A stretch of DNA of 64,000 nucleotides from Onthophagus taurus (taxonomy: Eukaryota; Arthropoda; Insecta; Coleoptera; Scarabaeidae): positions 6,138,001 through 6,202,000 of the forward strand of contig NC_091973.1 of assembly GCF_036711975.1 (NCBI RefSeq), in the 5' to 3' direction. The first letter of the stretch is position 1. The number at the start of each line of letters is the position of its first letter. This document shows, piece by piece, positions 1-64,000 of this stretch. The position numbers were made by a program, and so were the translations under genes. Under the pieces are notes generated by a model. It was not told the DNA's origin and did no database searches. It saw only the letters and a program-made list of their open reading frames with translations.

Positions 1-80
1 ATACATATAAAAGGGTTGTGAAGAGTTTATGCGACCTTCTATTATACATTTCGAATCTTTTTCATTGGCTCAAAAAAAAG

Positions 81-3000
81 ATGTAAAAAAATTTACAAAT
101 CTAGGAGTGGTAGTGAACATTACGAACAACTAACGGACCTAAACGGTCCCGACGAGAGCGACCATAGTGATAAATATTCTCAAATTTACATGTACGGCAG
201 CGAAAACGGAGATATTATATCATCAAAGAAGAGACATAATTTGCAAGGTAAAAATATTATTTATCATCAACTTTATAAAAAATTAGTATTTATTAGTGGT
301 GGAACGGATATCCGTTAAAAGTTAAAAGTGTCTTCTTTCCAATGAACCAACCCGTTTTGAATAATAACTTTTAGTTTTTGAGATCATGGATAATTTTCAA
401 AATTCGCTATAAAATTAATTTCTTGAAGGATCCTTGTGGTAATATCACCAATTATTAATTAAAGTATTCTCTTTTTAATGCAAAAAACCGTTTTGCAAAA
501 TCACTTTTAGTTTTTGAGAAATAAATTTTTGAAATGATCGAGAATTTTGCAATTTTCGCCGATTAAGTTTTAAAAATTCGTATAAAATTCATTTCTTGGA
601 ATATGAGTATGAAAATTTCCCAAAGTGTTGATAAAAGTGTCTTCTTTCCAATGAACCAACCCGTTTTGAGAAATAACTTTTAGTTTTTGAGAAAACAATA
701 CTTGAAGTTTTGATAATTTGCAATTTTCATCGATAATTTTCAAAATTCGCTATAAAATTAATTTCTTGAAGGATCCTTGTGGTAATATTACCAATTATTA
801 ATTAAAGTATCCTCTTTTTAATACAACAAGCCGTTTTGGAAAATCGCTTTTAGTTTTTGAGAAATAAATTTTTGAAGTGATCGACAATTTTTTCGAATTT
901 TGCAATTTTCGCCGATTAAGTTTTAAAAATTCGTATAAAATTCATTTCTTGGAATATGAGTATGAAAATTTCCTAAAGTGTTAATAAAAATGTCTTCTTT
1001 TCAATGAACCAACCCGTTTTGAAGAATAACTTTTAGTTTTTGAGAAAACAATATTTTAAGTTTTGATCAAATTTTCGATGTTACAATTTTCATCGATAAT
1101 TTTCAAAATTCGCTATAAAATTAATTTCTTGAAGGATCCTTGTGGAAATATCACCAATTATTAATTAAAGTATACTCTTTTTAATGCAAAAAGCCGTTTT
1201 GAAAAATCGCTTTTAGTTTTTGAGAAATAAATTTTTGAAGTGATCGACAATTTTTTCGAATTTTGCAATTTTCGCCGATTAAGTTTTAAAAATTCGTATA
1301 AAATTCATTTCTTGGAATATGAGTATGAAAATTTCCTAAAGTGTTAATAAAAATGTCTTCTTTTCAATGAACCAATCCGTTTTGAAGAATAACTTTTAGT
1401 TTTTGAGAAAACAATATTTGAAGTTTTGATAATTTGCAATTTTCATCGATAATTTTCAAAATTCGCTCTAAAATTAATTTCTTGAAGGATCCTTGTGGAA
1501 ATATCACCAATTATTAATTAAAGTATACTCTTTTTAATGCAAAAAGCCGTTTTGAAAAATCGCTTTTAGTTTTTGAGAAATAAATTTTTGAAGTGATCGA
1601 CAATTTTTTCGAATTTTGCAATTTTCGCCGATTAAGTTTTAAAAATTCGTATAAAATTCATTTCTTGGAATATGAGTATGAAAATTTCCTAAAGTGTTAA
1701 TAAAAATGTCTTCTTTTCAATGAACCAATCCGTTTTGAAGAATAACTTTTAGTTTTTGAGAAAACAATATTTGAAGTTTTGATAATTTGCAATTTTCATC
1801 GATAATTTTCAAAATTCGCTCTAAAATTAATTTCTTGAAGGATCCTTGTGGAAATATCACCAATTATTAATTAAAGTATCCTCTTTCTAATGCAAAAAGC
1901 CGTTTTGAAAAATCGCTTTTAGTTTTTGAGAAATAAATTTTTGAAATGATCGACAATTTTTTCGAATTTTTCAATTTTCGCCGATTAAGTTTTAAAAATT
2001 CGTATAAAATTCATTTCTTGGAATATGAGTATGAAAATTTCCTAAAGTGTTAACAAAAGTGTGCTCTTTCCAATGAACCAACCCGTTTTGAAAAATAACT
2101 TTTAGTTTTTGAGAAAACAATATTTGAAGTTTTGATAATTTGCAATTTTCATCGATAATTTTCAAAATTCGCTATAAAATTAATTTCTTGAAGGATCCTT
2201 GTGGAAATATCACCAATTATTAATTAAAGTATCCTCTTTTTAATGCAACAAGCCGTTTTAAAAAATCACTTTTAGTTTTTAAGAAATAAATTTTTGAAAT
2301 GATCAAGAATTTTTTCGAATTTTGCATTTTTCGCCGATTAAGATTTAAAAATTCGTATTAAATTCATTTCTTGGAATATGAGTATGAAAATTTCCCAAAG
2401 TGTTGATAAAAGTGTCTTCTTTCCAATGAACCAACCCGTTTTGAAAAATAACTTTTAGTTTTTGAGAAAACAATATTTGAAGTTTTGATAATTTGCAATT
2501 TTCATCGATAATTTTCAAAATTCGCTATAAAATTAATTTCTTGAAGGATCCTTGTGGAAATATCATCAATTATTAATTAAAGTATCCTCTATTTAATGCA
2601 AAAAGCCGTTTTGAAAAATCGCTTTTAGTTTTTGAGAAATAAATTTTTGAAATGATCGACAACTTTTTCGAATTTTGCAATTTTCGCCTATTAAGTCTTA
2701 AAAATTCGTATAAATCACTATCCGTTCCATCACTAGTATTTATGGTAATAGTTTTCAAATTAAATGAAATATATAAGGTGTCCCAGCGATATTAATTTAT
2801 TATTCAGAACGTTTAAGCAACATCATGGAGTATGTTTTGGTGCCGAGGACGGCTTCCTTTCGAAATTTGGAAGTACCATAACTTCATTTTTTTAAATGGC
2901 AACCCCCATATTTTATTACTTAGTCGACTTCTGCGTTTCATTTCACATCTTTTATACCCTATATGTCCTATTTCTAACATTAATGTTTTGGGATATAATT

Positions 3001-6000
3001 AGGGATTTTTGGATTTTTACACCCAGGAAGTATCCTAAGAACTCCCGTATCTATTTTACTATTATACTTAAATCTAAATTTTTATTTTTGCAAGAACCCC
3101 ATAAACGTTTAATGAACGATCTCGCTGAGACACCCTGTATATTGTAATTTCTGGTTGTGAACTAACCAATTTAATAGGTTTTCACGTTTACCCACCACCA
3201 ACAACGCCTCCAGAACCAGCTCCTCCAGATCATCTGATAAACTCCCGGCAAAAACGTGCTCAAATTTTATCGGCATCTCAAACTAGTTTAGATGAAATAA
3301 CTTGTAAGTATTTATCGTTGGTTTCGCGCGATCATATTTAAAATAATGAAACGTTTAATAGCTGACATTAGCGGATCAAGAGAATCGTTAGCTACGCATG
3401 ATTCAGGTGATGGTTGAATGGCACTAACTGTTTATATTTATTTCTTTATTTAACACAGAATTTAGTGATTTTTTAAGATTAATATGTTAATGATATTTTT
3501 TTAGACGGAGATGTGGAACCTCTTATACAAATGCCAAGCGGTTGGAATAATTATGGGCAGCACGCTTTTACAACCGGAAGAAGACACGTAACTCCACCCA
3601 AAACCAGGCCAAAAGGAGTGTCCCAAACGTTAAAAGTAAGGGAAGATATAAAAAAAGATTTTTTTTGATAAAAACTTTGTAGCAACCGGGAAAATTAAAC
3701 CTTAAAAATTACTCAATGGTGACGGAAGCCATTGCCCGAATGAATATTAGCGGTAAGGATAGTCGTAATTTCGGAAATGCACCTTTGGCAACACCGGAAG
3801 TTGTAGATTTGGGGTCCGAGTATGCGCAGGTTAAGGATATGGTGCAGAATAAGTACGCGCAAGATGATTACACTTACGCTCTCGTACAAGACGCCGTGAG
3901 TGGTAAGAGTAAACTGCGGCAGCGACGAGAAAAGGGACAACCATGTAAATATACCCTACAAATATGAAGAATTTATTAATTTATTTCATTGTTAAAAGCG
4001 TATTCGGATACAGATAGCGAATGGAGTAGCTTAGAGAGGAGACAACGAGCAAGCGAGGTCTATTCCAAGGTAAACCGAAAGGCAGCGACGCATAAGAGGC
4101 CCCGCAAAAAACGGACCACCCCTATACCAGTTCAACCACCCCGTGTACCACAATTAGGTAGTTTCACTTTACCCGCGGCTCACACCACCCAAAACACAGA
4201 ATTAGATACAGATAAAGCTAATGGTAATTATCATCCATCACAATAATTTTTTGATTTTCTTTGTTTATAATGTTTTTATTTAGTGCCAAGCGAGTCTAAC
4301 TCGGAATCTTCAGAAGGTAGCGATGAACAATTTGTCCCAACGGATCGGCGACGTTTTGTTGCCAACAGTTCATATAGTCTCAAAAAACGTCCGATTCCGG
4401 TTGTGGTACCGTTACCTCCTGAATTACATAACACGCTCAGCATTCAATTAAATTCCCCGGAATTGTTCTCTGGAAAACCAAACTCTTTTCCGGGAATGAT
4501 TCACGACGATGAATCAAGTTTGGATGTTTCATCGCCGAGGGACAACAACTCGCCAATGGTTCAAATTAAAATATAACAATTAAAATTTCATTCGTGACGT
4601 AATAATTGTTTTCCAGTTTGGGGTTTTACCGAAACAAAAAGATTCCGATCGAGAAAAGTTACTGAGAAAGCGAGAAAAGCAAAAAATTAAGGATGACTCA
4701 AAGTTGGAGAAGCGCCGATTGAAAGAGGAGAAATTACGGAAAGTTGCCGAAAATAAAGATAAAGATCGCGATAAGAAAAAGCACCAAAAATTAAAACAAA
4801 AGTCGGCCTCGACTAGTGGTATTCCTAAAATAGCTGATTTTATACAGGTAAATTTAAAATTTAAAACTTAAGTTGAGTCAAATAATTATTTTTTTTAGTC
4901 CGACAAAAACTACGTTCCATTATTCTTAGAAAAATGTGTCAGATTTATTGAAAATGAAGGTTTAGACTCTGAAGGAATTTATCGAGTACCTGGAAATAGA
5001 GCGCATGTTGATTTACTCTTCCAAAAGTTTGAAGAAGGTAAAAACTGATACACTGTTGGAAATAATTCACGAGCACACCCTATATAATTTGAACGCGTGA
5101 AGATAAATCCATAATATTCGCGGAGCGTAAAGGTTTACTGTAGACGAATTTATTTAGCGAGTTTCGAGTTTTTAATTTAATTATTTAGTTATTAATATTT
5201 CTTTATTTATGCAAAAAAGTGCATGCACTCTTACACCTGTCAAAACACATATTACATATTATATACAGGGTGATTCTCAACCTATACACATAAACTTGGG
5301 GATTTATTCCTCATGACAAATAATGACTAATAGGTGAAAAAAATTGTAGCAAAAGTTTTTTAGTTTCCTAGATATCCGTGAAATTTACTTTCAATGAAGA
5401 ATACATAAAACACTTAAAAACACAGTGACTTCAAAAATAAAAATCCAGAGGATTGAGGTTGGGTAAATTATCATGCAAAAATTGTAAATAATGACCCCCA
5501 GTTAATTGATTATCCAGAATGAAAGGGCCAATTCATTCCAAGAATGGAGTAATATACAGGGTGTCTCAGCGAGACCGGTCATTAGACGTTTTTGGGGTTC
5601 TAGCCAAACAAACAATTTGAGAATGCAGACTTAAGTATTATCAATTACGTTCTCTTCATCTAAAATATTTTCAGATTTCTAGCACTTCCGGTTATACCGG
5701 AAGTCGCCATCTACTCTATTTTTTTAAATGGAACACCCTGTATATTTTTACATATTTGGATTTGTCTGTTTTGAAGGTTTATAAATAACTTTACTTTTTG
5801 CAATTTGAACCAGCAATTCTCGAGTTATTCGAATTTTTCTAGAAAAATTTGCTCCAGTGGACAATTTTTGAGATATCAATTTAGGATTCAGAATATGCTT
5901 AAACAACATGATGGAGTATGTTTTGGTACCGAGAACGGCTGTCTAGATCGTTTGGTCACTTTAATATGATACGTTAACTTTTCGAAATTTGGAAGCACCA

Positions 6001-9000
6001 TAACTTCATTTTTTTAAATGGCACCCCCCATATTTTATTACTTAGTCGTCTTCGGCGTCTCATTTTACATCTTTTATATTCCATATGTCCTATGCCTAAC
6101 ATTAATAGTTTGAGAAATAATTAGGGTTTTTTGAAAAATGCTCATATCATATGGATATTAACCTAGTGTGCCATTGAAGTTTGGTGCAGTTCTCGGCACC
6201 AAAACATACTCCATCATGTTGCTTAAGCATGTTCTCAATCCTAAATTGATATCCCAAAAATTGAGTGTTTTCTGATTTTTTGAACAAATGTCTGCTGGAG
6301 CAGATTTTTCTAGAAAAATTCGAATAACTCGAGAACGACCGAATCAAATTGCAAAAAGTAAAGTTATTTATAAAACTTGATAACAGACAAATCCAAATGT
6401 GTAAAAATATACAGGGTGTTCCATTTAAAAAAATAAAGTTGGTGGCGACTTCCGGTATAACCGGAAGTGCAAGAAATCTGAAAATATTTTAGACGAAGAG
6501 ATCGTAATTGATAATACTTAAGTCTGAATTCTCAAATTTTTATTTTCGCCAGAACCCCAGAAACGTCTAATGACCGGTCTCGCTGAGACACCCTGTATAC
6601 GAATATTCGCCAAATTGTGGATTGTGATACCCCATGTTGCTCTACAAGTATCCTAGTACTTAGGCCAGGCTACTCTTCGACGACATTCAAAATCTCTTTT
6701 TCGACATTAACAATGTGTAAAGGTCTACCTGTTTCCCATTTTGCCCAAGCCTCGTCGAATATGTGTGTCGCTTGAAATTGCAATTCGTAGTTTCAAGTAA
6801 TTTCTATGTAATCTTAATTTGAAAGTTAATTTCAAGGATATGTTGGAAATTAAAAAATACATATGCATATAGGTTGAGAATCACCCTGTATAGTAATTAA
6901 AACTACTCAAAATTTACATATCGTCAATAAAACGCGTTTTTGCCTTAATTCCAGCGGAAGGTAACTCTGGGTTCTTGACAGTCTGAAAAAGTTTCTTTCT
7001 CTCCCTCGTGTATTGTGAGAATGAATATTAGAATGTTCTCTGACCAAATTACGGTTCTCCATAACGTACAAATACATCGCAATATACAGGGTGTCAGATA
7101 AAAAACGCCACAATCTGTAACTCTGTCATTTACTATGACTCATACTACAAATAAACTTTTTCCAACGCCATCTTCAATTTCAAGCGATTATCAACTTTTG
7201 ATTTTCAAATTGCTCGATATGTTTTTCTTCACATTATTGGATACAGATTTTTTTTCTGACCATACACTAATATTAATTGTAATTTTAGCAGAGAGAAGCA
7301 ATTAAAACATTTTTCGAACATTGTCTTAGTCTCTTCTGTAATACTGTAATGTGCCATGGAAAAAAATAACGCGCAAAACTGGTAACAGTCATTAAATGAT
7401 ATGTCAATGCCTGAAGCAGTTGTAAATGATTATTTTGCCCATGGCACACTACAGTATAACACAAGTGACTTTACAATTACAATTAATGTTGATGTATTGT
7501 ACATTAATGGATTCAGAAAAGAAATCTCTATTCAATAACGTGAAGAAAAACATACCAATTTGATAATCAAAAATGGCAAAAATGGCTTGAAATTGAAGAT
7601 GGCGCTGGAAAAAATGTATTTGTAGCATGAATCAAACCATTTCATTTGATATCTCGCTCATGAAAATCGAAATGTAAATGACAGAGTTACAGCTTGGGGC
7701 GTTTTTTATCTGACACTCTGAAAGCGATGGCACAGTAAGAATAGACAAAAAAAGTAGGGCGGCAATCATCCCTGTAAGCTATACCTGCCAGACCACGCAC
7801 GTTGTATTTTAAACATTTTTTCACTCCCGGGATCGGCACCCCATGCAAGGATTGAATAGCTAAGTAATGAGTGAACAAATGCATAGTAGCGTTTTTGGCC
7901 ACACTTAGCGAAACACCAGCAGCAAGTCTACGCAGTAAATAAATATTTTTACTTATTTTAGACTCCATACAATTAAAATATGATGGTGATATATGTTTCA
8001 AAAAATTTTACCATGTTAGGATTATAAACTACAAGCCTACGCAAACTCAAGGAAAGTTGGACAGTTTTATCGTCATTCAGACACAGCTCATTGGCTACAC
8101 ACCAATCATGCGTCCTCGACAGCTTCTCTTTACTTACGTAATAGAGAAAATCGTTAAAATAAATAAGGAATAAAATCGGGCCAAGTATCGAACCCTGTGT
8201 GACTCCCCTAGTTACACTCACAGAACTAGATGTTAGTTCACCTGTTTTTACAATTTGGGATCTACGCAACAAATATGAGTGTAGCAAATTTATAATTATA
8301 TGATCCATATTATATTTAGTTTCTAATTTCTGCAAGAGAATACGATGAGAGACACTTTCGAAAGCGCGCGACAAAAAAACATATTTTGACCCTCCAGGTA
8401 TTCTGCAATCCTAGTATAAATAATCTTTTCATACACTTTCGAAAACACCGGCAGGATGCTTATGAGGCGGTAGTTTTTGATATCCTTTTTATTGCCATTT
8501 TTGAAAACTGGAACTACCAATGCACTCTTTAGCAAGCAGGGACTAAGAACGGAACGAAAACGAGAACGAAATTAACCGAATAATTTATAAGAACGAAAAC
8601 GGAAACGAAAACGAAATTTTTATTTTTCGTTCATGATTGAAAACGAAATAAATAATTTCGGTTACCGGTTTTAACCGGTTTAATGACACAATCTCTATAT
8701 ATATATTTTTACTATAAAATAAATATGTTAACAATTTTTTTCTCTTATTTTTAATAATAATAATAACTTTATTTACAAATAACCAAAAATTAACCATGAC
8801 ACAACATTTTTAAATAAGTAAAAGTTAATTGAAATAAAGCAAGATCAGAGAGAAAAGAAACAAATATTATTATTTAAAATATGAAGCAAAAAAATCTGTC
8901 ACTGGCATACCATTAAACTGCATAGCAGTTTGTGCGTGGTTTTCAAGTAACTAAATTTAATGGGAATAAATGAAAGAAACTAAAACAGATTCGTGTCTCT

Positions 9001-10463
9001 TCAATACAGAAACGGTCCCAAACAATTCATTCTAAATTTTATTTTTAATATTTATAAAAAGCAAAAATGCCATCACCACTTAAAATGCAGTTGATTGAAA
9101 TTTTTAACATTTAAGTTTTTAAAAGCATAAATTTTATGTTAGTTATTTTTGCCAGCTATGATTAAAATTATGACAAGTGACTTATTTGTCAAATATAAAA
9201 AAAAATTAAAAAAAGCATGTTGGCATACTTTTATTAGAAAAATAGTAAAAAACCGGTTTTAACCGTTATTTCATTTCGGTTCATGAAAACGATATTTTTT
9301 GGGTGTGAACGAAAACGAAATTTTTCGTTTTCGTTCTGATCGGAAACGAACAAAATACTTTTCGTTTTTAGTCCCTGTTAGCAAGTCCGGAAATGTGCCT
9401 TCCTTCAAAGAACAATTTATAAGTTTGGGTAATGGAGAGACATATAGGTTGATAGTTCTCTTTATAACGCTGACAGACAGGATTCAGAGTCATTCTAAGG
9501 TTAGGCATAACCGGAATTCAAGATTCTCTTCCTTTTGTATTTGTCAAGCGAGAACCCCAAGATATATGTTTTGCATTAAAGTCTCCTCCAAGTATAAATT
9601 CGTTGTCAAGATGTAGTCGAATTTCCTGATAATCTTTTCTTTTGAGATTATGTCTCGGTGGTATCTACGTTGCTCCTACAGATATTAAGCCATTAGCAGT
9701 TTGAACTTTTACCACTGTAGTTTCCTCACGCGGGATACTCTCGCTATTAATGTATTCCCTCCCAGCAGAGTTGCACCGCTCTCCATGTGAGGATAAATTA
9801 CACTACTTAAGTACTACTTCCATACCAAATTTCATTGCGCTAGATACACGCGTTCAGATTATACAGGGTGTGCTAACAGTCTAATTAAGAATCAAATCAA
9901 AATTAATTTTTAATATTAAATAGATGCGAATGTGGAAATTCAAGATTTGGATATTCCCGTAAACGCGGTCGCAACAGCTCTAAAAGATTTCGTATCAAAA
10001 CGATTACCTCCGCTTTTCGAAGAGGATGTTATGGTGGAGTTAGAAGATATAGCGGGGACGCGTTTAAAGCCGATGGCGACGCAAACAGGCAATTTGGAGG
10101 TGAAAACAGATCGTAGTTGCCGATTATTAGCTCTTAGAAAAATGCTCGATAAACTTCCTGCTATTAACTTTGAAGTATTGAAGTTTATATTTCAACATTT
10201 TGTTAAGTAAGTTAAATCAAATTCTTTTTATTAATTTTTATTTTTGATTTAAAAAATGATACAGAGTGGCAGAAAATTCAAAATTAAACAGTATGGATAG
10301 TAAAAATTTAGCTATATGCTGGTGGCCAACGCTGCTACCGATTGAGTTCAGTGATATGGGTAGGTTTGAGCAGATGCGACCATACCTAGAAGACATAGTT
10401 CAAACGATGATCGACCAGTACCCGTTCCTGTTCTGCGGCAAAGAAGCGTTCGTGATGGTGTAA
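81..10463 (+). CDS. RhoGAPp190: p190 RhoGAP (C-terminal half; 5' exons lie upstream of the window)
   Basis: GTPase-activating protein that switches off Rho at the cell cortex. Eleven exons are read with matching phases: 81-247, 3178-3303, 3362-3406, 3505-3635, 3683-3944, 4000-4223 (acceptor AG at 3997-3998, so the first base is 3999), 4284-4558, 4617-4847, 4899-5037, 9924-10206 and 10265-10463 (TAA). They give about 693 residues. The first part is a Ser/Pro/Lys-rich linker with the p190-type HVYPPPTTPPEP and DSEWSSLERRQR stretches and a Lys/Glu-rich segment (exon 4617-4847). The last four exons encode the RhoGAP domain: IADFIQ, then FLEKCVRFIE, the arginine finger in GIYRVPGN, DIPVNAVATALK and LAICWWPTLLP, which is the p190 version of this motif. 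The N-terminal GTPase and FF domains expected in the family would lie upstream. Exon 3362-3406 (45 nt, phase-neutral) could be alternatively spliced. The first exon boundary is the least certain. The introns of 2,930 and 4,886 bases hold transposons; the rest are 47-98 bases. Confidence 0.92.
294..2735 (+). mobile_element. Non-autonomous hAT-like element with an internal tandem array (copy 1)
   Basis: The ends are inverted repeats: TAGTGGTGGAACGGATA at 294 and its imperfect complement ending at 2735. The 8 bases GTATTTAT flank it on both sides (286-293 and 2736-2743), a target duplication of the length typical of hAT transposons. Nearly all of the inside is a tandem array of units of about 353-363 bases. 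A marker phrase (GAATATGAGTATGAAAA) recurs near 598, 952, 1315, 1668, 2021 and 2374. Each unit is itself made of two related halves, both ending in CTTTTAGTTTTTGAGAAA-type sequence. No transposase is present. It sits in a p190 RhoGAP intron. Related copies are at 17765-19491 and, reversed, at about 32582-33748. Confidence 0.8.
2777..3147. mobile_element. Partial fold-back element of the 'GTCTCAGCGAGACC' family
   Basis: The stretch starts with GGTGTCCCAGCG and ends with GAGACACCCTGTATATTG. It contains phrases (CATCATGGAGTATGTTTTGG, and a stretch around a CACCCCCATATTTTATTACT-like motif) also found in the longer copy at 5562-6598 and the copy at 25276-25725. It is a decayed single copy in a p190 RhoGAP intron. 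The open frames across it have no recognisable protein and are not called as genes. Confidence 0.6.
5262..6892 (-). mobile_element. Decayed mariner-like element, interrupted by a fold-back element
   Basis: Outer inverted repeats read TATACAGGGTGATTCTCAAC at 5262 and the complement (GTTGAGAATCACCCTGTATA) ending near 6892. On the minus strand 6600-6760 encodes a helix-turn-helix piece (LHIVNVEKEILNVVEE, stop, PGLSTRILVEQHGVSQ and STIWRIF). About 5400-5550 encodes a short C-terminal scrap with NPLDFYF, the equivalent of the NPLDxFLW motif of this transposase type. The two parts resemble the better preserved element at 27684-29039. The middle of the gene is replaced by the insertion at 5562-6598. 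Stops and frameshifts make it inactive. Confidence 0.6.
5562..6598. mobile_element. Long fold-back element (arms of about 450 bases)
   Basis: The left arm begins ACAGGGTGTCTCAGCGAGAC and the right arm ends with the complement, GTCTCGCTGAGACACCCTGT. Within both arms are the internal palindrome ACTTCCGGTTATACCGGAAG and a shared segment with CATACTCCATCATGTTG. The arms match over most of their length, so the single strand could fold into a long hairpin. No protein is encoded. It lies inside the mariner remnant at 5262-6892 and so inserted later. Confidence 0.7.
7084..7721. mobile_element. Fold-back element, about 640 bases
   Basis: The left end (TACAGGGTGTCAGATAAAAA, then ACGCC..CTGTAACTCTGTCATTTAC) is matched in reverse at the right end (GTAAATGACAGAGTTACAGC, then GGGGCGTTTTTTATCTGACA). 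A second internal pair around TGAAATTGAAGATGGCG (7564-7610 against 7150-7200) shows the arms extend inward. It abuts the 3' end of the LINE remnant at 7722-9620. Confidence 0.65.
7722..9620 (-). mobile_element. Jockey-like LINE remnant (endonuclease and reverse transcriptase scraps)
   Basis: On the minus strand, reading from high to low coordinates, there is an endonuclease piece near 9530-9600 (GGDFNAKHISWGSR). Then come reverse transcriptase pieces: GTFPD, interrupted by an 841-base hAT insertion, then LLKSALVVPVFKNGNKKDIK and NYRLISILPVFSKVYEKIIY, then AFESVSHRILLQKL and GVTQGSILGPILFLIYFNDF. The segment that should carry the YADD catalytic motif is deleted just after LIYFNDFLYYV. A C-terminal part follows at 7687-8000 (ATMHLFTHYLAIQSLHGV). 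There are several frame changes, so this is a dead copy in a p190 RhoGAP intron. Confidence 0.7.
8537..9377. mobile_element. Non-autonomous hAT element with perfect 8-bp target duplication
   Basis: The element starts CAGGGACTAAGAACGGAACG and ends CGTTTTTAGTCCCTG. It is flanked by TTAGCAAG on both sides (8529-8536 and 9378-9385). Removing it together with one TTAGCAAG restores the reading frame of the surrounding LINE reverse transcriptase (GTFPD to LLKSALV). The interior is AT-rich with GAACGAAAACG-type repeats near both ends and ACCGGTTTTAACCGGTT motifs. It has no transposase. Confidence 0.85.
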
Positions 10464-12519
10464 TAATAATAATATCGCCGCCAAAATGCACCACATCAAC
10501 AATAAGTTGTTGTCAGCGCACAAGAGCTCTGTCGAAAAGAAAAAAATACGGGGATCTCCCGACGCGAGGCGTCCGGTGTACGAAATAATACTTGTGATAA
10601 ACGAACGTGGGCCGGCTCGTGGGTTAATTAAAAAAAAAAAAGTGGGCGCCTCGCGGTGGGCCCCCGCAATCTGGCGCACAAGTGATCGATTTGTATTTTT
10701 CATACGTGAATCTCACCGTAGTCTTTATAAAAAAAAATGAAAGAAGATAGGAATTAAATTCAACTTTGCATTGAATGTTTTAATATTGAAATCGCGTGAG
10801 TATGTGAGTATGAGTAACGCGTATATATACATATACGGCGTCTTGAGTACGTTTCGATGTGGATAAAGTAATACTTCTGATAATTCCGTTGTGGTCAATG
10901 TCTTCTTTAGCGTAGTAAATGTCGGATCCGTTCATAAATTTGTTGCCCTCCCGAAATATCAACGAGATAACTGTGGCACTTGGCTACCAAAGTCCATAAA
11001 TTATTAAAAAAAAAAATATTTAAAACAAAATAGAAAAAAAATTGTTCCTTTCATTAGGCGACTGGTTCTTATTTTTTTGGTGTAAAAAAAATTGGAAGAA
11101 AAAAATTGTATTGTAGTATTTTAATAATCGATGGGAAATTAAAAAAAAAAAAAGATTAATTTTGTTTTAAGAACGGTTGGAAATTCGTCGTATTACCATT
11201 TTTAGGATGCACTAAATAAATCCTTCGATATTTCCAACCCTTATTAAAACAAATTTAACGTAATTGAGATTTTTTATAGCGCGAGCCGTTCTGACAGGGC
11301 TTCTAATTGTTCCGCGGCAAACCGTTTGCAAGCAAAAAAGAAAAATTGTCCGGCACGAGGTCAATGTTCATAGTGATATAAGTCTGAAATGTGATTTGTG
11401 TAGACGGTCTGCTATTTTCTAGTCTGGGTGTCTGCACTCGACTCGATTCATTTCAATTAATTAAAAAAAAAAAAATAACAGAAGTGATATATTTTTATTT
11501 TAGTAATTTATCGATATATATATCGTTTGTTTTCATATTTTCCAAGAGTGTACTTTATTCATATATCATCTTTATCATATATCAAGGGCTGTTCATTTAT
11601 ATTCTTTAATTCTTTTAGCACATCTCAAAAAAGTATTTGGTAAGATTTTATTTTATTGAAAAAGAGTATAAATCAACTTGTCTTTGTATATCAACGATCT
11701 GAAATAGTGTTGTGCAATGTTTTGTTTCTGTTTTTTGAATTTCTTTGTATTGGATACCTTAGGAATTGATCTGTCAAATAAAAAATAGAAACAAAAAAGA
11801 AGAAAACATGGAATTGGCCGTTTGGCGGTTACACCGATAATAGTTTTTAAGCTTTTACTTGCTTGACGGCTTGTGGGTCTTGGTTTTGTTGTACATACCA
11901 CGCGGGACGACAACAAATATGTCCCGCATCCCCAACAAAAACGCAAAATTCCATTCAATTCCGATAACACCCATTCGCATCTAATAGCAAAGAACTTTCC
12001 ACTGAGACCCACGAATTGTAAACATGTGTTTCTTAGGCTATAAATAATTTACATGTAACATATGTGGATATATAGTAGAATATGTTTTTTCTTTTCATAT
12101 TTTTTTGGGGGATAACGTCCCATTTATGATGATGGTTAACTCTTATCTGGAAGAGTTAAACACTCTGTTTTTTGTAACGAAAGATTTGTAACAATATTTA
12201 TCAACTGCCTAATAATAACTGTATGCTAGAAAAAAACTCGTCTTTTAATAACCCCTTTTATTATCATTTTAATAACATACACAATAACATTTGCGATATT
12301 CTCAATCGCTAAGTAAAAAAAAAAAAGGTAAAAATTAATTTTAGGGATACTAAAATAGTTATTTGTATTAAAGTTGGCGGAATGTATGTTTTGGACGGAA
12401 GTGATTTCATTTTAAAAGATGTTCGATAAGAATTTTTTTAAAAATTTTTAGGAGCACCTCGTAATTAATAAAGTCCTTTATCAAAAACAACTATTTTGTA
12501 TCGCGTCGCTAAACTAAAT
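10464..12519. other. Gap between convergent p190 RhoGAP and Wsck (3' UTRs)
   Basis: The first part is GC-richer (about 10480-10700) and looks like p190 RhoGAP 3' UTR. An AATAAA lies near 11215. Minus-strand AATAAA candidates near 12256 may end Wsck. The longer open frames here (for example 11653-12012, minus) have low-complexity composition and no recognisable motif. No transposon ends were recognised. Confidence 0.4.
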
Positions 12520-15500
12520 TTACATCATTGGAGGATTCAATTCCAGTTCAAAATTAAATAGTTCGTAGACATGACTTCCATCTGAACATAAAGAAAACGC
12601 AAGAAAAACCGTTGGATCTCCCAAAAACTGCTCGATAGACTCCTCCAATGCGTTAACATACGGCCTTTCATCACTACTTAATTGCCAACAATTCAAAAGC
12701 GTTTGATAAAATTCAGTGTCCATACAACCTAGTCTCGGTAAAGTGTGTCCTCTTAAAACTTTTTCAGCTACTTCCGTATTCGTGAGTGAACCATATGGAG
12801 TTGCCCCCAAAGAACATATCTCCCATATTAAACAAGCCATAGACCAAATGTCGCTTTTAACTGAGTATTTGTCACCATTTAATACCTCTCTAGCAGTCCA
12901 TCTTGTACAATTCACGGTTCTTCCATCTTTGTAATAAGTCGCTAAACCAAAACCTGATATCTTTGGAATTGTTCGGTTTATCATAACGATATGCCTTGCG
13001 CAAAGTTGTTTATGAATTATCTATAAAAATAATATTTGTTAATATTTTAAATTAAGAAATAATACAAGAAGGCAGATGAATAAGTATATGGAAATAACAG
13101 AAAAATGATGTAAACTACGATTATCAAGATCTGCTTGAAATTTATGCAAGAAATAATCTCGGCCGATATTTAGGGCGGCCGACGTCTTCGAAGTCGGCCG
13201 AGATTATTTCTTTTCTCGAACAATATTTGAGGCGGCCAAGATTATTTCTTCCAAGAGGCTGCAGCTTGATATCGTGCTGATACAAAACAAGATAGTTCTA
13301 AGTATTGTTCGTAATATTTGGGGCGGCTGACGTCTTCGAAGTCGGCCGAGATTATTTCTTATCACGAACAATATTTAACTACTATTATCAAAATCTGCTT
13401 GAAATTTATGCAAGAAATAATCTCGGCCGACATCTTCGAAGTCGGCCGCCCCAATTATTCTTCGTGAAAGGAAATAATCTCGGCCGACATCGAAGACGTC
13501 GGCCGCTCTAAGTATTGTTCGTAATATTTGAGGCGGCCGACGTCTTCGAAGTCGGCCGAGATTATTTCTTATCACGAATAATATTTAGGGCGGCTGACGT
13601 CTTCGAAGTCGGCCGAGATTATTTCTTACCACGAACAATATTTAGGGCGGCCGACGTCTTCGAAGTCGGCCGAGATTATTTCTTTTCTCGAACAATATTT
13701 GAGGCGGCCGAGATTATTTCTTCCAAGAGGCTGCAGCTTGATATCGTGCTGATACAAAACAAGATGGTTCTAAGTATTGTTCGTAATATTTGGGGCGGCT
13801 GACGTCTTCGAAGTCGGCCGAGATTATTTCTTATCACGAACAATATTTAACTACGATTATCAAAATCTGCTTGAAATTTATGCAAGAAATAATCTCGGCC
13901 GACATCTTCGAAGTCGGCCGCCCCAATTATTCTTCGTGAAAGGAAATAATCTCGGCCGACTTCGAAGACGTCGGCCGCTCTAAGTATTGTTCGTAATATT
14001 TGAGGCGGCCGACGTCTTCGAAGTCGGCCGAGATTATTTCTTATCACGAATAATATTTAGGGCGGCTGACGTCTTCGAAGTCGGCCGAGATTATTTCTTA
14101 CCACGAACAATATTTAGGGCGGCCGACGTCTTCGAAGTCGGCCGAGATTATTTCTTTTCTCGAACAATATTTGAGGCGGCCGAGATTATTTCTTCCAAGA
14201 GGCTGCAGCTTGATATCGTGCTGATACAAAACAAGATGGTTCTAAGTATTGTTCGTAATATTTGGGGCGGCTGACGTCTTCGAAGTCGGCCGAGATTATT
14301 TCTTATCACGAACAATATTTAACTACGATTATCAAAATCTGCTTGAAATTTATGCAAGAAATAATCTCGGCCGACATCTTCGAAGTCGGCCGCCCCAATT
14401 ATTCTTCGTGAAAGGAAATAATCTCGGCCGACTTCGAAGACGTCGGCCGCTCTAAGTATTGTTCGTAATATTTGAGGCGGCCGACGTCTTCGAAGTCGGC
14501 CGAGATTATTTCTTATCACGAACAATATTTGAGGCGGCCGAGATTATTTCTTATCACGAACAATATTTAGGGCGGCCGACTTCGAAGACGTCGGCCGAGA
14601 TTATTTCTTATCACGAACAATATTTAACTACGATTATCAAAATCTGCTTGAAATTTATGCAAGAAATAATCTCGGCCGACTTAGAAGATGTCGGCCGCCC
14701 CAATTATTCTTCGTGAAAGGAAATAATCTCGGCCGACTTCGAAGACGTCGGCCGCTCTAAGTATTGTTCGTAATATTTGAGGCGGCCGACGTCTTCGAAG
14801 TCGGCCGAGATTATTTCTTATCACGAACAATATTTGAGGCGGCCGAGATTATTTCTTATCACGAACAATATTTAGGGCGGCCGACTTCGAAGACGTCGGC
14901 CGAGATTATTTCTTATCACGAACAATATTTAGGGCGGCCGACTTCGAAGACGTCGGCCGAGATTATTTCTTATCACGAACAATATTTAACTACGATTATC
15001 AAAATCTGCTTGAAATTTATGCAAGAAATAATCTCGGCCGACTTAGAAGATGTCGGCCGCCCCAATTATTCTTCGTGAAAGGAAATAATCTCGGCCGACT
15101 TCGAAGACGTCGGCCGCTCTAAGTATTGTTCGTAATATTTGGGGCGGCCGACTTCGAAGACGGCCGAGATTATTTCTTATCACGAACAATATTTGAGGCG
15201 GCCGAGATTATTTCTTCCAAGAGACTGCAGCTTGATATCGTGTTGATACAAAACAAGATAGTTCTAAGTATTGTTCGTAATATTTGGGGCGGCCGACGTC
15301 TTCGAAGTCGGCCGAGATTATTTCTTTTCTCGAACAATATTTGAGGCGGCCGAGATTATTTCTTCCAAGAGGCTGCAGCTTGATATCGTGCTGATACAAA
15401 ACAAGATAGTTCTAAGTATTGTTCGTAATATTTGGGGCGGCCGCGTCTTCGAAGTCGGCCGAGATTATTTCTTATCACGAACAATATTTAGGGCGGCCGA

Positions 15501-18500
15501 CGTCTTCGAAGTCGGCCGAGATTATTTCTTATCACAAACAATATTTGAGACGGCCGACGTCTACGAAGTCGGCCGAGATTATTTCTTCCAAGAGGCTGCA
15601 GTTTGATACCGTGTTGATACAAAACAAGATAATTTCTATAGATAACTGGCATTTTGATTTGGATCTATTCATCATTCTAGAGTAATTGGGGGCTAATTTT
15701 GCATAGATGAGATAGAGATGTAGAAAAGCAAGTAGTGCTAAGGAATAATAGATTAATAACAAATTTATTTCATATACTTACATTTTGTGCATGCAAAAAA
15801 TGTAATCCTTTAGTAATACTATGACAAATATTTAAAGCCACCGATTCTTCTAAATTAGTATAAGATTGATCTCTTCGTACACGAGACATTAAAAGAAATT
15901 CTTTTAAAGTGAGCTCATTATATTCCATAGTAACGGAAATGCTATCTAAATTTTCGCAAGTTCCGATAAAATGCAATATATTTTTATGTTCTCCCACTCT
16001 AATGAGTATCCCCAAATTCTTTAACATCTCCGCCTTTTCTTTTTGCGTCAACGTTTTATCTGCAATACTATAAACGACAACATCCCTATATCTCATATCC
16101 TTTTCCAAAGTTGCTTTGTAAACGTAGCCAAATTTTCCTTGACCCAAAATTTTGGTGTAATCAATTTTTAATGATTGGTGGGGAATCATCCAAACTTGTT
16201 TACGTAATTCTTCGTAATGATTTACATAATCGGGGTGTTCTTCTGCAACATAACCGTGATTTTCAACGTTTATCACTTGACTACGCACTCGTAATTCTTG
16301 TATTTCATTCGAGTGTCTTCGATAATCGTTCACTAATCGTCGCTTAATCACTACAAAAATGATTAAGGCGATCACAAGCGCTAAGCAAACAAGAAATATT
16401 AACACGATGAGTAACTCGTTGGAAATGAAACCCCTATCTTCATCGCCGATATATTTCGTTTCAACTGATAACGAACTGAAAGCTGACGTTTCAACCTCAT
16501 CTTTTTTACTCTTAATACCCAATAAAATATCATAAGATGTTGATGGAGATAAAGGGGCGTTGTAATATTCACCGTAAACGTTTCCATCTCCGATCATAAA
16601 CGTTTCATTTAGTTGCTAAATTTAATTAAAAAGTTATTTTAAAGTAAAATTAATTTTATATTTCCTCCGCCCAGAAATAAGTGTCTGATATCGATTTTTT
16701 TTCAAAAATTAAGAAAAGGGCTAAGTTTTTCACTGCCATTAAAAAGTTTTGTAGTTTTTCCCACAGTATAAGTTTTTAATCCAAAATACTATTACCTATC
16801 ATTTGGGAATTTAATAAGAAATCTTGGAATCTTTTCAAAATTGGTTTAGCGCATATTTTTGTTTATCTGTAAAACGTTACTGTGAACCTATCGGACTTAA
16901 ATAGTTGCGTTCCGGTGGAAATAGTTTTCCTACTACCCAATACTACGTCGTTAATTCAGCCAATGGACCAGGGAGTTATTGCAAATTTTAAGACACATTA
17001 TCTTTGTCGTACATTTCAATAACTTATTGACAAAACTTAATAAAAATTTTGAAAAAAATATAACATCCTGGATGCCATAGGCAATATCGACGTGGCTTGG
17101 CAAGAATTAATTAAGAAGTGCATGAATGGAGTGTGGAAGAAGAGGTATCCCAAGATTATAAACGAGAAGAGCCTATTATTGGTCAAATTGTCAATCTAGT
17201 CGAAACAGCAGGACTAGGAGGTGTAGATGAGCAGGATATTGAGGAGCTACTGCAGGTTTCTGCTGAAGGCCTTACAGGAACTGGCAGAACAAGGAATTGA
17301 AGAAGGCGAAAACGATTTTCTTAAAAAAAGTTTAGACACGATAACCGAAGTAGCAGATCAAATTGTGGCGAATGACCCAAATTTTGACAGGAGTGCAAAA
17401 GCAAGAAGAGGAGTTTTGGATGCGATGATGATCTTCATCACAAATATAAACCTTATATATATTTGTGTTACATAAAATGCAAATTACTAGTATTATAGTT
17501 TAAAATGAAAGTAAAATTTGTTTATTTTTGGTCGCATATTCCAGTTTCCCTATTTACTATGTGTTAAAATGACCTCATATAACGCTGTTTCGTTTAGCGC
17601 TCCTATCTTCAGGAACGCATCTACCGCACTAAGCGAGATCTTACTGTGTTACTAAAAATTTCGGTTAACACACTATTGCTGCGAATTTGTTAGCTAAATG
17701 TTTTCGTTTTTAGTAACAATTACAAAATGTTGTTTAAGTTACACTGTATTTTGTTAGTTATTATTAGTGGTGGAACCATTTTTTAAAATCCTGTCAATAG
17801 CAACCTCATTGTAATAATCCCAATACGATATATAAAATCTCTTGTTGCATTTTCGTCCAGTTTTCTTCTCTTCGCTTGTAATTCATCATCATATTCATTA
17901 TTAACAGAACTGTCGCTGTTATCACTTTCGATTATGAATTAAAGTATCCTCTTTTTAATGCAAAAAGCCGTTTTGAAAAATCACTTTCAGGTCTTGAGAA
18001 ATAAATTTTTGAAATAATCGATTTTGCTATTTTCGCCGATTAAGTTTTAAAAATTCGTATAAAATCCAGTTCTTGGAATATGAGTATGAAAATTTCCCAA
18101 AGTGTTAATAAGAGTGTCCTCTTTCCAATGAACCAACAGGTTTTGAGAAATAACTTTTAGTTTTTGAGAAAACAATGTTTGAAGTTTTGATAATTTGCAA
18201 TTTTCATCGATAATTTTCAAAATTCGCTATAAAATTAATTTCTTGAAGGATCCTTGTGGAAATATCACCAATTATTAATTAAAGTGTGCTCTTTTTAATG
18301 CAACAAGCCATTTTGAAAAATCACTTTTAGTTTTTGAGAAATAAATTTTTGAAATGATCGACAATTTTTTCAAATTTTGGAATTTTCGCCGATTAAGTTT
18401 TAAAAATTTGTATATAATCAATTTCTTGGAATATGAGTATGAAAATTTCCCAAAGTGTTAATAAGAGTGTCCTCTTTCCAATGAAGCAACAGGTTTTGAG

Positions 18501-20946
18501 AAATAACTTTTAGTTTTTGAGAAAACAATGTTTGAAGTTTTGATAATTTGCAATTTTCATCGATAATTTTCAAAATTCGCTATAAAATTAATTTCTTGAA
18601 GGATCCTTGTGGAAATATCACCAATTATTAATTCAAGTATCCTCTTTTTAATGCAACAAGCCGTTTTGAAAAATAGCTTTTAGTTTTTGAGAAATAAATT
18701 TTTGAAATGATCGACAATTTTTTCAAATTTTGGAATTTTCGCCGATTAAGTTTTAAAAATTCGTATATAATCCATTTCTTGGAATATGAGTATGAAAATT
18801 TCCCAAAGTGTTAATAAGAGTGTCCTCTTTCCAATGAACCAACAGGTTTTGAGAAATAACTTTTAGTTTTTGAGAAAACAATATTTGAAGTTTTGATAAT
18901 TTGCAATTTTCATCGATAACTTTCAAAATTCGCTATAAAATTCATTTCTTGAAGGATCCTTGTGGAAATATCACCAATTATTAATTCAAGTATCCTCTTT
19001 TTAATGCAACAACCCGTTTTGAAAAATCGGTTATAGTTTTTGAGAAATAAATATTTGAAATGATCGACAATTTTTTCGAATTTTGCAATTTTCGCCGATT
19101 AAGTTTTAAAAATTCGTATATAATCAATTTCTTGGAATATGAGTATGAAAATGTCCCAAAGTGTTAATAAGAGTGTCCTCTTTCCAATGAACCAACAGGT
19201 TTTGAAAAATTACTTTTAGTTTTTGAGAAAACAATATTGAAGTTTTGAGGGATCCTTTCCTCTTTTGTTAGTTGCTTCGTTAGTTAAATCACCATCAAAA
19301 AAGTTCATTTTGTATCTTGGATATAAATAAGTTGACATATCTTATCAGCTTTCTCATTAATTTCACTTTTATTCAAATATCGCAATAATGTGGGTATCAC
19401 TTCAGAAATTATAACCATAATGGCCGGATAGATATGCCAGATAACCGGATATCCGGCCGAAGGGGATGCCGAACTATCCGTTCTATGACTAGTTATTATT
19501 ATTACGTGTTTTCACATAAAGTTACAATAAACGTTTCTTTAGAGGTAGTATTTCTAGTTTTTCTAAACAGAAAATGTCCACTTATGACTAATATTTTAGT
19601 TGCTCACTGCTAAGTAAATTTGTGGTAATTAACAAAAACATATTTTAAACAAATAGTCAAAAATGTGTATGTCAAAAAACAAATAGATTTTGCTAAGTTA
19701 GTCTTCCTGAGTGATAGTACTTAGGATGGCAAAAAGATAAACATTTTTCGCATTTTCTTGAAACTTCTAAATATGCAGATATGACTGTTATGCTAAATAT
19801 GGCATCACATCAAACTTTGGTTTTGTATGCTATGTCAAAAATAACGTTTTTATGCATCTACCGAACTAAACGAGGCTTTACTGTATAGCGCATTACCTTG
19901 TATTTAGAAAAAGAAAACGGAGGCTTTGAAAAAATTCACGTTGGTATAGAACTTAGAAATTCAAAGTCCAGTAAACTGGACTAGGTTTTTTTTAGGAGAA
20001 TTGAACCAATTGATATTGGACACTTATTTCTGGACAGAGGTATTTATCTCACCTCAGGTAAAAACTCAGCTGTAACATAATAAGTTAAACTGCTATTAAG
20101 AGCTTGAGTTACAGTCATTAAATAGCGTGTATCAACCGTTTGTAATGAACTCCGATTGGAAACAATAATCAAATACGAAGAAATCGGGCCGTTATCGTTC
20201 CTCACCGGTTTAATTTTAATCTTCATAAAATTTTTTTCCCGGAATAAGATTTCTGGGGTCTCCGGGTTATGACTTGGGAATCCAATTTTTGTCTCAACTA
20301 TTTGATAAGCAGCTATTCCTGGGCCTTGGTGATTTTTAGCCCACACTGAGACATTGTAATGTGTGGCAGGGTGCAAGCTACTTAAGTCATTGTTAAAAGT
20401 ATCGTTCGAAAAGTTCCAACTCAAATCTCTCGGGGGGACCGATGCATATGTTTGAATAACTTTTGCACTTACTGTGTAACTATACAAAGTTTTTGCTGCA
20501 TCTGGAGGGGTCCAAGAAATATGTAGTTGAGATTCTGTTACATTTGATATCATTAAATTCGTTGGGGGTCCCAAAACTAATATATTTTATAACAAATTAA
20601 TTATTTTAGATTTTATTGTGTTAATATTCTTACCTTTAAATCCTGTGAAATAAACGTTTCGAATTTGATTTTTAATTTCACAATTGGGACAAAATTCTTC
20701 ACAATGAGTTTCATTCTTAATTTCGCCAATGAAATGAGAACAGGCGCAATTATTTAGCACCCTAAATAACGCGTAAGGATAATATTCTTTGTAACAATTC
20801 TCCACGCAATCTTGTTCTGAGTAAATTTCTGTAGAAATTTTTAATTTAATGGTGTAGTTGTCTTCGTAGCAGCCTAAAAATTCTTTTTGCGAAAAATCAC
20901 CAAGTTGAAAAAGTAAGCAAAATAATATAAGAATTGATGCACTCAT
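12520..20946 (-). CDS. Wsck: Wsck: WSC-domain receptor tyrosine (pseudo)kinase
   Basis: Single-pass membrane protein related to Drosophila Wsck. Four exons with agreeing phases: 20946-20634, 20576-20053, 16615-15782 and 13020-12520 (stop), 723 residues. Exon 1 gives a signal peptide (MSASILILFCLLFQLG) and a Cys-rich WSC domain (FLGCYEDN, CVENCYKEYYPYALF, CACSH). Exon 2 is fibronectin type III-like (LMISNVTESQLHISWTPPDA). Exon 3 has a membrane segment (LLIVLIFLVCLALVIALIIF, about residues 347-369) and the kinase N-lobe with an intact glycine loop (LGQGKFGYVY). The strand-3 lysine is replaced (VVVY). Exon 4 has HKQLCARH where HRDLAARN is expected and GFG in place of DFG, so ATP and metal handling are probably lost. 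The C-lobe frame is intact (SDIWSMACLIWEICSLGATP, WQLSSDERP). The continuous reading frame and clean splice sites argue for a maintained pseudokinase. Substrate and ligand are unknown. Confidence 0.9.
13100..15640. repeat. GC-rich palindromic tandem array in a Wsck intron
   Basis: The core motif CGGCCGAC-GTCTTCGAA-GTCGGCCG is an inverted repeat with arms CGGCCGAC/GTCGGCCG around TTCGAA. It alternates with AGATTATTTCTTATCACGAA and CAATATTT. A higher-order unit of 472 bases is repeated almost exactly (for example starts at 13305, 13777 and 14249), and then the order becomes irregular to about 15640. A second phrase, GAGGCTGCAGCTTGATATCG then TGCTGATACAAAACAAGAT, recurs near 13255, 13727, 14200, 15225 and 15375. 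The many open frames across it (AADVFEVGRDYFLSR type) follow from the repeat and are not genes. GC content is far above the surrounding intron. Confidence 0.9.
17050..19885 (+). mobile_element. Decayed Tigger/pogo-type DNA transposon (copy A), interrupted by a hAT-like element
   Basis: At 17085-17440 (+) lies the C-terminal end of a pogo/Tigger transposase in broken frames (WQELIKKCMNGVWKKRYP, EEPIIGQIVNLVETAGL, LLKALQELAEQGIEEGEN, KARRGVLDA). The 3' non-coding part (17525-17760, then 19492-19880) matches, in reverse, 27100-27660 in the FHIP intron, where a second copy of the same transposon lies. The 5' part of the transposon is missing here. The region lies on the opposite strand to Wsck, within its intron 16616-20052. 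Confidence 0.65.
17765..19491 (+). mobile_element. Non-autonomous hAT-like element with internal tandem array (copy 2)
   Basis: The ends read TAGTGGTGGAAC at 17765 and CTATCCGTTCTATGACTA ending at 19491. The 8 bases GTTATTAT flank both sides (17757-17764 and 19492-19499). The inside is a shorter array of the same units of about 355 bases seen at 294-2735. The homologous Tigger copy at 27100-27660 shows the uninterrupted sequence with a single GTTATTAT-type stretch, which confirms that this is an insertion. Confidence 0.82.
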
Positions 20947-21668
20947 TGTTGAACCTATTCGTTAGAGGTTCTTGTAGAGAACTGAATAAAAGTGGCGATT
21001 ACTCAGTTAGCTACACGTGAAACGCCCAACATTTCTTATAGGTGAGTGTTAAAGCTTTATCACCTTTTTATAGCTCATACGCGAAATTCCAATTGATTAG
21101 ATTTCGAAAAAAAGGTCACATATTTTTATATATTTTGAGGCTTTAAATCGGACTTTTAAAAAAAACTTGTTTACTAACAGGTGGAGAAGGTAAAAATGAA
21201 GAACATTTGAATGACGTTTTTAAGTTTTAATATAAATTAAAAGATGGCAGTAATAAATTTTTAAATAAATCTAAATTTATTTCTCCAATTATAAGTATGA
21301 CTCCATATTCATATTTAGTTCCAAAAATTAAATTCAAATACACCTATTTAAATCGAATTTATCATTTTGATAAGAAAATATCTTAGTGCGGGTACATTTC
21401 TAAAGATGGCGTTGTTCAATGAAAATTTTAATTACCCCAAATCATTGAGGTCTTACACTTAAGTAGTCACAAAAGTCTTCGTACAGGTGAAAAAACAACA
21501 AATTATAAATTTTGCTATAATATAAAACAGTTAATCACGTTTTATGGATAAAATAAAGCATTATTCCGGAATTACAATTATTATACAAACATTATTTACA
21601 ATTATATTTTAAATTTATTATATTCTCATATTCTCCGAAACTCTTGCTGAACTCTCATACATATAATA
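20947..21668. other. Upstream region of Wsck
   Basis: The sequence is AT-rich, directly upstream of the Wsck start codon on the minus strand. It should include the Wsck promoter and 5' UTR, but I see no convincing TATA box and no other gene. No transposon ends were recognised here. Confidence 0.3.
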
Positions 21669-23224
21669 CCGTATTTTCTCGAATGTAATCCGCACCTTTT
21701 TTACAAATTTTATGTGCTCTAAAATCAAATGCGGATTACAATCGGGTGCGGATTAGATTCGCAGTCGTATAGTTGTAATTTGAAAAACAGTAAAATAAAA
21801 TCACATCATAACAATAAGACTTATTAAGGGTTTTAGAACGATATTTACATTTTTATGTGTCATTTTCTTCCCATACTACGTCATCTTCGGATTATACAAA
21901 ACTTCTTAAATGATGTTATAATATTGTTTTCAGGGATCGTTTTCCATGTCGCCTACACTCACTGAACAAGTTCAGAAGCTCCTTTAATTGCTCCCGGTTT
22001 TGTTAATTCTCGAGTTTGTTAATATACATATACATACACAGGTTGTAGTATGGATGTTATTCCACCAGGTATTATTATTATGACAAGAAGTCTAAACCAA
22101 GGGCAATCAGTCTATGATTAATTAATATCCTCATTTAATAATCTTCCTGGTCTAAGACTCCATACTTGTCTTAATCATCAGCTTTTCCATTATCCGTCCT
22201 TTTTGTTGTGCCCTAACTAGGACGTCATTCAGGAAGTCTTTCAGATTTCAGAATGGTTTTTCTCAATATTAATAATGTCGGCAATTTTGCCCTATCACTT
22301 GTTACTTATCACTAGCATCAATGTTATGCGCAATTTTTCGGAACCACTCGTTTATAAAGAAATTTCCCACACACCTCTTGTTTCCAGTGTGTAATTGGGT
22401 GGCATATCCAGATATACTACCATTTCATTGACATTTACAGTTTGAGACAAATTGAAATTTTCTTGAAAATCATTAGGAGCTTTTGGGAAATTGTAGTTCT
22501 GCGCCTCAACCATAACACCATTCGGTATAAATCCGACAGTCCAACCTTAGCTAGTATTAAAAATTTTTTAGTTCCTTCTTTCGTTTTCTTGAGAGAACTA
22601 GAAAACTGCCTCGTCAATTTCATGAAATTCTCTTCTTTGGCCCGGTAAATTTTTTGCACGATGCCTCACAGTCTGCAATAGCTACCTTGTCTTTCCGCAA
22701 CAGCCGCAACGTTACTCTCATTAACAGCAAAAATTGTAGCAGCTTTTCGATTTCCTTAACGCTAACTTAATAACAACTCTTTAAACTTTGCTGTATAGAA
22801 GAACCTTTTAGATTTTTGCTACTTTTTTTAATAAGTACGCTATTATATGTATAATTATTAATAATTAAGCACACACCACGTTCGAGCTACTACGAGGGCA
22901 GCATATGAACAGAATTCGTGCTAGGCAATACTATTTTTTTTTTTTAATTATATTTATTTTCAAAATTTTTCTGGCTTGGTAAATTTGAAGTCTAGTCTAA
23001 AAAAAAGTCGTCGTAAGCAAGGTTTCTTTAGATGCATCAGCGTCAGTCAACAGAAAAAATATATATTTATGGTTAACAACAAGCATCGTATCGTTTTGGT
23101 GTTGTCGAATTGCTCAAAGAAAGATGCGGATTACATTCGCAAACTAAATTTTTTTACCACTATGCATTTTTAAAATCGGGGTGCGGATTAGATTCGAGTG
23201 CGGATAAGATTCGAGAAAATACGG
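21669..23224 (-). mobile_element. Decayed pogo/Tigger-family element with TA target site
   Basis: The inverted ends CCGTATTTTCTCGAATGTAA (21669) and the complement ending ATTCGAGAAAATACGG (23224) are each flanked by TA, as expected for the Tc1/mariner/pogo superfamily. Subterminal phrases TCCGCACC and GGTGCGGATTAGATTCGAG are also inverted. On the minus strand near 22400-22440 the broken frame reads VNEMVVYLDMPPNYTLET, which resembles the start of the DDE domain in Tigger-type transposases (DET.V.FDM..N.T). Minus-strand frames at 22435-22659 look like adjoining transposase sequence. Stops and gaps show that it is inactive. Confidence 0.6.
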
Positions 23225-23349
23225 TAATTACAATTTACTTCATATCCTTCAACAAATAACTAATTGACATTCGGTAAAGGGTTGTTATCCGAAAGAAATA
23301 GCGATGTGAGACTGTGGTTTTCTGTTATTTTTAAATTGCTTTTATTAGC

Positions 23350-23615
23350 AAGTGCAACTATTCGGTCTGTAATTGGTGTCAATTTACATTTCTCATAAAG
23401 AAGTTGATTCGATGTTATAACCCATCGATGGGTTATAAAGTGGATTTGTAGGGCTTCTTAGTTTTGTTATGCATCTTAAACACGTTCTCTCGGCAACTTC
23501 AAGATTTCGTCTGGCTTGATTTCCTACGTCGCTCAAAAATGATGCTCCACAATCCAAAATCGGTCTGCAGATTTCACAAATCGGACCGAAAAAACGGGTT
23601 TTTTGACTAGCCACC
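23350..23615 (-). mobile_element. Jockey-like LINE 3' fragment
   Basis: The minus-strand frame 23393-23614 reads RPILDCGASFLSDVGNQARR, then NLEVAERTCLRCITKLRSPT. This fits the region after the catalytic domain of LINE reverse transcriptases (RP.LDYG...L...A...L...Q...LR). Nothing upstream of it was recognised, so it is a short 5'-truncated scrap. Confidence 0.5.
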
Positions 23616-24188
23616 CATTTTTGGAAAAATCAAATTTTGTTTGTTGTTCTGGGTTGTTCTAGTTGTTCTTGTTATTGTTCTAGAAAATCAAAATTATGGG
23701 ATACATCATTACGAAGTTATAAATAAAAATAGGTTTGGCTGCCAAAATGTCTAGTTGATTGCTGTGACCATACTTATTATACCTAAAGCAATCTGGCACA
23801 GCTATTATTTTCACTAGAACATCTTTATAAAGGACACTTTACTCTTTGAAAATTAAAATTTTTGACGTTTCAGTCAGTAATTCTTGCGTCAGTGGTTTTA
23901 AATTACACAATAAGGATTAAAACACATAGAACAATCTAAAATACCTCAAACTTTGCTGCTTCAAATTGTTCTAGGTGCGTTTTACGTTTAAACTAGGGAA
24001 CAAAACGTTTTTCTGGTTACACGGACATTAATTAAATACAGCAAAATGTAGACCTAACAAGAAAAATAATAAATCAACAAATGAATAATCCAACTATTCG
24101 ATCAGCAAAGAAAAATACACTATTTGTATTACACATTATGTATTAAAAACTAAATATCTCTGTGTCCCACTCACACAGATATATTTAT
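23616..24188. other. AT-rich intergenic stretch without recognised features
   Basis: Simple sequence with TTGTTCTAG-type repeats near 23640-23690. I recognise no gene, no transposon ends and no conserved motif. Confidence 0.3.
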
Positions 24189-25275
24189 ATACCCTGCTCA
24201 AAAAAATTAAGGGAATACTTTTCGAAATCTGTAACTTTTTAAATAATAGTTCTAGACAAATCAAATTTGGTTTACTTCAACGGCATATATTTAACTAAAG
24301 AAAATTACTAAAACAATGTCACAACTCTAAGTTACAAAAATGTAAATTAATAACACAAAACAAAGTGGAAAAAATATCAAGTATGCTTTGAATTGATTAG
24401 AATCGGTTTCGGAAGACTGGCCAACATGTTAGAAGAGCTGGACAAGGTCGAAATCGAAAAACTATTCAAAATCAAGACCGATTTCTTGTCCTTTCCTATC
24501 TTCATACGCGTACTGCCACAGCACGAGACCTCCTAATTTCTGATCAAACTGTTAGAAACAGATTAAAAGAAGCGAATTTGAAACCTAGAAGATCTGTCCG
24601 CGAACCACGCCTTACGCAGCATCAGAAAGCAGCGCGAATGAGGTTCGCTCTGGATCACAGAGATTGGCAATTTCGAGTACGTGTATATAGACGTCCTGGT
24701 GAACGCTACGCAGCCGCTACTATACAGGAAGTGGATAGATTTGGTCGGGGATCTGTTATGGTTTGGACTGGAATCAGTATACACGACAGAACTGATCTAG
24801 TTGTTGTTCCTGGTAGACTAAATGGCATGAATTACATCAAAAATATCATGGAGGACCATGTGGTGCCTGCTTCATATGGGGTCGGTCAAAATCTCATCCT
24901 AATGCAGGACAATGCAAAGCCACATAGGCATCACCAGAAACTTTTTGCAAGAACGTGGAATTCAGGTCATGGAATGGCCGGCGTTAAGTCCTGACCTGAA
25001 TCCTATTGAACACGTGTAGGATCAGCTTGACCTAATCCTAATCCACCACTAACCATACAAGAATTGACACAAGCCCTGAGGAATAGGAAAGGATGCCCCA
25101 AGAATCTTTTCGCAGACTAGTGCAAACTAGTGAGGATATACGGTATTAAACCTCACCAATCCACAGAAAACCCGACTGTCATCGATACTATGAGATATTG
25201 CGTTATTAATTTACATTTTTAAGTGTAACTTAGAAGTAACTAAAAGTTGTAACATTGTTTTTCAATTTTCATACA
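24189..25275 (+). mobile_element. Tc1-like transposon remnant
   Basis: The left end (CCCTGCTCAAAAAAATTAAG near 24192) follows TA, as in many Tc1 elements. The subterminal region near 24330 (AAGTTACAAAAATGTAAATT) is matched in reverse near 25205 (AATTTACATTTTTAAGTGTAACTT). Transposase pieces on the plus strand at 24420-25140 include LTQHQKAARMRFALDHRDWQ, then DRFGRGSVMVWTGISIHDRT, DLVVVPGRLNGMNYI and LILMQDNAKPHRH. This last piece carries the second acidic residue of the DDE triad. A frame change follows, leading to WPALSPDLNPIEHV. The first part of the DDE domain is deleted and the right terminus is lost at the junction with the next element. Confidence 0.75.
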
Positions 25276-25725
25276 GGTATCTCAGCGAGACCGGTCATTA
25301 GACTTTTCTGAGGTTCTGCCAAAAAAAAAAAAAAAAATTTTAAATAAAGAATTTAGATTAAGTAAAGTTAAGTTAAAGATTTAGTTAAGTATTATCAATT
25401 GCGTTTTCTTCGACTAAAATATTTTAAGATTTCTAACACTTCCGGTTATCAATTCAAGACATGCTTAAGCAACATGATGGAGTATATTTTGGTGCCGAGA
25501 ATGGCTGTCTAGATCATTTGGTCACTTTAGTTAAGTACAAATTTTGAAGTACCATAACTTCTTTTTTTTAACGGCACCCCCCATATTTTATTACTTAGTC
25601 GTCTTCGGCGTCTCATTTTACATCTTTTATACTCCACATGTCCTATACCTAACATTAATAGTTTGGGAATTAATTGGAGTTTTTTGAAAAATGCTCACAT
25701 ATCATATCGATATTAACTTAATTAA
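25276..25725. mobile_element. Partial fold-back element of the 'GTCTCAGCGAGACC' family
   Basis: It begins CAGGTATCTCAGCGAGACCG and carries the same landmarks as 5562-6598: ACTTCCGGTTAT, then GCAACATGATGGAGTAT, then a CACCCCCCATATTTTATTAC stretch. It is a single arm without the opposite arm. It cuts off the right end of the Tc1 remnant at 24189-25275. Confidence 0.6.
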
Positions 25726-26318
25726 TGTGGATTATAACTTATGTGGTATACAACTTATATATAAGAATTTCGAATTTCCCGCTAAGTTGGTACATCTAAC
25801 ATGGCGACCTTTCGGGCTTCATTTTAGCATAGCATACGCACTCTAGATTATATATAAGACCTCAATGCCCCAAATTAAAAGATGTTTCATGCATTATTAT
25901 TAATTTATTATTATTAAGCGTATCGATAAAAAATTAAATGATAATTATTTTAAAAGATGTCATCGTAATCGACGTAATCGACTGAGATAATTTAAAAATA
26001 ACCGCGAAATCCATCTTATCTCAAATACAAGTTTGAATAGACAAAACGATCCTAATTAAGCGTTACGATAAGATTAATTCTCACGACACCGAATGTAAAC
26101 GATGTTATATGCAAATTGGAACGTTATTTCCATTTACTTTTCCGACCAAACCCCGTAACCTAAACGCGTCAAATCTCGTCGTTGACAACGACGAAAAACG
26201 ATAACAGTTGTGTTAATAACAAAGGCGAAGACGACCGTGGGTATTTATTTTCGGTGATCTATTTCGGTCGGAAATCATGTAGCGTTTTAACGGGATACTG
26301 CAAGAAATTGATTTCGAA
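25726..26318. promoter_or_regulatory. Presumed FHIP promoter and 5' UTR
   Basis: This is the gap upstream of the FHIP start codon. From about 26040 the sequence becomes richer in CG dinucleotides (CGATAAGATTAATTCTCACG, CGTCGTTGACAACGACG), as in a promoter or 5' UTR. The in-frame TAG shortly before 26319 closes the FHIP frame. No TATA box is evident. The transcription start cannot be placed from sequence alone. Confidence 0.35.
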
Positions 26319-29300
26319 ATGGAATGGTTACGCAATAACGGGTTTGTGGGCTCAGTTCGACCACTAAGGGCTATTGGGCCCCCCGATGGGGGCTGTGACC
26401 CCACAGCTTGTTACGACAGTTTTAAAGAACATTGGCAACAAGCCTGGTTAATTATCCAACGAAATCAGGTTGGTACATATCACTTTTTTTTTGAGGTTAT
26501 GTTCTGCCATAACCCTAAACGTAGTTCCATTGTTTTTTTCATTGTTTTTAAGAAATTATTACTTTTCAGCAATTACCTAGTCACGATGACGTACTTGGAG
26601 TCGTTAATCACCTTGAACAAATGGTTTCATTGCTTGTTTATGACATTAAAAATAATTTAAATCCATCAGATTGTCTTGGATACCTTTTAGATGAAAACCT
26701 CTTAGAAAAACTTTATAATTGGAGCATTGGTACAGGAAAGTAAGTCAAAAACATCATTATTATTTTGTTTTCTTTGATATTTTGACCTCTAAGGTTATTT
26801 TGAAACAATTGTGACTTATTGCATACTCGATAATCAACCATTAAACTTTATGTGGCTTACATTATTGATTAACACAATGAGTACTTAGTAATTTAATTTA
26901 TTAATCTGTTTTTTAGGAACTTTTATTATCATGAAATGAATGTTTTTGAGATGTTAACATCATAAAAGCAGTCCAAATTGAAACCACAAATACAACATCA
27001 AATTATAAACTTTAAAAAGTAATTATCTTAATAATTTTAATTTGTAGATGATGCTGTATTAATCCTTGTATGACCAAGACTATAATATAGGCAATAATTT
27101 TTGACATAGCATACAAAATCAAAGTTTGATGTACTGTCCTATTAATCATAAGAGTCATATCTGCATATTTAGAAGTTTTGAGAAAATGTGAAAAATTTGT
27201 TTATCTTTTTTCCATCCTAAGTACTATTACTCAGGAAGACTAAGTTAGCAAAATCTATTTATTTTTTGACATAGGATCAGAATATAAACTTTTTTTCAAA
27301 TTAAGAGTTTAAAATATGTTTTTGTTAGTTATGACAAATTTATAAATTTATAAGTGAACATTTTCTGTTTAGAAAAACTAGAAATACTACCTCTAAAGAA
27401 ATGTTTATTGCAACTTCAGGTTTTTCACACTTGTAGAAATGATACACATAATAATAATAACTAATAAAATACATTGTAGTTTAAACAACATTTTGTAATG
27501 GTAACTAAAAACGAAAACATGTAGCTAACAAATACGCAGCAATAGTGTATTAACCGAAATTTTTAGTAATACAGTAAGACCTCATTTAGATTGGTCATTG
27601 AGGTCATCTTATCACATAGTAAATAAGGAAATGGGAATATGCGACCAAAAATAAACAATTTGCGTTTTATATAATGTTTTATATAACGACGTGACTGCCA
27701 TAGTTTGGGAGTGTGTTGCTGCGGTGATTTCAACTCAAAAATGTATAATGAACATACACCCAAAACGCTATCGTAACCAAGCTACAAACATTTGAAATTT
27801 TAAATAAGTAGTAGTAGACCAATTAAAAAGAAACAGTTTTATTGAATTAATTGTTCAAAATGTCCACCCAGTTGCTATATACATAGTCTAGCTCTTCTTA
27901 GAATTGAAGTGGTAGCTCTGCTAACAGTCTCAGGATCAGCACAAATAATTTCTGGCATCCATAATTCTAGCTACTAGTTGTTCTTTGTTTTCAATATTTT
28001 CTTCATAAAGTAAACTTTTCAGTCTTCCCCATAAAAAGTAATCTAAGGGATTAAAGTCTGGTGACCGTGCTGGCCAAGGAACTGCAGAACCTCTTCCAAT
28101 CCACTGGTGTCTCCACACCAAAGTGTGGAGGTTTACTTACATTAAAAGGAACATCATCCAGTAATATTGGAAGATCATTTTCAATGAAACGTAAATAACG
28201 AATGGCCGTGAAACGTTCTTCAGTTATAAACGGACCAATAAGGCGGTCATCAATCGAAAGTCTATCTTGAAAATGGTATTCCCGGATTTGTCGTGGATTT
28301 TCAAATGCCCAACAATGTGAATTCCTGGTGTTATTGATGCCGTTTTGGGTGAATGAGGTTTGTTTATCACTAAACAATGTTATCCGACACGACAACTCCT
28401 TTGATTTTTCAATATCCAGCGACTAAATTCAAGTCTTGAAGCGTAGTCGGCAGGTTTTAAAGCTTGTACAGGTAAGATGTGGTACGGGTACAAATCGAAA
28501 TTGCATAAAGTTCTCCATACTCTCATCCGGCCTATGTTAAGTGTGCTGGCTATTCTTCGGACACTAGTAGAATGTTGAGCATCAATCGTATTAAGTATTG
28601 CTTCCTGTTGAACGCCTGTTTCTCTTAACCATCGATGGACATTGCTAAAAACAGTTCTACAAGGCACTTTACAAGTGGGAAATCGTCGACGATATTCATC
28701 AACTGCCGCTCGTCCGTTTCCATTACACAATCCATAAACAAAGTGAATGTTGGCGTATTCTTCATTCGAAAAAGTAAACATACCTTTAATAAGAGTATTT
28801 TAATATAACACACGAAAATAAACACGCAAAATTAATTTAATTGACGTTTGCTGTCACAATAAATAACAAATTATCATTCACAGCCAGTGAAAAAGTCCAG
28901 GTCTTTTTAATAATAACAAAATCAACAGCTTGTAGTTCGGTTACGATAGCGTTTTGGGTTCATTAGACATTTTTGACTTGAAATCACCCCAGCAACACAC
29001 TCCCAAGCTATGGCAGTCACGTCGTGGGACATCCTGTATATAAAGTTTATAATTGTAATGAAGGTCATGGTTCTTCTGATATTGTTGATTTTTTTGGCGA
29101 AGAAATCGTCATTTATCGCTTTCTTTTTCTTTCATTAAGCAAATATCGGTATCAGGCGATCGCATCCAAAACTCCTCTTCTTGCTTTTGCTGCATTTGAT
29201 CTGCTATTTCGATTTTCGCCTTTTTCAATTCGTTGTTCTGCCAGTTCCTGAAGTAGCTTCACCAGTCCTGCTATTTCGACTAGGTTGACAATTTGACCAA

Positions 29301-32300
29301 CAATAGGCTCTTCTCGTTGATAATCCTGGGATACCTCCGGCCATTTCTTCTTCCACACTTCATTCAAGCTCTTCAAAGTTAATTCTTGCCAACCCAACCC
29401 AGTGTTCGCTTTTTTTTTCTCGCAATATAAATGTGCGCTTTGACATTTTCTTTAAAAAAAGTTCTGTTTCATTCACGTTAAAAACCAATTCTGGTGGATA
29501 AATTCCTCTTTTAATTATGGTTTTTAACGTTGCAGGAAAAATTGAAGCGGCGGCATGTTGTGGAAATTGCTTATTTTTATAAAATTATCGAACCAACCTC
29601 GGCTAACTGTAAAGTTTTCACTCGTATTTTCTCTTTCATTTTTAATGTGATTAAAAATATTTATGGCCTTTTGCATGATGGTTTTTTGACTTAACATGGC
29701 ATGTTGCGTTGGATTTCATCATCAATCCAAACGTAAAAACGTTTTTCCATTTCTTCTAAAATATTGCTTCTTGATCGAGTTATCTTTGCTGCACTAGACG
29801 ATGTGGTTGTAGTTACTGACAACTTAATTTTGTCTTTGTTTTTTATAATTGTTGTTATTGTAAAAGTAGACAAATTTAGCATTTCCGACGTCAACTTGAT
29901 GTTCACCGTTTTCCAATCGCCTGAACACTTGCATTTTAATGTCGAGCGAAATGCTTTTTCGTGTCATTTTTGTTTTATTATGTTTAAATTTAAATTAACA
30001 AATATTTATTTGATTTTCTTACATAATAATCTCTATTATTACTACATAAACTAATTACGTTTTACGCAGAACGTGAAAGTGTTGAACACTCTTTAATAAC
30101 TTACAAAACTTAAATGCGCCAAACAAACATAAATTCTGGGGAATCACAGCGGAATCACTATCTATCATGCATGTTTCTAAACTGAGCCGTTAAGTTGGTC
30201 GCTGCTAAATTTGTGATGAACAAAGAAAAATGGAGACTATACAAATGAAAAAACTTTTAATTATTTAGCTTAATTATTCAGTACTTCGAAGATATCGGCC
30301 GTGCCAAATTTTCCGACGTCAAATTGGATGTTTTATTTGAGGTTTCAATTTAAACAACTGCTTTTAACTAAACCTATACAAATTGGTTTAAAATTAGAGT
30401 GAGGTTAACATAATATTTCCGTTTACAATAAAAATTTCGACTTTTGAAACTAACAAAGTTAGAAATACGATCTTAAATAACAGTTTTATTATGTTTCTTG
30501 GCAACGGTTATATCAAACTTTATGGTTTTATTGTATTCAAGGTAACGTGCATTCAATCACGTAAACGCAAATGAAATAAATTCGTTGTTTTAAGCCTATT
30601 TTTTTAATATATTTTCTTTTATTTCTATAGATATATAAACGCAGTGCGTTTGGAACAACTGAAGCTATATGAAACGCTATTAAATCATTCAAGACACGTT
30701 TTGTTGGTTAGAGATTCATTTTTACGTCCGCTCTTAAGATTGTTGGAGTCATGTCAAAATGATGTTTTACAAAACCAAAGCGAAAAACGTTTGATAGCGT
30801 TATTATACCAATTATGTGTGCAACTAATGCAAAACGTGGATCTCGTTGATTTATTTCTCAGGACGGAACCAAAACCGAAGTTTTTATTGTTTACTTTATT
30901 AATTAATTATGTTTACCGTGATGATTCGATTGGGATGCAAGCGAGAGACGCTTTGTTGTTATGTATGTCGCTTTCGAAGAAGAAACGAAATGTAGCTGAT
31001 TACATTTTGAATCAATCAAACATGGATGTACTTCTTGTTTCTGGTTTAGGTGGATTGTATTCGATTCTTCCGTTAGTTTTGACGGATGTGACGGCGCCGG
31101 ATTGGCACAGATTAACAGCGGATGATGTTAAGGATATTAAAGACTTATCCGAGTTTATAACATCTTTAGAATTTATAAATGCTGTGGCTCATGTTGCGCA
31201 TCCGGATATTGCGAAAGGATTAGAAGAATTTATGCATAGAGGATTTTTTATACCCGTTTTAGGACCGGCGTTGCTACAATCAAATTGTGCCGAACAAACA
31301 ACGGCGATTGCTTATTTAGAATTAATTTTAAGGACCGTTACCCAACCGGGATTACTTTATCCTTTATTACAATTTTTATTAAAAAGTGAATACGACGGCG
31401 AACGACTTTTAACGATATTAATCGATCGAATCGATTCAGAACCACAATTAACACTCGTTTCTTTAGCGCTTTTCGAATCCCTATTAGATCTTAATTGCGA
31501 GGACGTCATGTTGGAGTTGGTTTTTAAATATTTAAGACCGTGTTTACATGTTATGTTATCGCAAAGATGTACGAGTTTTCCGCTTGATATGCGGTGTCAA
31601 AGCTTCGAAAAATTATTAACTTTATCACCGACATGTTGCGATACATTATCTGTTATACCAAAGATCGATGGAAGGCCGGTTTATCAACAAAGTTTATATG
31701 GCAATTACCACGCATATCTTTACGATGCTCGGAACAAAATTAATTTATGCCAAATCATGTGTTCGAATTGGAACAATTCTTACGCTGGTTGTGATAGTTC
31801 CTTGGGCGAAAGTAGCGGATACGAAAGTTTGAAACAAAAAATTGAAAGCGACGCGGATGGAAGGGATAGAGAAAGGCCGATTTGGCAAATTTCCTCGAAA
31901 AAAATTGATAAAGACGATATGGAAAAATTTGTTGATGACCCTAATTGTTTAACGTCATCCGATGCGATCGGGCCGTTTCTTACCGTTATTTTAAACAAAT
32001 TAAAAGTTTTATTAAATAATACTATTTACGTTAATTTACACCTAACAGGGTTAATATCTCGACTTGCTGTTTACCCACTTTCTTTATTAAGAAGTTATTT
32101 ATTGGACCATAGTTTAATTTTACAACCGAATGTACCTTCATTATTTCAGGTAATTAATTAACCCTACGTTAGGCGCGCGAATATCCAGCAAATATACGCA
32201 TGTATGCACTTTGGGGGTGAATATCACAACAACTTTTTGAGATTGCTGTAAATACCGTCACTTTATGAATTTTTTATCAAAAAATTTAAGACGAAATTTT

Positions 32301-34372
32301 GGTATTTCAACAGGTTTTTCATATTTTGTGCAGTTTCGCAGTTTAAGAGGATGTTATTTCGAAAACGGCTGGACGGATTTCAACGCGGTTTTTACTAAAT
32401 TGTGTGCAATAACTCTGTGTGTCGAATTCCGGTAATAGTTTTTCAAAATTATTTTTTTTTGATTTTTTAGAGCGAGTGAAGTATTTGAAAAAATTCGGAA
32501 TTAGATAGGCTACGCGACGCCATTGCAGTAACGGGCGAGCGTTAGTCGGCTTCGGGGAAACACCCGAGAAATCAGAATGACACAAGGATCCTTCAAGAAA
32601 TTAATTTTATAGCGAATTTTGAAAGTTATCGATGAAAATTGCAACATCGAAAAATTTATCAAAACTTCAAATATTGTTTTCTCAAAAACTAAAAGTTATT
32701 TTTCAAAACGGGTTGGTTCATTGGAAAGGTGACACTCTTATTAACACTTTGGGAAATTTTCATAATCATATTCTAAGAACTGGATTTTATACGAATTTTT
32801 AAAACTTAATCGGCGTAAATTGCAACATCGATTATTTCAAAAATTTTTTTCTCAAGAACTAAAAGCGATTTTTCAAAACGGCTTGATACTTTAATTAAAA
32901 ATTGGTGATATTTCCACAAGGATCCTTCAAGAAATTAATTTTATAGCGAATTTTGAAAATTATCGATGAAAATTGCAACATCGAAAAATTTATCAAAACT
33001 TCAAATATTGTTTTCTCAAAAACTAAAAGTTATTTTTCAAAACGGGTTGGTTCATTGGAAAGAAGACACTTTTATTAACACTTTGGGAAATTTTCATACT
33101 CATATTCCAAAAACTGGATTTTATACGAATTTTTAAAACTTAAACGGCGAAAATTGCAAAATTCGAAAAAGTTGTCGATCATTTCAAAAATTTATTTCTC
33201 AAAAACTAAAAGCGATTTTCCAAAACGGCTTGTTGTATTAAAAAGAGGATACTTTAATTAATAATTGGTGATATTTCCACAAGGATCCTTCAAGAAATTA
33301 ATTTTATAGCGAATTTTGAAAATTATCGCTGAAAATTGCAAATTATCAAAACTTCAAATATTGGTTTCTCAAAAACTAAAAGCTATTTTTCAAAACGGGT
33401 TGGTTCATTGGAAAGAGGACACTCTTATTAACACTTTGAAAAATTTTCAAACTCATATTCCAAGAACTGGATTTTATACGAATTTTTAAAACTTAATCGG
33501 CGAAAATAGCAAAATCGATTATTTCAAAAATTTATTTCTCAAAAACTAAAAGCGATTTTTCAAAACGGCTTTTTGCATTAAAAAGAGGATACTTTAATTA
33601 ATAATCGAGAGTGATTACAGTGACAATTCTGTTAGTAATGAATGTGATATAAATAAAATTATGTTGTACTAGAATATTTGGTAACTATCCGGTATTCGGC
33701 CGGATTTCAAAAAATGTCGGATATCCGTTCCAAGACTTGTAAAAATGATCAGTGATAATAACTAAGTTTACTCCAAATTTTTTCATTAAACAGTTGCCGT
33801 GAAATCCATCACTAAACAACATCGCAAGCAATTTTATGCATATATCTGCTGGTTAATTTACAAAAAAGTATTAATAAACATTATTCAATTTTAATTTACA
33901 GATTATAGCATCATTAAAAACTGTAATAGACACATACATGTTACGTCAAGCAGATTGGCCAGCATTAATAGAAGAAGCAAGATTATTCTTGGTGGATCGT
34001 GAAACAAGATTAGTAAACGCGAGGCGTGAACGTTTTAGTTGTCCATTACCGCCCGTTCCAACGCCTCAACAACAAAACTTGTCTGATAGTGATAATCAAC
34101 CGTTTTCGCGTAATAAAGGTATAAGGAGGAGTTTTACATCGTCGATATCATCGATTTCGAGCATGTTCAATCGACGGCATAGCCACGTTGAAACAAGTAT
34201 GCCACAGCAAATGGTTCAATTAGATGGTAGTCCCGAAAGTTTGGTTTATCCGAAATTTACGGAAAGTCAACATGTTGCGATTTGCGCGGTATTGCTGGAT
34301 GAGTGGGTGAAAGAGCTTGCTGCGCTGGCTCAAGAACATGCCGTCTCACAATTAACTTCTTTATACAAGTAA
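26319..34372 (+). CDS. FHIP: FHIP: FTS and Hook-interacting protein (FAM160 family)
   Basis: Adapter that, with FTS and Hook, links cytoplasmic dynein to endosomes. Four exons with agreeing phases: 26319-26468, 26570-26739, 30631-32149 and 33902-34372, about 769 residues. The start ATG gives MEWLRNNGF; the frame is closed by TAG just upstream. Family landmarks are DPTACYDSFKEHWQQAWLII, then AVRLEQLKLYETLLNHSRHV, FLRPLLRLLESCQND, FFIPVLGPALLQ, TAIAYLELILRTV, HAYLYDARNKINLCQ and SSLGESSGYESL. The C-terminal exon carries DTYMLRQADWPALIEEAR and a Ser-rich stretch (RRSFTSSISSISSMFNRRHS). The protein is mostly helical, without signal peptide or membrane segments, and so cytosolic. Introns 2 (3.9 kb) and 3 (1.75 kb) are filled by transposons. 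The length is shorter than vertebrate FHIP1 but near FHIP2; the subfamily is not certain. Confidence 0.9.
26740..27099. other. First part of FHIP intron 2 without recognised features
   Basis: AT-rich sequence directly after the splice donor. I see no coding potential and no clear transposon end before the Tigger-related sequence that starts near 27100. Confidence 0.3.
27100..29967 (-). mobile_element. Decayed Tigger/pogo-type DNA transposon (copy B), interrupted by a mariner-like element
   Basis: On the minus strand a CENP-B-like N-terminus starts at 29967 (MTRKSISLDIKMQVFRRLEN, then GEHQVDVGN). Next are a second helix-turn-helix piece (EEMEKRFYVWIDDEIQRNMP), a DDE-domain start (PPELVFNVNETELFLKKM, around 29440-29500) and the C-terminal region at 29152-29397 (WQELTLKSLNEVWKKKWPEV, EEPIVGQIVNLVEIAGL, KARRGVLDAIA). 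The middle is deleted and frames are broken. The 3' non-coding part continues at 27100-27683, beyond an inserted mariner-like element, and matches the Wsck-intron copy in reverse. Confidence 0.72.
27684..29039 (-). mobile_element. Mariner-like transposon with HTH (DUF4817-type) transposase, broken
   Basis: Inverted ends of about 100 bases: ACGACGTGACTGCCATAG near 27687, continuing to ACGCTATCGTAACC, matched by GGTTACGATAGCGTTTTGGG to CTATGGCAGTCACGTCGT and CATCCTGTATA at the right. TA-rich sequence (TATA) adjoins both sides. The minus-strand transposase runs from 28781: MFTFSNEEYANIHFVYGLCN, YRRRFPTCKVPCRTVFSNVH, STSVRRIASTLNIGRMRVWR, then DKQTSFTQNGINNTRNSHCW in a new frame, FITEERFTAIRYLRFIENDL, and lastly WPARSPDFNPLDYFLWGRLK. 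A frameshift near 28380 and another near 28100 make it inactive. It interrupts the Tigger copy around it. Confidence 0.78.
29968..30630. other. Last part of FHIP intron 2
   Basis: AT-rich sequence between the Tigger remnant and the acceptor at 30629-30630. It may include the 5' end of the Tigger element, but I could not find an intact inverted terminus. No coding potential seen. Confidence 0.3.
32150..32581. other. Unclassified, GC-richer insert in FHIP intron 3
   Basis: This stretch has more GC than the intron around it (CGAATATCCAGC, GGCTACGCGACGCCATTGCA, GGCGAGCGTTAGTCGGCTTC). It lies between the splice donor and the start of the reversed hAT-like array. It looks like part of a transposon, but I recognise no protein and no matching terminus. 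It may be why the left end of the array element is missing. Confidence 0.3.
32582..33748 (-). mobile_element. hAT-like element with internal tandem array (copy 3, reversed, left end lost)
   Basis: This is the reverse complement of the units of about 355 bases at 294-2735, in three or so partial units, from AGGATCCTTCAAGAAATTAA to TTAATTAATAATCGAGAGTG. It is followed by a flank shared with copy 2 (an ACTGTAATCACTCTCGATTA-type stretch in reverse). The right end, CGGATATCCGTTCCAAGACT, corresponds to the element terminus. The left terminus was not found, and no target duplication could be confirmed. It sits in FHIP intron 3. Confidence 0.7.
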
Positions 34373-34933
34373 CAAAACGTGTATACATTTATTTGTATAT
34401 ATAAATGTTGTATTATTATATTTTTTGTACATATAATATCACTAATATGTAAAATATATAAAAAAAAATTAACTCATATTAAAGAGTCTTTTTTTATATT
34501 ATGAAACGAGTAAAAATGTTACAAAATGGTATTAAATTGCGTTAATATCTAAAGCCTTCTTAGATTTCAAGTATTTTCGAAAAGATAATGCAATCCCACT
34601 TTTGATTTATTGGTTAATATAACATTTATCATTTACTGACCGCGATATAACCTACTATTTCTGTGCCGCTCAAACAATAGATATTATTATTTTCGACGTG
34701 TATTCGTGAAGACAACATCGAAAAAATAATGTAAGTAAAGTTTTAATTAAACACCTTTAAATATCGTTTTATCTTAAGTACTTATCGTGTGAAATATATT
34801 TTGAACTATTTTTAGGTTATGTCATTTAGAAATTTTCCATTATCAAACAAAGAACATTTTTTATTTGAAATCGGTTTATTTATTACGATTACTTAACAAA
34901 AATAATTACAAAATTTACTAAAACATTATTTTT
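34373..34933. other. Gap between convergent FHIP and BOLA3 (3' UTRs)
   Basis: AT-rich sequence that must hold the end of the FHIP transcript and, on the other strand, the BOLA3 3' end. A TTTATTTATT run near 34869 would give AATAAA on the minus strand for BOLA3. No other features seen. Confidence 0.35.
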
Positions 34934-35316
34934 TTAACTCGAAGGAATTTTCGTTTCTATTCTTATCCCATGAAACGTTTTTATTTGTTCTTTTAAAGCG
35001 TTCGTTATCGCCTGGTGTTGTTTCACCCTTGAGAGCCCCTTAAAATCAATCGACTCAACATAAACGGTGTACATCGCCCCACAACCACCTGAAATATCTT
35101 CTACAACAATTTCTTTTGCGTTTGGAAACTTTGATTGCAAAATCTTCTTCATGCCATCCTCAGAACTACCTGAACTGTATTTTCTTATTTGCTGATATAA
35201 AAAAAATTTATGTTTAGGAGATTAATTTTTTTCTAATCACTTACTGATATCAAAAAAATACGTGTTTTGAACTTATTCGTATTAAAATGTTTTATAATAT
35301 TTAATTTTTCGAACAT
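34934..35316 (-). CDS. BOLA3: BolA family member 3 (mitochondrial Fe-S cluster assembly factor)
   Basis: Works with mitochondrial glutaredoxin (GLRX5) and NFU1 in delivering Fe-S clusters to lipoate synthase and respiratory complexes. Two exons: 35316-35245 (MFEKLNIIKHFNTNKFKTRI, then FLIS) and 35191-34934, joined in phase 0 across a 53-base intron; 109 residues, close to the human length of about 107. The basic N-terminal 30 residues are typical of a mitochondrial presequence. The BolA fold follows: FPNAKEIVVEDISGGCGAMY, with the conserved cysteine in GGCG, then TVYVESIDFKGLSRVKQHQA and LKEQIKTFHGIRIETKIP, with the conserved C-terminal histidine in FHGIRI. It converges on FHIP. A short gene with intact frame and good splice sites. 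Confidence 0.9.
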
Positions 35317-35639
35317 TTTGACGGATTAATTTGAGGTTATAGTTGTACTGATTTCTATTTTACCGACTTATTTTGTATAGTTTAATATAGGTGATCAATT
35401 TTACGCCATTTTATTTGATTGATTAACTCGATTCGGATTAAGATAATTTAATTAATTTGTTGTTCTTTTAGAATCATTATTTATTACACTGTTTTGTAAT
35501 AACAATATAAAATAATTTTAACAATAATATAAACAAGGTTGATGTCGCACGATACAATAACAATATGTTATTGTATGTTTTGCGTTCAAATGCCGATTGA
35601 AAAATGTCAGTGTAATATTAATCTGAAACTGATCATCAC
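35317..35639. other. Upstream region of BOLA3
   Basis: AT-rich stretch directly upstream of the BOLA3 start codon. It should hold the BOLA3 promoter. No TATA box or other motif stands out. Confidence 0.3.
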
Positions 35640-35980
35640 ATTGGGGCGCCAAATTATGTTGTAAATCTTCTTAACCGAGGCTTTAGTAATAACAATTTAT
35701 AACATTCTTCCAACAAGGTGCTCTTCAACTCAGATTTATTAGAAACTTCACCTTCCCGAACTTTGGTATCTAAATAATTCCATAAATTTTCAATTTGATT
35801 TATGTCTGGGCTTTGGGGTGGCGTTTCCATTACATGAGGGCAATTATATAAGAGCCAAGAACATACTTTGTACGCCTTGTACTTTGGATCATTGTCTTGG
35901 TAGAATCGTCAAGAGATGCAAGAGATGAAATGTAAACATGCTGGTCCAACAGCTGAAAATAGTTGGTCTTAAATTTTTTA
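35640..35980 (-). mobile_element. Tc1-like transposase C-terminal remnant
   Basis: On the minus strand the sequence reads PHVMETPPQSPDINQIENLW, then NYLDTKVREGEVSNKSELKS and TLLEECYKLLLKPRLRRF. This matches the end of Tc1-type transposases, including the last acidic residue in the PDxNxIENLW motif. Only this C-terminal end is preserved, and no inverted repeat pair was found. Confidence 0.6.
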
Positions 35981-36535
35981 ACCTCATTTTTTCTCCATAC
36001 AACAGTTTTCCAAAAAGAAAAATCTTTATTTTCGTGCTCTTTCGCAAATATTAATCTGATGTTGTCCTACTGATTTTACTTCCTGAGAATGTTTAAGCAC
36101 TATATTTCAAATTTCAAGAGGCCAAACACCTCTTTGTATAGACATTTCGAATAAAAAGCTAGATTTCCGTGCGAATAATAAAAAAAAGTCAAACTGTCAT
36201 AACTTCTACAAGAAATTGTTTGTAATTTTTACTTATGGCTGTCTTAATTTAGCGCTTAATTGGTTATTTTATGTTTTTATTTTTTATTTTTTATGAAGTT
36301 AAAACAGCGAATTATCGATGAATCACGATTAATTTCCTGAGAATCATGAATTAGTGATTCCATCGACATTTCAAACACTTAGTTATGCGGGTTTTAGGTA
36401 TTTAAGCAATTTAGTTGAAAACTGGGCGTTTATTTTTGATAATTTTTGTTGATATTCTCTTACATTTGGATTGCTAATAGATTTATTTCTGAGAATTTAT
36501 GAGTGATTAACTGCTTAAATGTCACGGAAGCGATG
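35981..36535. other. AT-rich intergenic stretch
   Basis: This may include more of the Tc1 remnants on either side, but I recognise no protein motif, gene or intact terminus. Confidence 0.25.
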
Positions 36536-36925
36536 TACAGTCAGTTCCAAAAGTCATCGTACACCAATGATTATTAATTAAAATAAAATAATTAATGATT
36601 TTTAAAATAGGATCATAAGTAAAAGTTTTTTTTATTTAGTAGTTATAATAGTTCATTTTAAACAGATTTATAAGTAAAAAACTCTTGAACGATGAAATCT
36701 GAGTAGTACTAGTACTTCGTAGGTCCTCCATTCGCTTTTAACACAACTTTCAATCTCCTCGGCATTGATTGCACAAACTTTTTAGTATAAAAAATCGGAA
36801 TTTTTCCCCATTCTGCTTGCAATGTAACTTTTAACGATTCCTTACTACCAATGTTGTGTTTTCTAAGTGCTTTTTCTAAATAATACCACACGTGATCTAT
36901 GGGGTTAATATCTGGTTAATTTACA
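36536..36925 (-). mobile_element. Second Tc1-like transposon remnant
   Basis: A terminus-like sequence TACAGTCAGTTCCAAAAGTC at 36536 is followed, on the minus strand, by the C-terminal part of a transposase at about 36920-36709. It reads PDINPIDHVWYYLEKALRKH, then NIGSKESLKVTLQAEWGKIP and FVQSMPRRLKVVLKANGGPT, ending in a stop. PDINPIDHVW carries the final acidic residue of the catalytic triad. The rest of the element is missing, cut off by LINE sequence at about 36925. Confidence 0.65.
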
Positions 36926-37221
36926 CTTTATGTAGATTTAAAGAATTATTTGTCTTTCGTACTGTAGCACGCAGTGAGGTGGCTGCAGTTATATCAGGTA
37001 TTCATTCTGGTGCTGTGGGAAGTGATTTTCTTGGTATAAACACAATTAAGATGTCATGTCCATATTTATTAGATATTATAACGCATATTATTAACACTTG
37101 TCTCCTAGAATCGGTTTTCCATGATTGCTGGAAGGATTCCATTGTGATTTCTTTGCCGAAAACCAGTGCTCTTGAGAGTTATACAGATTTTAGATCTGCA
37201 CTTACAGTTTCATTAACTTGA
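36926..37221 (+). mobile_element. LINE reverse transcriptase N-terminal fragment
   Basis: The plus-strand frame reads VARSEVAAVISGIHSGAVGS, then DFLGINTIKMSCPYLLDIIT and LLESVFHDCWKDSIVISLPK. This fits the start of non-LTR reverse transcriptases (V...I..I....A.G.DG.....K....L...I..I.N.......FP..WK.S.V.PI.K). It is truncated at both sides and unrelated in orientation to its neighbours. Confidence 0.6.
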
Positions 37222-38293
37222 TTTTGAAGGCTCAAAGATTTGCAATAATTTCTTCTCTAATGCTAATTTTTAATATTTCCGGTATCTACAAACTTTTTAA
37301 TTATGTACTTTTGGGTTGGGTCAAAAAAATCAAATTATATAATTTTTTTTAATTTTTATAATATTAATGTAATATTTGTTTTTGTAATATTGTGATGACG
37401 ATAAATTTAAAGTGTTTATGTCCCATTAAAGTGTTTATTTTAGTGCTCAGTTAGCGATGACGTAGCCACCTTATGCAATTGTGCAACGTTATTTATAAAA
37501 TTTTATTTATGATAACTTGTTTACAAAATATGATTGAATTTTTTGATTACAAAATAATGACAACATAACGTTTAAGGTAACTATTTATCTCGGATTTTTT
37601 TATTTTATTTTATTAAAGTAAAACTCGTGTTTGGATTCGGATTACGTTTTGAAAATATTCCAAGATTTTATTTAAGTTCATTGCCTTCGACGTTTTACGA
37701 CGCATTTTATATATTCGTATATATAAATTTAAATGGAAATCAGAAATCATAGATATATATATCGAATGTTCTAGAAATATAATTAAACAAGTGGAGTCCT
37801 CTATTGGTAGAGATTGATATAAACATAAATAAATACGGGACGCTTTCTCCCCACCATTGAATAGAATGCGGATGACGTCACGACGACCATTCTACATTTT
37901 CGTTGATCGTAGAGCTAACGTAACCTTGAGGTTGTATTCCTACATCCCGTGATCCCGTACGAGTGTTTACATAAAGAAATTTCGTTTTATTTGGTGGTCA
38001 ATTATAAATAAAAAGGCGTTTCGTTGAATAAAAAGGTGTCGCTTAACGATATCGTTATCGCGAATTAAAAAAAAGTGTTTGGAAAGATTATTAAAGTGAA
38101 TTGTTTACATGGTACTAGTTATCTGGCGTAACGTTTAGAGGCGGCATAACACCCAAACAACATTGTGACATTATAACTTGGCAGTCAATCGACGACCGTC
38201 GAAAAAGAAGGGTACATAATATATAATACGAGATTAATACTGTGCGTTTGTTTACAAAACAGTGGAATAAAAAATAAATATTTTTTTGGTGTG
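37222..38293. promoter_or_regulatory. Presumed promoter and 5' UTR of the FRAT-like gene
   Basis: The first half is AT-rich with nothing recognised. From about 37840 the sequence has more GC and CpG (GCGGATGACGTCACGACGAC, with a CRE-like TGACGTCA at 37873). It leads into the open frame at 38294, so it is the likely promoter and leader. There is a palindromic run, TATATATATCG, near 37750. The transcription start cannot be placed exactly. Confidence 0.35.
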
Positions 38294-38770
38294 ATGTTGA
38301 TAATGCCATCAGCAAATATGAGAAATTCGAACGCCTCAACCGGTTCGGTACCAGTAAAAGCACCCGAATTTACGATTAGTGCTAAGGACGTGGAAGGTTT
38401 AGTGTTGGAGATCAAGGAAAATTTGAGAGTATCCACAACGATGAAAGCCATACCATGTAGTCATTTATCGAGAAAATCATCTAGAGCATCCCCGTATCGT
38501 GTACCGAATAGAATTATTTGCCCATGCGAAAATAGCAACAACACCATCTCATCTACCGTGTGCGAATGTGGTAGGAAATTAAAACGTAAACCTGCCCAAG
38601 ATAACCAAGAAGATCCATATGAACTACTTCAAAGGTTGTTACGTGATGGTAGTTTAGTGAACGAAGCGGTGCGACGCGTACAGCTTGGATTGTCTCCGAA
38701 ACAACGTTATTTTTATGAATCCGACGATGATACGAGCCCAATGTTACGTTTGTGTGCACAGGAGAACTGA
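38294..38770 (+). CDS. Small protein with a FRAT/GBP-like GSK3-binding helix
   Basis: A single open exon encodes 158 residues. Near the C-terminus (about residues 106-128) is EDPYELLQRLLRDGSLVNEA followed by VRR. This closely follows the GSK3-binding helix of vertebrate FRAT/GBP proteins (pattern DPxxLLQxLVxxGxLIxEAVRR), which dock on GSK3 and compete with Axin. The rest is not recognised: a Ser-rich N-terminus, an acidic/hydrophobic stretch at about 31-45 (KDVEGLVLEIKENL), a basic Ser-rich segment, and two CxC pairs (CPC at 76-78, CEC at 90-92). There is no signal peptide or membrane segment. The start ATG is at 38294, with further in-frame ATGs at 38306 and 38321; an AATAAA follows at 38791. 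The motif match is seen directly, while the function is inferred. Upstream coding exons are possible, but no splice site is needed. Confidence 0.6.
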   Translation: MLIMPSANMRNSNASTGSVPVKAPEFTISAKDVEGLVLEIKENLRVSTTMKAIPCSHLSRKSSRASPYRVPNRIICPCENSNNTISSTVCECGRKLKRKPAQDNQEDPYELLQRLLRDGSLVNEAVRRVQLGLSPKQRYFYESDDDTSPMLRLCAQEN

Positions 38771-38790
38771 GTCCCATAACAAAAAATAAT

Positions 38791-38796
38791 AATAAA
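38791..38796 (+). promoter_or_regulatory. Polyadenylation signal of the FRAT-like gene
   Basis: AATAAA lies 21 bases after the stop codon. This is close, so a later signal may be used; the flanking AAT repeats make the exact one uncertain. Confidence 0.4.
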
Positions 38797-39916
38797 ACTT
38801 AATTGGGATTATTATTTATTTCTCGATGTTCCTCTAGTTAGCGTATGGAAGCACGTGTGGTTGACGTGTGTGTTGCGTTTCGTTTTATTATTATTATTAT
38901 TATTTCGAGTTTTATTTTATTTTGAAAAACATTTTTGCTCCGAAAGGAGTTACTAAGTATTATACGCTTAGGACTATGGATTCTACGCTTAGGACGTTCG
39001 TTCGATGTAAAAAAAAAATTAAGAAAAAGAGTATTGATTGACAAATCTCTTGTTTATCGGTTTTAAGACTACATTTTGTTTTGTATATAAGTTTATTTTG
39101 ATTTATTTGCGCATGCGCCAGAACAAACCCAATAGATTTGTTTTGTTTTATTTCCATTCTTTTTATTTCTTTCAAAAACACCGATAAACGCGACATTTGT
39201 CCATGATTTTCTTTAAACAGTTGTTCGTATAGTTCGACTTCGTTATCTGTGATTGCCGAATACGGTCCGCGACCGAAAAGAAAACGTCCCTCATGTATAC
39301 GAGGTGCGGACCACGGATTCGAATTCAAAAAATAAAAAAAAAAAACAAAAAAATTATTTAAAGAGAAAACCGGGTTTCGATTTTTAAATCAACCTGGCAT
39401 TAGTTAGTAAAAATAAAGTTTTTTTTTTAATTCAGACACCTCCAGGTCATTTAACTTAAGTTTCGTTGCTGATGCAATAATTGCGTTTACGTTTTTAATA
39501 CTGTTCTTTGATGCCTATGGCATTATTTTGTAATAATAACCAAAATAACGAGAATAAAAACCTATTTTGTGCGAAACTTTTTTTTTATTTAAAACCTAAA
39601 AATTTCATGATGTTTAACTATTCTTAAATGTTTAGATGTTTAATTAATTAAAGAGAAGATGATTTGATATAAAAAGTTTTAATCCTCTAATTACAACCCG
39701 TGTATTTGAATAACTTTTTTTCCACGGTGGGTGCATGGATCTTACACATCCCATTTGGAGAATTCTGCAGCCACATATTTCATTAATTGAAGTTAAAAGT
39801 GTCAAGGGTAGGGCTGATATGACGATAACATCGTATGTACTCAAAAAATCTAAGAATATTTTAGTCATGTGAAATTAATTCAAGATGAAAATAAAAAATC
39901 TGAAATTATTATATTC
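38797..39916. other. Possible 3' UTR and intergenic sequence
   Basis: Mixed AT-rich sequence. Minus-strand frames at 38960-39328 and 39644-39868 are open, but show no known motif and have runs of Phe and Leu typical of translated AT-rich sequence. The first begins with a plausible stretch (MNSNPWSAPRIHEGRFLFGR), noted separately. No transposon end was seen before 39917. Confidence 0.3.
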
Positions 39917-42900
39917 TACAGGGTGAGTTATTAGTATTCCGGCGGTCGATAGTTACTAAACCGTTTGAAAAACAAAACTATGACTCATCACATTCTATTA
40001 CGTAAAATTATTTTTACTTATACATACTTTTTTCTTAAGTTTTTTAAATGGAACACCTTGTATATTGTGTGCTAGTTGAATTGCTCATCAAGTTTCCTTT
40101 AATTAATGATGAGTATATCATATGTCTAACTTTAATAGTTTTCCTGATATTTAGAATTAAAAAGAAATGTGTAATAAAATGTGTCAAAAACGACATTTTT
40201 GCTGATTTTGCCTTGAAACTAAGTCAGACAATAGTCAAAGCCAGTAGGTAGATGATAGTATTCAAAGATATTAGATACACTATACAGGCTGTTTATAAAG
40301 CTTAGTTACTTTTGATGTTTTTCAAATGGCTTTTTCTTAAGTTTTTTAAATGGAACACTCTGTATTTTAATAATAATAATAATAATAGTTTATTGGCACA
40401 ACAATACAATATAGGTAATACATTAAAATAACTAAGTATAGAGTTTGCCAAAGGATATTTCCATCAGTAAGCCAAATTATGGCGTCCTGGTCTTCCTGGA
40501 AATCCCATACACAAAAAAAAAAGAAATATATAAAAAAAAAACAAAATAAAGTAATAACAAATTAAAATTAAATTCAACCTGAAACAATTATCGTGGCCGA
40601 TAAGTAAAAAACAAAAAAAATATAAAAAATGAACGGCCTAAACAAATAAAAATTAATATATGTCCCTAACAAACTAAAAAGAAAAAATATATATATATAT
40701 ACTAATTCGAGTTGAAGGTAGAACGACGCGCTAGTCATTAAGCAATTTAAAACGCAGAGACTCTTTAAAAATGCGAAACGATGGTTGAGCAAAAAGCAGA
40801 CTGTACTTATTCAAAATACATGCCGCGTTATAACTAAAAGACCTCTTGAACAATTGGGTACGGTGACGAGGAATGTCAATGAGGTCCTTACGCCGTACAT
40901 TAATATTATGAATGTCCGTTCTGTAAGTAATTTTGTTGGTGAGGTAAGGTGGTAGCTTACTTGACACAACTTTATAAAGAAAACAACCAAAATGTAACCG
41001 ACGACGACTTGACATACTCAGCCACTTCAACTCCCCCAGCTTATACGATACTCTCTGACGTCGGCGTATACCAAATATAAAACGAATACAAGAATTCTGA
41101 ACTACCTGAATACGTCGCGCATCATCAGTCAACAGGCAGTGGCCGTAAATTGTGTCACAGTATGTAAAGTTGAAAGATTCTTTTTAATATCGGCGTTCAA
41201 GACTTGCCTATGAGCAAACAGCATTTTCAATTTTGTGTAAGCACGCCTGATCAGTTCACTTGTGTTACGTGTAAACCTTAAGCTGTCGTCAATGTAAAGA
41301 CCAAGATCCTTGACACAGACCTTCCTCTCCAATTCAATTCCATCTATAAAGATATGGGCCATATTGCTGACAAGCGCTTTGGATTCCCTACCCCCGAATA
41401 CCATATAGACCGATTTATCCCCATTTAACAAAAGACCATGTTTCTTAGTAATATTTAAAAATTTATTTAGATCATTGTTTACATCTGCAACAGACTCTAG
41501 CACATTATTTGAGCTAAAGCTGTGGTAAAGTTGTGTGTCATCCGCATAGATATGAAATTTTGAGCAAAAGCGGTCAAAGATCAACATTTGAGACGTATAG
41601 ATAGTGAACAAAAGGGGACCCAATGTAGAGCCCCGCGGCACACCAGACCTCAATACGGCAGGATCCGACGTATATTGTACACGTATATTGTGTGCTAGTT
41701 GAATTGCTCATCAAGTTTCCTTTACTTAATGATGAGTATGTCATATGTCTAACTTTAATAGTTTTCCTGATATTTAGAATTAAAAAAAAAAGTGTAATAA
41801 AATATGTCAAAAACGACATTTTTGCTGATTTTGCCTTGAAACTACGTCAGACAATAGTCAAAGCCAGTAGGTAGATGATAGTAATCAAAGATATTAGATA
41901 CACTATACAGGCTGTTTATAAAGCTTAGTTACTTTTGATGTTTTTCAAATGGCTTTTTTTTAAGTTTTTTAAATGGAACATCTTGTATATTGTGTGCTAG
42001 TTGAATTGCTCATCAAGTTCCCTTTAATTAATGATAAGTATGTCATATGTCTAACTTTAATAGTTTTCCTGATATTTAGAATTTAAAGAAAAATGTGTAA
42101 TAAAATATGTCAAAAACGACATTTTTGCTGATTTTGCCTTGAAACTACGTCAGACAATGGTCAAAGCCAGTAGGTAGATGATAGTATTCAAAGATATTAG
42201 ATACACTATACAGGATATTTATAAAGTTTAGTTACTTTTTATGTTTTTCAAATTGCGTTTTCTTAAGTTTTTTAATTGGAACACCTGTATATTGTGTGCT
42301 AGTTGAATTGCTCATCAAGTTCCCTTTAATTAATGATAAGTATGTCATATATATAACTTTAATAGTTTTCCTGATATTTAGAATTTAAAGAAAAATGTGT
42401 AATAAAATCTCATTATTGTACTTAGAAAAGTGACAGAATGTAATATATTCTGTCCTTTTTTTTGTTCTTTCTTTTTTGTTTGTCTGTTATTTCTAAATCA
42501 GTAATATTATATTAAAATACAACTTTAAAAAAAAAATTTTAATAATTAATAATCAATACGTGATAAAAATACAAAAAATACAATTAAATGGCAGAACAAT
42601 AAATCCCTTTCTTAATTACTAAATTATTTGAAGGAAATGCAGCAACAAACTATAAACAATTACTAAACGTAGCTCAATAAGTAGGTATTAATTTAATTAA
42701 TATTTAGAAGTTGTTCAAAATGCCGCCCATTTTCTCTTCTACAAGCATTAATGCGCTGTATAAAAGATTTTGAAGTGTCTCTTAACATGTGCATCTTATT
42801 TTCTCTAAAGTTGTAAATTATATGGCAGAACAATTGCATATTTTATTACTCACATCTTTTTATGGCAGCAAAATTATTTTAAATTATAAAATATTAATCA

Positions 42901-43336
42901 AATAATAAAAGGAAGAAGAAAAAAACTCGCTGTATAGCGTATCTAATATCTTTGGATACTATCATTTACCTACAGGCTTTGACTATTATCTGACATAGCT
43001 TCAAGACAAAATTGGAAAAAATGTCGTTTTTACACCGTTTTTAAAAAGATGCTGCAATGGACACATTTTGGAAAAACAATTGAATATCTTAAAAACTATG
43101 AACATTATGAGTTAGTAACACACACGGCTGTATAAACAAATTTTCCTATTCATAACATGATAAAATATACAGGGTGTTCCATTAAAAAAAAAATGCATAC
43201 TCTCCGTTACGCCTACATGGAACAACCTGTATAAGTGAAAATATTTTACGTAGTAGAAAGTGGTGAGTCAAACAACTTTTGTAGAAAACATTTTTTTCTT
43301 TCTCAAACGGTTTAACAATTATCTCACCCTGTATAA
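39917..43336. mobile_element. Large fold-back element with internal repeats, interrupted by a LINE
   Basis: The left end (ACAGGGTGAGTTATTAGTAT, later TACTAAACCGTTTGAAAAAC) is matched in reverse at the right (CTCAAACGGTTTAACAATTA, then TCTCACCCTGTATAAT). The ends are about 110 bases long. Inside are direct repeats of about 300 bases, starting with ATTGTGTGCTAGTTGAATTG (near 40058, 41690, 41990 and 42292) and each ending in an ACAGG(C/A)TGTTTATAAA phrase. A reversed partial unit lies at 42933-43050. The interior has no transposase. The unit between the first and second repeats is interrupted by the LINE at 40364-41680. Confidence 0.65.
40364..41680 (-). mobile_element. 5'-truncated jockey/CR1-like LINE
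   Basis: The minus strand encodes the second half of a reverse transcriptase: GVPRGSTLGPLLFTIYTSQM, then FHIYADDTQLYHSF with the catalytic YADD, then KHGLLLNGDKSVYMVFGG and VKDLGLYIDDSLRFTRNTSE. A frameshift at about 41130 is followed by LLTDDARRIQVVQNSCIRFI, FGIRRRQRVSYKLGELKWLS, and a stop at 40731. The 3' end is a TAATAATAATAATAATA-type tail near 40370 (plus strand), as in elements with microsatellite tails. The 5' truncation, single frameshift and tail suggest a fairly recent insertion by target-primed reverse transcription. Confidence 0.78.
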
Positions 43337-43450
43337 TAATACTCAGAATGGCGTGGATGTAATTGATAGAATAAGGCAGTGGCCATTGGTTTTGTTCTTC
43401 GGCATACTGAATGTATCAATTTCCAACAACCTCAAACGGTTTCGACTAGT
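43337..43450 (+). mobile_element. piggyBac transposase scrap
   Basis: The plus-strand frame at about 43335-43446 reads NTQNGVDVIDRI, then RQWPLVLFFGILNVSISN. This fits the piggyBac DDE signature (TKGGVDxxD....RRWP...F...L...GINS) with internal sequence missing. It is a short fragment next to the fold-back element, and no terminal repeats were found. Confidence 0.5.
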
Positions 43451-43960
43451 AGTCAAAGGTGCAATTACCTTTGGCAAATCTGTTTGGAGTATACAAATCC
43501 ATGTTGCATCGACTGCGCAGAGAATTTTGTTTATGTTGTTTGACCATCTAACTTTTGTGCATGGACTGTATGCAGGATGTTTCTAAATTGATGCGAAAGA
43601 TTTCAACAGGTGATTTTTCAGCGAAAATTAAGGGGTGCCTTTCATATAACATTTTCTCCTCCCAGTTATAGCCCTCTAAAATTAAGGGAAGAAATCTACC
43701 ACTTTCTTATCCATAAAATAATGCTGAGATCAATTTGACACAAAATAAGACGGACTAACAGTAGAATACAATAAATTTAATGTTTTATTGTGTTATTGTG
43801 ACAGGAATAAGCATCAAACTTTGGATCTCAGGGACCCAACCCGTCGAACAGTGTGATTTTTAGCCACCCGTTAACTGCAGGATTAAAAAAACCTCATTTT
43901 GTCATCGCGAATCAATATGACAGAAGCGATAAAACGTTAATAATCAAGCGGTTTCAACAT
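43451..43960. other. Intergenic stretch after the piggyBac scrap
   Basis: This may continue the piggyBac remnant (43450-43590 is open on the plus strand without further recognisable motif). There is no gene or clear repeat end. Confidence 0.25.
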
Positions 43961-44345
43961 AACCAAATGAAATCATAGATTCTCCGTTCTAAGTTTAGCC
44001 GGGGTTGCTGGTGATCGTAGAGCAACCCCTGCTAAACTTTGAGCGGAGAATCTATGATCTCATCTGGTTATGATGAAAATATACGATTTTGAATATAATT
44101 GATGAGTGCAAAAGTTATTATATGCTGCAGTTGATAAGTTTTGGAGTTATTATTCGTGTGGCATGAATTGGAATTATCAGGCGAAATCATATATTTTCAC
44201 AATAATCAGATGAGATTGCAGATTCTCCGTTTTAAGTTTATTCGAGGTTGAAAAATTATCATACGCTGCAGTTGATAACTTTTGGGTCTATATGGCATAA
44301 ATTGGAAAGCCATATATTTTCACCATAATTAGATGAAATCTAAAT
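43961..44345. repeat. Near-perfect hairpin plus a decayed second copy
   Basis: Arms of about 55 bases (AATGAAATCATAGATTCTCC to CCGGGGTTGCT, then AGCAACCCCTGCTAAAC to GGAGAATCTATGATCTCATC) surround a short loop (GGTGATCGTAG). Together they span about 43961-44078. A partial, more diverged copy of the same arm (GATTCTCCGTTTTAAGTTTA) lies at 44219-44250. It could be a small fold-back transposon; no target duplication was established. Confidence 0.6.
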
Positions 44346-45302
44346 TTAGCCAAATATGTTGAGCAAAAAACATTTCAAGTTCTCAAGTTGAAAAAAAAAA
44401 ACATAATTCTCGAAATAATCGTTGTTGATGTTTTTAAATAATACAATATGTAATAAATGGAACATAAAAACCATAGGAAGCAAGAATTAGTAATAAAAAA
44501 TAGTTGATAACGAGCCTAAAAAGCATAATCGATAAACAATTTGAACGATTTTCTAACAATTGTATTGTTACATACCAAATTCGTTGTTAAAATCGTGCAT
44601 AAAATAAAATTATAATTCCTATTGTTTTGCGGTCAAAATTTCCATTAAGCATTTCTAAACATAAACATCGCCTATATTCGAAAATTGTCTACTATATATT
44701 TACGCGATAAAATTCGAAAACAACCGTTGTTTTTGTTGTTATCACACATGGAGTGAGTAAACAACACCCGAAAGCCACGAAAATTAGATAACCAAGATAA
44801 ACACAAACAATGTGTGTTTAGATGAGTGTATTGTGAAAAGAGAAAGAATTTAGATCGTGTAAAATGGATTACAAGCTCGCACGTGTCTCCTTGCTAATTT
44901 TCTCGCGGCGCAATATTTTTACAACTTCAAACGTGTATACTGCGTTCTACAAAAACGAGAGCGCGACGTAAAATCGGTTTTATAATAAAAAAAACTTGAA
45001 AAGTTTAATTGCAATCTTACGAAATTTTTTAATTTGTTTGTAAATAATCTTATCAAATACTCCATGCAGTTATATTTTCAAATTATGTAACGAGTTACTA
45101 CGCCTTTACGTTTTTACTACGTTTCTATCATTATCTCCATAATTTATTGCGCATCAAAAAAATTCTATTCAATTTACAATTTTTATAACAAATTTTGTTT
45201 GAAAACTTGACATTGATTTTAAAACAATCACCGATTTCTATCTAATTAAAAAAAATATTTATCAATCATCTTAATCTTATTTATTTATTTTTTTTTTTTA
45301 GA
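44346..45302. promoter_or_regulatory. Presumed PEPD promoter and 5' UTR intron
   Basis: A poly-T tract ending in AG (45300-45301) directly precedes the PEPD start codon and looks like a splice acceptor, so a non-coding first exon probably lies upstream. A CpG-richer patch at about 44860-44960 (ACAAGCTCGCACGTGTCTCC, TCTCGCGGCGCAAT) is the best candidate for promoter and leader. It contains an E-box CACGTG. The donor site was not fixed. Confidence 0.4.
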
Positions 45303-47267
45303 ATGTCAATAAAAAACACTCTCAATTTGGGTGATAACACTCATTCCGTTCCTTTGGAATTATTTGCGTTGAATAGAAGAAGATTGGTCGATCGATTGAG
45401 ATCCGTGGGCGTTGAAAAATGTTTGGTTTTGCTTCAAGGAGGTGATGAGGTTCCGTTTAACGATACTGACGTCACCGTTAACGTTTTTCGACAGGTATAG
45501 TTGCCAAATAAAAGTAAATACAAAAAAAATAGCCTCAAAGTCTCAAAACTTCTTGATGGTGACGTTGTAAAAACCTGTTACTCAACGGTCTCCGTTCAGC
45601 GACTTTCTAACTCTGCGCGCAACCTTTCTTTTTAAGCTTGGCACGAAGTACAAAATACAGAACAATGACCGTGAGGTTGTATCTGGGTTACTCAAAAAAA
45701 ATAAATAAATAAAAAAAGAATCAAGTTATAAAAAATTTCTTTTCGAATTAAATTTAAATAAACATATCATAACATTCTTAATTTTAATTAGATTGAGTAT
45801 ATGCAACCCAATATACATTAATTTTAGGAATCATATTTTATGTGGGCATTTGGAGTTCTTGAGCCAGGAGTTTATGGAACCGTCGATATCTCCACGGGAA
45901 AATCAACCCTTTTTATTCCCCGCCTTCCCGAAAGTTACGCAATTTGGATGGGACCTTTATTAACACTACAAGATTTCAAAAATAAATACCAAGTCGATGA
46001 ATGCTTCTATCTCGACGAGATAGTTCAAAAAATTCAAGAAAAACAACCCGATCAACTCTTAACTTTGGTAATAACTCACACAAAAATAAAAAAAATTTAA
46101 CTTTTAATCACATTTTCTAGAAAGGAATTAATTCTGATAGCGGTTTCGAAGCGGTTGAGGCAAAATTCGATGGGATTGATAAATTTAAAGTAAACAACAC
46201 GATTCTTTTTAATGAAATCGCCGAATTGTATGTAATTTTTTATATTAAAAGACCACAAATTTAATAATATAATTAATTTTTAATTAATTTTTAGGCGTGT
46301 TTTTAAAACAAATCTTGAATTAGAAGTTCTTCGTTACGTAGCAAAAGCTTCGTCGGAAGCTCACCGCAAAGTAATGCGTTACGTAAAGCCGGGTCGAAGT
46401 GAATATCAATGTGAATCACAATTTATGAATCATTGTTACGCCGAAAGAGGTTGCAGACATGTTTCGTACACTTGTATTTGCGGTGCGGGTCAAAATGGCG
46501 CAATTTTGCATTATGGTCATGCCGCCGCCCCCAATGATGCTTTCATTAAAGACGGCGATATGTGTTTATTCGATATGGGTGGAAATTATTTTGGTTATGC
46601 GGCGGATATTACATGTTCTTATCCAGCAAATGGGAAGTTTACTGCCGATCAAAAATTAATTTATGAAGCCGTTTTAAAAGCCAATAAAGCTGTTCAAGGA
46701 GCTGCGAAACCCGGTGTTTCTTGGGTCGATATGCATTTATTATCCAGCCGCACGCTTTTGGAAGCGTTGAAAACGGGGGGAATTTTAAAAGGCGATGTCG
46801 ATGAAATGATGAAACATTCTTTGGGTTATTATTTTCAACCCCACGGTTTGGGACATCTTCTAGGTTTGGACGTTCACGACGTCGGGGGTTATTTACCCGG
46901 CCAACCCGAACGCCCGAGCCAAACGGGAATTAATAAATTAAGATTCGCCAGGATTTTGCAAAAAGGAATGTTTGTCACAATCGAGCCGGGTTGTTATTTC
47001 ATCGACCCACTTTTAGATCAAATCTTGGCGGACTCCAAATTATCGCAATTTGTCGTTCCGGAAGTTTTAAACCGCTTCCGTGGTTTTGGCGGCGTCAGAA
47101 TTGAAGACGACGTTTATATCGGCGAAAATGGAGTTGAAGATTATACTCGCGTCCCGAGAACGTTTGTTAATTAATTAAGTCTAATTATTTAAAATGATTT
47201 TTTTTATTGTTTTAGGGTTGAAGAAATCGAGAGATGGATGGCTGGGCTTGATGATGACAAATATTGA
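45303..47267 (+). CDS. PEPD: Xaa-Pro dipeptidase (prolidase)
   Basis: Cytosolic metallopeptidase that splits dipeptides ending in proline or hydroxyproline. Five coding exons with agreeing phases: 45303-45494, 45828-46067, 46121-46227, 46295-47161 and 47216-47267, 485 residues (human about 493). The N-terminal domain reads [20 protein letters not shown], then [20 protein letters not shown] and [20 protein letters not shown]. The pita-bread catalytic domain has the five metal ligands: two Asp in [19 protein letters not shown], His in [19 protein letters not shown], Glu in [10 protein letters not shown] and Glu in [13 protein letters not shown]. The catalytic-region histidine in [11 protein letters not shown] is also kept. 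The last exon encodes [16 protein letters not shown]. It is intact. A tandem array and a decayed partial copy of this gene follow it. Confidence 0.96.
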
Positions 47268-47283
47268 TTGTCTTATTCAAAGT

Positions 47284-47402
47284 ACACTGTGTTAATTAAT
47301 TATCGTACCCGAAGTCATCATTGCAAGTATGCAACCAAATACGCAAATCGCTTATTTGGTTGCAATGATGAAGTCGGGGACGATAATTAATTAACACATT
47401 GT
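47284..47402. mobile_element. Small fold-back MITE in the PEPD 3' UTR
   Basis: The arms ACTGTGTTAATTAATTATCG then CATCATTGCAA, and TTGCAATGATGAAGTCGGGG then CGATAATTAATTAACACAT, are near-perfect complements around a short loop. The decayed PEPD copy at 52561-53097 has the same 3' sequence without this insert (CTTATTCAAAGTATTAATCT), so it marks an insertion into the parent gene after the duplication or its loss from the copy. The flanks TATTCAAAGTA and TATTCTGTA may be an imperfect target duplication. Confidence 0.75.
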
Positions 47403-47431
47403 ATATTCTGTATTAATCTTTATATGCTTTT

Positions 47432-47437
47432 AATAAA
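47432..47437 (+). promoter_or_regulatory. PEPD polyadenylation signal
   Basis: AATAAA lies about 165 bases after the PEPD stop, followed by TTTAATGCATTGATGGTTGT. The same signal and context are kept in the decayed PEPD copy near 53061. Confidence 0.6.
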
Positions 47438-47494
47438 TTTAATGCATTGATGGTTGTAGATTTTTTTTAACAATTACTCTACAATTACTACTAA

Positions 47495-50400
47495 TACAGG
47501 CTGTTTATCAAAAAAGTGCATCTTCGAAAAATCATAACTTTTTACTTATTTAAAACTTTTATTCTTCCTATAAGAGATAGAGGAAAAATGATATCGGGGT
47601 CTAGGCTCGATTTTAATAAGGAACTTAATGGTGAAAACCGCATATCGATATCTCTTACGGTTTCAGAGATACAAGGTGTTTATCAAAAAATTCATAACTT
47701 TTTACTTATTGAAAACTCTTAATCTTCCTATAAGAGATAGAGTAAAAATGATATCGGTGTCTAAGGCTCGATTTTTATAAGGAACTTAATGGCGAAAACC
47801 GCATATCGATATCTCTTAAGGTTTCAGAGATACAGGGTGTTTATCAAAAAATTCATAACTTTTTACTTATTGAAAACTCTTAATCTTCCTATAAGAGATA
47901 GAGTAAAAATGATATCGGTGTCTAAGGCTCGATTTTAATAAGGAGCTTAATGGTGAAAACCGCATATCGATATCTCTTTCCGTTTCAGAGATACAGGGTA
48001 TTCATCAAAAAAAGTCATAACTTTTTACTTATTGAAAACTCTTAATCTTCCTATAAGAGATAGAGGAAAAATGATATCGATGTCTAAGGCTCGATTTTAA
48101 TAAGGAACTTAATGGCGAAAACCGCATATCGATATCTTTTACGGTTTCAGAGATACAGGGTGTTTATCAAAAAATTCATAATTTTTTACTTATTGAAAAC
48201 TCTTAATCTTCCTATAAGAGATAGAGTAAAAATGATATCGGTGTCTAAGGCTCGATTTTTATAAGGAACTTAATGGCGAAAACCACATATCGATATCTCT
48301 TACGGTTTCAGAGATACAGGGTGTTTATCAAAAAAGTGCATTTTCGAATTTTCTTATTGAAAACGCTTACTCTTCCTATAAGAGATACAGGAAAAATAAT
48401 ATCGGAGTCTAGGCTCGATTTTTATAAGGAATTTAATGGCGAAAACCGCATATCGATATCTCTTTCCGTTTCAGAGATACAGGGTGTTTATCAAAAAATT
48501 CATAACTTTTTACTTATTGAAAACTCTTAATCTTCCTATAAGAGATAGAGTAAAAATGATATCGGAGTCTAGGCTCGATTTTTATAAGGAATTTAATGGC
48601 GAAAACCGCATATCGATATCTCTTTCCGTTTCAGAGATACAGGGTATTCATCAAAAGAAGTCATAACTTTTTACTTATTGAAAACTCTTAATCTTCCTAT
48701 AAGAGATAGAGGAAAAATGATATCGATGTCTAAGGCTCGATTTTAATAAGGAACTTAATGGCGAAAACCGCATATCGATATCTCTTTCCGTTTCAGAGAT
48801 ACAGGGTATTCATCAAAAAAAGTCATAACTATTTACTTATTGAAAACTCTTAATCTTCCTATAAGAGATAGAGGAAAAATGATATCGATGTCTAAGGCTC
48901 GATTTTTATAAGGAACTTAATGGCGAAAACCGCATATCGATATCTTTTACGGTTTCAGAGATACAGGGTGTTTATCAAAAAATTCATAATTTTTTACTTA
49001 TTGAAAACTCTTAATCTTCCTATAAGAGATAGAGTAAAAATGATATCGGTGTCTAAGGCTCGATTTTAATAAGGAGCTTAATGGTGAAAACCGCATATCG
49101 ATATCTCTTTCCGTTTCAGAGATACAGGGTATTCATCAAAAAAAGTCATAACTTTTTACTTATTGAAAACTCTTAATCTTCCTATAAGAGATAGAGGAAA
49201 AATGATATCGATGTCTAAGGCTCGATTTTAATAAGGAACTTAATGGCGAAAACCGCATATCGATATCTTTTACGGTTTCAGAGATACAGGGTGTTTATCA
49301 AAAAATTCATAATTTTTTACTTATTGAAAACTCTTAATCTTCCTATAAGAGATAGAGTAAAAATGATATCGGTGTCTAAGGCTCGATTTTTATAAGGAAC
49401 TTAATGGCGAAAACCACATATCGATATCTCTTACGGTTTCAGAGATACAGGGTGTTTATCAAAAAAGTGCATTTTCGAATTTTCTTATTGAAAACGCTTA
49501 CTCTTCCTATAAGAGATACAGGAAAAATAATATCGGAGTCTAGGCTCGATTTTTATAAGGAATTTAATGGCGAAAACCGCATATCGATATCTCTTTCCGT
49601 TTCAGAGATACAGGGTGTTTATCAAAAAATTCATAACTTTTTACTTATTGAAAACTCTTAATCTTCCTATAAGAGATAGAGTAAAAATGATATCGGAGTC
49701 TAGGCTCGATTTTTATAAGGAATTTAATGGCGAAAACCGCATATCGATATCTCTTTCCGTTTCAGAGATACAGGGTATTCATCAAAAGAAGTCATAACTT
49801 TTTACTTATTGAAAACTCTTAATCTTCCTATAAGAGATAGAGGAAAAATGATATCGATGTCTAAGGCTCGATTTTAATAAGGAACTTAATGGCGAAAACC
49901 GCATATCGATATCTCTTTCCGTTTCAGAGATACAGGGTATTCATCAAAAAAAGTCATAACTATTTACTTATTGAAAACTCTTAATCTTCCTATAAGAGAT
50001 AGAGGAAAAATGATATCGATGTCTAAGGCTCGATTTTTATAAGGAACTTAATGGCGAAAACCGCATATCGATATCTTTTACGGTTTCAGAGATACAGGGT
50101 GTTTATCAAAAAATTCATAATTTTTTACTTATTGAAAACTCTTAATCTTCCTATAAGAGATAGAGTAAAAATGATATCGGTGTCTAAGGCTCGATTTTTA
50201 TAAGGAACTTAATGGCGGAAACCACATATCGATATCTCTTACGGTTTCAGAGATACAGGGTGTTTATCAACAAATTCATAACTTTTTACTTATTGAAAAC
50301 TCTTAATCTTCCTATAAGAGATAGAGTAAAAATGATATCGGTGTCTAAGGCTCGATTTTAATAAGGAACTTAATGGCTAAAACCGCATATCGATATCTCT

Positions 50401-52545
50401 TTCCGTTTCAGAGATACAGGGTATTCATAAAAAAAAGTCATAACTATTTACTTATTGAAAACTCTTAATCTTCCTATAAGAGATAGAGGAAAAATGATAT
50501 CGATGTCTAAGGCTCGATTTTAATAAGAAACTTAATGGCGAAAACCGCATATCGATATCTTTTACGGTTTCAGAGATACAGGGTGTTTATCAAAAAATTC
50601 ATAATTTTTTACTTATTGAAAACTCTTAATCTTCCTATAAGAGATAGAGTAAAAATGATATCGGTGTCTAAGGCTCGATTTTTATAAGGAACTTAATGGC
50701 GAAAACCACATATCGATATCTCTTACGGTTTCAGAGATACAGGGTGTTTATCAAAAAAGTGCATTTTCGAATTTTCTTATTGAAAACGCTTACTCTTCCT
50801 ATAAGAGATACAGGAAAAATAATATCGGAGTCTAGGCTCGATTTTTATAAGGAATTTAATGGCGAAAACCGCATATCGATATCTCTTTCCGTTTCAGAGA
50901 TACAGGGTATTCATCAAAAGAAGTCATAACTTTTTACTTATTGAAAACTCTTAATCTTCCTATAAGAGATAGAGGAAAAATGATATCGATGTCTAAGGCT
51001 CGATTTTAATAAGGAACTTAATGGCGAAAACCGCATATCGATATCTTTTACGGTTTCAGAGATACAGGGTGTTTATCAAAAAATTCATAACTTTTTACTT
51101 ATTGAAAACTCTTAATCTTCCTATAAGAGATAGAGTAAAAATGATATCGGTGTCTGAGGCTCGATTTTTATAAGGAACTTAATGGCGAAAACCGCATATC
51201 GATATCTCTTACGGTTTCAGAGATACAGGCTGTTTATCAAAAAATTCATAACTTTTTACTTATTGAAAACTCTTAATCTTCCTATAAGAGATAGAGTAAA
51301 AATAATATCGGTGTCTAAGGCTCGATTTTTATAAGGAACTTAATGGCGAAAACCGCATATCGATATCTTTTACGGTTTCAGAGATACAGGGTGTTTATCA
51401 AAAAATTCATAACTTTTTACTTATTGAAAACTCTTAATCTTCCTATAAGAGATAGAGTAAAAATAATATCGGTGTCTAAGGCTCGATTTTTATAAGGAAC
51501 TTAATGGCGAAAACCGCATATCGATATCTTTTACGGTTTCAGAGATACAGGGTGTTTATCAAAAAATTCATAACTTTTTACTTATTGAAAACTCTTAATC
51601 TTCCTATAAGAGATAGAGTAAAAATGATATCGGTGTCTAAGGCTCGATTTTAATAAGGAGCTTAATGGTGAAAACCGCATATCGATATCTCTTACGGTTT
51701 CAGAGATACAAGGTGTTTATCACAAAAGTGCATTTTCGAATTTTCTTATTGAAAACGCTTACTCTTCCTATAAGAGATACAGGACAAATGATATCGGAGA
51801 GTAGGCTCGATTTTTATAAGGAACTTAATGGCGAAAACCGCATATCGATATCTTTTACGGTTTCAGAGATACAGGGTGTTTATCAAAAAATTCATAACTT
51901 TTTACTTATTGAAAACTCTTAATCTTCCTATAAGAGATAGAGTAAAAATAATATCGGTGTCTAAGGCTCGATTTTTATAAGGAACTTAATGGCGAAAACC
52001 GCATATCGATATCTCTTTCCGTTTCAGAGATACAGGGAATTCATCAAAAAAAGTCATAACTTTTTACTTATTGAAAACTCTTAATCTTCCTATAAGAGAT
52101 AGAGTAAAAATGATATCGGTGTCTAAGGCTCGATTTTAATAAGGAACTTAATGGTGAAAATCGCATATCGATATCTCTTACGGTTTCAGAGATACAGGTG
52201 TTTATCAAAAAATTCATAACTTTTTACTTATTGAAAACTCTTAATCTTCCTATAAGAGATAGAGTAAAAATGATATCGGTGTCTAAGGCTCGATTTTAAT
52301 AAGGAACTTAATGGCGAAAACCGCATATCGATATCTTTTACGGTTTCTGAGATACAGAGTGTTTATCAAAAAAATCATAACTTTTTACTTATTGAAAACT
52401 CTTAATGTTCCTATAAGAGATAGAGGAGAAATGATATAGGTGTCTAAGGCTCTATTTTAATAAAGAACTTAATGGCGAAAACCGTATATCGATATCTCTT
52501 ACCGTTTTAGAGATACAGGGTATTCATCAAAGAAAGTCTTAATGG
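47495..52545 (+). repeat. Tandem array of about 31 units of roughly 162 bases
   Basis: Each unit holds CAGAGATACAGGGTGTTTAT, then TTTTTACTTATTGAAAACTC, CCTATAAGAGATAGAG, a GATATCGGTGTCTAAGGCTC phrase, AATGGCGAAAACC and CATATCGATATCTCTTACGG. A higher-order repeat of about 1,131 bases (seven units) is visible: 48001-49131 recurs from 49132 with very few changes. A further related block lies about 1,292 bases on (eight units). The repeated short open frames follow from the unit and are not genes. The array lies exactly between PEPD and its decayed copy. Confidence 0.93.
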
Positions 52546-52560
52546 GAAAATAAATAATAT

Positions 52561-53097
52561 GGGAAAAATTACTTTGGTTATGCGGCGGATATTACATGTT
52601 CTTACCCAGCAAATGGGAAGTTTACTCCCGATCAAAAATTAATTTATGAAGCCGTTTTAAAAGCCAATAAAGCTGTTAAGGAGCTGCGAAACCGGGTGTT
52701 TCTTGGGTCGATATGCATTTATTATCCAGCGGCACACTTTTGAAAGCGTTGAAAACCGGGGGAATTTTAAAAAGCGATGTCGATGAAATGATGAAACATT
52801 CTTTGGGTTATTATTTTCAACCCCACGGTTTGGGACATCTTCTAGGTTTGAACGTTCACGACGTCGGGGGTTATTTACCCGAACGCCCAACCCAAACCGG
52901 AATTAATAAATTAAGATTTCGGAACAATTTGTCGTTCCGGAAGTTTTAAACCCTGGTTTTGGCGGCGTCAGAATTGAAGAAATCGAGAGATGGATGGCTG
53001 GGCTTGATGAAGACATATATTAATTGTCTTATTCAAAGTATTAATCTTTATATGTTCTTAATAAATTTAATGCATTGATGGCTGTAAATTTTTTTTA
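52561..53097 (+). pseudogene. Decayed partial duplicate of PEPD
   Basis: The sequence matches the parent from about 46577 ([18 protein letters not shown]) to past the stop and the poly(A) signal. It lacks the first 46% of the gene. It has single-base deletions (for example GCTGTTAAGGAGC against GCTGTTCAAGGAGC in the parent). A deletion around 52875 removes several codons, and another removes the segment around the [10 protein letters not shown] glutamate. A third joins GTCAGAATTGAAGA directly to AATCGAGAGATGG and takes out the last intron along with the [13 protein letters not shown] end; the breakpoint lies in a repeated TTGAAGA. Identity to the parent is high, so it is young. It still includes the histidine motif ([11 protein letters not shown]), but cannot make an active enzyme. 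Confidence 0.9.
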
Positions 53098-53588
53098 ATA
53101 ATTAAAATTGCACTGTTAGATTATAGATGGCGAGAAATGTTATTGATTAACAAATAAAACGGCTATTCAGTAAGAGATAGCGCTAATTTTAATTATTACA
53201 TTAAAAATAAAGTAGAATGTGGTGAATAAAACCAGAAATATGTATAGATAAGATTAATGAAAATTGCTTCGTGGTTTTTTTGGAAGGATATTAATTAATT
53301 AAATTAAAAAATGACATTTAGGTGTCCGTTGACATTTTGAATCGAATGAACCAATCAGAAACATCTCAACCGGGAGTAGTTTTATTTTGTATTGTTTGTG
53401 GTGATTCAGAGGTTGTGTGGTTTGTATCCGGGCGGAGTAAAGTCGCTTTCGGTAAGAAAAAAGGAGAGAAGTCTCGAGGGCGGTGAACCGGATACAGCAC
53501 CCAAGGTAATCATTTTCTTTTGTAGTTAAAAATATTGATAAAAAGTGACAAAATCTTTTCTAGTTTTCGATTAATATCAAATTAAGCG
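53098..53588. promoter_or_regulatory. Presumed Jupiter promoter and leader
   Basis: A GC-richer patch at about 53390-53505 (GGGCGGAGTAAAGTCGCTTT, GAGGGCGGTGAACCGGATAC) looks like the first exon. It ends in AAG before GTAATC near 53506, and the acceptor TTTTCTAG lies near 53564, giving a short 5' UTR intron. No TATA box seen. Confidence 0.45.
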
Positions 53589-53906
53589 ATGTCTTCAACG
53601 GAATTTAACGTGGGTCTCTCCGAGCGCAACGTTCGTAAATCATTGAGGCCTCCGGGTGGTTATTCAAATATATTTGGGTTTGGTGGAAATGAAGAAGAAA
53701 CGCCTCAGGTTAATCCCAGGAATCAAACATCCGAGATAAAAAGTTGCTTGCAATTTGATGACACACCGTCTGAAAGTCAGAAGATAAAGGATGAGCAAAA
53801 GGGCGAAAATGAAAAGAAGGGTGAAGAGAACAAGACTGAAACACCTAATAAAGGCACGCAACGTGTTCGTGTTCCACCAGGAGGGTTTTCTTCTGGTTTG
53901 TGGTAA
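53589..53906 (+). CDS. Jupiter: Jupiter-family microtubule-associated protein
   Basis: Small basic/acidic disordered protein of 105 residues. The family (Drosophila Jupiter; vertebrate JPT1/HN1) is marked by repeated PPGG motifs: here RKSLRPPGGYSNIFGFGG at about residues 17-34, and RVPPGGFSSGLW at the C-terminus. In between is a Lys/Glu/Ser-rich linker (residues about 45-90). Fly Jupiter binds microtubules; localisation here is inferred from the family. The coding part is a single exon; a short 5' UTR intron is probable. It is shorter than most relatives, so other isoforms with extra exons cannot be excluded. AATAAA lies at 53937-53942. Confidence 0.82.
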   Translation: MSSTEFNVGLSERNVRKSLRPPGGYSNIFGFGGNEEETPQVNPRNQTSEIKSCLQFDDTPSESQKIKDEQKGENEKKGEENKTETPNKGTQRVRVPPGGFSSGLW

Positions 53907-53936
53907 AAATGATTTTTTTGCTTGAAATATTGATTA

Positions 53937-53942
53937 AATAAA
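53937..53942 (+). promoter_or_regulatory. Jupiter polyadenylation signal
   Basis: AATAAA lies 31 bases after the stop codon. Another occurs near 53991 (ATGAATAAAGG), which may be the one used. Confidence 0.45.
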
Positions 53943-55479
53943 ATTACTTTTTATATACCATTTTTTGGATGATAAATTTTTTTTGATATGAATAAAGGAT
54001 TATGCTGTGTAATTCGTGTTTTATTCTAATAAAACGCACAAAATGTATTATTTAATGTACTTTATTTGATCACCGATTTGGATTTTCTGGTTAATAATAA
54101 ACAACTTCAAAAAAAATCCATGCCACAATTAAAAAATTGCATTCTTCGCCATTTTTTTTCGTTTAATGATGGAATGACACATTTAAATAGACAAAGATAT
54201 GTTTTATACATACACCATATCAAAAAACGTTTCATCAAATATTCTTTATTTACTTATTTGTTGAAATGTAAATCTCCCCCTTTATCTTTATCTGAACATG
54301 TATTGGGAGAAAATTGGACTTTTCACCCTCAAAACACCTAAATAATGCTTGTACTTTTCGCTTGAAAGTTTTAATTCCGAAAGAGAACGTTTAAAATACA
54401 AATAAATTGAAAAAGGGAAACGCGCATCGTAAGTCTTGTTCTTGGAAATGTATTATTAATTATTGTTCGTTAATAAAAATTTGTATATTAGAAGACAATA
54501 GATTAATAAATAAAAAAAACAAATATGAGTCGAAGAAAACATTCATACGCAATGAGAATATTGATTAATTTCCTACACCCAACAATACAAGGTGTTTCAA
54601 CAACAAAAGATTCAAGATTAAATGAATTGATATGAAAACATTAAAATAAAAGCAAACGCAAATGGAAATGCAGTTAAAAAAAAACTTTCGGTAACTAATC
54701 TCAAATACAAGGCCGGGAGTGCGACCCTCTCTAAAAAATAGTAAACCTATTCATTATCATTATTTTTTAATATAATTATTGAACGAATATAGGATTTTTA
54801 AATAGACTTTTTTGTTTAGACAAAAAACATAACCTACGCTCCTTACTTAACTAAGTTTCTCATTTTATTTATTCGATATACAAATTACGAAAATTATCGA
54901 GCAACTTCCCTTTGATTATTTAAACATCTTGAAAATTCATCACAAAATTTGTTTAATTGTTTCCGTCTTTAAAACTAAATTAAAAAAATAAAATAAATCA
55001 GTTAAAAAAACATTATTGCACCGAAAATAAAAAAAAAAGAAACACTAAACATTAACAAAAATTTCATATCGTTAATTATTACCATAAATACAATGCGATA
55101 AAAAATTAATAACTGAAAAAAAAGAAAAAAAATTATTTAAGCAACAATTTCAATAAGTCGATTGCAACACGATCACTTGTAATTGTAATTGGAGATTCTT
55201 TTGCGAACGCAACAAGAATTTCCAATAATTTCATTATTGCCCATGTGACGGAGTTGTTTTAATTCCATTGATATTAGCGATGGTGCTGCCGTTCACTAAG
55301 TAGAATAGGTCGATGTGAAAAGTTGCTTAAACAAACTTTAAATTTTATATCGACCACTATATCTTAATCGTTTATTACTATTATATTAAAAAAACACGTA
55401 AAAAAACAAAATTAAACCGAAAACGCAAATATTGCGATCACCTCGTATATAGATTGTCAGTCATTAATAGGAAAAAAGT
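53943..55479. other. AT-rich gap between convergent Jupiter and ABHD17
   Basis: Low-complexity AT-rich sequence. It contains a plus-strand open frame at 54066-54341 without recognisable motif, and on the minus strand possible AATAAA signals near 55370 for ABHD17. No transposon termini were recognised. It may be mostly 3' UTR. Confidence 0.3.
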
Positions 55480-55894
55480 TAAAAAAAAAACGCAAGGTCC
55501 AACGCGTTTTTTTTTTCATTATTAATTTCTTTTTTTTCTTTAATATTTACACTAAATACTAGCAGGTGGTTTCGAGTACCGAACACTGACAGATGTTGAG
55601 GCAGAGTGTCGAGATACCGTCGCAGGCGGGTAACGATCGAGTTTTTGATGGGGGTCGAGGTCGCGATCGTGGCGAACTTTGAGCGCTGCTGCACTGCCGC
55701 TGATTTTGCTGTTGCTGCTCCGCCCTGGTACACAAAAGACCCTTGGTGAGCGCCCGAAGTGTTGTCCGGTGCGACGGAGACGTCGCGGACCGACCCGATA
55801 TGGGTTGGCCCGCCGCCCCAAGCTAGAGAAGTTTTTCACCCGTCGAACTTGATGTTCCCGAACTTATCGTGTACTCTTCTGGACCAAGCAACTG
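55480..55894 (-). other. ABHD17 3' UTR with a GC-rich island
   Basis: The stretch directly follows the ABHD17 stop on the minus strand. About 55560-55860 is markedly GC-rich and open in several frames, including one that continues the ABHD17 frame for 23 codons after the stop (to TAG at 55823-55825). None of the open frames shows a recognisable domain. GC-rich composition alone explains the long frames. Confidence 0.4.
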
Positions 55895-58800
55895 TCAGTT
55901 GACCAATTCAACATTTACGAATTGTTTCAGTCTTTCCAAATAGGCTGTGTATAATTCTACATCATTATGTCCGGCTCCCTATATACACATACAATATATT
56001 TATATATTAATTTCAAATAAAAAGGATTGATGTTACAATTTAAGGCTGAGGAATTAAGCCCTGCTAAGTGTGAAGAGAATTTTTTCATATTTTGAAATCG
56101 AAAATTATTTTTAGTGTAGGTAAAGCAACCTTTTTGTTCATGATACGGAAAAATTTTATTAAGAAAAGTTGTTCAAAATGCGAAATTATGGTCCTATACA
56201 AAATTTCAGAAGGATTTATCTACTTTGGTTGAACCATCACATTTTAGTTTAAATAACATAAATATTGTATAATTTTATTTTATTTATAAAAAATCTAACG
56301 TAAACATAAATGTCGTTTATTCAACCTAAATTCTTTAAAGCTGTTCTGAATCAATGCTTTTTTTTCACTCTGATCTAATCTAAAATATGGTGGTTTAATC
56401 AATGTAGGTGGATTTTTCTGAAATTTTGCATAGTGGCTTAATTTCTCATTCTGAACAACTTTTCTTAATAAAATTTTGTCGTATCATGAACAAAAAGCTT
56501 ACTTTACCTGAACTAAAAATAGTTTTCGCTTCACTATCAAGACCGAGTTGATTTTGAAAATATGAAAATATACTTAAAATTCTCTCCACGCCAAGCTGAG
56601 GTCAATTCCCCATCCTTAAAATAAAATTCAAAAATTTTTAGACACACTGTATTTATACCGGGTTGAGGCATTTTAATAAAATTGTAACAGTAACAGTATA
56701 TAGGGTGCGTCTGAAGATATCGTCATGAGCCGAAACACGTCGATTTTTATTTTTTGTTAATCCAAATAATTTAGCATAAAAAATTGTTTATCACTTTTAA
56801 TTTTTTTGGAAAATGAGTCAACTTTGTTTTTTTAGTTGAACACCTTAGATATAACATTTTCTGATAGCGCTAAAAAAATACCAATCCTATGATACCTCGC
56901 AATCAAATATTGGTTAATAAGTTTTTATGATGACAAATAAATATCAAACAGTAATAGGTTATAAAAGTTTGGAACCAGTAAAAATAGATAGCAAAGAAAT
57001 ATAAAACGGACAAGGAAGTTGGTTGAAATATGGACAAAAGAAATTGAAAAGATGAGCCTAGAATTGAACGTAAATAAATGTAAAATCGTGATAATAAATA
57101 AAAAGGAAATAAGAAATAACCCGAAAGAAATATTTATTAAGTCTCTTTACTAGAACGTCGTACTTGTTAAAATAATTGTTGATGATTATTAATTATTTTT
57201 GACTGTTATTAAGCAAGAGTATCAGAGGCAAATAAGAAAAAACACGTAATTAATATTTTTAAACGTACTATAAGGATACTTAATATCGCCAAAATCAACA
57301 CGGTAGTTTTTAAAATATTCCAAAAAACTAGGGGTAGTTGGAAAGCTGAAAATGAATATCAGTTCACATTTACATTTACCACATTTCGACAGCTATTTTC
57401 GTCTTCAGGCTATAAGCGAATATACAGGGTGTGTCAAATGTCTGCAATATAGCCAACAACTTCGCCATTTGTGGTTTTAAAGAAAAATGTTTCAAATACA
57501 AGTTTCTTTATTAATCATGGCGCATTTTTTGACGATATTTGCTTCCTTGTATTATTTTTTTGTTTCGTTGCTATGGCAACCAACATTGTTATTTTAAATG
57601 GGATGCATATGTTTTTTTCGCATACATTTGCGATGAACATATCAAATCATATGGTTTTATAAGAAAGAAACCGAGAAATAACGCGTTTTCTGGAGATATT
57701 ATCAGCAATTTGCAATCAAAGGAGTTAAAAAAATGATAGTTTCAACAATTATGAATAACTAATAATGTATGGGTACACACATTTAATGCAGTTTCATCAT
57801 TGGTAGCTGTCTTTGGCCGTTCACTTTTGGAAGATTTTTAACACTTCCGGTATTCAAAAATTTTTTTAATATTTTGGATACTGTAGTGTACAAACTTCAT
57901 TAATATTTGGATTTTTTGTTCGCTTAATTGCACCATATTTGTTTAAACTGTTAATTTTTTGACATTTAAAGCTATCAACGGCGTTATTTCGGCGCCTGCT
58001 TTGATGATTTGATAAGTTCATCGCGTAGAGGGATTTATACTCTATCAAAATATGCATCCCATTTAAAATAAAATTCGCCGTAAAATGCGTCACAATTAAT
58101 AAAGAATTTTTTATTTGAAACATTTTTCTTTAAAACCACAAATGGCGAAGTTATTGGCTATATTCCAGACATATATATATTTCGCCCCGATTTCTAACCC
58201 TTATAACTCGCCCCAGGGGCTTTATTAGCACGTATAAAAAAATCGCTGTACCAAATTGCAACAAAATCGGCGAGGGACAGTCCCAACACTTTCCTACAAA
58301 GCAGCGCGGGCCGCCATTTTCTACAATTTTTATTAATTAATATCATAAAAACTAATTAACCAATTTTCGATTAGGAGGTATCATTGGATTCGTATTTTTT
58401 AGCTATATCAGAAAATGTAAAAAAATAAAGTTGATCCATTTTCGGCCGTTTTGAAATTAAAGCGCCCTCTATGTGAGTCACTGTATACAGATGTCCCATA
58501 TCTTCCTTATCACAGCATTATATGATTGAAGTATTCTGAAGCGATTTTTCTAATAAAAATATTTCGAACTGTTTAAAGTCGTCCAATAGGGATTCCATAG
58601 GTGTCTGGGTAGAAAAATGGCTTTAGAATAATGTATTCTTCAAGTGTATAATGCTCTGCTCTGGAAGATATGGGACAACCTATATGGAAAGAATGATATT
58701 AATAATGGGAAATATTGTTGGAATTACTTACTTCAACCCAAAGTGGTTCAACAGCTTTTGGACACCTTTCAAAGATAGTGAGGCCATGGGAAAAGTCAAT

Positions 58801-59565
58801 GACTTCATCTTCAGTACCATGAATAACAAGAGTAGGTGAAGTGACTTTTGGAACCTTGTCGATACTAAAGAAACAGAAAATGAATTTGTGTGAAATAATG
58901 AATGATGATTTGTGTATTAACCTGGGGAAGGCATCAAAAAACCACGTCCTTTTTGTATTGGGAAAGGCGACACGCATTCCAGACATAAGTGGTGAATGAA
59001 GTATGACAGCACCAACTTCATAACGGGCAGCCAAATCGACTGTGGGTACAGTACCTATACTCTGGCCATAAAGTATGATATTTTCGGGGCTAATGCCGTA
59101 TCTTGTGCGTAAGGCAAGCCACGCGGCATCTATGTCAGCGTAAAGATTTTTCTCGGATGGTTTACCCGCACTGACGCCGTAACCAGAATAATCGTAGCTG
59201 AATATATTGCAATTGATACGTGAACCGAGCCCGAGGTAGAAGCTGCTCATTTGACCGAGATCGACAGCGTTTCCATGCGAAAATAGTATCGTAAATCTGG
59301 CAGTGTTACTACAGCGAACATAAAGGCAACCGATACGATTACCTCGATTAGTCCTAGTATAAAAACCTTCAACTTTTTCTTTTTCTTGGTCAGTGTATTG
59401 CCATTCGGCACGATCCGTTAAATTTAAAGCGTATTTACCAGTCCCGTCGGCCAAAAAATCGTACGTAGGTTCCGGTGGTAAAAAGGCCAATTTAGCCGCT
59501 ATTCTACTCGGACATGGTGGACAGCAAAACAGACAACAAAATTCACTTAAGCTAAGTCCGTTCAT
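55895..59565 (-). CDS. ABHD17: ABHD17 (alpha/beta-hydrolase; S-depalmitoylase)
   Basis: Removes palmitate from membrane-bound proteins (in vertebrates Ras and PSD-95). Three exons with agreeing phases: 59565-58922, 58864-58732 and 55978-55895, 286 residues. The N-terminal cluster [20 protein letters not shown] is the family's palmitoylated Cys-rich anchor to plasma membrane and endosomes. The hydrolase core has [39 protein letters not shown] and the nucleophile serine in [19 protein letters not shown]. The acid Asp is in [13 protein letters not shown] and the His in [10 protein letters not shown], just past the exon 2-3 splice. The start at 59565 is the first ATG. The last intron (2.75 kb) contains fold-back elements. 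The stop is TGA followed by C. All catalytic residues are present. Confidence 0.94.
56043..56612. mobile_element. Fold-back element in the ABHD17 intron
   Basis: The left arm (GCTGAGGAATTAAGCCCTGC, later GTTCATGATACGGAAAAATT then AAGAAAAGTTGTTCA) is matched in reverse by the right arm (CTGAACAACTTTTCTTAATA, then GTATCATGAACAAAAAGCTT and CCAAGCTGAGGTCAATTCCC). Arms are about 240 bases with moderate divergence. No coding capacity or clear target duplication. Confidence 0.6.
56613..57027. other. ABHD17 intron, unassigned
   Basis: AT-rich sequence with an ATAGGGTGCGTCTGAAGATA phrase near 56699 that may be the end of another repeat. Nothing else recognised. Confidence 0.25.
57028..57140 (+). mobile_element. 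Reverse transcriptase scrap
   Basis: The plus-strand frame reads [20 protein letters not shown], then [20 protein letters not shown]. This resembles the segment after YADD in LINE reverse transcriptases (L..N..KC..M......). It is very short and without further context, so only a tentative call. Confidence 0.35.
57424..58172. mobile_element. Fold-back element, about 750 bases, in the ABHD17 intron
   Basis: The left arm ACAGGGTGTGTCAAATGTCT continues with CAACTTCGCCATTTGTGGTT and AAGAAAAATGTTTCAAATA. The right arm has the complement (TATTTGAAACATTTTTCTTT, ACCACAAATGGCGAAGTTAT, then TATTCCAGACATATATATA). A TTAATCATGGCGCATTTT-type stretch is also paired inside. No transposase; open frames are incidental. 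Confidence 0.68.
58173..58484. other. ABHD17 intron, probable further repeat
   Basis: The sequence CGCCCCGATTTCTAACCCTT, then CTCGCCCCAGGGGCTTTATT and CGCGGGCCGCCATTTTCTAC, has more GC than the intron and looks like part of another repeat family, but no second copy exists in this window. Confidence 0.3.
58485..58682. mobile_element. Small fold-back MITE
   Basis: The left end, GATGTCCCATATCTTCCTTA then GCATTATATGATTGAAGTAT, is mirrored at the right end: GTATTCTTCAAGTGTATAAT, then GCTCTGGAAGATATGGGACA and ACCTATA. It is about 200 bases, close to the ABHD17 exon 2 donor site at 58731. Confidence 0.6.
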
Positions 59566-60522
59566 TTTCGTCTTATATAGTGGACCCAACTTAACACTTA
59601 AAATAATACGACTTGACGTACATTGTTGACAACGCTAAATTAGAGTGTGTATATGTGTGTGTTACCTCTCTGAAGTTTGCGGCTTACAACGCCATCTACA
59701 CACAAATAACCTTTATAAACAACACCCGTTTGTTATTGCAATTATATTTATTAGATTACTATTTATATTTTTAATCACCTCTCATTTCCTTATCTTATAC
59801 TTTCTATCTTATTTAGTTTCATTTTATTACTTATTTTTTCCTCCCTACATTACATGAAGTTGGTTACAAACAAAACAAAAATATTTTTTTTCGACTTTCA
59901 TTTTCGAAATTATACTCTAAATTAAAATTAATTATTAAATATAGTATCGTTAAATTTTGTTATAAAAGAACCTTTTTGTATTAATCATTCGATATGAGTT
60001 ATTAAAAAAGCACGCGAAATGCTTAAAAATTCTTATTAATCAAATTAATATTTGGCAATCAATCACTATTAAAATTATTACTCATTTTCTGTTCGATTAA
60101 TAAAAAAAAATGTTGCAACGTTTATTTTTGGAGCCTTTATCATTGCTGCTTTTATCATTCGTGTGTCGACACATGTTTCTAATTTATTTAATAACAAACA
60201 ACTAAAATGTATTGTTAGCGATAAAAAAGATTAACAAGCAATTTTTATCAGATTTTTTAAATTTAAATTGTAAAAATTTAACGACGCAGGTTTCTGTACT
60301 ATTAATTAATAGTGTTAAGTTTTGCTCATAGATGCCGTTTTGACGTGTGCGGTTAAAAATAAGAAACAAACTTCACGTTTGTAGTTTTGAAACGGCTAAG
60401 TTCGTACAGTTTAGGAAGTACTCCATTTTAGTAATGTGGGTACAAGTGTAATTCGGCCACATTTTATTATTAACCGATCATTTTAAACGTTAAGAGCACG
60501 AATAAAGCGTTTATCATTTAGA
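59566..60522. promoter_or_regulatory. Shared upstream region of divergent ABHD17 and the 60523 gene
   Basis: 957 bases separate the two start codons. The sequence is AT-rich with a more mixed part at about 60340-60500 just before the second gene (TTTTGACGTGTGCGGTTAAA). A CTATATAAG lies only about 10-18 bases before the ABHD17 ATG, too close for a normal TATA box. Whether there is one shared promoter or two cannot be told. Confidence 0.35.
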
Positions 60523-61539
60523 ATGTGTGATTTTCCAGTGGACCTTCTAGTGAAACAAACGGTCAGAAGCGTGATCTTCGATCCCGCTACGATGGGAACA
60601 CTATCATCGAAAATGCAACATTTTCATGCGAACGCCAACGGGCCGGCTTTTAGAGCTTTACCATCGGAAACGGCATTTTATAATGTCCTAAAGTGTCCCG
60701 AAACGGTTAAGTATTTGAGTGAACATCCCAGTGATTACATCCACAAGATTTTTGAGAATGTAAGATGTGTTGTTTGGTTATTCTACTATAGTTGGTCTCT
60801 GTTTTATCGGCTATTATTCTTCTTTTTTTAAATTTAAATTAAATGTATATTTTCCTTTTAAATCTTTAGGATGTTTATAAACAAAGTTTAGCTTTAGCTA
60901 AAACTGATAACGAATTAAAAGAGATTAAAAATCAAATATTATACAAATTCATCAAAGAGTTGAAAGAATGTAGAACAGAATCAGCTGTTGAATGGGCAGC
61001 TTTTCAACATTACATGCTTTATGTGTATCGAAAATTTATTACATCAAATCCAACTAGTTGTAAAGAACCCATTCCTTCAGTGTTAATGAAAAAATTTTAT
61101 GAACATTCAATGAGGTAAGTATAAAACAAATTTTTTTCAATTTTTATTTCATTTTCCATTTTACAGCTTATCACATGAAGATAAATTACAATTTTTTATA
61201 CGACTAGTTATGTTGTTACGGGAATATGTAACAGTAGCGAGGGAAAACTATGAGAATTTAAACACTAAAGGAGACTCATTAATGTATATTCAATGTAACT
61301 ATCAAATTTATTATAATTTACAAAAACTAACTAACACAAATCATTCATTTTCAGCTTTGTTAAACTATTACAACTCCTTCTGTTCTGCAGCAACTAGAAT
61401 AATGTCTTTATTTGTACATTTCGACGAATTTTTAATTCAACATTTCGATATGAGATGGTTTCGTTTACATCAAAAGCTATTTTTTAAATACTTTTATGCA
61501 GCTAAGTCTGTTAAAGCAAAAATAGCTTTTGTAAATGAG
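60523..61539 (+). CDS. Unidentified helical protein (5' part; continues beyond the window)
   Basis: Three exons with agreeing phases: 60523-60759, 60870-61114 and 61167-61539 (donor GTAAAA), giving 285 residues so far, open at the 3' end. It starts MCDFPVDLLVKQTVRSVIFD. Later parts include PSETAFYNVLKCPETVKYLS, VEWAAFQHYMLYVYRKFITS, MKKFYEHSMSLSHEDKLQFF and FDMRWFRLHQKLFFKYFYAA. The composition (many Leu, Phe, Tyr, few Gly and Pro) and regular hydrophobic spacing suggest an all-helical cytosolic or nuclear protein. There is no signal peptide, membrane segment or zinc motif. I do not recognise the family and give no function. Splice sites and intact frames make it a real gene. Confidence 0.7.
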
Positions 61540-64000
61540 GTAAAAATTATTATTAAGAAGGTGGTGTACATTACAAATTAATACAAATTTATAAATAACA
61601 AAAATTATCTCAAAATTATACTCAAGTCCGGCCAAATATTCTTAGGATTTGCACAAAGAGGACCTATAGCTTACATAGCTGAAAAATAAGGGAACTTTGT
61701 TAATACATCTCTATATCTAAAATGTATGATTTTCGTAGAAACTTGAAAAAGAGACGCTAAAATCCTAAAAACACGATTTCGTGTATGTATGGCAAACTAC
61801 TGGCACTATTTTTATAAAAATTTGCATACAGGGTTTATCCGAGGTGCTCGTTTCAGCTAAAATATTTTCAGTTTTCTCCAACTTCCGGTTGTACCGGAAA
61901 TGGACCCCAACTTCGTTATTTTAAACGGAAGGCATCAATTTTTATTAAATTTTCGAGATCCTCGCTAAATTTCAATATAATTTGATATGTCATCATATAT
62001 CTAGAGTGCACCATTTTTTAATTATTTTAGTTTATTCGAAAAAAAATAATTTTTCGAAATTACACTCAAGTCCGGCCAAATATTCTTAAGATTTGCACAG
62101 AGAGGACCTATAGCTTACATAGCGCTTGAAAAGTTTTTTAAAAATTATACAGGATGGTCAGAAATTGGTGCCGAATCACGCGAAAGTCGAAAACTTCATT
62201 TTTTTTAATTTCAACCCCAATTTTTTTCTTCACAAGCGTATTGTACACTGAAAAATAAGGGAACTTTGTTAATACATCTCTATATCTAAAATGTATGGTT
62301 TTCGTAGAAATTTGAAAAAAATGAAATTATCTTGATTATTAGTCAAATTAAAATTATCTATATTATATATCAAAGCGATTTGAGGCAAAATCGTTCTTTA
62401 TATATCTCGGTAAAGATATAAAGTCTCTTATAAGAAGACATTTACACTCAAACCGCCCAGGTCCCTTGCAGGCGAGACGCTAAAATCCTAAAAACACGAT
62501 TTTGTGTATATATGGCAAACTACTAGCACTATTTTTGTGAAAATTTGTATACAGGGTTTATCCACGGTGGTTGTTTCAACTAAATTATTTTCAGTTTTCT
62601 CCAACTTCCGGTTATACCGGAAATGGACCCTAACTTCGTTATTTTAAACGGAAGGCATCAATTTTTATTGAATTTTCGAGATCCTCGCTAAATTTCAATT
62701 TAATTTGATATAAGTAATCATATGTCTTGAGTGCATCATTTTTGAATTATTTTAGTTTTTTCGAAAAAAATAATTTTTCGAAATTACACTCAAGTCCGGC
62801 CAAATATTCTTAGCATTTGCACAGAGAGGACCCATAGCTTACATAGCGCTTGAAAAGTTTTTTAAAAAATTATACAGGTGGTCAGAAATTTACGCCGAAT
62901 CTCGAAAAGTCAAAAACTTAATTTTTTTTAATTTCAACCCAAATTTTTTTCTTCACCAGCGTATTGTACGCTGAAAAATAAGGGAACTTTGTTAATACAT
63001 CCCTATTTCTAAAATGTATGGATTTCGTAGAAGTTTCAAAAAAATGAAATTTTCTTGATTATTAGTAAATTTAAAATTATTTGTTGGCTTTGGTTTGAAG
63101 CAACCATAGGGTTTTAAAAAACATAACTTCATCTTTATTCTTACTCATTGGCACAATGTTTAATTAAGTTGAATAAAACTCAAGAAGATGAAGTTTTTTT
63201 AGAAAAAGTTAATTTGATTGGATGAGGCAAAATCTCACAAGAATGGATGCTACTGATACTGGAATTTAAATGTTTTTGCTGCCATAAAAATGATGGTGTG
63301 CTAGTGCTGCACTTTTATAACGAAAATTTCCGCTAAATTTAAACTGGAATCAGCACCATGGAGCTCCACCTTATGGTAGTGCGCTTATATAGAGGATTTC
63401 CCAAAAGTAGCGGATAAATTCGTTAAAATAATTAAGAACAGTTTATGAAAAAATCGCTGAGATGGGTCTAAAGATTAAAATTTTTTGTAATTGTTTGGCG
63501 TAGATTTTAAATTTTTTCCGCCATTTTTAAACGAGTAATGACGTCATCGATATTTTTTTCAATTAGCAATGCCCCATTTCTATTACGGAATATGAAAGAG
63601 GACTTTTTTATGAATCTAGTACAGTCAATATTAATATTGGTAACATAAGAAAATTTTCGAGAAAAATTATCTTAAAGTTTCATGATTTTCCATTCATTTG
63701 AGATTGAAAAATAGCAACCAACTGTTTCAGATATCAAAAATTCATCATTTTATTAAAAAATATCTCAAACCAAAGCCAACTAATAGTTTTAAATTTACTA
63801 ATAATCAAGAAAATTTAATTTATTTCAAGTTTTTACGGAAACCATAGACATTTCGAGAGTCGACGCAAATTTCTGAGCACCCTGTATAATTTTAAAAAAT
63901 TTTTTCAAGGATTATGTAAGCTATGGATGCAAACCTTGAGAATATTTAGCTGGACTCGGGTGTAATTTCGAAAAATTATTTTTAATCGAAATTTTCGAAA
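61540..64000. repeat. Cluster of direct and inverted repeats in an intron
   Basis: The phrase ACTCAAGTCCGGCCAAATAT, followed by GATTTGCACA..GAGGACC and TAGCTTACATAG, recurs near 61618, 62064 and 62786, with a decayed reversed copy near 63900-63970. The last two forward copies are about 722 bases apart and extend through CAACTTCCGGTT(A/G)TACCGG and AACGGAAGGCATCAATTTTT. Near 63080 and 63765 the phrase TTGGCTTTGGTTTGA appears in opposite orientations, giving a further fold-back. GCACCCTGTATAATTTT near 63878 is a typical end. No protein-coding remnant was recognised. Confidence 0.6.

Follow-up and report, generated by a model that had tools for sequence, protein, structure and literature searches.

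Background

FRAT1 and FRAT2 vie with Axin for GSK3, and the sites of these binders overlap (passages of PMC3529405). GSKIP reportedly competes for the Axin site as well (passage of PMC8775565), and an influence of FRAT on the export of GSK3 has been described (passage of PMC551520). FRAT/GBP acts as a dorsal determinant in frogs and is dispensable for Wnt signalling in mice (passages of PMC6974163). A sentence of the same article from 2020, 'Similar to FRAT, TMEM98 is highly conserved among vertebrate species, but not present in invertebrates', appears to be readable as calling FRAT itself absent from invertebrates.

None of the titles among the literature matches listed refers to a FRAT/GBP protein of insects or other arthropods; their coverage is partial, with subscription papers outside it, and this is no proof of novelty. 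Drosophila is not known to have a FRAT member. PF05350 and IPR008014 lead only to a cattle paper among the matches listed, FRAT/GBP is not mentioned in PMC4977476 and PMC7535936, and PMC7292647 mentions it only in a reference. Automatic protein-database annotation may already name such proteins FRAT-like. Here we describe a single-copy frame of an insect genome that resembles the vertebrate family.

The coding frame and its surroundings

The window, i.e. the whole stretch of 64,000 nucleotides under analysis, is part of a genome of 290.8 Mb that is spread over 33 contigs, the longest of 44 Mb, with a GC content of 32% and a CpG observed/expected ratio of 1.34. The odorant-receptor family 7tm_6 is matched 134 times in this genome (E up to 0.001, many matches being gene parts), which identifies it as the genome of an insect.

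A 158-residue frame with EDPYELLQRLLRDGSLVNEA followed by VRR, first noticed in a sequence-only reading, is present on the forward strand (Table 1), with this segment at residues 106-128 (38609-38677). An alternative in-frame ATG at 38303 gives 155 residues, and the sequence alone leaves both starts. The frame is coding-like in its GC content (0.42, compared with 0.31 upstream and 0.30 downstream) and its codon use. In-frame codon log-odds amount to 0.243 per codon; seven other exons of the window, on which the statistic was itself trained, range from 0.198 to 0.410, and the best non-coding piece reaches 0.116. The contrast with other frames on the same strand of the stretch (0.189 and 0.104) is modest. 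Open length by itself proves little: the frame lies in 197 codons of open reading, and across 60 first-order Markov windows the longest frame has a mean of 137 and a maximum of 204 codons.

Table 1. Position of the frame, its parts and neighbouring features in the window
Feature	Position	Strand	Remarks
Exons matching kinase, fn3 and, weakly, WSC	12520-20946	-	
RAI16-like gene with KELAA motif	30644-34372	+	
BolA-like gene	34934-35152	-	
Single-exon coding frame	38294..38770	+	158 residues and stop; matched once in the genome
N-terminal block, residues 29-46, SAKDVEGLVLEIKENLRV	38378..38431	+	Compared with FRAT1 36-53: 7/18 identical, 13/18 positive
Leucine-rich export-signal-like pattern, residues 36-46, LVLEIKENLRV	38399..38431	+	Putative function
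Residues 60-70, RKSSRASPYRV	38471..38503	+	Compared with FRAT1 120-130, RVRGRAAPYCV: 6/11 identical
CPC ... CEC stretch (C76, C78, C90, C92)	38519..38569	+	No clear FRAT1 counterpart
RKLKRK basic tract	38573..38590	+	From sequence
GSK3-interaction region, residues 106-130, EDPYELLQRLLRDGSLVNEAVRRVQ	38609..38683	+	Compared with FRAT1 197-221: 13/25 identical, 20/25 positive
AATAAA, possible polyadenylation signal	38791..38796	+	21 bases past the stop codon; consensus match only
Retroelement (reverse transcriptase) remnants and helix-turn-helix transposase remnant	41129-41653, 7973-8374, 28380-28781	- (all)	
M24 metallopeptidase gene	46374-47174	+	
Alpha/beta hydrolase gene	58699-59589	-	

The M24 metallopeptidase is presumably a Xaa-Pro dipeptidase, and the exons with kinase, fn3 and WSC matches may form one receptor kinase. 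A further minus-strand frame (38960-39328, 122 residues), starting with MNSNPWSAPRIHEGRFLFGRGPYSAITDNEVELYEQLF, looks coding by eye and matches no Pfam family at E up to 0.001. RNA families have no match in the window at gathering score. Palindromes of the CRE-like type TGACGTCA occur three times (37873-37880, 45467-45474 and 63539-63546), compared with a mean of 0.49 expected, and at least three are found in 1 of 100 shuffles; some 420 bases separate the first palindrome from the 158-residue frame downstream of it.

The window also contains several repetitive features. A tandem array of 5 kb (47527-52531), flanked by the M24 peptidase gene and the ABHD17-like gene, is composed of about 31 copies of a 161-base unit that are 92% alike. 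Three arrays with a period of 353 bases (384-2714, 17931-19248 and 32885-33605) have stretches such as TTAATTAAAGTATCCTC in common among their units, in either orientation, and therefore look like one satellite family; one of these arrays separates two exons of the RAI16-like gene. A nested repeat block at 13166-15587 combines periods of 57, 305 and 472 bases around GGCGGCCGA and GTCGGCCGAGATTATTTCTT.

The GSK3-interaction region

The sole Pfam family found in the 158-residue frame is GSK-3_bind (PF05350), matched by residues 93-130 at E=1.7e-5 and 24.8 bits, 0.2 under the curated cut-off of 25, and covering positions 183-220 of the 238 in the profile. The profile comparison with FRAT/GBP proposed in the sequence-only reading thus yields a match beyond chance. 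No match to the GSKIP model appears up to E=10. A search of PDB chains returns six matches up to E=10, the best four being FRATtide (1gng_X, E=0.0038), FRAT1 (5oy4_X, E=0.0091) and two further FRAT1 chains (E=0.0099 and 0.015), the remaining two phage tail sheath proteins at E of about 0.3. Residues 106-130 fit the FRAT/GBP pattern DP..LLQ.L...G.L..EAVRR, and the C-terminal half scores 72 against FRAT1, a value reached by none of 5000 shuffles. For this region, a chance motif is rejected by the Pfam and FRATtide E-values together with these shuffles. The region is preceded by the basic tract, and FRAT1 is likewise basic at that place.

In the whole genome, a search with the 158-residue protein gives one match. 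A six-frame search with PF05350 ranks this locus best (21.6 bits, E=0.0204, under the cut-off), with a sole other match of 12.6 bits. PF05350 has no match in 14 control genomes, which says little, and no relatives were found at the limits used in viral contigs, prokaryote genomes and phages, as expected for an animal gene.

The N-terminal half

Two short blocks of the N-terminal half resemble FRAT1 (Table 1). When residues 1-98 are compared with FRAT1 1-188, the two top ungapped segments score 31 and 27 and follow the order of FRAT1. The best N-half score is matched by 182 of 5000 shuffles, and the segment pair in order by 17 of 1000, the latter an optimistic figure, as the statistic was picked after the segments had been seen. 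None of 52 pieces from other exons of the window, which overlap and are thus non-independent, reaches the N-half or the pair score; reversal of either the insect protein or FRAT1 gives 45, compared with 58 observed. The pairing of residues 29-46 with FRAT1 36-53 is also returned by the PDB search, at -0.5 bits. Searched alone, the N-terminal half has neither a Pfam nor a PDB match up to E=10, the block around residues 29-46 has none in the Pfam profile search, and a global MAFFT alignment with FRAT1 brings only the GSK3-binding region into register and misses both N-terminal blocks.

In FRAT1 itself, the fragment 35-64 (30 residues) scores 52.7 bits against PF05350, the GSK3-binding region (29 residues) 61.2 bits and a middle piece (32 residues) 21.7 bits; the first fragment is thus among the better-kept parts of the profile. 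The block LVLEIKENLRV has the class 1c spacing of nuclear export signals, as does FRAT1 43-53 (LVAQIGETLQL), the segment that faces it and which we take to be FRAT's own nuclear export signal. Speculatively, the CPC ... CEC stretch might form a metal site. The view that the protein outside the binding region is unlike FRAT accordingly stands for the CxC stretch and needs amendment for the two short blocks, which lend moderate support to a descent from a common FRAT ancestor.

Shaggy and Axin in the same genome

Human GSK3-beta is matched best by an exon with 92% identity, adjoined by more exons on the same strand of its contig (C11); the insect Shaggy is placed at C11:32527735-32534549. Across human residues 260-304, 42 of 45 positions of the insect Shaggy/GSK3 are identical, with changes only at 298, 302 and 303; 260-297, presumably the docking place of FRAT and Axin, is identical throughout. 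Unchanged are also 263, 266, 267, 288, 291 and 293, which we take from the FRATtide and Axin structures as the groove residues shared by both binders. Passages of PMC12876850 on V267 and F291 concern a different binder.

Axin maps to a different contig (C5), where an RGS exon scores 34.8 bits and a beta-catenin-binding motif about 49.5-49.7 bits. Between these parts, an exon carries the GSK3-binding helix NPDEFAAILIEKLKCVKKEQ (C5:7042277-7042690). This helix is recognisable here, though the GSK3-binding motif of Drosophila Axin is said to be absent in a passage of PMC8775565. Compared with human Axin-1 (PDB 8vmg_C), the insect Axin helix gives only a weak match (E=0.31), so that a genuine GSK3-binding helix may match less well than the one in the 158-residue frame. 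Against FRAT1, the insect Axin helix scores 16, a value that 4583 of 5000 shuffles attain; its score with the frame is 33, which 174 of 5000 attain. Given the score of 72 between frame and FRAT1, GSK3 docking helices of either kind exist in the genome, and the frame sides with FRAT.

Identity of the frame

The suggestion of an insect FRAT-type protein, made in the sequence-only reading, gains support from the position of the frame as the only notable PF05350-like locus, from PDB matches to FRAT1 rather than Axin and from the insect origin of the genome. We assign a probability of roughly three in four to the frame being a divergent FRAT/GBP orthologue that is presumably expressed and would bind Shaggy in the Axin groove, compete with Axin and raise Wnt/Armadillo signalling, activities predicted from the sequence likeness.

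The sequence-only reading had left two origins side by side, i.e. a family older than usually described or an independent rise of the motif. The balance leans to the older family, on weak matches, since the two further blocks follow the order of FRAT1. An unrelated insect protein could have acquired a similarly shaped pair of GSK3-binding helices independently, in the way that Axin did with another sequence; short helical docking motifs are able to arise anew, and the likeness of the N-terminal half is weak, with its 182 shuffles and no profile match. We consider such convergence unlikely, as the independent solution of Axin differs from FRAT1 (score 16) while the frame keeps 13 of 25 residues, and as the additional blocks are arranged in FRAT1 order.

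It is quite improbable that the frame encodes a FRAT-family protein with a main job other than competition with Axin, e.g. as a kinesin adaptor or in a GSK3-independent role. The CxC stretch, unlike FRAT, would suit such a role; the GSK3-binding region is nevertheless the best-kept part of the protein, and the groove region of the insect GSK3 shows no change over 260-297. A pseudogene or unexpressed frame would agree with an open length within chance reach (204 codons in 1 of 60 Markov windows), and is very improbable in view of the lack of internal stops, a codon use resembling that of neighbouring exons and a protein match that is significant over a residue pattern of long divergence. Least probable is a fragment of Axin or of another known GSK3 binder, to which the shared groove and the score of 33 might point; for Axin, this reading is refuted by the shuffles (174 of 5000 for the Axin helix, 0 of 5000 for FRAT1) and by the separate Axin locus with its RGS and beta-catenin-binding exons.

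Proposed mechanism and significance

As the helix has been kept and the groove region has not changed, the simplest account of the putative FRAT/GBP orthologue is that it would bind Shaggy, keep it from Axin and so protect Armadillo. The C-terminal helix-turn-helix (residues 106-130) is predicted to dock into the same hydrophobic groove of Shaggy as Axin. The insect protein would thereby hold Shaggy off Axin, less Armadillo/beta-catenin would be phosphorylated and Wnt signalling would rise, with the catalytic site of Shaggy left unblocked. The block LVLEIKENLRV is probably a nuclear export signal, judged by its leucine pattern, and would move Shaggy from the nucleus.

The sequence likeness suggests a regulator older than the vertebrate-only family described so far. 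On balance, we favour the idea that FRAT/GBP is an ancestral Wnt modulator of bilaterians that some insects have retained, that the usual invertebrate models have either lost or carry in a form beyond recognition, and that escaped notice since such members score just below the curated limit of the profile. Insects would then have in it a natural competitor of Axin for use in the formation of the embryonic axis, as Xenopus has in GBP. If an insect FRAT/GBP is confirmed, the family predates the split of protostomes and deuterostomes, current models of insect Wnt signalling miss a direct competitor of Axin, and a single-copy gene is at hand in an organism amenable to RNAi. A member 0.2 bits under the Pfam cut-off would also disclose a practical blind spot.

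Comparison with known GSK3 binders

GSKIP also binds GSK3, but belongs to a separate domain family. The Axin helix (human Axin-1, PDB 8vmg_C) docks on the groove of GSK3 that FRAT uses (passage of PMC3529405), yet has no sequence relation worth naming to the insect frame. Compared with FRAT1 (279 residues), the insect protein is short (158 residues), lacks the acidic start (14 acidic residues among the first 30 in FRAT1, one in the insect protein) and is poorer in proline (7.0%, compared with 13.6%). It differs furthermore in the CPC ... CEC stretch in its middle and in its C-terminus past about residue 130. Xenopus GBP is also short, and acidic and proline-rich features are thus unsure as family-defining characters. 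Vertebrate FRAT genes are intronless, and the insect frame is likewise a single exon. In common with vertebrate FRAT1 and FRAT2 and Xenopus GBP (PF05350), the insect protein possesses the GSK3-binding helix pair and, on weaker matches, the spacing of the export-like block and the RA[AS]PY.V block, and these three blocks follow the same sequence order as in FRAT/GBP.
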